In this document: positions 1 to 64,000 of the stretch, piece by piece
Layout: each line of letters opens with the position of its first letter
Position numbering within the stretch: the first letter of the stretch is position 1
Assembly (NCBI RefSeq): GCF_001625195.1
Contig: NC_054390.1
Span: forward strand, 1,846,163 to 1,910,162
DNA: 64,000 nt
Reading direction: 5' to 3'
Origin: Drechmeria coniospora
Lineage: Eukaryota; Ascomycota; Sordariomycetes; Hypocreales; Ophiocordycipitaceae
Notes under the pieces: generated by a model
Databases searched by the model: none
What the model was told of the DNA's origin: nothing
What the model saw: the letters and a program-made list of their open reading frames with translations, nothing else
Made by a program: the position numbers and the translations under genes

Positions 1-2
1 AT

Positions 3-1115
3 TATGCCAGCGAGGAAGATACTGTGACTGTCGGTCAAGACCTGGTTCGAATCGAGCTTGGCGGAAGCCCGAATGTTGGCGAGAAGAAAGATGTCTCCTC
101 GAACGAGTCGAAGTTTGAACCAGCGCGAATTGAATCGACCGCAGAGCTGGACAAGTCACAATCGGTCGCGCCACAGAAATCAGAACTCCCTCGAACGCCT
201 GAACCCGAGCAGCCCATGAAGGTCATGAGCATGGCACTGCCAGATGTGCAGAACAATTCCAGCTCGCTACCAGCCTCGCCCCCCCCTATGCGCGAGGAAC
301 GCCGCGTAAGTGTCTTACACACAAGTACCTGGTTTACCACGACCTCGCGAGATGTTAACAAACCACCCAGATAAAAATGAACCGAATGCGCCTCCGCATC
401 GCGGAGCGTCTCAAACAGTCGCAGAACACGGCAGCATCCTTGACAACCTTCAATGAAGTTGATATGTCTAACATGATGGAATTTCGCAAGCTGTACAAGG
501 ATGATATTCTTAAGAAGACCGGTATTAAACTAGGCTTTATGAGCGCCTTTGCCAGGGCCACTGTCCTGGCCATACGAGATATTCCTGCCGTCAATGCATC
601 CATTGAAGGGCCAAATGGAGGCGACACGGTTGTCTACCGCGACTACGTCGATATCAGCGTTGCTGTTGCCACGGAGAAGGGGCTCGTCACACCCGTCGTA
701 CGAAATGTAGAGTCAATGGATATGCTTGCCATTGAGAAATCAATTGCAGACATGGGTAAAAAGGCATGTACTCTCATGCCACCTGTTGACCCCTGAATAG
801 CGCTGACGTCGATGAAAGGCCCGGGATGGAAAATTGACCATTGAGGACATGGCAGGTGGCACATTTACAATCAGCAATGGTGGTGTTTTTGGCTCCCTCA
901 TGGGTACGCCCATTATCAACCTGCCTCAGAGCGCCGTCCTAGGCCTTCATGCTATCAAGGATCGCCCAATTGCTATAAACGGCAAAATTGAGATCCGGCC
1001 AATGATGTACCTGGCACTAACCTATGACCATCGGCTTTTGGATGGTAGGGAAGCTGTACAGTTTTTGGTAAAGGTAAAAGAATACATTGAAGACCCTAGG
1101 CGTATGCTTTTATGA
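3..1115 (+). CDS. KGD2: 2-oxoglutarate dehydrogenase E2 (dihydrolipoyl succinyltransferase), 5' end outside window
   Basis: Mitochondrial E2 core of the 2-oxoglutarate dehydrogenase complex (TCA cycle), which moves the succinyl group from the lipoyl arm to CoA. Exons read 3-305, 371-763 and 819-1115, ending in TGA at 1113-1115. The first exon starts inside the C-terminal edge of the lipoyl domain ([18 protein letters not shown]), followed by a Ser/Pro/Glu-rich linker of about 70 residues. The next two exons hold the catalytic domain: [54 protein letters not shown] and the active-site motif [12 protein letters not shown], with the usual C-terminus EDPRRMLL. A peripheral E1/E3-binding domain is not evident, as expected for fungal KGD2. 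Codon use is ordinary (Leu CTG/CTC/CTT/TTG), unlike the repeats to the right. The gene looks intact; the N-terminal presequence and most of the lipoyl domain are off the left edge. Confidence 0.95.
306..370 (+). other. KGD2 intron, GT-AG, 65 nt
   Basis: Phase-0 intron with donor GTAAGT and acceptor CAG. Removing it joins the linker (REERR) to the start of the catalytic domain ([13 protein letters not shown]). A branch-like GTTAAC lies about 15 nt before the acceptor. Confidence 0.85.
764..818 (+). other. KGD2 intron, GC-AG, 55 nt
   Basis: Without an intron the frame hits TGA near 794. Cutting at AAG|GCATGT and AAAG|GCCCGG restores [16 protein letters not shown], the conserved E2 sequence, in phase 0. 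No GT donor nearby gives the right frame. CTGAC at about 803-807 is a good branch site. This is therefore a non-canonical GC-AG intron. Confidence 0.8.
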
Positions 1116-1225
1116 GTTATTGAAAAATAGAACGGAGAATTTTCGAGTTCTTAAATGTTTCTAGTTCAATTCAAATTAATAGAACATGCATTATATTTTT
1201 ATTATTTAATTCAATCTATATTTTT
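1116..1225. other. 3' flank of KGD2, transition to AT-rich repeat block
   Basis: Presumed 3' UTR. Base composition becomes AT-rich from about 1140 onward. No gene is seen. A 20-bp stretch at 1196-1215 recurs at 1427-1446 on the far side of the solo LTR. Confidence 0.5.
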
Positions 1226-1426
1226 TGTTATGATATTAGGCTTTGCCTAATAGAGCTATGTCCTAGGATAGAGTTACGTGCAACAGTACGTAACTCGCAC
1301 CCTATGACTAAGCAAGCATTAGAGTATAAGTACTCCAATGCCTTACACTTCGAGTTAGAGTTCTGTAGATTTCTTAATAACTATTTCCGACTACTAGATA
1401 TTGGTAGTACTAGTAACTCCATAGCA
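1226..1426 (+). mobile_element. Solo LTR, family C gypsy type (201 bp)
   Basis: Starts TGTTATGATATTAGG and ends CATAGCA, flanked by TTTTT on both sides (1221-1225 and 1427-1431). Related sequence occurs at 16737-16936, where it follows a polypurine tract and so is a 3' LTR, and in reverse at about 12097-12280. This copy is the least RIP-decayed of the three. The short reading frame inside it (1304-1486) is not a gene. Confidence 0.75.
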
Positions 1427-1719
1427 TTTTTATTATTTAATTCAATTGTATTCATTTATAAGTATTATTACTGGAGGTTTAAGTAATAAATAATACTATA
1501 ACGTAAGTTACTATTAAACGGGTTAGAAATATAATATATAGATTGAATCTTAGTTAATGGTTTCTGCTTTGCCCTAAGAGTTTAAGTAGGGTAAGATAAA
1601 TTATATATTATTATTCTAGTTTATATACAGAGACTATATATTTATTCCAAAAAGCCTTATTTAATTTAGACTAAAAGAAGTCTAATATAGCTAGCAGTAT
1701 ATTTACAATACTAACTTAG
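1427..1719. other. AT-rich stretch, no gene seen
   Basis: Very TA-rich sequence with dense stops in all frames. I see no domain or repeat boundary in it beyond the 20-bp duplicate noted beside the solo LTR. Confidence 0.4.
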
Positions 1720-2930
1720 TATTAGAATTACTAGTATTTATACTAATAAGACTACCCAAATAGGATACTATCCTATATGTATTGCTACTTGCAATACCTA
1801 GCAGTAGTACTACTACTAGCCAATGTACTACTACTGTACTGTACGTATAAGTAGTATATTAGGTTAACGAATTGTACTTCCTATATAAATTCTCCTCACC
1901 CCGACTTAGTACAACTAATAGTAGTACTACTTATACGAGACGTACAATAGTAGTAGATTGGCTAGGCAGTAGTACTTAGTCGACTAAGTAAGATTATTAA
2001 TCGGACCGTTAATTAACGCTCTTCGAACTACTATTAGTAGTTACCTACTAATAGTACTACTACTACGCGTTAGGACCCACCTAACTGCAACTAGCAATTG
2101 CTTACTAGTAGTACTACTACTGGCCCGCTTAACTACTAGAGTACTACTACTTTACTATTGCAACCGAACAATAATACTAACGAAGTCTAATAGCTATATA
2201 TACTAACTATGCAACTAGCAGTATAACTTAACCAGAGTATTTAGAGCTGCATTATATATAGGCAGATTATTTGGAAATATATTATATAGGATTAGTCAGA
2301 ATTCCAATGCATATATATTATACTAATTAAAGTACTACCTCTTAGGTATAAAATAGTCCTACCTTTCCTATACTCCTAAATAGGAAGTAAGTAAAAAAAC
2401 AAGTAAGTAAGAACAAGAAGAATATATAAGTCTCTCTTTTCTAAATCGCATCTTAGCACTATAATTTAACTTATTTAAATCTATATTCCCTACCTAGTTA
2501 CTAACTAGTACTCTTTTTACTATTACTAATAGTATTAATTAATATCCATTTTGGATAGTCCGTATAACTGTAGTTCTACTATATACCCTTCCGATTCTTC
2601 TTTTTACCCTAATTTAAACAGGTTATAGGCCCGGAAGGACTATACTAAGTCCCCTAGAATAATTAACCCAGCTGCTAATATATATAATAAGTACTACGTA
2701 TTATATATCATAATATACTTCTGCTATAAGTACTACTTACTGTAATTCTAGGAAATCGATTTAACTATAGTACCCAGCTACTAATGTATATAATAAGTAC
2801 TACTTATTGTATATCCCAATACTAAACTACTAGTACTATTAGTATAAAGGTAAACCGAAATCTAATTACTAACTAAATTGTATCTATATTCCTAAAATGG
2901 ATTCTACTAAGGAAAGTTAGGCTACTCTTA
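1720..2930 (+). mobile_element. Ty1/copia 5' end: LTR, leader and gag start (plus orientation)
   Basis: A copia LTR begins near 1720 and matches, in reverse, the copies at about 2931-3972 and 24430-25283. It is followed by a leader with two copies of a block containing TATAATAAGTACTAC (about 2680-2810). A gag start ATG GAT TCT ACT AAG GAA lies at about 2899, and the same start occurs in decayed form (ATA) at 24153-24155 on the minus strand. The frame ends within about 30 nt at a junction with an inverted LTR, so only the 5' tip of this element remains. Confidence 0.6.
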
Positions 2931-3972
2931 AAAAAAATAGGAAGGGTACGCAGTAGAAGTACTAGTTGTACAAACTATCCAAAATATATATTAATCGAGG
3001 CTATTAGTAATAATAGGAAGTGTACTAGTTAGTAACTGGGCAGGGAATACAGATTTAAATAAGTCAAATAGTAGTATTATAATACGATTTAAAAAAAGGC
3101 TTACGTACTTAATTGTTATAGTATCGGGCTTAGCCCAATACAGGAGAACGGAGGGAACCAAAGGACCCACTAGGAAGAACGCATACAACTAGAAGCCCTA
3201 GTTGTTAAGTAGTTTTCCCTTCTTTAAGTCTTTGAATAAATAATATTGAGAGCACCTAGAGCAGTTGCCTAGTAACTCCATAACATTAATTATTCTTACT
3301 TACTTACTTCCTATTAGGAGTATAGGAAAGGTAGGACCATTTTATACCTGTAAGGTAGTACCTTAATTAGTAAAATATATATATATCGGAATTCTAACTA
3401 ATTCTATATAATACATCTCTAAACAATTTACTTACATACAATACAGCTCTAAATACTCTTATTAAGTTATACTGCTAGTTGTATAGTTAGTATATATAAC
3501 TAGCAGACTTAGTTAGTATTAGTATTTTATTGCAATAGTATAGTAGTAGTACTACAGTAGTTAAGTAGGCTAATAGTAGTACTACTAGTAAGTAACTACT
3601 AATTAAAGTTAAGTAGGTCTTAGTACGCAATAGTAATACTATTAGTAGGAAACTATTAGTAGTAGTTATAAGAGTATTAATTAACGGTCCGATTAATAAT
3701 CTTACTTAGTCGACTAAGTACTACTTATATAAAATATATAATAGTAGTAGATTGGCTAAATAGTAGTACTACTATTAGTTGTATTAAGTTAGAATAAGGA
3801 GAATTTATATAGTAAGTACAATTTATTAACTTAATATACTACTTATATATATAGTATAGTAGTAGTATATTAGTAAGTAGTAATACTACTACTAGGTATT
3901 ATAAGTAGTAATATATATAGAATAGTATCCTATTTAGGTACTTTTACTAATATAAATATTAGTAATTTTAAT
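2931..3972 (-). mobile_element. Ty1/copia 3' LTR (minus orientation), interrupted by a solo gypsy LTR
   Basis: Inverted relative to the LTR at 1720. The right end reads TATTAAAATTACTAA on the minus strand and is preceded (on the element strand) by a polypurine tract AAAGGGGG at about 3973-3981, so this is the 3' LTR of a minus-strand element. Compared with the copy at 24430-25283, CpA has largely become TpA. The LTR is rich in AGTAGTACT-type palindromes. Confidence 0.6.
3114..3285 (+). mobile_element. Solo LTR of family B gypsy (172 bp)
   Basis: Begins TGTTATAGTATCGGGC and ends CTCCATAACA, with a perfect 5-bp duplication TTAAT at 3109-3113 and 3286-3290. It matches the 171-bp LTRs at 41466-41636 and 55200-55370 (those lie in reverse). 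It interrupts a copia LTR and is less decayed than its host, so it arrived later or was mutated less. Confidence 0.85.
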
Positions 3973-4410
3973 ACCCCCTTTATTTAGCTAGTAAGAGTAC
4001 CACTATATAGGAATCCTTTAAAGACCTAATAAGCTAAGGTATTATTAAAAGAGATTAGTAGTAAGGGCCTTAGTAAGACTATTAGTAGGTATTAACTTAA
4101 TATTTAAATAGTTAATTTTAGCTAAGCTGCTTATTACTTCTTACTAAATATACTAAAATTTTAGTAAGGTATACTTAGTATAAGAGTACTAATTTAAGTT
4201 ATTAGTAATAAAGATAGATCTATTATTATTATATAAAAGTAGAATAAGTTTTTAAAGACTTTTTCCTATTTTATAAATAGACTATTTAGCTATTTAATTT
4301 CCTATATTACTTTTAGTAGGGTATTAAATTCTACTTCTATAGTTAAAAGAGTAATTATACTTACCCTTTTTAACTTTTAGTAAATTAATTTACTTACTAA
4401 GGTAAAAAGG
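3973..4410 (-). pseudogene. Copia RNase H remnant (minus strand), cut by gypsy A
   Basis: Heavily RIP-decayed version of the copia RNase H region seen better preserved at 18611-19260 and 28416-29092. Recognisable blocks such as the AAGGTAAAAAGG junction line up with those copies. Full of stops. The left LTR of the gypsy A element begins immediately after 4410, so the rest of this copia is missing from its expected place. Confidence 0.5.
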
Positions 4411-4601
4411 TATAACGATATTATATATTGTATTCTCTTTCTAGCCTACCCTATACCCCCTATTATATAATGCGCGGACCGTCTAGGTATATAGGCCGTT
4501 CCTTACTGCCCTTACTATTTTCTATTTCTTTTCTTCCTCCTTAGTTTAAAAATTCTATAGTTTTTATATATACTACCTTCCTACTAGTTAGCTTTATAAT
4601 A
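4411..4601 (+). repeat. Gypsy A 5' LTR (191 bp)
   Basis: Matches the solo LTR at 9953-10143 over its whole length with mainly C-to-T and G-to-A changes; for example the terminal TTCGTAACA became TTTATAATA. Confidence 0.75.
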
Positions 4602-4649
4602 TTATTTTTAAACTCTATTAGCCTACCCTTAAGATAATTATTTAGTAAA

Positions 4650-7600
4650 TACTAAGTTTACTAAAATATCTAGCTTTACTAACCGTATAACTTACTTAGC
4701 TATTCCCTAAAACCTTAATAAAATACCCTACTTAAACTAACTAAGTAATTCTACCTTAAGCTTTAACTTAGCCTTATTTAAAATTATTACCTCCCTCTAC
4801 TTACTTTAGGCATACCTTTAATAGCTTAAAGGAATAAGTAAAAAGTTATTTACCTTTACCCTTAAACTAATACCTCCTATTACTATAGCCCCTACGGCCT
4901 ACCTTATATTTTACCTAACCTTATTTAATAGTAACTTAGTTTTTTTCTTATTTTAAGTAGGAGAAATTAAGGCTAAAATTAAACTTAAAGGTATAACTAT
5001 TAGTAATAATAAAGCTTAGTTTTACTATATTTTTAGCTAACTTAGACTAAAAACTAAAAAGATACTAGCCTTTTAGTTTAAGTATAAGTAGAAATTAAGT
5101 AAATTTAATTACTAATAGATTATTTAGAAATTAAATAAGATTTATAGTAACCTAAGTTAAGCTAAAAAAGCCCTTAAGAAACTCTCCTAGCTTTACTAAA
5201 TTATTATATTTATAAAGTTCTTTTTTATTTTTAAAGAAATAATACTTAAAGCTAATAGCCCTAACTAGCCTAAAGCTATTAAGATTAATTACTTTAAAAC
5301 TACCCTTTCTAAAAACCTTTACTAAGTATTACTTTTTAATTTTAACCTTATGTATAATAACTTTCTTACTTTTACCTACTAAGTTAGTATAATTACTAAT
5401 TATCTTAACTCCTCTATATACTAACTATCCTACTACCCTACTAGCTATTATACTAAAGGGGCTAAGACTACCTTTATTTAGTAAGCTAACCTTACTAAGC
5501 CTACCTATATTTAATAGGCTAACCCTACTAAGGGTAGTAAATACCCTTATAGGTAATAAGCTAACCTTACTATAAATAATAAACTTTTCTATAGAAAATA
5601 AGCTTAGTATATTTTAGCTATAGAACTTAATTATTAAAGGTAGGAAGGGGTTTACTTTTATTATACTAAAAAGGGCTACTATATATAAATTTACTTACTC
5701 TTACTACCTATCCTACTATAAAAGTAAAATATAAACCCTAAGATCTAAGTATTATAAAATATAACTATCCCTATAAGTATTATTAAGGAATATAGTAAGA
5801 ATACTATTTTAAATTAAGGAAATAAATAGGCTTTAAGGAAAGTTATCCTTTAAGCTTACTAAATAAAATAAGTTTAATTTCCCTTTTTTTTAATTCTTAT
5901 TATAGTTAATTTAATTTATTATACTAAAAAGACTTTTATAAATATAGGCTTAACTATTTATATATTTATTAGTAATACCTTTATAAAGAAAGCCTAACTA
6001 ATATATATTCCTATCCCCCCTTAAGACCTATAAGGCTTTTAGAACTACCCTATTACCTAAATATCTAAAATAGCCTATTCCTAAGTTAATATAGAAGGCT
6101 ATTCCTAAGATATCTTTTTCTATATTATCTTATACTAATATTATAATTTTATTTTAGGCCTAAAATAAATATAATACTAAAATATTACTATTTTACCTAC
6201 TAAATAATAGCTTTATATTAAGTCTTCTAATACCTAGGTTTAAAACCTTACCTATTACTACTACTAAAAACCCTTATACTTTAGATAATAAATTTAATAA
6301 ATCTATAGTAATTCCTTCTTAACCTATACTTAATACTAAAAGAAAGACCCTTTAATTTAAATCTTTACTATCTTTTTAGCTAATATTAAAAAGGCCCTTT
6401 AGCCTAAAATTACTAATAACCTTTATACTACCCTTTCTATATACTATTATAACTTTCTTTCCCTTTTTAGCTATTATTAAGCTAATTAGCTCTTACCCCC
6501 CTAAGGCTATTTAAACTATAGTATTCCCTTAGAGAAAGATAAAAATAGCCTTAAAAAGTAATTACCTTAGGGCCCCCTTTATACTATATTATAAAAAAAA
6601 CTATTTATCCTTTAAAAGATATTATATAAATTACTAAATAAAGAATTTATTTATATTAATAGTTTTCGAACTATTACTTTAGTTCTTTTTACTAAGAAAC
6701 TTAAAGGTAGCTTCTATTTCTATATTAATTATAAAGGACTTAATATTATTATAATTAAGGATTATTTTTCTTTCCTTTTTATTTAAGAAACCTTTTACTA
6801 AGTTTTTTAAACTTAATAGCTTACTAAACTTAATATTATTTTAGTATTTTACTACCTATAGGTAAAAGAAAATAATAAGTAAAAGATTACCTTTTATACT
6901 TAATTTAGCTTCTTTAAGTAGCTTATTACCCTATTTAGTCTTACTTTTACTCCTACTACTTTTTAGTAATATATTAACTATATATTTTATAAATACCTTA
7001 ATATCTTTTACTCTATATATATAGATAATATACTTATTTACTTCTTAGGGTCTCTTTAGGATTACTATTATAAGGTCTAATAGATCCTTAGTAAACTTTA
7101 AAATACTAGCCTTTAAGTTAATATTAATAAATATATATTTAAAGCTATAGAAGTTAAATACCTTAGTATAATTCTTATAACTAGCTAAGGTATTAAGATA
7201 GATCCTAATAAGGTTAAGGTAATTTATAATTAAGTACTACCTACTATAGTTAAAGGGGTCTATAGCTTTTTAGGCTTTATAAACTTTTATTAGTAATTTA
7301 TTAATAGCTATAGCTACTTAGTAAAACCCCTTATTACTTTTATTAAGAAAATAGTATTTATTTCTTTTTTATTTTCCCCCTTAGCTAAAGAAGTATTTAA
7401 TATACTTAAGAATCTTTTTGCCTTTTACCTTATTCTTACTACCTTTAACTATACCTATAAAATAGTACTTAAAGTTAATACTTTAGGATATTATATTAGT
7501 AGGGTACTTTTATAATATAATAATAATAAGGTACTATAACTAATAGTATACTTTTCTACCTATATATTCTTAGCTAAAGCTAACTATATTATTTATAATA

Positions 7601-9100
7601 AGGAGCTCCTTACTATTATTAAATACCTCTCCTAATAAAGCGCTAAGCTCTATAGCCTAACTAGTTAATTTAAGATTCTTACTAACTACTTAAGCTTTAA
7701 GGCTTTTGTCTAAACCTACTACCTTAATAAATACTAGTTCTATTAGGTTAATAAACTCTTTTAGTATTACTTTACTATTTACTTTTACCCTAAGAGGTTA
7801 AATAGTAAATTTAATATACTCTTCTAACGTAAGTAGAATATACCCTATTTCCCTAAGGACTTATAGTACTAAGGCTATAATACTATACTTCTTTTAGATT
7901 ATCTTTTTACTATAACCTATACCCTTAAACTTACTTCTATTCCCTTATTATTTACTAATACTATACTAATTAATCTTTAAAACCTAGCCCTTACTACTAA
8001 TATTAATTACTAAAAGGCCTAGGAAGCTATAGCCTAAGGTTAATTAAAATAGCCCTTAACTTTATGCCTTAGAATCTAACTCTTTAAATATAATTTTAAT
8101 TTAAAAGGCTACCTTTACTACTATAAATATATATAAATCCCTTACTTTAAACTACTTTATACCTGCTTTATATAAGATATATATAATACCTTCCTTTTAG
8201 GCTACCTAAGTAAAAGTACTACTATTACCTTAGTCTTAAGATAGTTCTTTTAGCTAAATTATAGTACTTTTACCTATTGCTTTATTTAAAACTACTACTT
8301 ATATAGTAGTAAGTTAGTTTAAAGGGAATACTACTAAGGCCTCCTTAAGCTACTTCCTATCCCTAACTATATTTAGTCTAAAATTTCTATAGACTTTATT
8401 ACTAACTTTCCCCTATCCTATAGGTTTAGTACTTTCCTTATTATTACTAACTAACTCTTTAAAGGTATTCTTCTTATTCTAATAGTATACTATTATACTA
8501 AAGATATTATATAAGTCTTCCTTACTTACTATATCCCCTACTATATACTTTTAGTAGTTATTATTTTTAACTAAAGCCCTTAATTTATTAATACCCTTTA
8601 GAAATATTTCTACTATTTTTTTTAAATTATTTATAGGCTCTCTATAGTATATTACCTAAAAATAAATAAACTAACTAAATAAACTAACTAATAGGTAAAG
8701 GACTACCTTTATACCTTTTGTTTAGTTACTTAGGATAATTAGGCTACCTTACTCCCTAGGGTAGCCCTAGCTATTAATAATTATTTAACCTTAGCTTTTA
8801 GAATAAGCTTATTCTTCCTTTCCTATAGATATAACCTTAGCCTTACCTAACTTATTAATTAAATTCCTACCCCCTTTACTTACTAATCCCCTATAGCTTA
8901 AGCCGAAACTATTACCTATAAGCTTTACTAGGGTATTAAATAGGCCTAAGTAGCTATAGCTACTATATAGGATACCTAATAATACTATACTAACCGGTCC
9001 TATCTACTAGTAAATAACTTTTAAATTAGTAACTATATATAGCTCTCCTTCCGTAATATTAAAATAACTTAGCTATATAAGAAACTTAATTAGAAAAATA
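4650..9100 (+). pseudogene. Decayed gypsy A gag-pol
   Basis: Read with RIP stops ignored, the plus strand shows gag about 4700-5850, including a zinc knuckle near 5655-5696 whose Cys and His ligands appear as Tyr. A reverse transcriptase lies at about 6590-7140; its FVKKKDG-, MPFGL- and YLDD-like motifs are visible as decayed forms, the last as YIDN. RNase H lies at about 7440-7640 (IYNKELLTII) and integrase at about 7990-8900 (a decayed SMDFITDLP / VDRLSKG region). Nearly all breaks are TAA or TAG in place of Gln or Trp codons. The second copy at 59972-61632 covers only gag and protease. No functional product is expected. Confidence 0.65.
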
Positions 9101-9540
9101 GCCTTTATTAAGTTATTGCCTTAGTTAGTTCTTACGTATATTAACTTAATACCCCTTTTAGTATTTACCCTATTTTCTATACCTACTTACTTTATTAAGT
9201 AGTATTAGACCCCCTTCTATTTTAATAGCTTATTAACTTCTAACTGCCTCCTATTACTAATAAGAACAGTACTAATAAATATACTATTAACTATATTAGT
9301 AACGTTAAATACTACTAAGGAGCCCTATATTGCGCCTTAGTCTACTAGATAGGCTATATTATTCCGACGTAGGAGCTAATATTAGCTATTAAAGATATAG
9401 TTACTTAGGATAATTTCTTATACAATAACCTAGTACTACTTAAGTTATAGCCTATTTTCTCTATAGTAGTAAAGCTTAGCTTTAGGTATAATTACCGCTT
9501 AAGCCCTTACTCTTATAACCGCTCTAGCTAGGTTTTTAGT

Positions 9541-10315
9541 TCCCTAGAGTAAATAAATCTACCCTAGGAGGAGGACTCTTTATACTACTTTAACTATAGC
9601 AGTATCTATAATACTTAGTCTCCTCCTAATACCTTACGGTACAACCCGTAAGACCTATAAGTAAGTAATAGGGAAACCCCTACTACCTACCTACCTTCCT
9701 TATTACGTTATAACGCTAGAGCGTTTAACTTTACAAAGGCCGATACCTAAAGTAATCCCCTTATAAGTAAGACCAAAGCCTATAAGCCTATTTAAAAAGC
9801 TATATTATAAGCGCCTTAAGATATAGTATATTCCCTAAAGTAAATAAATCCGCCTTAGGAGGAGGACTCTTTATACTACTTTAACTATAGCGGTATCTAT
9901 AATGCTTAGTCTCCCCCTAATACCTTATAGTATAACCCGTAAGACCTATAGGTGTAACGATATTATATATTGTATTTTCTTCCTAGCCTACCCTATACCC
10001 TCTATTACGTAACGCGCGGACCGTTTGGGTATATAGGCCGTTCCTTACTGCCCTTACTGTTTTCTGTCTCTTTTCTTCCTCCTTAGTTCGAAAATTCTAT
10101 AGTCTTTGCGCATACTGCCTTCCTACTAGTTAGCTTCGTAACAATAGGCAAGCAATAGGGAAACCCCTACTACCTACCTACTTTCCCTATTACGTTGTAA
10201 TGCTAGAGCGTCCGATTTTATAGAGGCCGGTGCCTAAAGTAATTCCCTTACAAGTAAGACTAAAGCCTATGAGCCTATTTAAAAAGCTATATTACAGGCG
10301 CCTTAAGATATAGTA
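9541..10315 (+). repeat. In-frame tandem duplication (291-bp unit) in the 3' region of gypsy A
   Basis: The block starting at 9541 repeats from 9832; the offset of 291 bp equals 97 codons. Both units read on the plus strand as a Pro/Ser/Tyr/Gln-rich peptide (PQEEDSLYYFNYS...) with only TAA/TAG interruptions. The second unit is split by a solo LTR. The sequence lies downstream of integrase; its function is unknown. Confidence 0.7.
9953..10143 (+). mobile_element. Solo LTR of gypsy A (191 bp)
   Basis: TGTAACGATATT to TTCGTAACA with perfect 5-bp duplication ATAGG (9948-9952 and 10144-10148). Inserted in the second unit of the tandem duplication. It is the best-preserved LTR of this family here and keeps CpG sites lost in the two LTRs of its host. 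Confidence 0.9.
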
Positions 10316-10317
10316 CT

Positions 10318-10830
10318 TTTAGTACCCCCTAGTACCTTCTATTACCCCTAGGGTGCCTCTAGCGCCCTCTATTACTCCTAGTAGTCTTTGTTACCCCTGC
10401 CCTTTAGTGCCTCTAGTGCCTTTATTACCCCTAGTAGTCTCTATTACCCCCTAGTACCCTCTAGCGCACTCTGTGGCCTTTGTTATCTCTAATACCTCTA
10501 GTACCTCTAGTACCTTCTGGTGCCCCTAGTACCCTTTACCTCTAATACCTCTAGTGCCTTTAGTGCCTCTAGTGCCTTCTAGTACCCCTAGTGCCCTCTG
10601 TTACCCCTAGTGCCCTTTAGTGCCTTTGCGTAGCCTTCGTTACCTCTAATACCTCTAGTACCTCTAGTGCCTTTATTACCCCTAGTAGTCTCTATTACCC
10701 TTAGTAGTCTCTATTACTACTAGTGCCCTCTAGTATATTCTAGGGCCTTTGTAAGGCCCTCTGGCGACCTTTAGTACCCTTTAGTACCCTTTAGTACATC
10801 CTGCCTAATTCCTCTAGCGCCCTCTAGTTA
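10318..10830. repeat. Degenerate short tandem repeat (about 9-12 bp units)
   Basis: Many variants of CTCTAGTGCC / CCTAGTACC in one orientation, followed at about 10975-11160 by CCTACCCTATACC-like repeats. Lies between the coding part of gypsy A and its polypurine tract. No gene is seen. Confidence 0.7.
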
Positions 10831-11173
10831 ATTAAACCAACCCCCTTATATACCTACCGACTTCGTTAGTAGCCCAGCTATACTAAACGCAGCTTGTTGG
10901 CTACTTTTTATTTTCCGTAAAATTCATTTGTATAGTAAAATAAATAAATCGACTTACGGCCACCAAACGCCTACCCTTAACCTACCCTACACCTACCCTA
11001 TACCCCAATTGTCTACCTACCCTATACCCTAAATTCCAACCTACCCTATACCTACTCTGTACCTCCTACCGCCTAACCTACCTATACCTACCTTTTACCC
11101 TAATGTTTAACCTACCTACCTACCCTATACCCCCTCTATCTCCGACCTTCCCGCACTCGGAGGAGGGGGGTAT

Positions 11174-11364
11174 TATAACAATATTATATATTGTATTCTC
11201 TTCCTAGCCTACCCTATACCCCCTATTATATAATGCGCGGACCGTCTGGGTATATAGGCCGTTCCTTACCGCCTTTACTGTTTTCTGTCTCTTTTCTTCC
11301 TCCTTAGTTCGAAAATTCTACAGTCTTTGCGCATACTGCCTTCCTACTAGTTAGCTTCGTAATA
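11174..11364 (+). repeat. Gypsy A 3' LTR (191 bp)
   Basis: Begins TATAACAATATT directly after the polypurine tract and ends TTCGTAATA. Both terminal dinucleotides show the TG-to-TA / CA-to-TA change expected of RIP. Confidence 0.75.
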
Positions 11365-12096
11365 ATAATAATAGTAAGAGAGGGATTAATAGTTCCTACT
11401 AATACTAATCTATTAGCTAACTACCTAAAAATATATAAAACGGCCCCAATAAGGAAGTAGTAACCTACCTTATAGGAAAGAAATAATAGTAAAAAAAAAA
11501 AGTATAGCAAAAGGCAGTAATAAGATTAATAATAAAAATTATATAGTATAGAGCTAAAAGATAGGTAGGTATAATAGTTAAAAGAAGGAGGAATAATAAG
11601 TAAAAATAAAAAAGGAATAAAAAAATTAATATAAAAGGATTAGTAAAGGGGAAAAGTAAGGTAAGGCAAAGCGCCTTAGGTACTTAGTAAATACCTAAGG
11701 AAGGGCTAAAGTAAGGTAAAGCTAATTACCTAAGGTAACTAATAAGCTCCTAAAGAAAGAATAAAAGGGGAAAAGGCTATATATACTATATACTTAGTAA
11801 ATACCTAACTATTTAGAAAGAAATTTTTTTAGGAGGGATATAATAATAAGGAGGCTAGCCTAAGGAAGGGTAGTTCGGTTACAGCTATAGATAGACTTTA
11901 CTTTAAATAGGTAGAGCAAAACAATATATTATAGTATCAGGCTTAGCCTAATATATAAAAACAAAAGGAACTAAAGGACCTACTAGGAACTATATATATA
12001 ACCAAAAGCCCTAGTTACTAAGTAGTTTTCCCTCCTTTCAGTCTTTTAATAAATATTATTAAGAGCCCTAGAGCAGTTACCTAATAACTCCTTAAT
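11365..12096 (+). mobile_element. Family B gypsy, 3' end and 3' LTR (plus orientation), truncated
   Basis: 11370-11926 matches, in reverse and with heavy RIP decay, the 3' region of the complete family B element (41637 to about 42190). The 3' LTR follows from 11927 (TATTATAGTATC, originally TGTTATAGTATC) to about 12096. The left side is cut at the gypsy A LTR. The antisense gene described at 42001-43370 would begin at its left end but is lost here. Confidence 0.65.
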
Positions 12097-12280
12097 AACT
12101 ACTAGTATTTAGTAGTCGGAAATAGTTATTAAGAAATCTACAAAATACTAACTTAAGGTACTAGGCATTAAAGTACTTATACTCTAATACCTACTTAGTT
12201 ATAGGATACAAGTTACATACAGTAGTACGTAACTCTATCCTCGGATATAGCTCTATTAGGCAAAGCCTAATATTATAACA
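12097..12280 (-). mobile_element. Family C LTR fragment, reverse orientation
   Basis: Matches the reverse complement of 1226-1426 and ends TATTATAACA at 12280. The side abutting the family B LTR is missing its last few bases. Confidence 0.6.
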
Positions 12281-12289
12281 AATATTTAT

Positions 12290-14200
12290 AGAAGTAAATT
12301 ATTTCAGTATAGCTTTAGGAGAATACCTATTATAGGTAGATAAAAAGAATATCCTATACCTAGTTATATACTACTTAGTAAAATTAATAGCTATAAAGTA
12401 AAATTATATAATTTATAATAAGGAGCTCTTAGTAATAATACGCTACCTTAAGGTATAGTAGGTAAACCTATAGTGTAACACATATGGGGAGGTGTGCCCA
12501 TATGGACAATAGACCAGTTAACCGTTCGACCAAATGGCCAAACTGTCAAAAGATCCGCCAGTACCCGCACTTAGTACGGGTACTGCACCTTACATTCGCT
12601 TATAAGGCCTACGCGCCTGTAGCGCGCCTTATAACTATCCCCTCTCCTAATAATGCGGTCCCTCGCATTGCTAGGTACCTCAGTTGGCTGAGGTTAAGGG
12701 TCTGACGAATGCGAACCCCCAGGTTCTTAGGTAAATAAGCCGCGGCCTGGCTAGCGCGCCTATACCTTCCTCGTTCCTGTAAGCCTAACGTAGAGCCCGT
12801 CGCTGTAGAGTTCTTTTTTGGTATTGTGGTAGCGCTCTGGCTCGAACCTACAACCCTCGCTCGCATGCGTACGCGACCTAGAAGACCTACTAAGTGCGGA
12901 TACAATTGTAACACATATAGGGAGGTATGCCCATATGGACAATAGACCAGTTAACCGTTCGACCAAATGGCCAAACTGTCAAAAGATCCGCCAGTATCCG
13001 CACTTAGTGCGGGTACTGCACCTTACATTCGCTTATAAGGCCTACGCGCCTGTAGCGCGCCTTACATATAGGGTATATCTATACTATTTATAGTTCTAAC
13101 TAACTATAAGAACCTAAAATATTTACCTAACTATAAGAAATCTCTAAGCACTAAGGATAGTAGGCCAAGAAGCTCTTATAGTTTAACTTTTATTTATAGT
13201 ATAGACCTAAATCCTAAGTATAATAGCTAAATATACTATTATATAAGTAGTAGGATATAAAGTACTAATCCTAAACTATATAAGTATTAAGTATTATAAC
13301 CTATATTAAGTAGTAGTTTTAGAAGTTTACTAGGTACCTATAGTATGCCTATAGAGCAACCGCTTAGTAACTAACTATTAGGATTATAGTTATTCTATAA
13401 CCTTAACTAATAAAAGCTATAGGATTAAGTAGTTATTAAGGATTAAATATATATAGTACGCCTAAATACTATATATTATAGAAACTATAAGTTCCTAAAT
13501 AAAGTAAATATATAGAAATAGGTAGCTAACTATACTATTAATATATATAATATACTATAATTCTAAGGGTACCTATAGCTACTACTGTAGGAATTACTAA
13601 TTATATATATTATTTACTAAATTTATAAGTCCCCTATCTTAGGGTATCTATAATATAATACTATATTTATAGTACTAAAGAGGAATTACTACTAAAATTA
13701 TATATTAGTAGTAGTAGGGCGTTTTATATAGAACTATTACTATTACTATAGCTATAAGAATAAGTAGTACTATTAGGGCCTACTATAGCTACTAGAGCTA
13801 CTAAATAAATATTAAAAATAAATCTCTATAGACTTTATAATAAAGCTACTTAAATAAAATAAATAAGTACTATAATATATAATAGTACTTATAGATAAAC
13901 TATTTAAGTATATATAGCTAAAGATATAATATTTATAATAAAAAAAAGTATATACTAAATAGTTTAAAAAGTACTAATAGTATTTCTATAGGTTTCTAGA
14001 ATATATTATATTTAACTAAGAATTAAATTAAATTAGTTAGTTTTAGGTAATATTATACTATGTTATTAGAATTAAATAGTAGTTATCTATAGTATATTAC
14101 CTATAGTTAGATAGGGGTATAAAATAAGTAAACTAAAAAGTTTAAGTAATTCTATATATTTTTATAGTATTTAACTAATTTAGTTAACTAAACTATTTAG
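12290..14200 (+). pseudogene. Decayed gypsy C RNase H and integrase
   Basis: Ignoring TAA/TAG, the plus strand reads the RNase H end (VIYYLVKL..NYIIYNKELL, then the LSARQARW-like connection after 13067). Integrase shows ISIDFI (about 13810-13830) and VLIDKLFKYI (about 13890-13920), corresponding to the SMDFI and VDRLSKY motifs. The TRIM element splits RNase H at 12473/13067. A second, more deleted copy of the integrase part lies at 17007-17862. Not functional. Confidence 0.6.
12474..13066. mobile_element. Miniature LTR element (TRIM-like), 593 bp, with target duplication
   Basis: Two direct 160-bp terminal repeats at 12474-12633 and 12907-13066, each starting TGTAACACATA and ending CGCCTTACA (the left one CTTATA, one RIP-type change). 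They enclose 273 bp of internal sequence with no coding capacity. The 5-bp duplication TATAG is perfect at 12469-12473 and 13067-13071. A purine-rich run on the minus strand next to the left repeat (AGGAGAGGGGATAG, about 12635-12648) suggests minus orientation. The internal part holds TGGTAGCGCTCTGGCTCGAA (about 12828-12847), resembling the complement of a tRNA 3' end with CCA, but away from the usual primer-site position. GC content is far above its host. Confidence 0.85.
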
Positions 14201-16360
14201 TAGTATATTAATTAGTACTAAATAGTAAGAACTCTTCTATTACTAATATAAGTCTAAATAGTCTTTTATTATAATATAAAATTAATATAATATAATAAGT
14301 AAAAGCTCTAATCTTAAGTATAACTATAAGTAAGAGGTAAGTAATAGTATTTATATAGTACTTATATAAAGGTATTAAGTTAGCCTAAGTAGTAATTATA
14401 TTTATATAGTAATACTTAAAGAAAGAATTAAATTCCTACTAATACTTAGTAAACCGTTTTTAGGTAATGGATAAGGTATAGATAAGTCTATACTATATAA
14501 AGTCTTTATATTTATTTAAAAAGCTAAACTAAGTAATAACTAAATATATAGTTATAGCTATACTAATCCCTTTAATTATTATACTAAATATTCCTTAAGG
14601 TATATACCTTACTTTTTATATAGATTTAATAAAGTAAGCTATAAAAAATCTATTACTTAGTTAAGCCTTAATAAATATTAAGCTAAAGCTACTTTTAGTA
14701 AAGGATAAGGATAAAGTACTATAGAATAAGTATATTATAAAGGAAATCTTAACTATAAAAATATATATAAAGATAAAGTAAGTATTATAATATTTTAGTT
14801 AAATAGACTAAATATAACTAATTTATATAAAAATTACTAAAAAACCTATAAAAGACTAAAGTATTAATAAACTATAAGTAAAAATAAAATAATATACTTA
14901 CTTATAATAAACTAATATCTTTATAATAATAGTATTAGTATAGCTTATATTTATTTAGTCTAAAAGGGGTATAAATAACTTTTTTATTTAAATAGGAATA
15001 TCTTAAGATAAAGGACCTAAGCTAATCTTAATAAATTCCTAACCCTAATTAAAGTACTATAAGTAAAATAAAAATTTAGTACTATAGTATATAAGTATTA
15101 AGCCTTTAATAGCTAAGGGAAGGTAGTAGCTTACTTAAGTTATCCTTAACTAAGGACAAAAGGTAAAGGGATTAAGTTAGTACTAAAAGGATACTTATAA
15201 ATAAAATATAATAAGTATTAGTATTACTAAAGGTAGTAGTAGGTAAAGTAATAGTAAGATAAAATAAGCTAAAATAATTAGTAATAGTATAATAAAAAGA
15301 GAAAAAAGACTAAGGTCCTTAATAAAAATAGTAAAATAAATAAAATATACTTACCTTATAGGTATAGTAAGTTATAACTAACTCCTTATAGATAGATTAT
15401 AGCTATAAAGCCTAACTATTATTACTATACTAACTTAAAGCTATTAAAGTAAGTATCCTATATACTTTAATAGTTATATAGGCCTTATATAGTATTAGTA
15501 AAACTGTATATTAGTATTTATAGCTATTACTACTATATACTACTACTATATAATAGTATTAGGGCCTATAAGGCTAGTACTAAGGTACCTATAGAGTTAC
15601 TAAGAGTTAAGAGTAGTACTATAATAGTAGTACTATAAATAGTACTACTAGTAGGGGTAATAGAAATAGTAAAAATAATATTAATAAGAGTTATTCTTAT
15701 AATATTATAATACTTATACTAAGTATTACTAAGCTATTAAAATAAGGCAGAAAGGTAAATATAGTAATTAGGTAATTCGGCCGTTTTAGTATAAGTAGTT
15801 TAAATAATATAGTTACTTTTAGTAATAGTAAGAATAAGCTTATAGATAATATAATAAAGGTATAAATATAATATTAATAAGTATAAAATCTATTTATACC
15901 TATATTAAGCTAAGGTATAAGTAATATAACTATTACTACTATTATATTTACAATAGGTAGTATTAGTATAAACTAAATATTTAAATATAGGGTAAATATA
16001 TTTAATCCTTAGTAGTAGAAATATTATACTTCTTATTTAAAGAGTCTCCCTAAATAGTAAAACTACTTATTTATTAAATAATTAATAACTTATTTAAGAT
16101 ATAGCTATATTTAGGGCTATTATTATTGTTAAGGGAGAAAGAAGAAATATTAATAGTAATAAATATAGTAATATAATAATAGGAAAATAAGTATAATTAA
16201 TTAATATAAGTAGTTAGTAATAAGTAGTAGTAAGAACCTTAATATAATATATATAGTAAGGAAGGTAGAAATATAAAAGGAAGTAAGAAATTATAATAAT
16301 AATACTAAAAAAAGTAATAATTATAAAGAAGGAAAAAGGAAAAATATAACTTACCTATAA

Positions 16361-16598
16361 TAAATATATAAGAAATATAAAGAAGTAATATAATAAGGCT
16401 ATAATAAAACCTTAACTATAAAGGTATTTATATATATACCTAATAACTACCTATAAATAGGAAAGAGGTAATAACTTTATAAATATATAAGAAATATAAA
16501 GAGGTAGTATAATAAGGCCGTAATAGAACCTTAGTTATAGAAGTATTAATAAACGTACTTAGTAACTACCTATAAATAGAATAGAGGTAATAGCTTTT
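16361..16598. repeat. Two-copy tandem repeat, 119-bp unit
   Basis: 16361-16479 and 16480-16598 align end to end (both start TAAATATATAAGAAATATAA). The copies differ mostly by RIP-type transitions. Located shortly before the gypsy C polypurine tract. Confidence 0.7.
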
Positions 16599-16736
16599 TA
16601 TTTATTTTAAAAAAAATAACTTATTAGGTTAATTAAGGTAAGTTACTATATAGGCATTACTATATTACTATAAGGCGCTACTATAAACGTATAGTACTAG
16701 TATAACTACTAAAGGAATTAGGGAAGGAGGGGGATA

Positions 16737-16936
16737 TATTATAATATTAGGCTTTACCTAATAAAGCTATATCTTAAGATAGAGTTACATACTACTATAT
16801 ATAACTTATACCTTATAATTAAGTAGGTATTAGAGTATAAGTACTCTAATACCTAGTACTTTAAGTTAGAGTTCTATAGATTCCTTAATAACTATTTCTA
16901 ACTACTAAATACTAATAGTATTAGTAACTCTATAAT
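16737..16936 (+). repeat. Gypsy C 3' LTR
   Basis: Begins TATTATAATATTAGG right after the polypurine tract and aligns with the solo LTR at 1226-1426. The last bases are altered where a gypsy A LTR fragment abuts. Confidence 0.65.
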
Positions 16937-17006
16937 TGTAACAATATCGTATATTGTATTCTCTTCCTAGCCTACCCTACACTCTCCATTACGTAATGCG
17001 CGGACT
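16937..17006 (+). mobile_element. Gypsy A LTR fragment (first 70 bp)
   Basis: TGTAACAATATCGTATATTG... matches the start of the gypsy A LTR up to the GCGCGGA block, then breaks into gypsy C integrase sequence. Confidence 0.7.
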
Positions 17007-17862
17007 AATAGGTATAAGTAACTAACTATACTATTAATATATATAATATATTATAATTCTAAAAGTACCTATAGTTATTATTATAAAAACTACTAACTAT
17101 ATATATTATTTATTAAGTTTATAATTCTTTTATTTTAGGGTACTTAAGATATAATATTATATTTATAGTAATAAAAAGGAATTATTACTAAAATTATACA
17201 TTAATAGTAATAAAGTATTTTATATAAAACTATTATTACTCATATAGCTATAAGAATAAGTAGTACTATTAAAGCCTATTATAATTAATAAAAGTACTAA
17301 ATAAATAGTTTGAAGAGTATTAATAGTATTTTTACTTATAAAATATATTATATTTAACTAAGGTTTAAATTAGGTTAGTTAGTTTTAGTAATATTATACT
17401 ATATTATTAAGATTAAATAGTATTTATAATTAAAAAAATTTAAGTAATTCTATATACTATTAACGTATTTAATTAATTTAATTAACTAAACTACTTAAAA
17501 ATATACTAATAAATACTAACTAATAAGGACTTTTTTGTTATTAATATTAGTTTTACTAGCCTTTTATTAAAATACAAAATTAATATAGTATAATAAGTAA
17601 AAGCTCTTACTTTAAGTATAACTATAAACAAAAAGTAAATTATAATATTTATATAATACTTATATAAAGGTACTAAACTAGCTTAAGTAGTAATTATATT
17701 TATATAGTAATACTTAAAGGAAGAATTAAGCTTATATTAATATTTAATAAAATATTTATATTAAGGAGTAAAATATAGTTAAGTCAATATTATATAAAGT
17801 CTTTATACCTATTTTAAAAGCTAAACTAAATAATAGCTAAGTATATAGTTATAGTTATACTT
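17007..17862 (+). pseudogene. Second copy of gypsy C integrase region
   Basis: Aligns with about 13510-14575, with several deletions and more decay. Cut at the right by the copia LTR at 17863. Confidence 0.55.
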
Positions 17863-18598
17863 CTTTGCAATTAATGCGCAAGAGGAGGGGATAGTGGAAG
17901 TATATCGTACGGACTAGTAAATTAATTATACTGTTAGTAATAGCAATAAGGGAAGTACTAGTTAGTAACTGGGTAAGAGTATACAATTAGTAGTACCAAA
18001 TTATATAAACGAATGCAATTATTTCTTCTAGCTATAGTATAGGAAAAGAGTAGCTATTTATATCTATAGAACAATCCCTAATAACGGCTTTATTGGAGAT
18101 TCTATTGTAGATTAAAGGCGCTATTGTACTATAGCTTAAATGGCTAAAACCATTATACAGTTAGATAACTGTTTTAGTTACTCGTTAGTTAACTGCTTCC
18201 GTTATAAGGTTGGATGGATTGTTTTAGTTATTAGCTTGGCTAATTCTATTATATAATAAATAGGTAGTTTGGCCTAAGTTAGTATTATGGGCTGGTAAGC
18301 GCTAGTAGCGATTAGGAGAGTAGTAATTGTTATTCCGATTAATTAGCTCTAGTAGTCGACTGGCTACTATATGTATAGGTTATATTGCAGTAGTAAGTTA
18401 GTCGGTAGTAGTACTGCCGTACGTCGCTCCGAGTTATAGTTCGGAGAAGTAGTATATTGTATACTATTAGTTAACTTAATATGCTTACTAATACTTATAG
18501 TATAGTATAGTATCCGTACTAGTAGTACTAGTACTAATACTAATAGGATAGTATCCTATTTAGGTAGTCTTACTAATATAAATACTAGTATTTTAATA
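17863..18598 (-). repeat. Copia 3' LTR (subfamily 2, about 736 bp)
   Basis: Nearly the same length and sequence as 27679-28415. Starts on the minus strand TATTAAAATACTAG next to the polypurine tract and runs left to the TCTTTGCAATT block shared by both copies. Confidence 0.65.
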
Positions 18599-20439
18599 CT
18601 CCCTCTATTTAGCTAGTATAACTACTACTAAATGGGGATTCCTTAGAGACCTAGTAGGCCAAGGTAGCGTTGGAAGAGATTAGCAGTAAGAGCCTTAGTA
18701 AGGCTATCGGTAGGTATAGACTTAGTATTTAGGTAACTAATTTTAGCTAGTCCGTTAATTACCTCTTGCCGTATATACCGGAACTTTAGTAATGTATACT
18801 TTGTTCGGTTATACTAATTGGGGTTATTAGCATTAGAGATAGATCTATTCTTGTTATATAATAGTAGAATAGGTTTTTAGAGACCTTTACCTATTTTAGT
18901 AAATAGACTATCTAGCTATTTAAGTTCCTAAATAGCTTCTAATAGGGTATCCGATTCTGCCTTTACGGTAGAAAGAGCAATAGTACTAGCCCTTTTTAAT
19001 TTCTAGCAGATAGGTCCGCCTGTTAAGGTAAAGAGGTACTTATAGGTTGACTTAAAGGAATCTAAGTTACCTGCAAAATTGCTATCGGAAAATCTAGATA
19101 AATTAGGTACTAAGGAATTAGACTAGTAGTAAATAGCTAGATCTATAGTTCCTTTTAGATATCGGAGGAGGTTCTTACTGGCTAATAGCTATAGGTTAGT
19201 AGCCTAGTATATATACTGAGATAACTATTGTATTGTAAAGGCTATATTTAGTCGGGTTAATAGCATAAGGTATATTAGGATCCCTACTATTTATTGGTAT
19301 ACTGGTTAGTCGGTAGCGGATAAGGGAGGAAGGGGTGTAGTAATAGCTTGTTTAAGTACCCCTGGCTGTAGTAGGATTACTACTACCTTAGCCTCCGTTA
19401 GCCTAAATTGGAATAGGGCTTCCTCGATATACCCTTTTTAACTAAGAGTAATACCCTTAGTTATTCGACTAATCTATACGCCTAGGAAGAAAGCAGCCTA
19501 CCTACGGTCTTTAATTAGGTAAACCTTATATAGTTACTGTTTTAGCTAGTTAATATATATAAGGTCTAGTCCAATAAGTAGGTAATTATCGATATAGCTA
19601 ACTATATAAGTACTAGTAGTATTATTATAGTAGATAGCCGGATTAGATATAAGAGGGCTATATCCGTATTATTATAGCAGTTTGGCTAGTGCTTCCTGCT
19701 ACTCTTTAGGTCCTTATTTTAGACCGTAGAGTGCCCTTTTTAAAAGGATACCTTGTTTAACTGCTAGGTTATAGCCTAGCTTAGCTAGTAGCTTAGCTAA
19801 GTTATTATTCTTAATAAGACTAATAAATGCTTTTAGTCCCTTGGGAATTTTAAGATAATTGACTTTAGGTAGCTTACTATTTAGGAAGGTACTAATAAAG
19901 TTAATTTACTTAACGTACTAGTTATTCTGGGCAGCTAGGGCTAATAGTATCCTTTAGGTAGGTAGAATGCTAGTAGTTGCAAAAGTCTCTATATAGATAA
20001 GGCCTTTAATTTGCATAAATCCCTTAGCTACTAGTTGTACCTTAAATTTAATAGGGTTATTCTGCTAATCCTTTTTAACTTATAGTATAAGTCTACTTTT
20101 TAGAAGTCTTCGACTAGTTGGTATTTCTTTAAGAGGAATAAAGTAGAATACCCCTGCCTAGATAAGTTACTGGAATTCTAAGAATATAGTACTTATCTAC
20201 TGGTCTTTGTTGTCTAACTTAAGTACCTGTTTCTAGTTAGTAGGCTTACTGCTAACTAGTATTTGCTTTACTTTAGCTTAGTAGTATAGGTCCTGGATCC
20301 AATACGTTAGGTTAAGATCCATTAGGTTAGGGTTGTCTTTTGGTTCTAGTGCATCTAGAAGGGAGGTATCTAGTAGATCCTCTGTTGGCTGGGCTAGGAC
20401 CCCCTCTGTTGTACTAGTCCTAGTAGGACTAGTTGGTCC

Positions 20440-20600
20440 GTTGGCTTCTTGCAGCCTACTGGTCCTAGTAGGTCTAGTAGGTCTGCTGGTCCTAGTAGGT
20501 CTGCTAGTCCTAGTAGGACTGGTAGGTCTACTGGTCCTAGTAGGACTGGTAGGTCTACTGGTCCCAGTAGGACTAGTAGGTCTATTGACCCCCTCTGTCT
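20440..20600 (-). repeat. Coding minisatellite in the copia integrase-RT linker
   Basis: Repeats of CCTAGTAGGTCTGCTGGT-type units that read on the minus strand as Arg-Pro-Thr-Ser-Pro-Thr variants. It resembles, in style, the Gly-Pro-Ser minisatellite of the LINE but has a different unit. Confidence 0.7.
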
Positions 20601-20692
20601 CCCTAGGTGTTTGGGGACTAGAGGTAGTTTGTAAGATATAATCTTCTATCTTAATTTCCCCCTCTAACTTTAGTCCTTAGGGACTAGGACTT

Positions 20693-20820
20693 TTTTTTTT
20701 TTTCATTCATTACGCGCATGCAGCCCTAGGGGCTATGGCGCGGCGGCCTATAGGTCCCTTAGGGCCTAGAAGGCCTAATAGGCCTACTAGACCCTTAGGG
20801 TCCTAAGGGCCCGCAGGAGC
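20693..20820 (-). mobile_element. LINE 3' tail, 128 bp, strongly 5' truncated
   Basis: Poly-T then CATTCATTACGCGCATG, the family's 3' end. Perfect 12-bp duplication GGACTAGGACTT at 20681-20692 and 20821-20832. Confidence 0.92.
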
Positions 20821-21265
20821 GGACTAGGACTTAGTAGTCGTTAAAGTCCTTGGGAGATAGGGCTAATACCTTCTAGGATTTTTAGGAAGGTAGTTTTTGT
20901 AACTGCCCTTCTGGAAGGTATATATACAAGGTATGTTTTTGAACCTAGCGTTACTAGTAGCCTTGCTAGTTCTGTACGTTATGCTAATTTAGTACTTTAA
21001 ATCCGTTTCTAATAAGGGATTAGGACTTTACAGTAGGTACTAATAGCCTTATAGGCTATAAGGTTTGGTGGTGTTTTTAGCCCTTGTAGTTCCTGCTTAA
21101 GCAATTGATAGGGGCTTAGGTCCCTATTAGTAATTGCAGTATAGTTAACTAGGTTAACTATAGTAGGAAGTATAGCAGACTAGAGGAAAAGTAGGAGGCC
21201 AGCCCAAATTATAGTTACTTATAGCCGGTCTAGGATAACTTATATAGACTGTTCGGTAAGTCCGT

Positions 21266-22882
21266 TTTTTTTTTGTTTTTTTTTTCATTCATTACGCGCA
21301 TGCAGCCCTAGGGGCTATGGCGCGGCGGCCTATAGGTCCTATAGGGCCTAGAAGACCTAATAGGCCTACTAGACCCTTAGGGTCCTAAGGGCACGCAGGA
21401 GCTAACTAGCTAACTAAACTAGCAGTAACGACTGGCTATTTATATTAAATCAGTAGAGCTTTCCCTCGCATTTCACGAATCTTAGTCCCTAGGCCTAGCT
21501 AGGCCTAGTACTATTCCTCTAGGTACCACTTTGCCGTACTAATATTAGTAGTAGTTAGGAACTCAAATAGAGCCTCCCTTCCTTGCCTAGTACTAAATAA
21601 AATCGGTAGGGTAAGCGGCTTACCCTGTAGGGCTTCCTTTAGGTCTTTCCGTTCCTTCCTATAACGTACGCATTGCAGTAATAGGTGGGTTACAGTCTGT
21701 TTTTGCCCGCACTTACAGGCGTCCGAGTCGATTTTTCCAATCTTTTATTGGTAGGGCTTAAGGTATCCGATCCCTGTTTTTAGTTGTATATAGGCCGATT
21801 GGATAGGCCTAGGCAAATCGGGTAGGCTAGGCTTATACGCAAACCTAGGTTTCCCAGTCCTTCGATAGTGGGCCCCTAGGCCCCTAGCCTTAGGGCCTCG
21901 GGCCTCCTCTCTAGCCCATAGCTCCTTCCACCCCCCTAGGGCTGCTTCCTTTACCCTCCTCCGTAGATAGCTTAGGGAGGTATAGGGGGTACCTATACTA
22001 GGCCTAGTTAGGCCCCCTTTTGCTACCTGGTCTGCAATTTCATTCCCTATAATTCCAACGTGGCTAGGGCACTACGTTAGGGTTATAGCTACCTTCCGGT
22101 CCGCTAGGCTATTTACTAGCTGCCTTGCCTTATAGGCTAGGTCGCTATAGCCTACGGTTACCTTCTGGATAGCTGCTTGGCTATCTATAAAAAGATAGGC
22201 TTCTTGCGGTAGGGGGTTTCGTTGGGATAAGGCCTTTAGGGCCCTCGTTATACCAATTAGCTCGGCATCAACTACTTCGATCCTAGGGCCTAGGTTATAG
22301 GCCTTTGCCCCTAGGGCCCGGCCTGTAGGGTCCGTTTCGTAAAAGGCGCATGAGTTCGTTGTTTGACCCCTAATAGTCCCTTGTGACCCGTCTGTATAAT
22401 ACATAATACAGTTATTAAATTCTAGGTCCCTTAGAAGGGTTTCGTGTTCTACTTTAGCGGTCTCCTTGGGGCTTTGCGAAATACTTATAGAGGCCCTAGG
22501 CCCTAGGGCCCAGGGGGCTTGCCAGGCCGCTCTTTGTCTCTCTAGGCCCCAGTTAGGGCCTATTATTTCCTTGATTTTCGATAGTAGCCGGAATAGCTGT
22601 GTTATAGGCCTAATATAGGCAAAAGTACTTAAATCAGACCCTGATTCGGCTAGTTCGTCCCGTATGGCTATGTTGTAGGCCCTACGGATCGGGTGGTTGT
22701 ACTGAAACATTAGGGTCCTTAGGGCGTAGCCTAGGCAGGCCTTCTGGAACCGTATCTCCGGCGGGGGGATTGCGGCCTCGATTTCTAGGGCTTTTGTAGG
22801 GGACCCCCTAAAGGCCCCTAGGACCTTCGGTAGGGCCTCGTTTTGTAGGCGTTGATAGTACTGTATTAGGCCTTTTTGGCCG
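21266..22882 (-). mobile_element. LINE, 5' truncated (RNase H and 3' part), minus orientation
   Basis: Poly-T (with one G in it) then the LINE 3' end, reading left-to-right in reverse to a point in the RT-RNase H connection near the Gly-Gln repeat. The RNase H frame 22072-22710 is intact. A TAA at 21745-21747 interrupts the C-terminal domain; the same change is in the copy at 45624-48510. The flanks do not form a clear duplication, and host copia sequence for the integrase core is absent here, so insertion or later recombination removed host DNA. Confidence 0.8.
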
Positions 22883-24155
22883 ATTGGGTTGGTTAGGTCG
22901 GTTGGGTTAACTAGGTCTAATAGACCTAGTATCTAGTGTTTTGGATAGTTAAGTTATCCTATAACTAAATGCTTGGAAACTAGGACTATTAGGATTTTAA
23001 TATTCTTTCAGTAAGTTAGTCTAAAGATATTATAGGTTAAGGGATACTATATTAATCCCTAAGACGGTATTGGTTTAGAGAATATTATATTGTATTGCAG
23101 CCTATTGTAAGAAAATAGGACCAATAGTTATAAGGTATTAATTTGCTTAATCTAGTAGGTCAATACTTACTCCAGTAAGTTTAAGTTAAGTAAGGTAGCT
23201 ATTAAATTCCGAATTAAACGCCTTAAGTATTCCTTTATACCCTTTGAGTATAAGGTTATAGTAGGAATTGTAGAGATTGTAACGTTAGGCTACCTGGCCC
23301 TTTTTTTTTTCATTCATTACGCGCATGCAGCCCTAGGGGCTATGGCGCGGCGGCCTATAGGTCCCTTAGGGCCTAGAAGACCTAATAGGCCTACTAGACC
23401 CTTAGGGTCCTAACGGCCCGCAGGAGCTAACTAGCTAACTAAACTAGCAGTAACGACTGGCTATTTATATTAAATCAGTAGAGCTTTCCCTCGCATTTCA
23501 CGAATCTTAGTCCCTAGGCTTAGGCCTAGTACTATTCCTCTAGGTACCACTTTGCCGTACCGATATTAGTAGTAGTTAGGAACTCAAATAGAGCCTCCCT
23601 TCCTTGCCTAACCTGGCCCTTTAAGTACTATTGTTTTAGTAATAGATAGGTATCTATTGGGTTATAAATCCATACAATTAATACTTATAGGCCCTTAGAA
23701 TAACTATCCCAAAGTAGTATAAGTAGGGAGTATTAATTATAATATAAGTAACTAATAGCAATTAATAGGTTTTTTAAAAATCCTTCTAAACAAAGGGAAC
23801 TAAGTTAAATAGAAAGTAATTATTCCTATAAGTCGAAGTTCTTAGTATCTTTAAGCTTAGTATACTCTGGAAATAAGAATGCCTTCTTAGATAGCTCTAT
23901 ATTAGAGCTAAGATTAGTTATTTTAGTAGTAGTAGTACTACTACTATATATTAGGATTCCTTAGATAGGTATATGTTTAGGCTTTATTTTGTTAAGACGT
24001 TTTTGGATTAGTATAGTAATATTGTTTAATTAGTCCGTTAGTTGGTTAAACCGATTGGAAAGATTATTATACTGTATTTGTTACCTTTAAATAATTACTT
24101 TAAGTTCCGATATAATAGGTATTTTGGTGGCCTAACCTTCCTTAGTGGAATCTAT
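22883..24155 (-). pseudogene. Copia gag region, decayed and split by a LINE
   Basis: Starts on the minus strand at 24155 with ATA GAT TCC ACT AAG GAA (start codon ATG changed to ATA; intact in the copy at about 2899). The frame to the left is interrupted by TAA/TAG and by the LINE at 23304-23610. I assign it to gag only from position and start; no zinc knuckle is evident. Confidence 0.45.
23304..23610 (-). mobile_element. LINE 3' fragment, 307 bp
   Basis: Poly-T plus the LINE 3' UTR and the last codons of ORF2. Perfect 12-bp duplication ACCTGGCCCTTT at 23292-23303 and 23611-23622. Confidence 0.92.
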
Positions 24156-24429
24156 TTTAAAAATACAGATACAATCTAGTTAGTAACTAGATTTTCGGTT
24201 TACCTTCATACTAGTAGTACTAGTAGTTACAATAAGTAGTACTTATTATATTAGTAGAGCAAAAGTATGTTAGGAAATACAATAAGTAGTACTTATTATA
24301 TTAGTAGCTAGGTCGATTATTCCGGAAGGCTTTTTAGTATAGTTCTTCTAGGCTTATAACCTCTAAAAATAAAAGGGGAATTACCTCTTAGTCTAAAGGG
24401 GTAAAATAGGAAGGGTATATAGTAGAAGT

Positions 24430-25283
24430 TTAGTTGTACGGACTATCCAAAATAGATATTAATCGAGGCTGTTAGTAATAGTAGGAAGTACACCAGTTAG
24501 TAACTAGGTAAGGAATACAGATTTAAATAAGTTAAATAGTAGTACTAAGGGACGATTTAGAAAAGAAAGACTATTATATTTCTTGTACTTTACTTATATA
24601 TATACGTGTATTGTATATTGTTTTATCCTAACTATCCAAGAGTGTAGGAAAGGGAGGACTATTTTATACCTAAAAGATAGTACCTTAATTAGTGCAATAT
24701 ATATATATTGGAATTCTATTTAATTCCATATAATGCATCTCCGAACAATCTGCTTGTATTTAATGCAGCTCTAAATACTCTGGTTAAGTCATACTGCTAG
24801 TTGGTTGTAACTAGCAGGGTTAATTAGTATTAGGGTTCGGTCGCAACAGTATAGTAGCAGTACTGCAGTAGTCGAGCGGGCCAGTAGTAGTACTACTAGT
24901 AAGCAACTGCTAGTTGCAGTTAGGTAGGTCCTACCGCGCAACAGTAGTACTGTTAGCAGGCAACTACTAGTAGTAGTTAGGAGCGCGTTAAATTAACGGC
25001 CCGATTAATAATCTTACTTAGTCGACCAAGTACTACTTGCACGTAACGTGCGATAGTAGTAAATTGGCTGGTTAGTAGTACTACTATTAATTGTACCAAG
25101 TCGGAGCGAGGAGAATTTGTATAGCAAGTACAATTCGTTAACTTAATATACTACCTGTACGTGCAGTACAGTAGTAGTATATAGGCAAGCAGTAGTACTG
25201 CTGCCCGGTGTTGCAAATGGCAACACATAGAATAGTATCCTATTTGGGTAATCTTACTAGTATAAATACTAGTAATTTTAACA
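24430..25283 (-). repeat. Copia 5' LTR (subfamily 1)
   Basis: Best-preserved copy of the LTR also present at 1720 and 2931-3972, with many intact CpA and CpG sites. Ends TGTTAAAATTACTAG at 25283 on the minus strand. The left limit is approximate; a leader with a GGTTATAAGCC block follows at about 24350. Dense in AGTAGTACT palindromes. Confidence 0.6.
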
Positions 25284-25675
25284 CCTTATTCACTGGTTTT
25301 AGGACTAATACCTAAAATCCGTTATTAGAGGTAATAGTAAGAAATATTAAATTCTTAGGTAACTAAAGCAACTTTAGTATTAGGAAACTTAGTAATATAA
25401 TTTATAGCTACTTAGGTATATAATTTAATAGATTTGGAATTTATAGCTATTATAGTTATAAAAATATTTATAATTAAAGATAATGAAATAAAAAAGTATG
25501 CGTTACAGTAATGTATGCACTATAGTAGTAAATACTACCTTTAGTGGTACGAGGAATCCGAGGGCTAGAAAAGTAGGGCGTAGTACGATTATACTATACG
25601 TAATTTTTATTAAAGAGTAATTTCTTTATTAAAGAGCTTACTTCTCTATTAAAGAAGTATATATATATTAATTCA
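25284..25675. other. AT-rich flank, no gene seen
   Basis: Moderately AT-rich, no LTR terminus or coding domain recognised. Composition changes to ordinary at about 25680. Confidence 0.4.
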
Positions 25676-26235
25676 GTCAAAACCTCCCATACTCCGTTCA
25701 GGATGCGATGATCTTAGCAAACTTAACTTCGTGCCTTGAGACGAGTAATAGTTTGCTGCATACTCTGTACTCTGGGGCGGGTCTAAGATACGAGCTTGGG
25801 TAGTAGGTACTACGCAAAGGTGTGATTGTATCCAGGAACAATGCATGCTATACATGTAGCGTATGCGTTGCATCAGCCTTGTAAATCCATTGCCACTCTT
25901 CATTGTGTGTATTCTTGTTGCGTACTCTAGATGCTGTAGTCCAGTTCACTGGTCATTGGCAATGGGAGTGGTATATCTCGAGATTATGTTCAGCGACTGC
26001 GGCCGGCCCATTCCGATGCGAAGGAACTATTGGATGGCGCAGATGATGCAAGATTTGTGGTCCTGTCTAGATAGGTATTCTAGAGGTCTTGAGGAATGCA
26101 ATTTTTAGGGCTGCGAGATTTGGAGTGGCCTATGACGCACATTTGTTGAACCAGATTGCACATATATACCAACTGACGAATGTGGCCCGGAATACTGCAC
26201 CAGCACTGATATTTGCATCACTGTCGGTTGAGGGT
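25676..26235 (-). other. 3' flank of the prefoldin gene, about 560 bp of host-like DNA
   Basis: Balanced composition with no RIP skew. Short open frames exist on both strands, but none shows domain similarity or a plausible exon structure. Likely 3' UTR and intergenic DNA. Confidence 0.5.
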
Positions 26236-26704
26236 TCAACGCTTCTGGAGCATCTGCGCAATGTGCTCTCGGCTGTTTTTGTACGTTGTCTCAAGATATA
26301 GTAAGCGCTGGTTGAGTTTCTCCACACCGCCCTCAATATCCCTGGTCTGTTGCTCTAGGTTCTGCCGCAAGTCCGGCAACGGAAGGGATAAGAACCTGCA
26401 CTAATTTGTCAGAACTGTCTGTATGAATACAAACGCAGCAAGTACACGAACATTCTACCGACTCCTTGATAAGCAGCTGCGTTATTGGGAAGGTCCGCCA
26501 GTTCGCTGAGCGTAAGCCGTACTAGGCGTTGTTCCCGCTCTTTTGCGGCAATCTGACTTCGCACGACATCTATTTGCTGCAGAGCTGCCGCCGCCTGGGT
26601 CTCTATCTCGCGCGCCAGCTATTCGTCCTGTAAGCGTTTAACGCCAGGTGGCTAGGAAACGACCAATTACTAACTTTATGCAGCGCCTCGCTGGAAATCG
26701 ACAT
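26236..26704 (-). CDS. PFD1: Prefoldin subunit 1 (beta-type), three exons, 120 aa
   Basis: Subunit of the hexameric prefoldin chaperone that hands unfolded actin and tubulin to the CCT chaperonin in the cytosol. Exons on the minus strand are 26704-26675, 26618-26446 and 26395-26236, total 363 nt with TGA at 26236-26238. The protein begins MSISSEALHK and has the beta-prefoldin plan: an N-terminal coiled coil (LAREIETQAAAALQQID... AAKEREQRL), the hairpin motif YQGVGRMFV, then a C-terminal coiled coil (DIEGGVEKLNQRLLYLETTY) ending HIAQMLQKR. Length fits fungal PFD1. Intron 1 (26619-26674, GTTAGT...TAG, branch CTTAC) removes an apparent stop; intron 2 (26396-26445, GTACTT...CAG, branch CTGAC) is phase 2. 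The gene appears intact and free of RIP although transposons lie within about 1 kb on both sides. Confidence 0.9.
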
Positions 26705-27180
26705 AGCAATCAGATAATGCGCGGTGGTGTGCGTGGTGATGCTGCAGAATTTGATGCCTGGTGTTGGTCTTGTTCAGGTTACAAATGCTTACAATGCCGA
26801 AGCATATCATTCAAACAATACCAGTTAGGTTAATTCATTTTTTTTCTTACGCCAGTATTTGTCCTGCAGGCAAAGATAAAGATAAGAATACTTAGTAAAA
26901 TAAATATATATACTCAAATAATAGGGTAAAAAGGAGACCTTATAAAGAGTTTTTATTAATTACAGACAATAATACTAGAACTAAATTATATATATTTAGA
27001 GAGTAAATATAAAACTGTATTCTAAGTAAATATAATTATAACTGCGTAATAAATAAATACTAATAAATAAAAGCAGTAATAACTTCAATATTATAAGTTT
27101 TACTTTCAAAGTATATATTTTAAATATATTATAACTATATATAATTAATTCAGCTACTAAATTATTTATAGTTACTTCTT
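26705..27180. other. Upstream flank of the prefoldin gene, then AT-rich DNA
   Basis: 26705-26870 has ordinary composition and should hold the PFD1 promoter; I cannot point to a specific element. From about 26880 the sequence turns AT-rich with no feature recognised. Confidence 0.4.
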
Positions 27181-27571
27181 TGTTGAAGTATATACCTTTA
27201 GTATAAGGTTAGGCGCAAGTGTAAAGCTCGGCTAAATAAGAAGGTAGAGTAGCCCTAGGAATAAGGTATACCCTAACTAAAGGGTAGGTTATAAAATATA
27301 TAGAATTATAAAAGCTTAGAAATAAGACAAACTTTAGTCTTAAATATATTCTTGTACTTAAATAAGGCATACTTACTTACCTAATTATTTTCTAAATAGG
27401 CTTAATTATTATAATTCTAAAGCTTCTATTCTAATTACTTAAGTAAAATACTACCCATAATATATAGTACTAGAAATATACCTTACTTCTTTGAAGAAAG
27501 CGAAATAAGCTTAATTATAAGGCGCACTATAGGTATATAGGCCTTATCAGCAAATATAAGGTACAGTACCC
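27181..27571 (+). mobile_element. LTR-like repeat shared with 39360-39720, decayed
   Basis: Shares with 39360-39720 the order GGTTAGGCGCAAGTGTAAAGC, ACTTTAGTCTTAAATA, GCATACTTACTTACCTAA and ATAATTCTAAAGCTTCTATT. Probably the LTR of a gypsy element (family D is the candidate). Termini not resolved. Confidence 0.5.
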
Positions 27572-27646
27572 TTCTAGGCCCTAAGGGACCTATAGGCCGC
27601 CGCGCTATAGCCCCTGGGGCTGCATGCGCGTAATGAATAAAAAAAA
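27572..27646 (+). mobile_element. Tiny LINE 3' tail (about 75 bp)
   Basis: Contains the LINE 3' end (CCTATAGGCCGCCGCGC ... GCGCGTAATGAATAAAAA). Flanks CAGTACCC (left) and TAGTACCC (right) fit a duplication with one CpA-to-TpA change. Confidence 0.75.
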
Positions 27647-27678
27647 GATATAGTACCCGTACTAAGTACAGATACTAG

Positions 27679-29092
27679 TCTTTGCAATTGATGCGCAAGA
27701 GGAGGGGATAGTGGAAGTGTATCGCACGGACTAGTAAATCAATTATACTGTTAGTAACAGCAATAAGGGAAGTGCCAGTTAGTAACTGGGCAAGAGTGCA
27801 CAATTGGTAGTACCGAATTATACAAACGAATGCGATTATTTCTTCTAGCTATAGTACAGGAAAAGAGCGGCTATTTATATCTACAGAACAATCCCCAATA
27901 ACGGCTTTATCGGAGATTCCATCGTAGATTAAAGGCGCTATCGTACTATGGCTTAAATGGCTAAAACTATTATACAGTTGGATAACTATTTTAGTTACTT
28001 GTTAGTTGACTGCTTCCGTTATAAGGTTGGATGGATTGTTTTAGTTATTAGCTTGGCTGATTCTATTACATAATAAATAGGTGGTCCGGCCCAAGTTAGT
28101 ATTGTGGGCTGGCAAGCGCTAGTAGCAATTGGGAGAGCAGCAATTGTCGTACCGATCAATTGGCTCCAGTAGTCGACTGGCTACTACATATGTAGGTCAT
28201 ATTGCAGTAGTAAGTTGGTCGGTAGTAGTACTGCCGTATGTTACTCCGAGTTATAGTTCGGAGAAGTAGTATGTTGTATACTATTAGTTAACTCAATATG
28301 CTTACTAATACTCGCAGTATAGTATAGCATCCGTACTAGTAGTACTAGTACTAATACTAATAGGATAGTATCCTATTTAGGTAGTCTTACTAGTATAAAT
28401 ACTAGTATTTTAATACTCCCTCTATTTAGCTAGTATAACTACTGCTAAATAGGGATTCCTTGGAGACCTAGTAGGCTAAGGTAGCGTTGGAAGAGATCAG
28501 CAGTAAGAGCCTTAGTAAGGCCATCGGTAGGTATAGACTTAGTATTTTTTTTTATTAGGTAGCTGATTTAGTATTTAGGTAGCTGATTTTGGCTAGTCCG
28601 TTAGTTGCTTCTTGCCGTATATACCGGAACTTTAGCAATATATGCTTTGTTTGGTTATACTAATTGGGGTTATTGGTATTAGAGATAGATCCATTATTGT
28701 TACATAATAGTAGAATAGGTTTTTGGAGACCTTTGCCTATTTTAGTAAATAGACTATCTAGCTATTTAAGTTCCCGAATAGCTTCCAATAGGGCATCCGA
28801 TTCTGCCTCTACGGTAGAAAGAGCAATAGTACTAGCCCTTTTTAATTTGTAGTAGATAGGTCCGCCTGCTAAGGTAAAGAGGTATCCGTAGGTTGACTTA
28901 GAGGAATCTAAGTCCCCTGTAAAATCGCTATTAGAAATTCCAGATAGATTGGGTACTAAGGAATTAGACCAGTAGTAAATAGCAAGATCTATAGTTCCTT
29001 TTAGATATTGGAGGAGGTTCTTGCCGGCTGATAGCTGTAGGCTAGTAGCTTAGTGTATATACCGAGATAACTATTGTATTGCAAAGGCTATA
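27679..29092 (-). mobile_element. Second copia (subfamily 2) fragment: 3' LTR and RNase H
   Basis: LTR 27679-28415, polypurine tract 28416-28427, then RNase H on the minus strand to 29092 (LLQYLKGTIDLAIYYW, DFTGDLDSSKSTYGYLFTL, STVEAESDALLEAIREL). Better preserved than the copy at 17863-19260, with Asp and Glu catalytic positions still readable. Interrupted at 29092 by a LINE; its continuation reappears inverted at 34494-34602. Confidence 0.8.
28428..29092 (-). pseudogene. Copia RNase H, partial
   Basis: Frame is nearly open, with one TAG in the REL*W segment and a small local duplication near 28545-28590. The reverse transcriptase that should precede it is absent here, so it is a fragment. 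Confidence 0.7.
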
Positions 29093-29096
29093 GTCT

Positions 29097-32000
29097 AGGT
29101 CTATTATTGACCTAGCCTTTAGTACTCCTTTTAACCTACTAAACTGGTCTAACTGGAGGTACTTAGAGGCATCCGGGTCCGATCACCAGGTAATCGCCTT
29201 TGAAGCTAGGGCGCCTATCCTACCTACAGCAAGCCTACTATTCCAGTCTAGGCCCCCCTTATTCAATTACAAAAAGGCCAACTGGAATAAGTATAATTAT
29301 TTATTACAGGAAAAGCAGGCATCCCTAAATCAGCAACTAGATACCCTAATTTCAGTAAGGGATCTAGATGGAATAGCTATACTAATTACAGAGGCTATAC
29401 AGGCAGTAGCTATCGAGGCAATCCCTAGGCTACGGCCTAGTGAACGGTCTAAGCCTTGGTGGACCCCCGAGCTACTAGACTTACGGAAGACCCTTAGCCG
29501 TACACAAAGACTATTTCGGAAAAACCGGAAATGCAAAGAAGACTGGAAAACGGCCCGTAATGCCTATTTTTATGCTATTCGGAAGGCTAAAGTAGGCTAC
29601 TGGGAGACCTTTCTGGCTAATGCAGTTAACAGGGAGGTTTTCCAAGCCTATAACTATACAAAAGCTAGCCAGAATACTAACCTTCCGGGTATATTGTATA
29701 CTAAGGAAGGAAGAGATATAATAGCAAATACCTTCCAGGAAAAATGCGATGCCTTTCTTACAACCCTATTTCCAACAGGGCCTAACGGGCCTAACGGACC
29801 TAACGGACCTAGTGGGCCTAGCGGGCCTAGCGGGCCTAGCGGACCTAGCGGACCTAGCGGGCCTAGCGGGCCTAGCGGGCCTAGCGGGCCTAGCGGGCCT
29901 AGCGGGCCTAGCGGGCCTAGCGGGCCTAGCGGGCCTAGCGGGCCTAACGGGCCTAACGGGCCTAGTGGGCCTAGTAGGAGGCCTACTATAAAACAGGCTA
30001 GTAGAGAAAGGTGGGAGTGGCCTAACCTAGCTTGGAAAGAGGTTAAAGAGGCTATTAATTCGTCTTCGAATAAAAAAGCCCCAGGGCCCGATACTATCGG
30101 TTTCCCCCTTATCCAGCAGACTTATAAGGTTATTCCTAAATTCCTCTACAAGGCCTATAACGCTTTATTTACAGAAGGCTACCACCCTAAGCTATGGCGA
30201 CAAAGTATAGGCATTATCCTCCCTAAGCAAGGCAACCGAGACTATAGGAAGCCTAAGTCTTACAGGGTAATAGCCTTACTAAATTGCCTAGGCAAAGTCC
30301 TAGAAAAACTATTCGCTACGCGATTAAGCTACCTAGCCAATACTACAGACCTATTAGGCCCTACACAACTAGGCGGGCGGAAACAAAGGTCTGCAATAGA
30401 TACAGCCCTGTTACTGACCCACTATATCGAATTACAGCGCCTATCAAGGAAAAAAGCTAGTAGTACTATTACTACTACATTATTTCTTGATATTAAAGGC
30501 GCCTTCGATCACGTATCAAAGACTAAGCTTATAGGGGTTTTACGAAGGCTAGACCTCCCAAAGGCCCTAATTAGCTGGGTTACATCGTTCCTATCAGGCC
30601 GATCGATCCAACTAGCCTTCGACGGCCAAATCCACCAACTAGTCGAAATAGCTATAGGAATACCGCAAGGATCGCCTATAAGCCCTATCTTATTCCTAAT
30701 TTATATTAGGGATATTATAGCGGATAAGGCCTTCCAGTTATCCTATATTGATGACTTTAGCCTAACGGTATCGTCTAGATCTGCCTATAAGAACTGCCGG
30801 GCGCTAGAAGGTATTGTAACTAGGCTTACAGCCCAAGCAACGGACCAAGGGGTCCAATTTGACCACGGGAAAACGGAACTAATCCACTTTACTACACAAA
30901 GAGCCCCTATAACGGAAGGCGTAACAATAGCTAATATAGCAATTACACCAAAGCCCGTTATTAGGTGGCTAGGTATTTGGTTCGATTCAAAGCTATCGTT
31001 TAAATCACACATCGAAAACCGGATAGCCCTAGCTAGGGCCGCCTTCCTAGGCCTATCTAGGCTAGCAAGTACCCAAAAGGGCCTACCCTATAGGGCACTA
31101 CGGCAACTATATATTGCTTGTATTACTACTATAGCGGACTTCGGGGTCCCTGTTTGGTACAAAGGCCAGGGCCAGGGCCAAAAAGGCCTAATACAGTACT
31201 ATCAACGTCTACAAAACGAGGCCCTACCGAAGGTCCTAGGGGCTTTTAGGGGGTCCCCTACAAAAGCCCTAGAAATTGAGGCCGCAATCCCCCCGCCGGA
31301 GATACGGTTCCAGAAGGCCTGCCTAGGCTACGCCCTAAGGACCCTAATGTTTCAGTACAACCACCCGATCCGTAGGGCCTATGACATAGCCGTACGGGAC
31401 GAACTAGCCGAATCGGGGTCTGATTTAGGTACTTTTACCTATATCAGGCCTATAACACAGCTATTCCGGCTACTATCGAAAATTAAGGAAATAATAGGTC
31501 CTAACTGGGGCCTAGAGAGACAAAGAGCGGCCTGGCAAGCCCCCTGGGCCCTAGGGCCTAGGGCCTCTATAAGTATTTCGCAAAGCCCTAAGGAGACCGC
31601 TAAATTAGAACACGAAACCCTTCTAAGGGACCTAGAATTTAATAACTGTATTATTTATTATACAGACGGGTCACAAGGGACTATTAGGGGTCAAACAACG
31701 AACTCGTGCGCCTATTACGAAACGAACCCTACAGGCCGGGCCATAGGGGCAAAGGCCTATAACCTAGGCCCTAGGATCGAAGTAGTTGATGCCGAGCTAA
31801 TTGGTATAACTCGGGCCCTAAAGGCCTTATCCCAACGAAACCCCCTACCGCAAGAAGCCTATCTTTTTATAGACAGCCAAGCAGCTATTCAGAAGGTAAC
31901 CGTAGGCTATAGCGACCTAGCCTATAAGGCAAGGCAGCTAGTAAATAGCCTAGCGGACCGGAAGGTAGCTATAACCCTAACGTGGTGCCCTAGCCACGTT

Positions 32001-32543
32001 GGAATTATAGGGAACGAAATTGCAGACCAGCTTGCAAAGGGTGGCCTAACTAGGCCTATAGGTGCCCCCTATACCTCCCTAAGTTATCTACGGAGGAGAG
32101 TTAAAGAGGCAGCCCTAGGGGGGTGGAAGGAGCTATGGGCTAGGGAGGAGGCCCGAGGCCCTAAGGCTAGGGGCCTAGGGGCCCACTATCGAAGGACTGG
32201 GAAACCTAGGTTTGCGTATAAGCCTAGCCTACCCGATTTGCCTAGGCCTATCCAATCGGCCTATATACAACTAAAAACAGGGATCGGATACCTTAAGCCC
32301 TACCAAAAAAAGATTGGAAAAATCGACTCGGACGCCTGTAAGTGCGGGCAAAAACAGACTGTAACCCACCTATTACTATATTGCGTACGTTATAGGATGG
32401 AACGGAAAGACCTAAAGGAAGCCCTACAGGGTAAGCCGCTTACCCTACCGATTTTATTTAGTACTAGGCAAGGAAGGGAGGCTCTATTTGAGTTCCTAAC
32501 TACTACTAATATCGGTACGGCAAAGTGGTACCTAGAGGAATAG
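29097..32543 (+). CDS. LINE ORF2 (end of endonuclease, reverse transcriptase, RNase H, zinc knuckle), 5' truncated
   Basis: Open from 29097 to TAG at 32541-32543, about 1148 codons. In order: endonuclease end with the catalytic GSDHQVI block; a connector; a Gly-Pro-Ser/Asn repeat (29777-29973); reverse transcriptase with [21 protein letters not shown] and the catalytic YIDD (about 30748-30760). A short Gly-Gln repeat follows, then RNase H ([37 protein letters not shown]) and a C-terminal CxC-x7-H-x4-C knuckle ([16 protein letters not shown]). This architecture is that of Tad1-clade elements. In the 949 residues from 29694 on, only two internal Met codons occur. The frame is intact, but without the 5' half the copy could not move by itself. 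Confidence 0.9.
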   Translation, partial: RSIIDLAFSTPFNLLNWSNWRYLEASGSDHQVIAFEARAPILPTASLLFQSRPPLFNYKKANWNKYNYLLQEKQASLNQQLDTLISVRDLDGIAILITEAIQAVAIEAIPRLRPSERSKPWWTPELLDLRKTLSRTQRLFRKNRKCKEDWKTARNAYFYAIRKAKVGYWETFLANAVNREVFQAYNYTKASQNTNLPGILYTKEGRDIIANTFQEKCDAFLTTLFPTGPNGPNGPNGPSGPSGPSGPSGPSGPSGPSGPSGPSGPSGPSGPSGPSGPSGPSGPNGPNGPSGPSRRPTIKQASRERWEWPNLAWKEVKEAINSSSNKKAPGPDTIGFPLIQQTYKVIPKFLYKAYNALFTEGYHPKLWRQSIGIILPKQGNRDYRKPKSYRVIALLNCLGKVLEKLFATRLSYLANTTDLLGPTQLGGRKQRSAIDTALLLTHYIELQRLSRKKASSTITTTLFLDIKGAFDHVSKTKLIGVLRRLDLPKALISWVTSFLSGRSIQLAFDGQIHQLVEIAIGIPQGSPISPILFLIYIRDIIADKAFQLSYIDDFSLTVSSRSAYKNCRALEGIVTRLTAQATDQGVQFDHGKTELIHFTTQRAPITEGVTIANIAITPKPVIRWLGIWFDSKLSFKSHIENRIALARAAFLGLSRLASTQKGLPYRALRQLYIACITTIADFGVPVWYKGQGQGQKGLIQYYQRLQNEALPKVLGAFRGSPTKALEIEAAIPPPEIRFQKACLGYALRTLMFQYNHPIRRAYDIAVRDELAESGSDLGTFTYIRPITQLFRLLSKIKEIIGPNWGLERQRAAWQAPWALGPRASISISQSPKETAKLEHETLLRDLEFNNCIIYYTDGSQGTIRGQTTNSCAYYETNPTGRAIGAKAYNLGPRIEVVDAELIGITRALKALSQRNPLPQEAYLFIDSQAAIQKVTVGYSDLAYKARQLVNSLADRKVAITLTWCPSHVGIIGNEIADQLAKGGLTRPIGAPYTSLSYLRRRVKEAALGGWKELWAREEARGPKARGLGAHYRRTGKPRFAYKPSLPDLPRPIQSAYIQLKTGIGYLKPYQKKIGKIDSDACKCGQKQTVTHLLLYCVRYRMERKDLKEALQGKPLTLPILFSTRQGREALFEFLTTTNIGTAKWYLEE
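29777..29973 (+). repeat. 9-bp coding minisatellite (GGCCTAGCG units)
   Basis: Tandem GGCCTAGCG/GGCCTAACG units read as Gly-Pro-Ser or Gly-Pro-Asn between endonuclease and reverse transcriptase. The copy at 34834-38877 has one unit fewer, explaining the three-codon length difference between the two ORFs. Confidence 0.95.
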
Positions 32544-32780
32544 TACTAGGCCTAGGCCTAGGGACTAAGATTCGTGAAATGCGAGGGAAAGCTCTACTGA
32601 TTTAATATAAATAGCCAGTCGTTACTGCTAGTTTAGTTAGCTAGTTAGCTCCTGCGTGCCCTTAGGACCCTAAGGGTCTAGTAGGCCTATTAGGTCTTCT
32701 AGGCCCTATAGGACCTATAGGCCGCCGCGCCATAGCCCCTAGGGCTACATGCGCGTAATGAATGAAAAAAAAAAAAAAAA

Positions 32781-33585
32781 CCCTAACGTGGTGCCCTAGC
32801 CACGTTGGAATTATAGGGAATGAAATTGCAGACCAGGTAGCAAAAGGGGGCCTAACTAGGCCTAGTACAGGTACCCCCTATACCTCCCTAAGCTATCTAC
32901 GGAGGAGGGTAAAGGAAGTAGCCCTAGGGGGGTGGAAGGAGCTATGGGCTAGAGAGGAGGCCCGAGGCCCTAAGGCTAGGGGCCTAGGGGCCCACTATCC
33001 AAGGACTGGGAAACCTAGGTTTGCGTATAAGCCTAGCCTACCCGATTTGCCTAGGCCTATCCAATCGGCCTATATACAACTAAAAACAGGGATCGGATAC
33101 CTTAAGCCCTACCAAAAAAAGATTGGAAAAATCGACTCGGACGCCTGTAAGTGCGGGCAAAAACAGACTGTAACCCACCTATTACTGCAATGCGTACGTT
33201 ATAGGAAGGAACGGAAAGACCTAAAGGAAGCCCTACAGGGTAAGCCGCTTACCCTACCGATTTTATTTAGTACTAGGCAAGGAAGGGAGGCTCTATTTGA
33301 GTTCCTAACTACTACTAATATTAGTACGGCAAAGTGGTACCTAGAGGAATAGTACTAGGCCTAGGCCTAGGGACTAAGATTCGTGAAATGCGAGGGAAAG
33401 CTCTACTGATTTAATATAAATAGCCAGTCGTTACAGCTAGTTTAGTTAGCTAGTTAGCTCCTGCGGGCCCTTAGGACCCTGAGGGTCTAGTAGGCCTATT
33501 AGGTCTTCTAGGCCTTAAGGGATCTCTATAGGCCGCCGCGCCATAGCCCCTAGGGCTGCATGCGCGTAATGAATGAAAAAAAAAA
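32781..33585 (+). mobile_element. LINE 3' fragment (about 805 bp), plus orientation
   Basis: Starts abruptly at CCCTAACGTGGTGCC, inside RNase H, directly after the poly-A of the previous LINE, and ends in its own poly-A (33576-33585). Confidence 0.88.
32783..33352 (+). CDS. LINE ORF2 C-terminal fragment (end of RNase H, zinc knuckle)
   Basis: Open frame from the RNase H block [17 protein letters not shown] through the CKCGQKQ-H-C knuckle to the normal stop TAG at 33350-33352. It belongs to the subfamily with LLLQCVRYRKER rather than [12 protein letters not shown]. Only a fragment. Confidence 0.8.
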   Translation, partial: LTWCPSHVGIIGNEIADQVAKGGLTRPSTGTPYTSLSYLRRRVKEVALGGWKELWAREEARGPKARGLGAHYPRTGKPRFAYKPSLPDLPRPIQSAYIQLKTGIGYLKPYQKKIGKIDSDACKCGQKQTVTHLLLQCVRYRKERKDLKEALQGKPLTLPILFSTRQGREALFEFLTTTNISTAKWYLEE

Positions 33586-34493
33586 GCCTAGTTACAATAC
33601 CTTCTAGCGCCCGGCAGTTCTTATAGGCAGATCTAGACGATACCGTTAGGCTAAAGTCATCAATATAGGATAACTGGAAGGCCTTATCCGCTATAATATC
33701 CCTAATATAAATTAGGAATAAGATAGGGCTTATAGGCGATCCTTGCGGTATTCCTATGGCTATTTCGACTAGTTGGTGGATTTGGCCGTCAAAGGCTAGT
33801 TGGATCGATCGACCTGATAGGAACGATGTAACCCAGCTATTTAGGGCCTTTGGGAGGTCTAGCCTCTGTAAAACCCCTATAAGCTTAACCTTTGATACGT
33901 GATCGAAGGCGCCTTTAATGTCAAGGAATAATGTAGTAGTAATAGTACTACTAGTTTTTTTCCTCGATAGGCGCTGTAATTCAATATAGTGAGTTAGTAG
34001 TAGGGCTGTATCTATTGCAGACCTTTGTTTCCGCCCGCCTAGCTGTGTAGGGCCTAATAGGTCTGTAGTATTGGCTAGGTAGCTTAGTCGCGTAGCGAAT
34101 AGTCTTTCTAGGACTTTACCTAGGCAATTTAGTAAGGCTATTACCCTATAAGACTTAGGCTTCCTATAGTCTCGGTTGCCTTGCTTAAGAAGGATAATGC
34201 CTATACTTTGTCGCCATAGCTTAGGGTGGTAGCCTTCCGTAAATAACGCGTTATAGGCCTTGTAGAGGAATTTAGGAATAACCTTGTAAGTCTGCTGGAT
34301 AAGGAGGAAGCCAATAGTATCGGCCCTGGGGTTTTTTTGTTCGAAGACAAATTAATAGCCTCTTTAACCTTTTTCCAAGCTAGGCTAGGCCACTCCCACC
34401 TTTCTCTACTAGCCTGTCTTATAGTGGGCCTCCTACTGGGCCCGCTAGGCCCGTTAGGTCCGCTAGGCCCGTTAGGCCCGCTAGGCCCGCTAC
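33586..34493 (-). pseudogene. LINE ORF2 internal fragment (Gly-Pro repeat to RT palm), reverse orientation, no 3' end
   Basis: On the minus strand it runs from a short Gly-Pro-Ser tract (34430-34493) through the RT fingers to just past the YIDD motif, then stops at the poly-A of the neighbouring plus-strand LINE. It has a frameshift near 34325-34345 and more substitutions than the other copies, so it is an older copy. A fragment with neither a LINE 3' end nor a poly-A points to rearrangement rather than simple insertion. Confidence 0.8.
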
Positions 34494-34602
34494 AGCTATT
34501 ACTACGCCCCTTCCTCCCTTGTCCGCTACCGACCAACTAGTATACCAATAAATAGTAGGGACCCTAATATACCTTATGCTATTAACCCGACCAAATATAG
34601 CC
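34494..34602 (+). mobile_element. Copia pol fragment (109 bp), inverted relative to 27679-29092
   Basis: Reverse complement of 19255-19360 and the direct continuation (on the opposite strand) of the copia sequence that breaks at 29092. It ends TATAGCC-TTT, the reverse complement of the LINE target AAAGGCTATA. Confidence 0.85.
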
Positions 34603-34833
34603 TTTTTTTTTTCATTCATTACGCGCATGTAGCCCTAGGGGCTATGGCGCGGCGGCCTATAGGTCCTATAGGGCCTAGAAGACCTAATAGGCCTACTAGA
34701 CCCTTAGGGTCCTAAGGGCACGCAGGAGCTAACTAGCTAACTAAACTAGCAGTAACGACTGGCTATTTATATTAAATCAGTAGAGCTTTCCCTCGCATTT
34801 CACGAATCTTAGTCCCTAGGCCTAGGCCTAGTA

Positions 34834-37800
34834 CTATTCCTCTAGGTACCACTTTGCCGTACCGATATTAGTAGTAGTTAGGAACTCAAATAGAGCCTCC
34901 CTTCCTTGCCTAGTACTAAATAAAATCGGTAGGGTAAGCGGCTTACCCTGTAGGGCTTCCTTTAGGTCTTTCCGTTCCATCCTATAACGTACGCAATATA
35001 GTAATAGGTGGGTTACAGTCTGTTTTTGCCCGCACTTACAGGCGTCCGAGTCGATTTTTCCAATCTTTTTTTGGTAGGGCTTAAGGTATCCGATCCCTGT
35101 TTTTAGTTGTATATAGGCCGATTGGATAGGCCTAGGCAAATCGGGTAGGCTAGGCTTATACGCAAACCTAGGTTTCCCAGTCCTTCGATAGTGGGCCCCT
35201 AGGCCCCTAGCCTTAGGGCCTCGGGCCTCCTCCCTAGCCCATAGCTCCTTCCACCCCCCTAGGGCTGCCTCTTTAACTCTCCTCCGTAGATAACTTAGGG
35301 AGGTATAGGGGGCACCTATAGGCCTAGTTAGGCCACCCTTTGCAAGCTGGTCTGCAATTTCGTTCCCTATAATTCCAACGTGGCTAGGGCACCACGTTAG
35401 GGTTATAGCTACCTTCCGGTCCGCTAGGCTATTTACTAGCTGCCTTGCCTTATAGGCTAGGTCGCTATAGCCTACGGTTACCTTCTGAATAGCTGCTTGG
35501 CTGTCTATAAAAAGATAGGCTTCTTGCGGTAGGGGGTTTCGTTGGGATAAGGCCTTTAGGGCCCGAGTTATACCAATTAGCTCGGCATCAACTACTTCGA
35601 TCCTAGGGCCTAGGTTATAGGCCTTTGCCCCTAGGGCCCGGCCTGTAGGGTTCGTTTCGTAATAGGCGCACGAGTTCGTTGTTTGACCCCTAATAGTCCC
35701 TTGTGACCCGTCTGTATAATAAATAATACAGTTATTAAATTCTAGGTCCCTTAGAAGGGTTTCGTGTTCTAATTTAGCGGTCTCCTTAGGGCTTTGCGAA
35801 ATACTTATAGAGGCCCTAGGCCCTAGGGCCCAGGGGGCTTGCCAGGCCGCTCTTTGTCTCTCTAGGCCCCAGTTAGGACCTATTATTTCCTTAATTTTCG
35901 ATAGTAGCCGGAATAGCTGTGTTATAGGCCTGATATAGGTAAAAGTACCTAAATCAGACCCCGATTCGGCTAGTTCGTCCCGTACGGCTATGTCATAGGC
36001 CCTACGGATCGGGTGGTTGTACTGAAACATTAGGGTCCTTAGGGCGTAGCCTAGGCAGGCCTTCTGGAACCGTATCTCCGGCGGGGGGATTGCGGCCTCA
36101 ATTTCTAGGGCTTTTGTAGGGGACCCCCTAAAAGCCCCTAGGACCTTCGGTAGGGCCTCGTTTTGTAGACGTTGATAGTACTGTATTAGGCCTTTTTGGC
36201 CCTGGCCCTGGCCTTTGTACCAAACAGGGACCCCGAAGTCCGCTATAGTAGTAATACAAGCAATATATAGTTGCCGTAGTGCCCTATAGGGTAGGCCCTT
36301 TTGGGTACTTGCTAGCCTAGATAGGCCTAGGAAGGCGGCCCTAGCTAGGGCTATCCGGTTTTCGATGTGTGATTTAAACGATAGCTTTGAATCGAACCAA
36401 ATACCTAGCCACCTAATAACGGGCTTTGGTGTAATTGCTATATTAGCTATTGTTACGCCTTCCGTTATAGGGGCTCTTTGTGTAGTAAAGTGGATTAGTT
36501 CCGTTTTCCCGTGGTCAAATTGGACCCCTTGGTCCGTTGCTTGGGCTGTAAGCCTAGTTACAATACCTTCTAGCGCCCGGCAGTTCTTATAGGCAGATCT
36601 AGACGATACCGTTAGGCTAAAGTCATCAATATAGGATAACTGGAAGGCCTTATCCGCTATAATATCCCTAATATAAATTAGGAATAAGATAGGGCTTATA
36701 GGCGATCCTTGCGGTATTCCTATAGCTATTTCGACTAGTTGGTGGATTTGGCCGTCGAAGGCTAGTTGGATCGATCGGCCTGATAGGAACGATGTAACCC
36801 AGCTAATTAGGGCCTTTGGGAGGTCTAGCCTTCGTAAAACCCCTATAAGCTTAGTCTTTGATACGTGATCGAAGGCGCCTTTAATATCAAGAAATAATGT
36901 AGTAGTAATAGTACTACTAGCTTTTTTCCTTGATAGGCGCTGTAATTCGATATAGTGGGTCAGTAACAGGGCTGTATCTATTGCAGACCTTTGTTTCCGC
37001 CCGCCTAGTTGTGTAGGGCCTAATAGGTCTGTAGTATTGGCTAGGTAGCTTAATCGCGTAGCGAATAGTTTTTCTAGGACTTTGCCTAGGCAATTTAGTA
37101 AGGCTATTACCCTGTAAGACTTAGGCTTCCTATAGTCTCGGTTGCCTTGCTTAGGGAGGATAATGCCTATACTTTGTCGCCATAGCTTAGGGTGGTAGCC
37201 TTCTGTAAATAAAGCGTTATAGGCCTTGTAGAGGAATTTAGGAATAACCTTATAAGTCTGCTGGATAAGGGGGAAACCGATAGTATCGGGCCCTGGGGCT
37301 TTTTTATTCGAAGACGAATTAATAGCCTCTTTAACCTCTTTCCAAGCTAGGTTAGGCCACTCCCACCTTTCTCTACTAGCCTGTTTTATAGTAGGCCTCC
37401 TACTAGGCCCACTAGGCCCGTTAGGCCCGTTAGGCCCGCTAGGCCCGCTAGGCCCGCTAGGCCCGCTAGGCCCGCTAGGCCCGCTAGGCCCGCTAGGCCC
37501 GCTAGGTCCGCTAGGTCCGCTAGGTCCGCTAGGCCCGCTAGGCCCGCTAGGCCCACTAGGTCCGTTAGGTCCGTTAGGCCCGTTAGGCCCTGTTGGAAAT
37601 AGGGTTGTAAGAAAGGCATCGCATTTTTCCTGGAAGGTATTTGCTATTATATCTCTTCCTTCCTTAGTATACAATATACCCGGAAGGTTAGTATTCTGGC
37701 TAGCTTTTGTATAGTTATAGGCTTGGAAAACCTCCCTGTTAACTGCATTAGCCAGAAAGGTCTCCCAGTAGCCTACTTTAGCCTTCCGAATAGCATAAAA

Positions 37801-38877
37801 ATAGGCATTACGGGCCGTTTTCCAGTCTTCTTTGCATTTCCGGTTTTTCCGAAATAGTCTTTGTGTACGGCTAAGGGTCTTCCGTAAGTCTAGTAGCTCG
37901 GGGGTCCACCAAGGCTTAGACCGTTCACTAGGCCGTAGCCTAGGGATTGCCTCGATAGCTACTGCCTGTATAGCCTCTGTAATTAGTATAGCTATTCCAT
38001 CTAGATCCCTTACTGAAATTAGGGTATCTAGTTGCTGATTTAGGGATGCCTGCTTTTCCTGTAATAAACAGTTATACTTATTCCAGTTGGCCTTCTTGTA
38101 ATTGAATAGGGGGGGCCTAGACTGGAATAGTAGGCTTTCTGTAGGTAGGATAGGCGTCCTAGCTTCAAAGGCGATTACCTGGTGATCGGACCCGGATGCC
38201 TCTAAGTACCTCCAGTTAGACCAGTTTAGTAGGTTAAAAGGGGTACTAAAGGCTAGGTCAATAATAGACCTAGACTTTAAGCCGGGCCTAAAATAGGTAC
38301 CCCCTTTAACCTCTTCTGGGTCCTGGATTAGGCTAGCCTTCTGGCTTGTTAGCCAGTGTACTAGCCTTTGTGCCTTAGTAGCCCTAATAGGGTCTACCGT
38401 TGGATTCCATAATGGGTGGTGTAGGTTGAAGTCCCCTATAATAAGTGTAGGCTTGTTGCACCTATAGGGTAGGAGGAGCCTCTCAACTGTATAGGGGTTC
38501 TGGCTTGGTTGCCCGCTAGGCCTAGCGCTAGGCCTAGGCCCGTTAGGCCCGTTAGGCCCGCTAGGCCCGCTAGGCCCGCTAGGCCCGCTAGGCCCGCTAG
38601 GCCCGTTAGGTCCGATAGGCCCGTTAGGCCCGCTAGGCCTATTAGGCCCGCTAGGGCCCTCGTAGGCCTGTTCCTTTTCGTTGTAAAGGTTAATTAGGAT
38701 AAATGGTTCAGTACCTAATATCTCTATAGCTTGGATATCCGGATCGGAGAATAAGTCGTATCGGGGATTATAAGCTAGCCTACTAGCCTTCCTAATATAC
38801 GTTAAGACCCTAGGTCTAACTGTAATACTTAAAGGGCTAGTTGACTGTTGTAGTGTAATAATATAGTAAGAGGGGTG
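34834..38877 (-). CDS. LINE ORF2: endonuclease (N-terminus broken), reverse transcriptase, RNase H
   Basis: Open on the minus strand from 38877 to TAG at 34834-34836, 1348 codons. It begins after two in-frame TAA codons (38899-38901 and 38878-38880) at positions that are CAA in the copy at 63700-63730, so both are CpA-to-TpA changes. Upstream of them the start of the endonuclease (HNARR, DIILLQEPYC) is still readable. The endonuclease then shows [11 protein letters not shown] and GSDHQVIAF and is itself interrupted by a Gly-Pro-Ser repeat (38510-38650). RT, RNase H and knuckle match the copy at 29097-32543 apart from one repeat unit and single residues (for example ALGAKA in place of AIGAKA). 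The RT-RNase H part may still be translatable; the whole ORF2 is not. Confidence 0.88.
37399..37590 (-). repeat. 9-bp coding minisatellite in ORF2 connector
   Basis: Same Gly-Pro-Ser/Asn repeat and position as at 29777-29973. Confidence 0.95.
38510..38650 (-). repeat. 9-bp coding minisatellite inside the endonuclease domain
   Basis: Units of GGCCTAGCG reading Gly-Pro-Ser/Asn on the minus strand, placed between [12 protein letters not shown] and the block leading to the GDFN motif. It is a second location of the same repeat within one ORF. Confidence 0.9.
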
Positions 38878-39048
38878 TTAGAGCCCTATAAATGCTCCTT
38901 AAATTTTAGGGCAGTAGGGCTCTTGTAGAAGGATAATATCGGTACGTTGCTTGTAGGCCTGTTGGAGTACCGATTGGTGTGCTAAATTATGCCTCCGTGC
39001 GTTATGCTGGATAAGCCTAAGATAGCACTTTTCTGGGCTATTTCGACT

Positions 39049-39359
39049 TATAGTCTAATAGCCTAATAGATTTCGCACTCGGTACTATTAGCCTTGTGCT
39101 TACCGTTACAGTTAGCACATACTAGTTTAAGGTAGTTGCAGGGCTCTGTAGCGTTATAGCTAGTGCACCGGTTAGTCTTTGTATAGTACCCTTTGGCGCA
39201 TAGTGCGTAGCGGATTTTCTTGTTGCAAAGGCTTAGGTCGTGCCCGTAGCCCTAACACCTAAAGCATTAGGTCTTTAGCGTATAGGCCTTATAGGCTATA
39301 ACCTTGGCCCGAATTCCAGCTATAAATAGCCCATTTTTAAGGCTATAGCTAGCCTCTTT
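39049..39359 (-). pseudogene. LINE ORF1 C-terminus (zinc knuckles), broken
   Basis: Matches the ORF1 end at 63240-63550. The first knuckle reads CFRC*GYGH, with TAG where the other copy has CAG, a CpA-to-TpA change. Further C-to-T changes are spread through it. 5' truncated at about 39359. Confidence 0.8.
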
Positions 39360-39720
39360 GTAAGGCTAGGCGTACGGGTAAAGCCCGGGTAGACAGGGGC
39401 GCACGAGTAAAGCCCGAGTAAATAAGGGCGCACGGGTAAAGCCCGGGTAGATAGGAAGGTAGGGCAGCCTAAGGTACGCCCTAGCTATAAAAGGAACGTA
39501 AGCCCGAAAACTTAAGAAGGGCTAAGCTTTAGTCTTAAATACTACTCGATTTCTAAAAGAAGGCTTACTTACTTACCTAACTATTATTAACCAATTCGTA
39601 CGTTATAATTCTAAAGCTTCTATTATAGTTACCTAAGTAAAATAGCGCTTACTATATACAGTATAAGAGAAATACTATACCTCCTACTAAAGGGTAAGAT
39701 AAATATAATACTAAAAGTAT
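39360..39720 (+). mobile_element. LTR-like repeat at the start of gypsy D (also at 27181-27571)
   Basis: Better preserved than the copy at 27181. Includes three tandem units of about 29 bp built on CGCACGGGTAAAGCCCGGGT (39370-39457). Followed by decayed sequence consistent with the 5' part of a plus-strand gypsy. The boundaries are not resolved, and I could not match it to the 3' end of gypsy D near 59090. Confidence 0.45.
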
Positions 39721-41460
39721 CCCTTATATTAAGTACGCTAAGTTCCCTTAAAATAATACTAAGGAGTACCTAAAGGGAACCCTTTATTCTAAAAATACTA
39801 ACTATAGTATAAGAATAGCTAGCTTAGCTGTAAGAGTTAGAAAAGCTAAAGGAAAAGGAAAAAAAAATTTATATCTACCTAAAGATAAGTACTAACTATT
39901 AACTAGAAAAGATAGAGAAATAAGCCTAAAGAGAGTTAGATACTTCCTTAGAGAGTAGCTAAAAAGTTAAGGTAAAAAATATACTAAAACTTAAGTAACC
40001 TATAACTCTATAAAAAAGGTTAGAATAACTTTATAACCTAAATTATACCTTTAATAAAGTAAGGTAAAAGTTTAAGAAGAACTACTAAAAAATCCTACTA
40101 ACCCTTAACTATATATAGGCCTAGGGCCGGGTATACTAGGAAAAGTACCTAAATAAACTACTAAAAGACTAACAAACTATAGTCGAAAATAATTAGGATT
40201 ATTTTTAAGAATAAATACTTACCCTACTAAGAGACTTAGTTAACTATTAAGCCTACTTAATAGTATAATAATAAAAAGTAATATAATAAGAAGGCTAATC
40301 CCTAATAGAGTTTAGTATTTACCTAAACTTAATTAAAAACTACTTTAGTAAAATACTAAAGCCTAACTAGGCTTTTTCCTATTTTAGTAAGTTACTACTA
40401 AAGTTATAGAGCTAAATTAATTTATATAAGAATATTAAAGGGTATATATAGAAAGAAATAATTTAACTAACCTAATAACTTTAGGACTCTACCGAAAACT
40501 AATTAAAAAGGAGAACTAATATAAGAAAAGGGAAAAACCTAAATTATTAAAGGAAAGTTACTAAGGAAATAAAAGTATACTAACTTTAGTATAATAGTAG
40601 GGAATCCTCCTAAAAATCTATAACCCTAAGCTTAAAAAGGGCCTATAGTAGTAAAGGCCTACTACTATTAAGGTAGAGTAGGAATAATTACTATTTTAAT
40701 TACTAAAAGGAAGGCTACTAAGTAAGAGAATACCTAAAACCCTAGAAATAAGGAAACTTCTAATAACTAAGGTAGCTACCCTTACCTTAGTTAGTAATAT
40801 AAAATATAGGGCGTAACCTTAGTTTATAGCTAATATAATAATTTTAAAATAAACTACCTAAAAGGTAAAGGTAGGACTAAATAGCTATACTAATATAAAC
40901 TTTATTAATATATAAACAGTAAGGTAGTACAGACTTCGCTAAGTCTTAATAAATAGAAGTAGCCTTTAGGCTATAGGGGGTCTTTAAGTTACTAATTATA
41001 AAATATAGAAAGTACCTATATATGTAATAAATAGTAAAGGGAAAAAAAGAAAGTTTACCTACTACTATATTAAAGTTAATATAAAACTAACTTCAAACTA
41101 AATATAAGTTATACTAAGGATATTAATATAAGCTGACCTAAGGATCTACTTAAACCCTATAGGAGTATATTAGTAGTTTTAGTAGGACTAGTTAAAGGTA
41201 TAGCTACTAGTACTTAAGAAGTTTTAAGTTAAATATAAGAATAAGGTAAAAATCTTTATAGTAATAAGAATAAAAGGCAATCCTATTAAGCTACTAAAAA
41301 GTTATTAGGAATAGCCCTAAGGGATCCTATAGGAACTAAAAGAGTTTAAGGATATTCTAAATATAAATAGTATAAAGATCCTACTAGTATATAAATAAAT
41401 AAATTATATAATTAACCTCTAACTAAATATATTACTACTATATAGATTAATTTACTTACT
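39721..41460 (+). pseudogene. Gypsy D 5' portion (gag/protease region, RIP-decayed)
   Basis: AT-rich and full of TAA/TAG. Position and strand place it upstream of the gypsy D reverse transcriptase, which continues after the family B insertion: the frame runs across the CTTTT duplication (41461-41465, 55371-55375) into the RT start. No zinc knuckle or protease motif is clear, so gag/protease is an inference from order. Confidence 0.5.
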
Positions 41461-41465
41461 CTTTT

Positions 41466-41636
41466 TGTTACGGAGTCGCTAGGCGACTGCTCTAGGACTC
41501 TTAATAATGTTTATTAAAAGACTTAAAGGAGGGAAAACTACCTAACAACTAGGGCTTCTAGTTATATGCGTTCCTCCTAGTGGGTCCCTTGGTTCCCTTC
41601 GTTCTCCTATATCGGGCTAAGCCTAATACTATAACA
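41466..41636 (-). repeat. Gypsy B 3' LTR (171 bp)
   Basis: Intact TGTTAC...ATAACA termini. Differs from the 5' LTR at a small number of mostly transition sites. Confidence 0.92.
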
Positions 41637-42000
41637 TACCGTCTCGCTCTACCCGTTCGAAGTAAAGTCTAGCTATAGCCGTAGCCAAACCGCCCTTCCT
41701 AAGGCTGGTTTTCCTAATCCGTAGCTCCCCTGAATTTTTTTTTTTTTTTTTTTTTTGGGTATTCGTCGGGTGCTTAGCGTATACGGTCTCCTCCTTGCAT
41801 TATCCCCCATTTAGGGTTTGCTGGTTACCTAGGGCAACTAATTCTACCCTGTTCCGTCCCCTCCTCGGGTGTTTACCGGGTGCTTGCCGGGTACCTAAGG
41901 TACCTGGCGTTACCTTGCTTTTCCCTCTTGCTACTCCCTCTATATTGCCTTCTCCGTTCTCGTTCTGTTGTACTTCTCGTTCCTTTTTCCTTTAACTATT

Positions 42001-43370
42001 ATGCCTGCCCGTTTTTTAGCTTCTTGCCGTATGATTATTGTTAACTCCTTTGCTGCCTCCTATTGCGCTTACTCCCCTATTACTATTATTCCTCCCCCGT
42101 AAGGTAGGTTGCTACTTCCTTGTCGGGGCCGTTCCGTATATCCTTCGGGCCGTTGGCTAATAAGCTGGTAACGATAGGAACTATTAATCCTACTCTTGCT
42201 GCTATTGCTCCTCCCTTATAGAGGACTTATTTACCTTTTTATTGCTACCGCTACCGCTATTATATCTACTGCTACGGGTACTCCTCCCCCCCCTTCCGGA
42301 TACGGTTCGGGCCCTCGTTATAGCTACTATACCGATAAGTCAGACCGCCGTTGCGCTTTAGGCAAATACCTAGTAGAGGGTAACTCCTTCGATAAGGAGT
42401 TCGTACCTCCGGAGGAGGTACGCAGAATATACCTCCCCTGCGTTAATCGCCTCGTTACTAGCGGCCGTAACGACTGTATGCCGGGCCGTAGTACTGGCTG
42501 CCGTACGTATACGCGCGCGTACGCTAAATGCGTTTAGGTACTGTATTTATTCGCCGCGCGCCCTTAACTGCATTGCGCCTTGCGCGACCTTTGTGCTTGC
42601 GCCTAGCGCAACGTCTATATCCTGGTCGAGGCCCGCCCTAAGGTCGGGGCCGTACCGGGCGCTTGCGCCGTCCTATCGCTTGAGTTTCTAGCCCTAGGCC
42701 GGGTTTGGGCTTGCACCCTGGCTTTGGCCGAGATGGAGCCTACTCCCGTACGCCCCGCCTACACCCTCGCCCCTATACCGGGTGTTGTCTCTCCCCCTAC
42801 CGCCGCCGACGACAACAACGACCCAAACCGTACCCTCGTCCTTACCGCTAACGCCTTAACCCCGACTTAAGCGGGTGGCCGTTCCGGCGCTGTACCGAGT
42901 ATATAGCTTGGCGTGTTTGCCTAGGGCGTAGCTTGGGCCCTAACGGGTATCTAGAGTAATATATACAGCCTCGCCCGCTATCAGCAGGCGCAGGAGGGCG
43001 TTAGTACCGAGTTAGTAGCTACTTTAGCCGAGATACACTGCAATATCTATAAGTTGCGTAAGTCTTACGCTAGCGGTTCCCCCTCGGTACGCTATCCCGT
43101 CCCCTCTACTCCCTGCGTTGCCTGCAATTGCAGTAGGTCGTACTCGTTTTGCGTAGCCGACGCAACTCCATTGCGCCGCCCCGTTACCTCCGCCCCTTAT
43201 ATCGCCTAAGTCGCCCGGCGCCTTCATTTTGTACCCCTACCCCCACCCCCCTCGGTTACATCCCGCCCCCGCCCGAGAGTACTGTAACGGATAGTTTCGA
43301 GACCCTCCCCAAGGAGGATACCGAGGAGGATAAAAGTAAAGAAAATACAAAGACCAACAAGTCTAAGTAG
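42001..43370 (+). pseudogene. Unrecognised gene antisense to gypsy B, between integrase and 3' LTR
   Basis: Starting at ATG 42001, frame 1 of the plus strand can be followed to about 43209, broken only by TAA and TAG codons (for example CCG TAA GGT near 42100, GTT TAG at 42535-42537, ACT TAA near 42868), never TGA. All fit RIP of CAA, CAG or TGG. After a C-rich run near 43240 the reading moves to another frame and ends at TAG 43368-43370 with an acidic-basic tail (KEDTEEDKSKENTKTNKSK). Visible features are a Leu-rich N-terminal part, a Cys-rich stretch (PCVNRLVTSGRNDCMPGRST then two more Cys), a helical segment (STELVATLAEIHCNIYKLRK) and a Pro-rich C-terminal part. I do not recognise the family. 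Possibly an accessory retrotransposon ORF or a captured host gene; currently non-functional. Confidence 0.55.
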
Positions 43371-43399
43371 TACGGCTAGCGTATATCTATAGTAGTAGT

Positions 43400-45610
43400 A
43401 TCGGGTCGGGCCCTTATCGGGGGCGCTCTAGGGCCGATTTTTTCCTTTAGTATAGTTAAAATTTTACGTTTCGTTTTACGGCTTACCTGCATTCTACCGT
43501 TCGTATAGGGATCTCCCTATTACTGCGTAAATTCCTCTAGGGCTTCCGTTTATACTAAAGCCTCTATCGGTTCCTAGGTTAGTTGTTCGTAACCTAGCTA
43601 TTTTATAAGGGTATTGCGTTATCCCCCTTGGCCTTAGGCCCCCCTTATAGTAAGGATACGTTCGACTTAGTATTCCTCTTGTAAGGTACTATCCTTATCT
43701 TAGACTAGTAGTAGGCCTAGCTCCGAATCCTATACTACCTAACTAGGTAAGGGGTCGTTTGCTGCCCTTTCGATAAGGTCTATATAGAAGGTAGGGTATA
43801 AGCCCTAAGGAATATCTAGTATTACTGTAAGTAGTATTAGTACTACTAGTACCGTAAACTTAGAAGCAACTTAGTCTAGCTTTCTGTATGGCCTATTGGT
43901 TTTAATATATCTAAGGCTAAGCTAGACCTTATTGCCTACCTGGAACTTTTTTACTAGGCGACCTAAAGCTACTACCGACTTATATAAGCGTTATTGTATA
44001 AAGGCAATAGCCGCTTGTATAATTTCTATTCCTTTCCTTAGGTATTATAGGAAAGCAATAGCCCTCCCTTTTAGTATTATTATACTTACCTAGTCGTCCT
44101 TTACCCTCAGTATTGTATTAATTTTATAGCCTAACAATAGCTTGTTTGGGCTAACTCCTGTAACTAAAGACTCCCTATTATTTAGGGCCAGCTAGTAGGC
44201 GGTTAGGTAGGCCGGCCAGTCGAACTGCTTAAACGAGATTAGGATCCTTAGGGTAGCTTGAATTTCCTAATTTACCCTCTTAGTACCCCTATCCATCTAG
44301 GGGTAATATAAAGTTAATAGGAGTTACTTCGTACTAATAAGGGAGCATAGGGATATCTAGAACTTACTAAGCTAGTCTAATCCCCAATCTATTATAATCT
44401 AGGCGGGAAAACCCCTAAATTGCTACTAATAGGTCTTAAACCGTTCCGCATAAGCCTCTATACTTATTGTAGTTATTGCCTTAAGTTAGATAAATTTAGA
44501 GAGGCGGTCTGTAATAACTATTAAGAATTAGGAGTCCTTATCGTTCTGTACTGGTAGGTCGGTTATAAAGTCGATCGATATTTGCTTTTAGTAACGGTCT
44601 GGCGGGGGGATTAGCTATAGGAGTTCCTATTTCTATAGACGGCTCTTGCGGCTCCAGTAGTAGTAGTAATTCCGAACATACCGTACTACGTCCTATAATA
44701 TACTATTCTAGTAGAAGTCCCGCTAAAGTACGCGGAATATTCCGTTACGACTAGGGTAGCCCGATATAGGTAATTCGTATACCTATTGTATTATTTGCAT
44801 TATTAGTAGTTCCTAGGTAGGTACCTATAGGCGTCCCTTATAGTATATTGCGCTATAGGTACTAATAGTATAATTAGCTGTTTGTTCTTTTATCTTTGCT
44901 TCTACTAGGAATTTCCGTATGCCTATTGCTACTGCTTGTTGTTAAGCTTTATATATTGTATTGTTTTGTAACGCTTAGTCCTATAATTCCTATAGGTAGG
45001 GTTCTGGGAAGAGCAGTCGGCCGGCTAGCGTATCCTATAGAAATAGCGTCTCCCTCCCTATTGGTCTCTGTACTACTGGGAGTAGTCCCTGTACTGCTAG
45101 GAGTAGTTAGGATATATTAATAGCTCCCTATCCCCCTTCCGTCTCTGGACGGGCCCGGTCCGCCCTTGTATTTGTAGCTATTATGTCTTAGGCACTTAGT
45201 ACTTTATAGCCGGCCTAGGCCCAGTCTGTCCCTATATTCGCCCGATTTATACCTATATTTATAATTGCTGTATCCTGGGTATCCTAGGCGTTGGGACCTT
45301 CTTGCGCGGGTTGGCCTTTGGGCGCCTCCTGTAGTATAGAGATTAATACCGGCCGAAGTATTTATCCTAAGCGTAGTGCGTCCTCCTTATCCTATTCCCA
45401 ATGCAAGAGCGCATCCGGCTATTATACTTACAAGCCCGGTCTATACTATAGCGAGTAATTAAAGTTTGCAAGGACTTCTGCCTATTATACCTATCGTTCT
45501 AATATCTCCTACAGTTTGGTAAAGTATTTAAGGCTCTTATAGTTCGTTAGAATAGTAAATAGTTCCGCAACGCCTTATAGGTCTACCGACTACGCCTTAA
45601 GATAGCTAAT
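43400..45610 (-). pseudogene. Gypsy B integrase and 3' part of pol (broken)
   Basis: Minus strand, rightmost part first: the end of RNase H/connection, then an integrase core with ISIDFITDLP at about 44570 and VITDRLSKFI at about 44500, then the region corresponding to TERVNQEIQATLR near 44240-44280. Breaks are mostly TAA/TAG. It is separated from RNase H at 48523 by the LINE at 45624-48510. Confidence 0.75.
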
Positions 45611-45623
45611 AACTATTAGGAGT

Positions 45624-48042
45624 GCCTAGCGGGCCTAGCGGGCCTAGCGGACCTAGCGGGCCTAACGGGCCTAACGGGCCTAGTGGGCCTAGTAGGAGGC
45701 CTACTATAAAACAGGCTAGTAGAGAAAGGTGGGAGTGGCCTAACCTAGCTTGGAAAGAGGTTAAAGAGGCTATTAATTCGTCTTCGAATAAAAAAGCCCC
45801 AGGGCCCGATACTATCGGTTTCCCCCTTATCCAGCAGACTTATAAGGTTATTCCTAAATTCCTCTACAAGGCCTATACCGCTTTATTTACAGAAGGCTAC
45901 CACCCTAAGCTATGGCGACAAAGTATAGGCATTATCCTCCCTAAGCAAGGCAACCGAGACTATAGGAAGCCTAAGTCTTACAGGGTAATAGCCTTACTAA
46001 ATTGCCTAGGCAAAGTCCTAGAAAAACTATTCGCTACGCGATTAAGCTACCTAGCCAATACTACAGACCTATTAGGCCCTACACAACTAGGCGGGCGGAA
46101 ACAAAGGTCTGCAATAGATACAGCCCTGTTGCTGACCCACTATATCGAATTACAGCGCCTATTAAGGAAAAAGGCTAGTAGTACTATTACTACTACATTA
46201 TTCCTTGATATTAAAGGCGCCTTCGATCACGTATCAAAGACTAAGCTTATAGGGGTTTTACGAAGGCTAGACCTCCCAAAGGCCCTAATTAGCTGGGTTA
46301 CATCGTTCCTATCAGGCCGATCGATCCAACTAGCCTTCGACGGCCAAATCCACCAACTAGTCGAAATAGCTATAGGAATACCGCAAGGATCGCCTATAAG
46401 CCCTATCTTATTCCTAATTTATATTAGGGATATTATAGCGGATAAGGCCTTCCAGTTATCCTATATTGATGACTTTAGCCTAACGGTATCGTCTAGATCT
46501 GCCTATAAGAACTGCCGGGCGCTAGAAGGTATTGTAACTAGGCTTACAGCCCAAGCAACGGACCAAGGGGTCCAATTTGACCACGGGAAAACGGAACTAA
46601 TCCACTTTACTACACAAAGAGCCCCTATAACGGAAGGCGTAACAATAGCTAATACAGCAATTACACCAAAGCCCGTTATTAGGTGGCTAGGTATTTGGTT
46701 CGATTCAAAGCTATCGTTTAAATTACATATCGAAAATCGAATAGCCCTAGCTAGGGCCGCCTTCCTAGGCCTATCTAGGCTAGCAAGTACCCAAAAGGGC
46801 CTACCCTATAGGGCACTACGGCAACTATATATTGCTTGTATTACTACTATAGCGGACTACGGGGTCCCTGTTTGGTACAAAGGCCAGGGCCAGGGCCAGG
46901 GCCAGGGCCAAAAAGGCCTAATACAGTACTATCAACGCCTACAAAACGAGGCCCTACCGAAGGTCCTAGGGGCCTTTAGGGGGTCCCCTACAAAAGCCCT
47001 AGAAATCGAGGCCGCGATCCCCCCGCCGGAGATACGGTTCCAGAAGGCCTGCCTAGGCTACGCCCTAAGGACCCTAATGTTTCAGTACAACCACCCGATC
47101 CGTAGGGCCTACAACATAGCCATACGGGACGAACTAGCCGAATCAGGGTCTGATTTAGGTACTTTTGCCTATATTAGGCCTATAACACAGCTATTCCGGC
47201 TACTATCGAAAATCAAGGAAATAATAGGTCCTAACTGGGGCCTAGAGAGACAAAGAGCGGCCTGGCAAGCCCCCTGGGCCCCAGGGCCTAGGGCCTCTAT
47301 AAGTATTTCGCAAAGCCCTAAGGAGACCGCTAAATTAGAACACGAAACCCTACTAAGGGACCTAGAATTTAATAACTGTATTATTTATTATACAGACGGG
47401 TCACAAGGGACTATTAGGGGTCAAATAACGAACTCGTGCGCCTATTACGAAACGGACCCTACAGGCCGGGCCCTAGGGGCAAAGGCCTATAACCTAGGCC
47501 CTAGGATTGAAGTAGTTGATGCCGAGCTAATTGGTATAACGAGGGCCCTAAAGGCCTTATCCCAACGAAACCCCCTACCGCAAGAAGCCTATCTTTTTAT
47601 AGATAGCCAAGCAGCTATTCAGAAGGTAACCGTAGGCTATAGCGACCTAGCCTATAAGGCAAGGCAGCTAGTAAATAGCCTAGCGGACCGGAAAGTAGCT
47701 ATAACCCTAACGTGGTGCCCTAGCCACGTTGGAATTATAGGGAATGAAATTGCAGACCAGGTAGCAAAAGGAGGCCTAACTAGGCCTAGTATAGGTACCC
47801 CCTATACCTCACTAAGCTATCTACGGAGGAGGGTAAAGGAAGTAGCCCTAGGGGGGTGGAAGGAGCTATGGGCTAGGGAGGAGGCCCGAGGCCCTAAGGC
47901 TAGGGGCCTAGGGGCCCACTATCGAAGGACTGGGAAACCTAGGTTTGCGTATAAGCCTAGCCTACCCGATCTGCCTAGGCCTATCCAATCGGCCTATATA
48001 CAACTAAAAACAGGGATCGGATACCTTAAGCCCTACCAATAA
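45624..48042 (+). CDS. LINE ORF2 copy with premature stop in the C-terminal domain
   Basis: Open from the truncation point in the Gly-Pro repeat through reverse transcriptase (YIDD) and RNase H, about 806 codons. TAA at 48040-48042 replaces a Lys codon 11 codons before the CKCGQKQ knuckle; the remaining frame continues normally to TAG at about 48274-48276. The change is A-to-T, so not RIP. The Gly-Gln repeat is longer here (two extra units) than in the copy at 29097. No start codon of its own is expected because the 5' end is missing. Confidence 0.85.
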
Positions 48043-48510
48043 AAGATTGGAAAAATCGACTCGGACGCCTGTAAGTGCGGGCAAAAACAGACTGTAACCC
48101 ACCTATTACTGCAATGCGTACGTTATAGGAAGGAACGGAAAGACCTAAAGGAAGCCCTACAGGGTAAGCCGCTTACCCTACCGATTTTATTTAGTACTAG
48201 GCAAGGAAGGGAGGCTCTATTTGAGTTCCTAACTACTACTAATATCGGTACGGCAAAGTGGTACCTAGAGGAATAGTACTAGGCCTAGGCCTAGGGACTA
48301 AGATTCGTAAAATGCGAGGGAAAGCTCTACTGATTTAATATAAATAGCCAGTCGTTACTGCTAGTTTAGTTAGCTAGTTAGCTCCTGCGGGCCGTTAGGA
48401 CCCTAAGGGTCTAGTAGGCCTATTAGGTCTTCTAGGCCCTAAGGGACCTATAGGCCGCCGCGCCATAGCCCCTAGGGCTGCATGCGCGTAATGAATGAAA
48501 AAAAAAAAAA
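45624..48510 (+). mobile_element. LINE, 5' truncated in the Gly-Pro repeat, inserted in gypsy B
   Basis: 2887 bp, ending in poly-A. Perfect 13-bp duplication AACTATTAGGAGT (45611-45623 and 48510-48522, first A shared with the tail) within the gypsy RNase H. Confidence 0.95.
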
Positions 48511-48522
48511 ACTATTAGGAGT

Positions 48523-48857
48523 TCCTTATTATAGATTGTATAATTCCTTTCTGCTAGTATAAGTTTGGCTAAGTAGTAGGCTACTAGTTGTAGGACCCTC
48601 TTACTATTGATTTGCAAAAGGCATCCGCTTAGTACCTTGCCTAAGCAATTGGTCTTAACAAAAGTCTTCCTATCTAGGTCCTATTGTACTAGGATTGGGT
48701 ATAACGAAAAGGTACGCTTAAGGGATTGGAAGGCTACGTCTTCTTTGGGTCCCTAGCGAAATAGTATACCCCTCCCTGTAAGGGCTATAAGTAGTTCTGT
48801 AAGGCTTGTAAAATTAGGAATAAATTTACAGTAGAAGTTTGCAAAGCCTAGGAAGCT
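48523..48857 (-). pseudogene. Gypsy B RNase H
   Basis: Minus strand shows LVAYYLAKLILAERNYTIYN followed by KELL, the RNase H signature (VAY.S.KL..AE.NY.I.DKELL), just right of the LINE insertion. It continues upstream toward the RT across the LINE at 48871-51784. Confidence 0.8.
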
Positions 48858-48870
48858 CCTAATCCCCCTT

Positions 48871-51784
48871 TTTTTTTTTTTTTTTTCATTCATTACGCGC
48901 ATGTAGCCCTAGGGGCTATGGCGCGGCGGCCTATAGGTCCTATAGGGCCTAGAAGACCTAATAGGCCTACTAGACCCTTAGGGTCCTAAGGGCACGCAGG
49001 AGCTAACTAGCTAACTAAACTAGCAGTAACGACTGGCTATTTATATTAAATCAGTAGAGCTTTCCCTCGCATTTCACGAATCTTAGTCCCTAGGCCTAGG
49101 CCTAGTACTATTCCTCTAGGTACCACTTTGCCGTACCGATATTAGTAGTAGTTAGGAACTCAAATAGAGCCTCCCTTCCTTGCCTAGTACTAAATAAAAT
49201 CGGTAGGGTAAGCGGCTTACCCTGTAGGGCTTCCTTTAGGTCTTTCCGTTCCATCCTATAACGTACGCAATATAGTAATAGGTGGGTTACAGTCTGTTTT
49301 TGCCCGCACTTACAGGCGTCCGAGTCGATTTTTCCAATCTTTTTTTGGTAGGGCTTAAGGTATCCGATCCCTGTTTTTAGTTGTATATAGGCCGATTGGA
49401 TAGGCCTAGGCAAATCGGGTAGGCTAGGCTTATACGCAAACCTAGGTTTCCCAGTCCTTCGATAGTGGGCCCCTAGGCCCCTAGCCTTAGGGCCTCGGGC
49501 CTCCTCCCTAGCCCATAGCTCCTTCCACCCCCCTAGGGCTGCCTCTTTAACTCTCCTCCGTAGATAACTTAGGGAGGTATAGGGGGCACCTATAGGCCTA
49601 GTTAGGCCACCCTTTGCAAGCTGGTCTGCAATTTCGTTCCCTATAATTCCAACGTGGCTAGGGCACCACGTTAGGGTTATAGCTACCTTCCGGTCCGCTA
49701 GGCTATTTACTAGCTGCCTTGCCTTATAGGCTAGGTCGCTATAGCCTACGGTTACCTTCTGAATAGCTGCTTGGCTGTCTATAAAAAGATAGGCTTCTTG
49801 CGGTAGGGGGTTTCGTTGGGATAAGGCCTTTAGGGCCCGAGTTATACCAATTAGCTCGGCATCAACTACTTCGATCCTAGGGCCTAGGTTATAGGCCTTT
49901 GCCCCTAGGGCCCGGCCTGTAGGGTTCGTTTCGTAATAGGCGCACGAGTTCGTTGTTTGACCCCTAATAGTCCCTTGTGACCCGTCTGTATAATAAATAA
50001 TACAGTTATTAAATTCTAGGTCCCTTAGAAGGGTTTCGTGTTCTAATTTAGCGGTCTCCTTAGGGCTTTGCGAAATACTTATAGAGGCCCTAGGCCCTAG
50101 GGCCCAGGGGGCTTGCCAGGCCGCTCTTTGTCTCTCTAGGCCCCAGTTAGGACCTATTATTTCCTTAATTTTCGATAGTAGCCGGAATAGCTGTGTTATA
50201 GGCCTGATATAGGTAAAAGTACCTAAATCAGACCCCGATTCGGCTAGTTCGTCCCGTACGGCTATGTCATAGGCCCTACGGATCGGGTGGTTGTACTGAA
50301 ACATTAGGGTCCTTAGGGCGTAGCCTAGGCAGGCCTTCTGGAACCGTATCTCCGGCGGGGGGATTGCGGCCTCAATTTCTAGGGCTTTTGTAGGGGACCC
50401 CCTAAAAGCCCCTAGGACCTTCGGTAGGGCCTCGTTTTGTAGACGTTGATAGTACTGTATTAGGCCTTTTTGGCCCTGGCCCTGGCCTTTGTACCAAACA
50501 GGGACCCCGAAGTCCGCTATAGTAGTAATACAAGCAATATATAGTTGCCGTAGTGCCCTATAGGGTAGGCCCTTTTGGGTACTTGCTAGCCTAGATAGGC
50601 CTAGGAAGGCGGCCCTAGCTAGGGCTATCCGGTTTTCGATGTGTGATTTAAACGATAGCTTTGAATCGAACCAAATACCTAGCCACCTAATAACGGGCTT
50701 TGGTGTAATTGCTATATTAGCTATTGTTACGCCTTCCGTTATAGGGGCTCTTTGTGTAGTAAAGTGGATTAGTTCCGTTTTCCCGTGGTCAAATTGGACC
50801 CCTTGGTCCGTTGCTTGGGCTGTAAGCCTAGTTACAATACCTTCTAGCGCCCGGCAGTTCTTATAGGCAGATCTAGACGATACCGTTAGGCTAAAGTCAT
50901 CAATATAGGATAACTGGAAGGCCTTATCCGCTATAATATCCCTAATATAAATTAGGAATAAGATAGGGCTTATAGGCGATCCTTGCGGTATTCCTATAGC
51001 TATTTCGACTAGTTGGTGGATTTGGCCGTCGAAGGCTAGTTGGATCGATCGGCCTGATAGGAACGATGTAACCCAGCTAATTAGGGCCTTTGGGAGGTCT
51101 AGCCTTCGTAAAACCCCTATAAGCTTAGTCTTTGATACGTGATCGAAGGCGCCTTTAATATCAAGAAATAATGTAGTAGTAATAGTACTACTAGCTTTTT
51201 TCCTTGATAGGCGCTGTAATTCGATATAGTGGGTCAGTAACAGGGCTGTATCTATTGCAGACCTTTGTTTCCGCCCGCCTAGTTGTGTAGGGCCTAATAG
51301 GTCTGTAGTATTGGCTAGGTAGCTTAATCGCGTAGCGAATAGTTTTTCTAGGACTTTGCCTAGGCAATTTAGTAAGGCTATTACCCTGTAAGACTTAGGC
51401 TTCCTATAGTCTCGGTTGCCTTGCTTAGGGAGGATAATGCCTATACTTTGTCGCCATAGCTTAGGGTGGTAGCCTTCTGTAAATAAAGCGTTATAGGCCT
51501 TGTAGAGGAATTTAGGAATAACCTTATAAGTCTGCTGGATAAGGGGGAAACCGATAGTATCGGGCCCTGGGGCTTTTTTATTCGAAGACGAATTAATAGC
51601 CTCTTTAACCTCTTTCCAAGCTAGGTTAGGCCACTCCCACCTTTCTCTACTAGCCTGTTTTATAGTAGGCCTCCTACTAGGCCCACTAGGCCCGTTAGGC
51701 CCGTTAGGCCCGCTAGGTCCGCTAGGCCCGCTAGGCCCGCTAGGCCCGCTAGGCCCGCTAGGCCCGCTAGGCCCGCTAGGCCCG
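48871..51784 (-). mobile_element. LINE, 5' truncated in the Gly-Pro repeat, inserted in gypsy B (minus orientation)
   Basis: 2914 bp. Perfect 13-bp duplication CCTAATCCCCCTT at 48858-48870 and 51785-51797. Sequence almost identical to 34603-37590. Confidence 0.95.
49108..51784 (-). CDS. LINE ORF2 copy (RT, RNase H, zinc knuckle), intact from truncation point
   Basis: Same protein as the corresponding part of 34834-38877, ending at TAG 49108-49110. Between the truncation point and codon 50304-50302 (about 490 codons) there is no in-frame ATG, GTG or TTG; the first Met is in [10 protein letters not shown] motifs ([23 protein letters not shown]), RNase H motifs and the C-terminal knuckle are all present. 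It lacks a 5' end and so any evident means of expression. Confidence 0.85.
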
Positions 51785-51797
51785 CCTAATCCCCCTT

Positions 51798-52691
51798 ACC
51801 TTAGTAGGTAGTTGCTATTCTTAAATTGCAGTAATTTTCGCTGGGTTAGGCCTAACCTTAACGCCTGCTTGGATAATAAACCTAAGGTATTTAACTTCTA
51901 TTATTGCAAATGCGTACTTATTGAGATCTAGGTAAAGACCGGCTGCCCGGAGCCGCTTAAGGATTTCCCTAACCTTAGTAATATAGTCGGCCTTCGATCC
52001 GGAGGTATAGATTAGGATATTGTCTAGATAGGTTGTAACCTACTCCCCTAATTTATCCTATAATACCCCGTTAATATATTTCTAGAATAAAGCCAGTACT
52101 CTAGCTAGGCCGAAGGGATAAACTAACTATTCGAATAGACCAAATTGTATACGGAATACCGTAAGCGGTTTGTCTCCTAGCGCTATATATAACTTATAGA
52201 ATGCTGCTTGTACGTTCAGTTTGGTAAACTAGCGTACCCCTAAGAGTAAGCGGAGCGTTTCTTTAACTAGCGGGAGTAGGTAATAGTCCTATTGTATAAT
52301 TTTATTTAGGGCCCGGTAGTCTATATATAGCCTTTATCCTTCGTTTTCTTTCTTAGTAAGTAGTATTAGTACTACTATTGCTAACGAACTTACTTGTATT
52401 TATCCCTTATCCAGTAGGTCTATAATTTGCTTGCGGACTTTAAGTAGTTAGTCTCGTAGTATATTATACAGTAGACCCTAGGGTAGCTATAGCGTTTCTC
52501 CCTTATCGTTTTGTTATAGTTGGATGTAGTAGTCTTGGGAGCCCCAGTATAGTAGTAGGCCTAAGGCCTATTCCTTATCGAAAAGGTTAGCGTAGTCCTA
52601 AAGAGCTACCGGGAGAGTAGGTAGGGCTATTATTATTGTATTTGTACTTTCGGGTGCTTATAGCGCTGTTTCTTATAGTTTTATTGCTATT
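51798..52691 (-). pseudogene. Gypsy B reverse transcriptase
   Basis: Minus strand reads PFGLARVLALF.KYING, then YLDNILIYTSGSKADYITKV and VKYLRFIIQAGVKVRPNPAK, the standard gypsy RT palm and thumb. The catalytic YLDD is YLDN (G-to-A). Followed on the left by the LINE at 48871-51784; the upstream side continues to about 53460 across the LINE at 52704-53343. Confidence 0.8.
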
Positions 52692-52703
52692 TCTTGCAAG
52701 CTT

Positions 52704-53343
52704 TTTTTTTTTTTTTTTTTTTTTTTATTCATTACGCGCATGCAGCCCTAGGGGCTATGGCGCGGCGGCCTATAGGTCCCATAGGGCCTAGAAGACCTAA
52801 TAGGCCTACTAGACCCTTAGGGTCCTAAGGGCACGCAGGAGCTAACTAGCTAACTAAACTAGCAGTAACGACTGGCTATTTATATTAAATCAGTAGAGCT
52901 TTCCCTCGCATTTCACGAATCTTAGTCCCTAGGCCTAGGCCTAGTACTATTCCTCTAGGTACCACTTTGCCGTACCGATATTAGTAGTAGTTAGGAACTC
53001 AAATAGAGCCTCCCTTCCTTGCCTAGTACTAAATAAAATCGGTAGGGTAAGCGGCTTACCCTGTAGGGCTTCCTTTAGGTCTTTCCGTTCCTTCCTATAA
53101 CGTACGCATTGTAGCAATAGGTGGGTTACAGTCTGTTTTTGCCCGCACTTACAGGCGTCCGAGTCGATTTTTCCAATCTTTTTTTGGTAGGGCTTAAGGT
53201 ATCCGATCCCTGTTTTTAGTTGTATATAGGCCGATTGGATAGGCCTAGGCAAATCGGGTAGACTAGGCTTATACGCAAACCTAGGTTTCCCAGTCCTTCG
53301 ATAGTGGGCCCCTAGGCCCCTAGCCTTAGGGCCTCGGGCCTCC
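52704..53343 (-). mobile_element. LINE 3' fragment (640 bp) in gypsy B
   Basis: Long poly-T, 3' UTR and the last about 130 codons of ORF2, which read open to the normal stop (52947-52949). Perfect 12-bp duplication TCTTGCAAGCTT at 52692-52703 and 53344-53355. Confidence 0.95.
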
Positions 53344-53355
53344 TCTTGCAAGCTT

Positions 53356-55138
53356 ATTACTACTAGTACTCCCTATTGTTTTTGTAAAAAGGTTTGTACT
53401 AGCGTAAGGTATACCTCCTAGGATCTATTGGGAGGGCGGATATTATTTACTTATACAATTTAGTTACCTACCGCCCTAATTGTAAGAGTCCGATCTATTG
53501 CATTTAGGGTTACCTATTAGTATTCTATCTATAGTAGGCCTAGTATAGCGTTTCGACTTAGGCCTAGGATAACGTATAGTAGTACTGGGCTCTTCTAGCT
53601 ATCTATATCGATTGTCGTACGGACTATATTAGTTATTGTAGGGTAGGTAAGGGTATTGCCTGTATTCTGCTAAGATATTATAATAGCCGTTTGGAGTAGC
53701 CGTTTTATTGGGAGAGGGATAAGCTTAAGTTATAGGCGTTAGGCTATCCTTTTGCTAATAGCCCTATAGTAGTTATAGCTACTATTAATTTAAACATTAA
53801 GGAACCTTATAGAATTTACAAGTATAGCAATAAGAAAGGGTAGTTTATTTATCCTTAGTATAATCTTTTTGAACTTAGTCTCCTAATTCCCCTAGTTCCT
53901 TATAGTCCGCTTACCTATAAACCCTTAGTACCTTTAAGTAAGACTTAGCTTAAAGGCGTTTTGTTTCCCTCCTCTTTCTTAGTCTCTAATTCCTTGTAAA
54001 TATATTCTTCCCTACAAACGGCCTAAATACTTATCCCTAGGGTATATAGGATTACGGCTTATTGTAGGTATTGTTAGATATAGTAGCCTCCCTCCCTGCA
54101 GTAGATATATATACCGGCCGCCCTATACTTATCTCTCTCTTCCTATGTAACCTATTTTACCTACTGTTAGGGCCCGCCTTGGCCTTAGTTTGTTTTTATT
54201 ATCGGTCTGGTCGTAGCCGCCCTAGGCCCGGCCGTAGCCCTAGAGCCTATTGTATTAACCCCTAATATTGGGGTGTTACTGTCCTTATTGGGTCGAGGGG
54301 TTGCCCTAGCCGTCCCCTAGCCGGGCCCGCCCTAGTCCTTAATTTTATCCTTTATGCGTTGTAATTCTATTTCGGATGTAATTCGTTTGTATGCGTTAAC
54401 CGCCTCGTTGTAGTTATTTATTATAGTCCCCCGCTAAAGGATACAATCCCTTATTCTCTTAGTTAGTCTAATACGGAGCTTTATAAGTTTTACCTTACTA
54501 GGCTAATGTATCCCTCCTACTAGTATAAGCTTCTCTTTAAAGCGTATAAGGAATGCTAGGAATAACTCTAACGTCCCTTGCCTAATGTCCTTTAGTTTAA
54601 TAACCGCTAGTTACTAGCAGTAAGGGTTGCTATAAGCCGATTCGAGGTACGTTAGGAATTAGAACGGGTCGTAACCGATATAGGAGCCTTCTTCGAAGTA
54701 CGTTATAACTTATTGCTAGACTTTGGCCGAGAGGTTTTGCCAAACGAAGATCTATTAGTCCTAGGCGGACCCAATAAAGTCCTTATCTACTCGGAGCTTA
54801 CGGTCTATGCAGAACTTCTAGGCTGTAAAGGTACCCTTATTGCCGTTATATAGGTCCCCGACCGGAATCGGTTTGTATTTAATACGGGCCTATAGTATAC
54901 CCGACTTGTCCCCGGTCCGCTCCTGCTAGGGGTTAATTGTTAAGGTATCCATTGGCTGGGCCGACGAATGCCCTAGGTCCTACTATACCTATTGCTGCCT
55001 ATTCTTCTGCAGAGCTAAGATTTATATAAAGTACGTTTCTATTTAGGTATATATTCGGCCAAACTCTATATAGACTTTTGCTATAAAGTCCTCTATAACT
55101 TGCTGGAGGTTAATTTCTTCGGGCTTCCCCTTATCCAT
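53356..55138 (-). pseudogene. Gypsy B gag and protease region
   Basis: Begins on the minus strand with ATG at 55136-55138 (MDKGKPEEINLQQVIEDFIA), 62 nt inside the 5' LTR. The frame continues with interspersed TAA/TAG. The rest of gag and the protease are inferred from order; I do not see a clear DTGA or zinc knuckle by eye. Confidence 0.6.
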
Positions 55139-55187
55139 TTTAACTTACGATAGTTAGGCTTTTCCTTCCTCCTAACCGGTATAAGTA

Positions 55188-55198
55188 AAGTCTTTTAA
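55188..55198 (-). promoter_or_regulatory. Putative self-priming primer-binding site of gypsy B
   Basis: On the element strand TTAAAAGACTT starts one nucleotide after the 5' LTR and is complementary to AAGTCTTTTAA inside the LTR (55248-55258). That internal site starts 59 nt before the LTR end. Confidence 0.6.
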
Positions 55199-55199
55199 A

Positions 55200-55370
55200 T
55201 ATTACGGAGTCGCTAGGCGACTGCTTTAGGACTCTTAATGATGTTTATTAAAAGACTTAAAGAAGGGAAAACTACCTAACAACTAGGGCTTCTAGTTATA
55301 TGCGTTCCTCCTAGTAGGTCCCTTGGTTCCCTTTGTTCTCCTATATCGGGCTAAGCCCGATACTATAATA
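55200..55370 (-). repeat. Gypsy B 5' LTR (171 bp)
   Basis: Pairs with 41466-41636. Terminal TG and CA have both become TA, the RIP-type change. Confidence 0.92.
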
Positions 55371-55375
55371 CTTTT

Positions 55376-58350
55376 AAATAAAGCTAAAAGAGCTTAAAGA
55401 ATACCTAAATAAGAACCTATAAGCTAATAGGATCCGCCCTTTAAAGTTACCTATAGGATTACTTATTCTATTTATACTAAAAAAAGAATAATATACTTTA
55501 ATTATATATAAATTACTAAGAACTTAATAAGGTTTTAGTAAAAAATTAATATACCCTCCTATTAATATTTAAGATTATAGATTAATATTAAGGAGCTATA
55601 GTATTCTCTAAGATTAATATTAAGAATACTTACTATTAAATCTAGATTAAGAAGAGCAATAAATAAAAAATAGTATTTAAAATATATTATAAGTATTTTA
55701 AATACTTAGTAATACTATTTAGGCTAACTAATATACTAATTACTTTTTAATACTATATCTACTAAGTACTTTAAGGGTATATAAATACAATCTATATTAT
55801 ATACCTAAATAATATTTTAATCTTCTTAAAAAACTACTAAAAATATACTAAATATCTTAAGGAAATCCTAAGGTAATTATAGTTAGCTAAGTTATATATT
55901 AATCTAAATAAGTATAAATTCTACTAAAAATTAGTTAAGTTCCTAGGATTTATTCTATTTAAAGATAAAATAGCAATAGACCTAACTAAGGTATAGGCTA
56001 TAACTTAATAGGAAGAGCCTACCTTATTCTATAATATCTAAGTATTTCTTAGGTTCTATAACTTCTATAAAAAATATATTAAGAACTATTTAGAAATTAT
56101 AATACCCCTATATATACTTCTTAAAGGAAGTAAGAATAAGAAAAAGCTAAAAAAAGTTTACTTAAATAAAAAGGAACTAATAGCCTTCTAAAATCTAAAA
56201 GATATATTTAGAAAGGCTTTACTATTATACTATTTTAACTTAATAAGACCTATTAAAATTAAAATAAATATATTAAGTTTTATAATAGTAAGTATTCTAT
56301 CCTAACTAAATAACTAAAGGTATTAGTATTTAGTAGTATTTTAGTTAAGGAAATTCTTAAATATAGAATAAAACTATAAAATGCTAAACTATAAAATATT
56401 TACTATTATTAAGTCGTTTAAATACTAATAATAATATATAAAGGGAGTAATAGTTCTAGTAGAAGGATTATTAAATTACTATAACCTATAGACCTTTATA
56501 AATAGGCTAAGGTTAATTAGGCGCTAAGTATACTAGTATATAAACCTAATAGCTTTTAATTTTGTTATTAAATATAAAATAAGAAAATCTAACTTAGTAA
56601 ATAGGCCCTTAAGAAAACCTACCTATAAGGGTAAGGCCCTAAGTAATACCTACCTACTAGTACTACTATAAAAGCAGCTTATAAGTATAGTAGGGGAAGG
56701 AAATATATATATATAGGAATATAGTAAAATACCTTTATAGGATAATAAGTCCTAAGCTCTAAGTAGAAATAAGAGTAATAAGATATCCTTATAAACTAAA
56801 GAAGGCTAACCTTATTAAAGTAAAGGTAAACCTAAAGAAGTACTAAACCCCTTCTAAATAGCCTAATAGGCTAAGGAATAAGCTAGTTATAAATAGCCTA
56901 TTACCTAATAGTCCGCTAAGGAAAACCTAAAGAAAGGAATAATATATAATACTACCCTTAAGTTACTAAAGGACTACTTTTATAAGATTTAAAGCAAAAA
57001 CCTAAAGATAAAAAGACTATAAGGTATAAAGATCTATAGCTAAAATAGTATATTTAATAAGAACTAATAATAAACTTAAAAGGGATACTATATTTCTAGA
57101 AATATATTTATATTCTAAATAAGGCTATAGTATACTAAGAGCTTCTATAGCTATACTATAATAATCCCCTTATAGGCTACTTTAGAGTTAAAAGGATAAT
57201 ATAGTTACTATAAAGAATAATTTACTAAAAGGGCTTATTAATAAATATAAAATACTATATATAAATATACTTAGTCTACTAGGGGGTATCCTTAAGGAGG
57301 TATTACTCTTATAGAAAGTTATAGTTACTACTAATTCCTAATAGACCCTAGGCTAAAGTAATAATAGACTTTATTATAGGACTACTTACTACTTAATTTA
57401 AGGGAAAGAAGGTAAATATAATTTTAGTAATAGTAAATAAAATAACTAAGTATTTTATATTCCTCCTATACTAAACTATAGTTAATATAGCTAAGCTAAT
57501 ATAGCTATTTTATTATAAAATAAAGCTTTATTTTAATATACCTAAGGAAGTAGTAAGCAATAAAGGGCTAGTATTTATAAGCTAATTTTAGTTAGAACTA
57601 TACTACTACTTTTAAATAACTAAAAGGCTATTAATAGTATTTTACCTATAAACTAATAGGTAGACTAAAAGAATAAACTAAATATTAAAGTACTACTTAT
57701 AATACTTTATTAGTTAGGACTAATCTAACTAGGTTAACCTACTATAAGTAGCCTAATTTACTTATAATAATATAGTTAATATAACTATAGGTTACTCCCT
57801 AAACTAAATACTATTAAGTTACTACCTATAGTTCTATACTAAAGAAAAAGATAATAGGCTTATAGAAGTAGTCCTAAAAGTAAAAGTAAAAGTAGTAAAA
57901 CTAATAAAAATTAAATAATAACTAAAAAAGTATTAGAAAAAAGCTATAAAAATATAAGTAAAGTACTATAACTATAGGTATAATCCTCTATCCCTTAATA
58001 TAGGTAATTTAGTATTACTATTTATATAGAATATTAACCTTAAAGGGGAGAAACGGAAACTAATACTAAAGTATATTAAACCCTTTTAGATTTTAGAAAA
58101 AATTAACTAATAAGCATACCGCTTAATACTTCCTAATAAATACTTATACCTATATAATATATTTTATATTAGCTTACTAGAACCTTAGAAGGAGTAGGAC
58201 TAAAAAAGAAATAGTATAAATAATATATTACTTTTAGACCTATTAAATAAGAAGGGTAAATAAAAAGTTAAAGAAATATATAACTATTAGTAATTAAGGG
58301 GAGCCTAACTATATTTTATAAAATAAAAGGGCTAATTAATAAAATATAAT
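55376..58350 (+). pseudogene. Gypsy D pol: reverse transcriptase, RNase H, integrase (RIP-decayed)
   Basis: Continues the gypsy D frame interrupted at 41460. Plus strand with stops ignored: RT start LKELKEYLNKNL (about 55390-55420), the IYLNNILIF form of the YLDD block near 55800, then a KFLGFIL-like segment. RNase H reads to about 56600, with LVNRPLRKP. The integrase has VIIDFIIGL and VIVNKITKYFIF (57360-57460), then NYRYNPLSLNIGNLVLL and a chromodomain-side segment ending AYRLILPNKY...ISLLEP (about 58170). Catalytic Asp residues appear as Asn in places. Dead copy. Confidence 0.75.
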
Positions 58351-59621
58351 TAGTAAGTATATAAAGAGAATATAAAAAATATACTAAAAGTAATAGTAAC
58401 CTACCTTTAACGAAAAGGCCTAAGAAAGGAATTATATAAAAGACTAAATAAAAGGGTATAGTAATAAATATAAAGTATAAATATAGTTACCTTATTAATA
58501 ACCTATTAATTTTATACTAATTCCTAACCGAACTAATTAACCTAATAATAAGTTACTACTTATATAAAAGGGGAGTAAAAAAACTATAGAATAATTTAAA
58601 AATAAAAAGAGTATTAGGGTAAGAAAAGGAAAAAATATATTAATAAGAACCCTTAAACTACCTATAAACCTAAAGCTATTACTATTTATACTAAATTAAA
58701 AATAAAAACAATAAGATAAAGGGAAAAGGAAATTAAAATATAAGGAAATATATAAACCTATTATTAATAATAGGGTTACTCTTATAGGATAAAAATAAAG
58801 TAACTATTAGTATTACTAAAAATAGAATAAGATAATAAAATTACCTAAATAACCTTATTATCTAAATCCTTATCTAGTAATATAGTAATTACCTTACGCT
58901 TATATATTATAAAAGCTATTTACTAAAATAAATACCTAGTATTTTTAGCTAAAAGACTAAAGTACTATATTACCTTTTAAGTAGTTAGGTTAATAGCGGC
59001 CTAAAAAAGGAAAATATTAACTAACTCCTAAGAGATAATCCCTATAATATAATAGAAATATATACTAATCTAAAGGGTAGGGGGGGTAATTACTTAGTAA
59101 GTATTTTATAATATAAGTCCGTTATAAAGCAATAAGTAGCCTAATTAGCCTAATAAGTATATTAATAAAAAATAGTATAAAAACTTCCTTCTAACTTAGT
59201 ATATATTTTATTTATATACTTAGTATTAGTAAGATAGTACTCCCTTTAATATTACTCCTTAGATAAATTAAAGGACTTACTTAAGTACTAAGCAGAAATA
59301 GTAAGTTAATACTATCCCTTAAGTAAAAAAAAAAATAAGTACCTACTATTATTATTATTATTACTACTATTAGTACCCTAAAGTAATATATTACTTACCT
59401 TTAGAAATACTTCCGCCCTCTAGGAGTAAAGGTAATAAATATAATTATAAACTATAATTAAGTCGTTATAATTTGTAGCTATAAGCGCTACTACTTACGC
59501 CTAAAAGAGTTAGTAAATATAAGCTAATTCTAGGGAGCCGAAAGCTATATACCTAGGAGTAGGTAGTATACTACTTATTATACTACTAGTAGTAGGAGGA
59601 CTAAACTATAGGATAAGTATA
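58351..59621 (+). mobile_element. Gypsy D 3' region and probable 3' LTR
   Basis: AT-rich sequence after integrase with no gene recognised. A polypurine tract AAAGGGTAGGGGGGG lies at about 59078-59092. The following 530 bp are probably the 3' LTR, but I cannot pair it with the repeat at 39360, so its limits are unsure. Confidence 0.4.
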
Positions 59622-59780
59622 GTAGGCCTAACAGGCCTAGCAGAACCAACGGGCCCAAACGCCCTATAAAGGAAGGCTTACAAGTTATCCTAAAACTCCG
59701 AAAGGAGCCTAAGGGACCTACAGAAAACAGACCCTAAGTACCCGTACTAATGCTACGGAATGCACTAAATAAGACCTTAG
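59622..59780 (+). mobile_element. LINE ORF1 fragment
   Basis: Matches 62770-62925 with a few CpA-to-TpA changes (for example CCCTACAAAGG to CCCTATAAAGG). Interrupted at ACCTTAG by the gypsy A LTR at 59781. Confidence 0.8.
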
Positions 59781-59973
59781 TATAACGATATTGTATATTG
59801 TACTCTTTTTCTAGCCTACCCTATACTCTTTATTATATAATGTACGGACTACCTATATATATAGCCCCTTCCTCCCTATACTTACTATTTTCCTTCTCTT
59901 TTCTTCTTCCTTAGTTTAAAAATTCTATAGTCTTTATATATACTACCTTCCTACTAGTTAGTATTATAATATT

Positions 59974-59984
59974 ATTTTCGAACT
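59974..59984 (+). promoter_or_regulatory. Putative self-priming primer-binding site of gypsy A
   Basis: ATTTTCGAACT begins two nucleotides after the LTR and is complementary to AGTTCGAAAAT in the family LTR (10085-10095 in the solo copy), which starts 59 nt before the LTR end. Confidence 0.6.
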
Positions 59985-60029
59985 CTATTAGCCCGCCCCT
60001 AAGATAATTATTCGGCTAAACCCTAAGTC

Positions 60030-61632
60030 TAATAGAATGTTAGGCCCTACTAATTATACTACTTACTCGGCTATTACCTAAAGCCTTAACTTAATACTAC
60101 CCTTAGAATAACTAAGTAGTTCTACCTTAAGCTCCGACTTAGCTCTACTTAAAATTATTACCTTACTTTAAGTACGCTTACAATAGCTTAAAGGAATAGG
60201 TAAAGCTTCCCTTACCTTTACCCCTAAACTAATACCTCCTACTACTATAGCCCCTACCGCCCGCCCTATACTATACCTAACCTTATTTAATAGTAACTTA
60301 GTCCTTTTCTCTTCCTAGTTACTAAAAATTAAGGCTAAAATTAAATATAAAGGTACCTCTATTAGTAATAATAAAGCCTAATTCTACTATATTTTCGGCC
60401 GATTAGGACTAAAACCTAAAAAGATCCTAGCCGCTTAGTTAAAGTATAAGCAAAAAATAAGTAAATTTAACTACTAAAAGATTATTTAGTAATTAGATAT
60501 AATCTATAGTAACCTAAACTAAGCCGAAAAAGCCCTTAAGAAATTATTATAGCTTTACTAAACCATTATATTTATAAAGTTCCTTTTTATTTTTAAAAGT
60601 ATATTACTTAAAGCTAGTAGCCCTAACTAGCCTAAAGCCGTTAAGATTAATTACCTTAAAACTACTCTTTTTAATAACCTCTATTAGGTATTACTTCTTA
60701 ATTTTAATCTTTTGTATAATAACTTTTATTCCTTTACCCGTTAAGTTAGTACTATTACTAACTATCTTAAGTCCCTAATATATTACTTATCCTACCGCCC
60801 TACTAGCTATTATACTAAAGGGGTAAAAATAACTACTATTACTTAGTAAGCTAACCTTACTAAGCCCGCCTATATTTAATAAGCTAACCTTACTAAGAGA
60901 AATAAATACCTCTATAAGCAATAAGCTAATTTTACTAAAGGTAATAAACTCCTCTATAGTAAATAAGCTTAGTACGTTTTAGCTATAGAACTTAGCTACT
61001 AAAGGCAGAAGGGGATTTACTTTTATTACGTAAAAAAAGGCTACTATATATAAATCTACCTACTCTTACTACTTATCCTACCGTAAAGATAGAATATAAC
61101 CTTTAAGATTTAGGCGCTATAGGATATCCCTACGGGTAGTATTAAAGGATATAGTAAGAAGGATACTATCTTAAATTAAGGAAATAAATAGGCTCTAAGG
61201 AAAGTTATTCTCTAAGCCTACTAAATAAAATAAGCCTAATTTCCCCCCCTTTTTTAATTCCTATAATAGTTAATTTAATTTATTATACTAAAAAGACCCT
61301 TATAGATATAGGCTTAACTATCTATATATCTATTAGTAGTACTTTTATAGAGAAAGCCTAATTAATATATATTCCTATTTCCCCTTAAGACCTATAAGGC
61401 TTTTAAAACTATCCTATTACCTAAATATCCGAAATAGCTTATACTAAGATTAATATAAAGGGCTACTCCTAAGATATCTTCCTTTATATTATCCTATACT
61501 AATACTATAATCTTATCCTTAGCCTTAAATAAATATAATACTAAGATATTATTATATTACTTACTAAATAATAGCTTTATATTAAGTCTTTTAATACTTA
61601 GGTTTAGAACCTTATCCGTTACTACTACTAAA
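60030..61632 (+). pseudogene. Gypsy A gag/protease region, second copy
   Basis: Follows 4660-6270 closely. The zinc-knuckle segment (near 61017-61055) again shows Tyr in place of Cys and His. Stops are TAA/TAG. Truncated on the right. Confidence 0.6.
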
Positions 61633-61870
61633 ACAAAAAAAAGCTCTACTGATTTAATATAAATAGCGATCAACACCACGCGCCCACCCGATCGATTGAA
61701 ACCACAATAAAATAGCCAAATTGCAGTTCTTTCAATTCCCCTCAATTGGGACATTACGATCCTCGAGTTACAGCCGCGCGCAGCCGATTGCGCGCGTGCA
61801 GTCGGGGTCAAAGATGCCTTCAACTGGGAGGAAGAGAGCCGCCAGAAACGCAACCCCGCGCGTGCCGACC

Positions 61871-62020
61871 CCACCCAACGAGACCCACCCGATCCTACCC
61901 AATAAGACCCATCCGACCCCGCCCGACGGGACCTGCCCAATTGCACCCAACGAGACCCACCAATTGCACCCAACGAGGCCCACCCGATTGCACCCATCGA
62001 GACCCACCCAACCTACCCAA
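61871..62020 (+). repeat. Minisatellite of about 24-25 bp (GACCCACCCGATTGCACCC units)
   Basis: Six or so imperfect direct units built on AACGAGACCCACC. It reads as Asn-Glu-Thr-His-Pro variants if ORF1 starts at ATG 61814. Followed at about 62075-62165 by a second repeat of AGGAAAATC units. Confidence 0.75.
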
Positions 62021-62654
62021 CCACCCGACTATAGGCCGGCTACAGGCCCGGTCCTAGCCAGCCTACCCTATACCAGAAAAATCAGGAAAAAAATCAGGAA
62101 AATCAGGCTCAGCCTACCCTATACAGGGAAATTCAGGAAAAAAATCAGGAAAATCAGGAAAGTCAGGAAAATACTACAAATATTAATATAACTCCAGAAA
62201 ACGAAGAAAATACAACAAACGAAGACGAAATCGAACTTATATCCCTAGGTCAACCTACAGATACCGATATGGAAGACCTAGAGGATACGGAAGCCCTATC
62301 CAACCAGAAACCCCCGAAACCCCCTTATACTACAACAACGAAAACGAACCCACGCAGACCTAGAGTCTCCTGAAAGGCTACCTAAATTAGCTAAAAAGGG
62401 GATATCTAGGCCTATAACAACCGACCAAAACGAGGGCCAAGACCTAGCCCTACAAATCCAACAGGCTACTATACTTATACAAAGTACAGTATCGAAGATG
62501 CCATATAGCCTCTTCGAACCCCTTATAAATACACTACAAAATGCGTTTCCAAGGGGCCCGAAGAGCTATAGCGAGGCAGCCCAAACACCTATACCTAAAG
62601 GTCTCCAGAATAGCGCCTGGGCGGTCGTTCCACCAAGGGGCCGAGGACCCAAGG

Positions 62655-62790
62655 CCTTAACGGGCCTAGCGGCCTAGCGGGCCTAACGGCCTAGCAGGCC
62701 TAACGGGCCTAGCGCCTAGCGGCCTAACGGGTAACGGGCCTAACGGCCTAGAGGCCCAACGGGCCTGGGGGCCTAACAGGCCTAGCAGAA
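62655..62790 (+). repeat. Degenerate 9-bp minisatellite in ORF1
   Basis: GGCCTAACG/GGCCTAGCG units with several unit-breaking indels, the same unit as in ORF2. Indels here shift the ORF1 frame. Confidence 0.85.
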
Positions 62791-63556
62791 CCAACGGGCC
62801 CAAACGCCCTACAAAGGAAGGCTTACAAGTAATCCTAAAACTCCGGAAGGAGCCTCAGGGACCTACAGAAAACAGACCCAAGTACCCGCACTAACGCTAC
62901 GGAATGCACTAAATAGACCTTAGGGCTATAGCCGTAGCTAGCATCGAGCTATCGGCTAGGGGCAACCTATTACAACAAAAGAGCCCTATACAGCAGCCCA
63001 ACTGCTAGAAAAAAAACAGGCCTGGATAGGGCTATTTAATACTTATCCGGTTGAGGCAATAGAGACCCCTATTAGCTGGATAAAGCTAGTAGCACACGGG
63101 GTACCTATTCTTACGGAGACCGATATCCTTGAAATTACTAAGTCGGAAATCGAGACCTTTAACCCAGTTACGGTTAGGGGCCAGCCCCGCTGGCTTAAAA
63201 AGCCTAGCCTAGGTAAGGCCGCTGGGTCTATTGTTTTTGCCGTCCCTACAGAACAAGAGGCTAGCTATAGCCTTAAAAATGGGCTATTTATAGCTGGAAT
63301 TCGGGCCAAGGTTGTAGCCTATAAGGCCTATACGCCAAAGACCCAATGCTTTAGGTGTCAGGGCTACGGGCACGACCCAAGCCTTTGCAATAAGAAAATC
63401 CGCTGCGCACTATGCGCCAAAGGGCACTATACAAAGACCCACCAGTGCACTAGCTGCAACGCTACAGAGCCCTGCAACCACCTCGAACTAGTATGTGCTA
63501 ACTGTAACGGTAAGCACAAGGCTAATAGTACCGAGTGCGAAATCTATTAGGCTATT

Positions 63557-64000
63557 AGACTATAAGTCGAAATAGCCCAGAAAAGTGCTATCTTAGGCTT
63601 ATCCAGCATAACGCACGGAGGCATAATTTAGCACACCAATCGGTACTCCAACAGGCCTACGAGCACGTACCGATATTATCCTTCTACAAGAGCCCTACTG
63701 CCCTAAAATTCAAGGAGCATTTATAGGGCTCCAACACCCGTCTTACTATATTATTACCACAACAGTCAACTAGCCCTTTAAGTATTACAGTTAGACCTAG
63801 GGTCTTAACGTATATTAGGAAGGCTAGTAGGCTAGCTTATAATCCCCGATACGACCTATTTTCCGATCCAGATATCCAAGCTATAGAGATATTAGGTACT
63901 GAACCATTTATCCTAATTAACCTCTACAACGAAAAGGAACAGGCCTACGAGGGCCCTAGCGGACCTAGTAGGCCTAGCGGGCTTGGCAGGCCTAGCGCGC
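63557..64000 (+). pseudogene. LINE ORF2 start (APE endonuclease), frameshifted, runs off window
   Basis: After a TAG, the frame reads ATA AGT CGA AAT ... to LIQHNARR, the typical start of a LINE endonuclease. ATA may be a former ATG, and the copy at about 39030 also has ATA. A one-base loss near 63661-63670 shifts the frame before DIILLQEPYC, and another indel near 63760 shifts it again. The endonuclease then continues ([39 protein letters not shown]) into a Gly-Pro-Ser repeat at the window edge. Confidence 0.75.

What the first reader, a model, noticed from the sequence alone, without database searches (positions are those of the whole stretch)
29097..32543. LINE ORF2 nearly without methionine and with CTA/TTA leucine: a RIP-filtered but working coding sequence?
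The 949 residues from 29694 to the stop contain only two internal Met codons, and the copy at 48871-51784 has about 490 consecutive codons with no in-frame ATG, GTG or TTG. In a sampled stretch (30001-30420) Leu is mostly CTA or TTA. RIP acts on CpA, so on the coding strand TpG becomes TpA: CTG to CTA, TTG to TTA, GTG to GTA and ATG to ATA, which is the pattern seen, while Trp TGG (where TAG would be lethal) is kept. The KGD2 gene beside it uses Leu codons normally. Inference: the family descends from a RIP-hit ancestor that lost most removable CpA/TpG sites, which would make it a poor RIP target. That may explain several near-identical intact ORFs among dead LTR elements.
Basis: partly seen in the sequence, partly recalled or inferred. 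Interest (0 to 1): 0.78.

Follow-up and report, generated by a model that had tools for sequence, protein, structure and literature searches.

The report
Jumping gene scrubbed of methionine codons
A fungal jumping gene has lost nearly all the DNA letter pairs attacked by its host's mutation defence wherever the loss did not change its protein, along with almost all its methionines and the usual start signal of its main enzyme, which gives a readable record of how a genomic parasite persists in a mutating host.

Summary
In the longest LINE ORF2 frame of the window, 2 of 1,347 codons are Met, 0 of 39 Val are GTG and 5 of 143 Leu are CTG/TTG. The depletion sits where RIP would be silent: third-base T is 91% before A but 16-38% before C, G or T, and third-base A is 97% after T but 22-60% otherwise; host genes show neither. 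Silent RIP-able sites number 26 against 218±10 expected, missense 134 against 150±10, nonsense 90.

Relatives' Met positions are mostly Leu CTA here, not ATA. The family is not shielded: nonsense sites are all kept, and 25 of 89 are already hit in some copy.

New: all 25 ORF1/ORF2 junctions found in the genome read ATAA, so ORF2's first codon overlaps ORF1's stop and is ATA where relatives have ATG. One copy is open for 1,432 codons with its only ATG at codon 1,019. EN-RT must start without AUG, most simply by termination-reinitiation. Low Met recurs among relatives (34 of 118 rows, at least 18 changes on the tree).

The parts
29089..32780 (+). LINE copy of the finding (5'-truncated); open ORF2 frame 29097-32543, 3' UTR and A tail after it
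   Evidence: 99.3% identical to the 34603-38877 copy over 3,686 nt
34603..39358 (-). LINE copy with the longest ORF2 frame of the window (34834-38877, 1,347 codons; EN PF14529, RVT_1, RNase_H) and the 3' part of ORF1
39048..39051 (-). ORF1/ORF2 junction of that copy: ATAA (ORF2 first codon ATA at 39051-39049, ORF1 stop TAA at 39050-39048); its ORF2 stops after 50 codons
45624..48507 (+). 5'-truncated LINE copy with a 13-nt target site duplication
48877..51785 (-). 5'-truncated LINE copy, 99.93% identical to the 34603-38877 copy, 12-nt target site duplication; 497 codons without ATG/GTG/TTG
21276..22881 (-). 5'-truncated LINE copy
23301..23610 (-). short 3' LINE piece with a 9-nt target site duplication
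32779..33585 (+). 3' LINE piece
33584..34492 (-). inner LINE piece, 95% identical
52716..53345 (-). short 3' LINE piece with a 10-nt target site duplication
62960..63565 (+). 3' part of ORF1 (cysteine/histidine knuckle pattern by eye; no Pfam hit), ending in TAA at 63563-63565, with an earlier TAG five codons before it in this copy
63562..63564 (+). first codon of the ORF2 frame, ATA, overlapping the ORF1 stop (ATAA)
63550..63577 (+). predicted 11-bp hairpin whose loop is the ATA; 28 nt identical in 21 of 21 junctions aligned
4001..8000 (.). RIP-exhausted tract, 2.2 CpA+TpG per kb (ORF2: 62-63 per kb)

Best explanation
This is a non-LTR retrotransposon family that has lived for long in a host making RIP (C to T in CpA, on either strand). 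In each round of copying and light RIP only copies without damaging hits go on, so silent CpA/TpG sites drain away (CTG to CTA, TTG to TTA, GTG to GTA, NNC|A to NNT|A), while Trp, Gln and other sites where RIP is damaging stay. Met is lost because ATG is a RIP site with tolerable replacements: positions that can be Met or Leu end as Leu CTA, which RIP cannot change. The filter also took the ORF2 start: an ancestral ATGA stop-start overlap became ATAA, which keeps the ORF1 stop (TGA to TAA) but leaves ORF2 with AUA. ORF2 is then most likely translated by termination-reinitiation at the overlap, where non-AUG starts are on record in viruses. Shown: silent-site-only depletion with internal controls; RIP-context changes among copies; retrotransposed copies; ATAA in all 25 junctions found; one copy with no AUG before codon 1,019. 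Inferred: ancestral ATG, reinitiation at AUA (about 0.5 for this step alone), long co-existence with RIP. The confidence given is for the RIP filter.
For: Codon-phase test: CpA at 0.86, 0.67, 0.20 and TpG at 0.84, 0.10, 0.40 of expectation at codon positions 1-2, 2-3, 3-1. Internal controls: third-base T in 210 of 231 NNY before A against 27 of 173, 35 of 92, 40 of 113 before C, G, T; third-base A in 138 of 143 NTR against 64 of 106, 104 of 206, 26 of 120 in NCR, NAR, NGR; host sample 80 of 481 and 48 of 209. Silent/missense/nonsense RIP sites 26/134/90 against 218+-10/150+-10/90 with host codons. ORF1: T in 64 of 79 before A, A in 31 of 32 NTR. Among copies RIP-type changes at 14 of 26 silent, 43 of 122 missense, 25 of 89 nonsense sites, against 68 of 598, 68 of 834, 0 of 33 for other C>T, on both strands. 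Host holds two DNA methylase genes with open frames and RIP evidence is published (PMC4792172, passages). Target site duplications in 4 of 8 copies tested. Junction ATAA in 25 of 25; in the nearest relative P0007 the ORF2 Met lies 13 residues before IQHNA, as the ATA does here.
Against: No DNA of relatives or of RIP-free fungi was available, so the codon signal is tested in one genome only. TpG at positions 3-1 is also low (0.40), where RIP would be missense; T before G is however as frequent as in host genes. Met-to-Ile by ATG>ATA, the direct RIP product, is not what the alignment shows. In P0009, P0011, P0012, P0018 and P0020 the start Met is one residue further upstream and would fall on ACT, not ATA. 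An A before a TAA stop is common, so ATA at the overlap could be chance. Of 8 junction copies read through, 6 stop within 741 codons and one of the other two (C28, near-duplicate of C27) ends off the natural end. No transcript or protein data.
Confidence: 0.85

Rival explanations
1. Adaptive RIP evasion: selection favoured codons that offer RIP fewer targets, so the family is a poor target and survives for that reason.
For: RIP-able sites are about 45% fewer than in host codons (250 against about 458). Most LINE RT rows are free of stops (24 of 32) while most other RT rows are not (6 of 66), sorted by eye against the places.
Against: Sites that kill are not reduced: 90 nonsense sites, Trp 1.78% and Gln 5.34% against relatives' means of 1.70% and 5.08%; missense 134 against 150+-10; T before G as in host genes. 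Leu went to CTA (66%) rather than to CTC or CTT (13% together), which is conversion, not avoidance. 25 of 89 nonsense sites are hit in some copy.
Confidence: 0.07
2. General AT or codon-usage drift of the element, or selection against start codons, with no role for RIP.
For: Codon use differs from the host at other positions too: Arg AGG 0.54 against 0.17, Pro CCT 0.51 against 0.17, His CAT 0 of 17, and NNY before C has less T than in host genes (0.16 against 0.38).
Against: The T and A enrichment depends on the neighbouring base exactly as RIP predicts (odds ratios 27 and 34 in ORF2, 0.35 and 0.55 in the host sample); ATG avoidance would not touch CTG or NNC|A; the same contexts mutate fastest among copies.
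Confidence: 0.04
3. For the ORF2 start: the family is mobilised in trans, so no copy needs its own ORF2 start.
For: No junction with ATG was found among 25; 6 of 8 junction copies read have early stops; a source copy could lie in an unassembled or N stretch.
Against: Non-RIP changes in ORF2 show purifying selection among copies (A/T>G/C 30 of 1,310 missense against 60 of 659 silent), and one copy is open for 1,432 codons. A source with ATG would be expected to leave ATG copies.
Confidence: 0.2
4. For the ORF2 start: sexual-stage A-to-I mRNA editing turns AUA into AUG (and the ORF1 stop UAA into UGA).
For: In Fusarium editing prefers UAG and UAA, with U before and A or G after the edited A, in hairpin loops (PMC4817773, passages); editing is described as a common feature of Sordariomycetes (PMC11087585, passages), the class of D. 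coniospora. The ATA's last A lies in UAA and in the loop of a predicted 11-bp hairpin.
Against: Edited RNA used as template would write ATG into new copies: 0 of 25. A>G after T is not raised among copies: 12 of 470, against 17 of 367, 10 of 166, 6 of 193 after A, C, G. The hairpin was found after the fact and 46 of 5,677 positions of the element have as many centred pairs. No sexual stage is identified in this fungus (PMC4792172).
Confidence: 0.06

Closest known systems
Fungal EN-RT-RNase H LINEs (Tad1-like; this label is recalled). Nearest named relatives: Elaphomyces granulatus P0007 (67% identity) and Hirsutella minnesotensis P0016 (56%)
   Same: EN, RT and RNase H in ORF2, a cysteine/histidine-knuckle ORF1, 3' A tail, target site duplications; low Met also in P0007 (0.24%) and P0016 (0.23%)
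   Different: ORF2 begins with ATA at the ORF1 stop instead of ATG; codon data for the relatives not available
RIP (repeat-induced point mutation) as described in Neurospora and other Pezizomycotina
   Same: C to T in CpA context on both strands, TpA excess, CpA/TpG-exhausted repeats nearby
   Different: RIP is usually reported as decay of dead copies; here its mark is restricted to silent sites of a reading frame under selection
Termination-reinitiation at overlapping stop-start codons (LINE SART1 UAAUG, caliciviruses, influenza B, victoriviruses; PMC5972666 and PMC2793014, passages)
   Same: Stop of the upstream ORF overlaps the first codon of the downstream ORF by a shift of one base; non-AUG reinitiation reported for murine norovirus and cited for other viruses
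   Different: Natural start codon here would be AUA; no experiment; the upstream ribosome-binding motif was not tested
Escape of fungal retrotransposons from RIP by divergence into subfamilies (hypothesis examined for crapaud in Podospora, PMC10787394, passages)
   Same: A retrotransposon persisting under RIP
   Different: That is about sequence divergence below RIP's recognition limit; here copies are 93-100% identical over long stretches

Membership tests
RIP-shaped sequence | C>T changes concentrated in CpA on both strands | tested here: met
   C>T before A 53 of 165 sites, G>A after T 35 of 86; other contexts 14 of 311 to 33 of 136
RIP-shaped sequence | High TpA/ApT and low (CpA+TpG)/(ApC+GpT) | tested here: met
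   ORF2 2.05 and 0.65; host stretches 0.68-1.06 and 1.02-1.31
RIP-shaped sequence | Host carries the RIP methyltransferase genes | tested here: inconclusive
   Two DNA methylase loci with open frames of 654 and 1,373 aa; not identified further as RID or DIM-2
RIP-shaped sequence | Mutation arises in the sexual cycle in duplicated DNA | not testable with these tools
   needs crosses; no sexual stage is identified in this fungus (PMC4792172, passages)
Tad1-like fungal LINE | ORF2 with APE-type EN, RT and RNase H | tested here: met
   PF14529, PF00078, PF00075 in P0002
Tad1-like fungal LINE | ORF1 with CCHC zinc knuckles | tested here: inconclusive
   knuckle pattern seen by eye in the ORF1 end, no Pfam hit for 62960-63550
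Tad1-like fungal LINE | Target-primed retrotransposition: 5' truncation, A tail, target site duplication | tested here: met
   shared 3' end and varied 5' ends; duplications of 9-13 nt in 4 of 8 copies tested
Tad1-like fungal LINE | Groups with Tad1 reference elements in an RT tree | not tested
   no named Tad1 reference was fetched; relatives are unnamed or annotated only as reverse transcriptases or hypothetical proteins
Termination-reinitiation signal | Overlapping or adjacent stop and start codons | tested here: met
   ATAA in 25 of 25 junctions, if AUA is taken as start
Termination-reinitiation signal | AUG as the downstream start | tested here: not met
   ATA in 25 of 25
Termination-reinitiation signal | Downstream product depends on translation of the upstream ORF | not testable with these tools
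   needs a reporter assay

The most novel reading that the evidence does not exclude
RIP broke the ORF2 start codon (AUG to AUA), and the AUA, held in the loop of an 11-bp hairpin with U before and A after its last base, is put back to AUG in RNA by the A-to-I mRNA editing of the Sordariomycete sexual stage: two host systems acting in opposite directions on the same TpG/TpA step, with the LINE's reverse transcriptase gated to the sexual stage.
Probability: 0.06. Interest if true: 0.88.

Novelty: new variant of a known kind. Interest (0 to 1): 0.64.

Why it matters
RIP is usually read as decay. Here it can be read as a filter on a lineage that stays alive, with silent, missense and nonsense sites as built-in controls, so the question of how a transposon persists under RIP becomes measurable from one sequence. 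Met content of LINE proteins (0 to 30 internal Met among 118 relatives) may serve as a rough gauge of RIP exposure across fungi. A 1,432-codon frame whose first AUG is at codon 1,019, with AUA at the stop-start overlap in every junction found, is a natural test of non-AUG reinitiation in a eukaryotic transposon.

Tried and rejected
Rejected: 'poor RIP target explains intact ORFs' (nonsense and missense sites are not reduced). Rejected: direct ATG to ATA as the main route of Met loss. Rejected by argument: splicing of ORF1 to ORF2 as source of a start (a spliced template would lose the intron on retrotransposition). Judged unlikely: -1 frameshift at the junction (the ORF2 frame has a TAG two codons before the ATA, and the bases between are no slippery heptamer by eye). 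Disfavoured: A-to-I editing.

Led nowhere: DNA of relatives in viral contigs (6 loci, 22-48% identity over 52-258 residues; not followed). A second protein search aimed at powdery-mildew LINEs as RIP-free control (none named among the 120 listed of 564). Berkeleyomyces RIP status (listing only). PDB sequence search: human LINE-1 and R2 over the RT, plus collagen-like chains. Independent pairs on the tree, Leu rising as Met falls: 4.7 for and 0.1 against on average, median p 0.06; His, Ile, Tyr, Val and Thr also undecided. Junction hairpin: z -5.6 for 31 nt cut exactly, -2.6 in 51 nt, -1.1 in 121 nt, and windows of 28, 36 and 52 nt centred on the ATA rank only 1,061 of 5,729, 758 of 5,721 and 1,934 of 5,705 in the element, so it is suggestive at most.

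Limits: the host sample is 10 open stretches, 3,435 codons, taken stop to stop and not trimmed to gene models; only the acyltransferase gene among them was checked by Pfam. In some searches pieces under 600 nt and contigs C14, C15, C16, C18, C24, C28 were dropped as likely duplicates, leaving 33 segments, which are not independent events. One search scored 40 of its 92 candidates fully, one search scored 35 of 378, and the tool calls counts lower bounds. One search scored 7,992 candidates and lists 120 of 248. A count in my notebook (9 of 21 copies with an extra ORF1 TAG) was wrong; it is 8 of 21. One search oriented loci wrongly and was redone. The tree is FastTree. That silent-site RIP filtering of a transposon is not in print is claimed only for the searches in this library; their hits were seen as listings, and passages of two (PMC12543289, PMC10787394) were read.
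Full report
What the window is. The window is 64 kb of contig C2 of a 32.8-Mb assembly in 28 contigs. The three large contigs are 12,542,233, 10,204,147 and 9,751,215 bases, which fit the 12.5, 10.2 and 9.8 Mb chromosomes reported for Drechmeria coniospora, a nematode-killing fungus with three inferred chromosomes, acrocentric regional centromeres and evidence of RIP (PMC4792172, passages read). The species is inferred from these sizes, not from a named record. It belongs to the Hypocreales, Sordariomycetes.

The element. The finding is a copy of a LINE whose ORF2 holds an endonuclease domain, RT and RNase H. One 3-kb stretch gives 92 matches in the genome. All matches listed on the three chromosomes lie in one interval each: C1 3.005-3.202 Mb, C2 1.659-1.900 Mb, C3 7.901-8.098 Mb; the rest are on small contigs between C14 and C28. 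With the published statement that retrotransposons are enriched in centromeres this suggests centromeric clusters (inference; I saw no centromere coordinates). Copies share the 3' end and differ in the 5' end, and 4 of 8 copies tested in the window have target site duplications of 9-13 nt beside the A tail, so they arose by retrotransposition.

The silent-site filter. In the ORF2 frame 34834-38877, CpA is at 0.86, 0.67 and 0.20 of expectation at codon positions 1-2, 2-3 and 3-1, and TpG at 0.84, 0.10 and 0.40. The two lowest values are the places where RIP is silent. The internal control is stronger. The third base of NNY codons is T in 210 of 231 cases before A, but in 27 of 173 before C, 35 of 92 before G and 40 of 113 before T. 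The third base of NTR codons is A in 138 of 143, against 64 of 106 in NCR, 104 of 206 in NAR and 26 of 120 in NGR (minisatellites masked). Ten host stretches (3,435 codons) go the other way: 80 of 481 before A, 48 of 209 in NTR. With the same protein in host codons one expects 218±10 silent, 150±10 missense and 90 nonsense RIP sites; ORF2 has 26, 134 and 90. ORF1 shows the same (T in 64 of 79 before A, A in 31 of 32 NTR).

Conversion, not avoidance. Codons chosen to avoid TpG could be CTC or CTT; instead CTA is 66% of Leu and CTC plus CTT 13%. T before G, which exposes a missense site, is used as in host genes (0.38 against 0.39). Trp and Gln, the nonsense sites, are 1.78% and 5.34% in the RT-RNase H part against means of 1.70% and 5.08% in 119 relatives. 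So the family has not become harder to kill. RIP-context changes are found among copies at 14 of 26 silent, 43 of 122 missense and 25 of 89 nonsense sites, on both strands, while non-RIP A/T to G/C changes show purifying selection (30 of 1,310 missense, 60 of 659 silent). Open frames are best read as young copies of a lineage under selection. The neighbourhood is not exempt from RIP: three tracts in the window have 2.2, 8.0 and 2.3 CpA+TpG per kb against 62-63 in ORF2, and of 98 RT matches in the genome 24 of 32 LINE rows but only 6 of 66 other rows are free of stops (sorted by eye); TGA occurs in 2 of the 98 rows.

Methionine. Where relatives of at least 58% identity have Met, this family has Leu in 32 of 70 cells (29 CTA) and Ile in 17 (11 ATC, 6 ATT, no ATA, although ATA is 150 of 424 Ile codons where those relatives have Ile). 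With more distant relatives it has Leu in 359 of 836 (284 CTA) and Ile in 114 (25 ATA). Cells repeat positions and are not independent. The simplest account is that positions that can be Met or Leu end in CTA, a state that RIP cannot change. Among 118 relatives of 1,230-1,420 aa internal Met ranges from 0 to 30, median 10; 3 have none and 10 have at most 2. The 11 lowest have more Leu (11.6 against 9.8%), less His (1.95 against 2.79), more Tyr (3.71 against 2.92) and less Ile (6.5 against 7.5) than the 33 highest; Trp is 1.75 against 1.96 and Gln 5.1 against 4.8. On a FastTree tree, Met under 0.4% occurs in 34 of 118 rows, the query included, and needs at least 18 changes. Pyrenophora and Bipolaris proteins are at 0-0.12%, Berkeleyomyces at 1.9-2.0%; I could not establish the RIP status of the last (listing).

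The missing start. ORF1 ends CTA TAA and the ORF2 frame, one base back, reads TAG ACT ATA AGT CGA. A pattern with ATG in place of ATA and up to 2 mismatches finds 25 sites, the same 25 places as the DNA search; all read ATA. Eleven are on the chromosomes, 14 on small contigs that may partly duplicate each other; a junction with 3 or more differences or in an N stretch would be missed. Eight junction copies could be read on: the ORF2 frame is open for 54, 50, 741, 14, 1,432, 1,383, 271 and 271 codons. The 1,432-codon copy (C27) runs to the natural end and has its only ATG at codon 1,019 (0-based), behind the RT domain. Of 120 relatives, 11 have their start Met as the only Met in the first 400 residues; 82 of 82 whose EN motif lies near the N-terminus start with M, but gene callers demand a start codon, so this is biased. 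In P0007 the Met lies 13 residues before IQHNA, exactly where the ATA lies here; in P0009, P0011, P0012, P0018 and P0020 it is one residue further. One RIP change turns ATGA into ATAA, silent for the ORF1 stop but not for the ORF2 start. Overlapping AUGA or UAAUG sites are typical of termination-reinitiation, described for the LINE SART1 and several viruses, and reinitiation at non-AUG codons is reported for murine norovirus with reference to others (PMC5972666 and PMC2793014, passages). I take reinitiation at AUA as most likely (about 0.5 for this step alone), with mobilisation in trans and RNA editing as rivals.

Hairpin. The AUA is the loop of a predicted 11-bp hairpin at 63550-63577, identical in the 21 of 25 junctions aligned. 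This is post hoc: 46 of 5,677 positions have as many centred pairs. It would suit a structured reinitiation site or an editing site; editing is disfavoured by 0 of 25 ATG junctions and by no A>G excess after T (12 of 470).

Verdict. Observation confirmed; interpretation partly supported. The mechanism is a passive RIP filter under purifying selection, with an unexpected loss of the ORF2 AUG across the family. RIP, fungal LINEs and stop-start coupling are known. New as far as these searches go are the silent-site-only RIP filtering of a living reading frame, the Met depletion recurring among relatives, and AUA at the stop-start overlap.

Noticed in passing
29778-29974, 37403-37590, 38534-38668, 62661-62786: A 9-bp minisatellite (GGGCCTAGC and variants) sits in frame in ORF1 and at two places of ORF2, coding for collagen-like Gly-Pro-Ser repeats (Pfam Collagen hits). 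The unit holds no CpA or TpG, so RIP cannot touch it, and its length differs between copies; two copies (45613 and 51795) begin inside it.
   Followed up: partly
G000 C1 3.005-3.202 Mb, C2 1.659-1.910 Mb, C3 7.901-8.098 Mb: The chromosomal LINE matches listed are confined to one interval per chromosome, probably the centromeres; the window's left edge with the acyltransferase gene may be a border between genes and such a region.
   Followed up: partly
C1:3180505-3182860 and C14:2670-5671 (query positions 1016-1029): The LINE inserts into itself; in two arrangements the break is at nearly the same query position with 12-14 bases present on both sides, which hints at a preferred target inside the element.
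   Followed up: no
G000:C2:1910163-1917162, right of the window: The 7 kb beyond the window end read N throughout (assembly gap or withheld stretch), so the copy that starts at the right edge cannot be read further.
   Followed up: no
61865-62021: Tandem repeats rich in CpA (unit CCGATCCCACCCAACGAGACCCAC) lie upstream of the ORF1 frame, unlike the CpA-poor reading frames; perhaps recently acquired or not part of the element.
   Followed up: no
ORF2 34834-38877: His is CAC in 17 of 17 codons, and T is rarer before C than in host genes (27 of 173 against 163 of 434). RIP on CpA does not explain either directly.
   Followed up: partly
63548-63550 and the same place in other copies: 8 of 21 aligned copies carry TAG instead of CAG five codons before the ORF1 stop, a RIP-type change that may be tolerated or may mark dead copies.
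   Followed up: no
G000:C3:7744-8226 (-): Another RT frame without stops (554 aa open frame) lies within 8 kb of a contig end and has the best RVT_1 score in the genome.
   Followed up: no
RIP-exhausted tracts 4001-8000, 14001-18000, 56001-59000: CpG is almost gone there as well (2.5-3.8 per kb) while CC+GG and CT+AG remain; ORF2 keeps about 40 CpG per kb.
   Followed up: no
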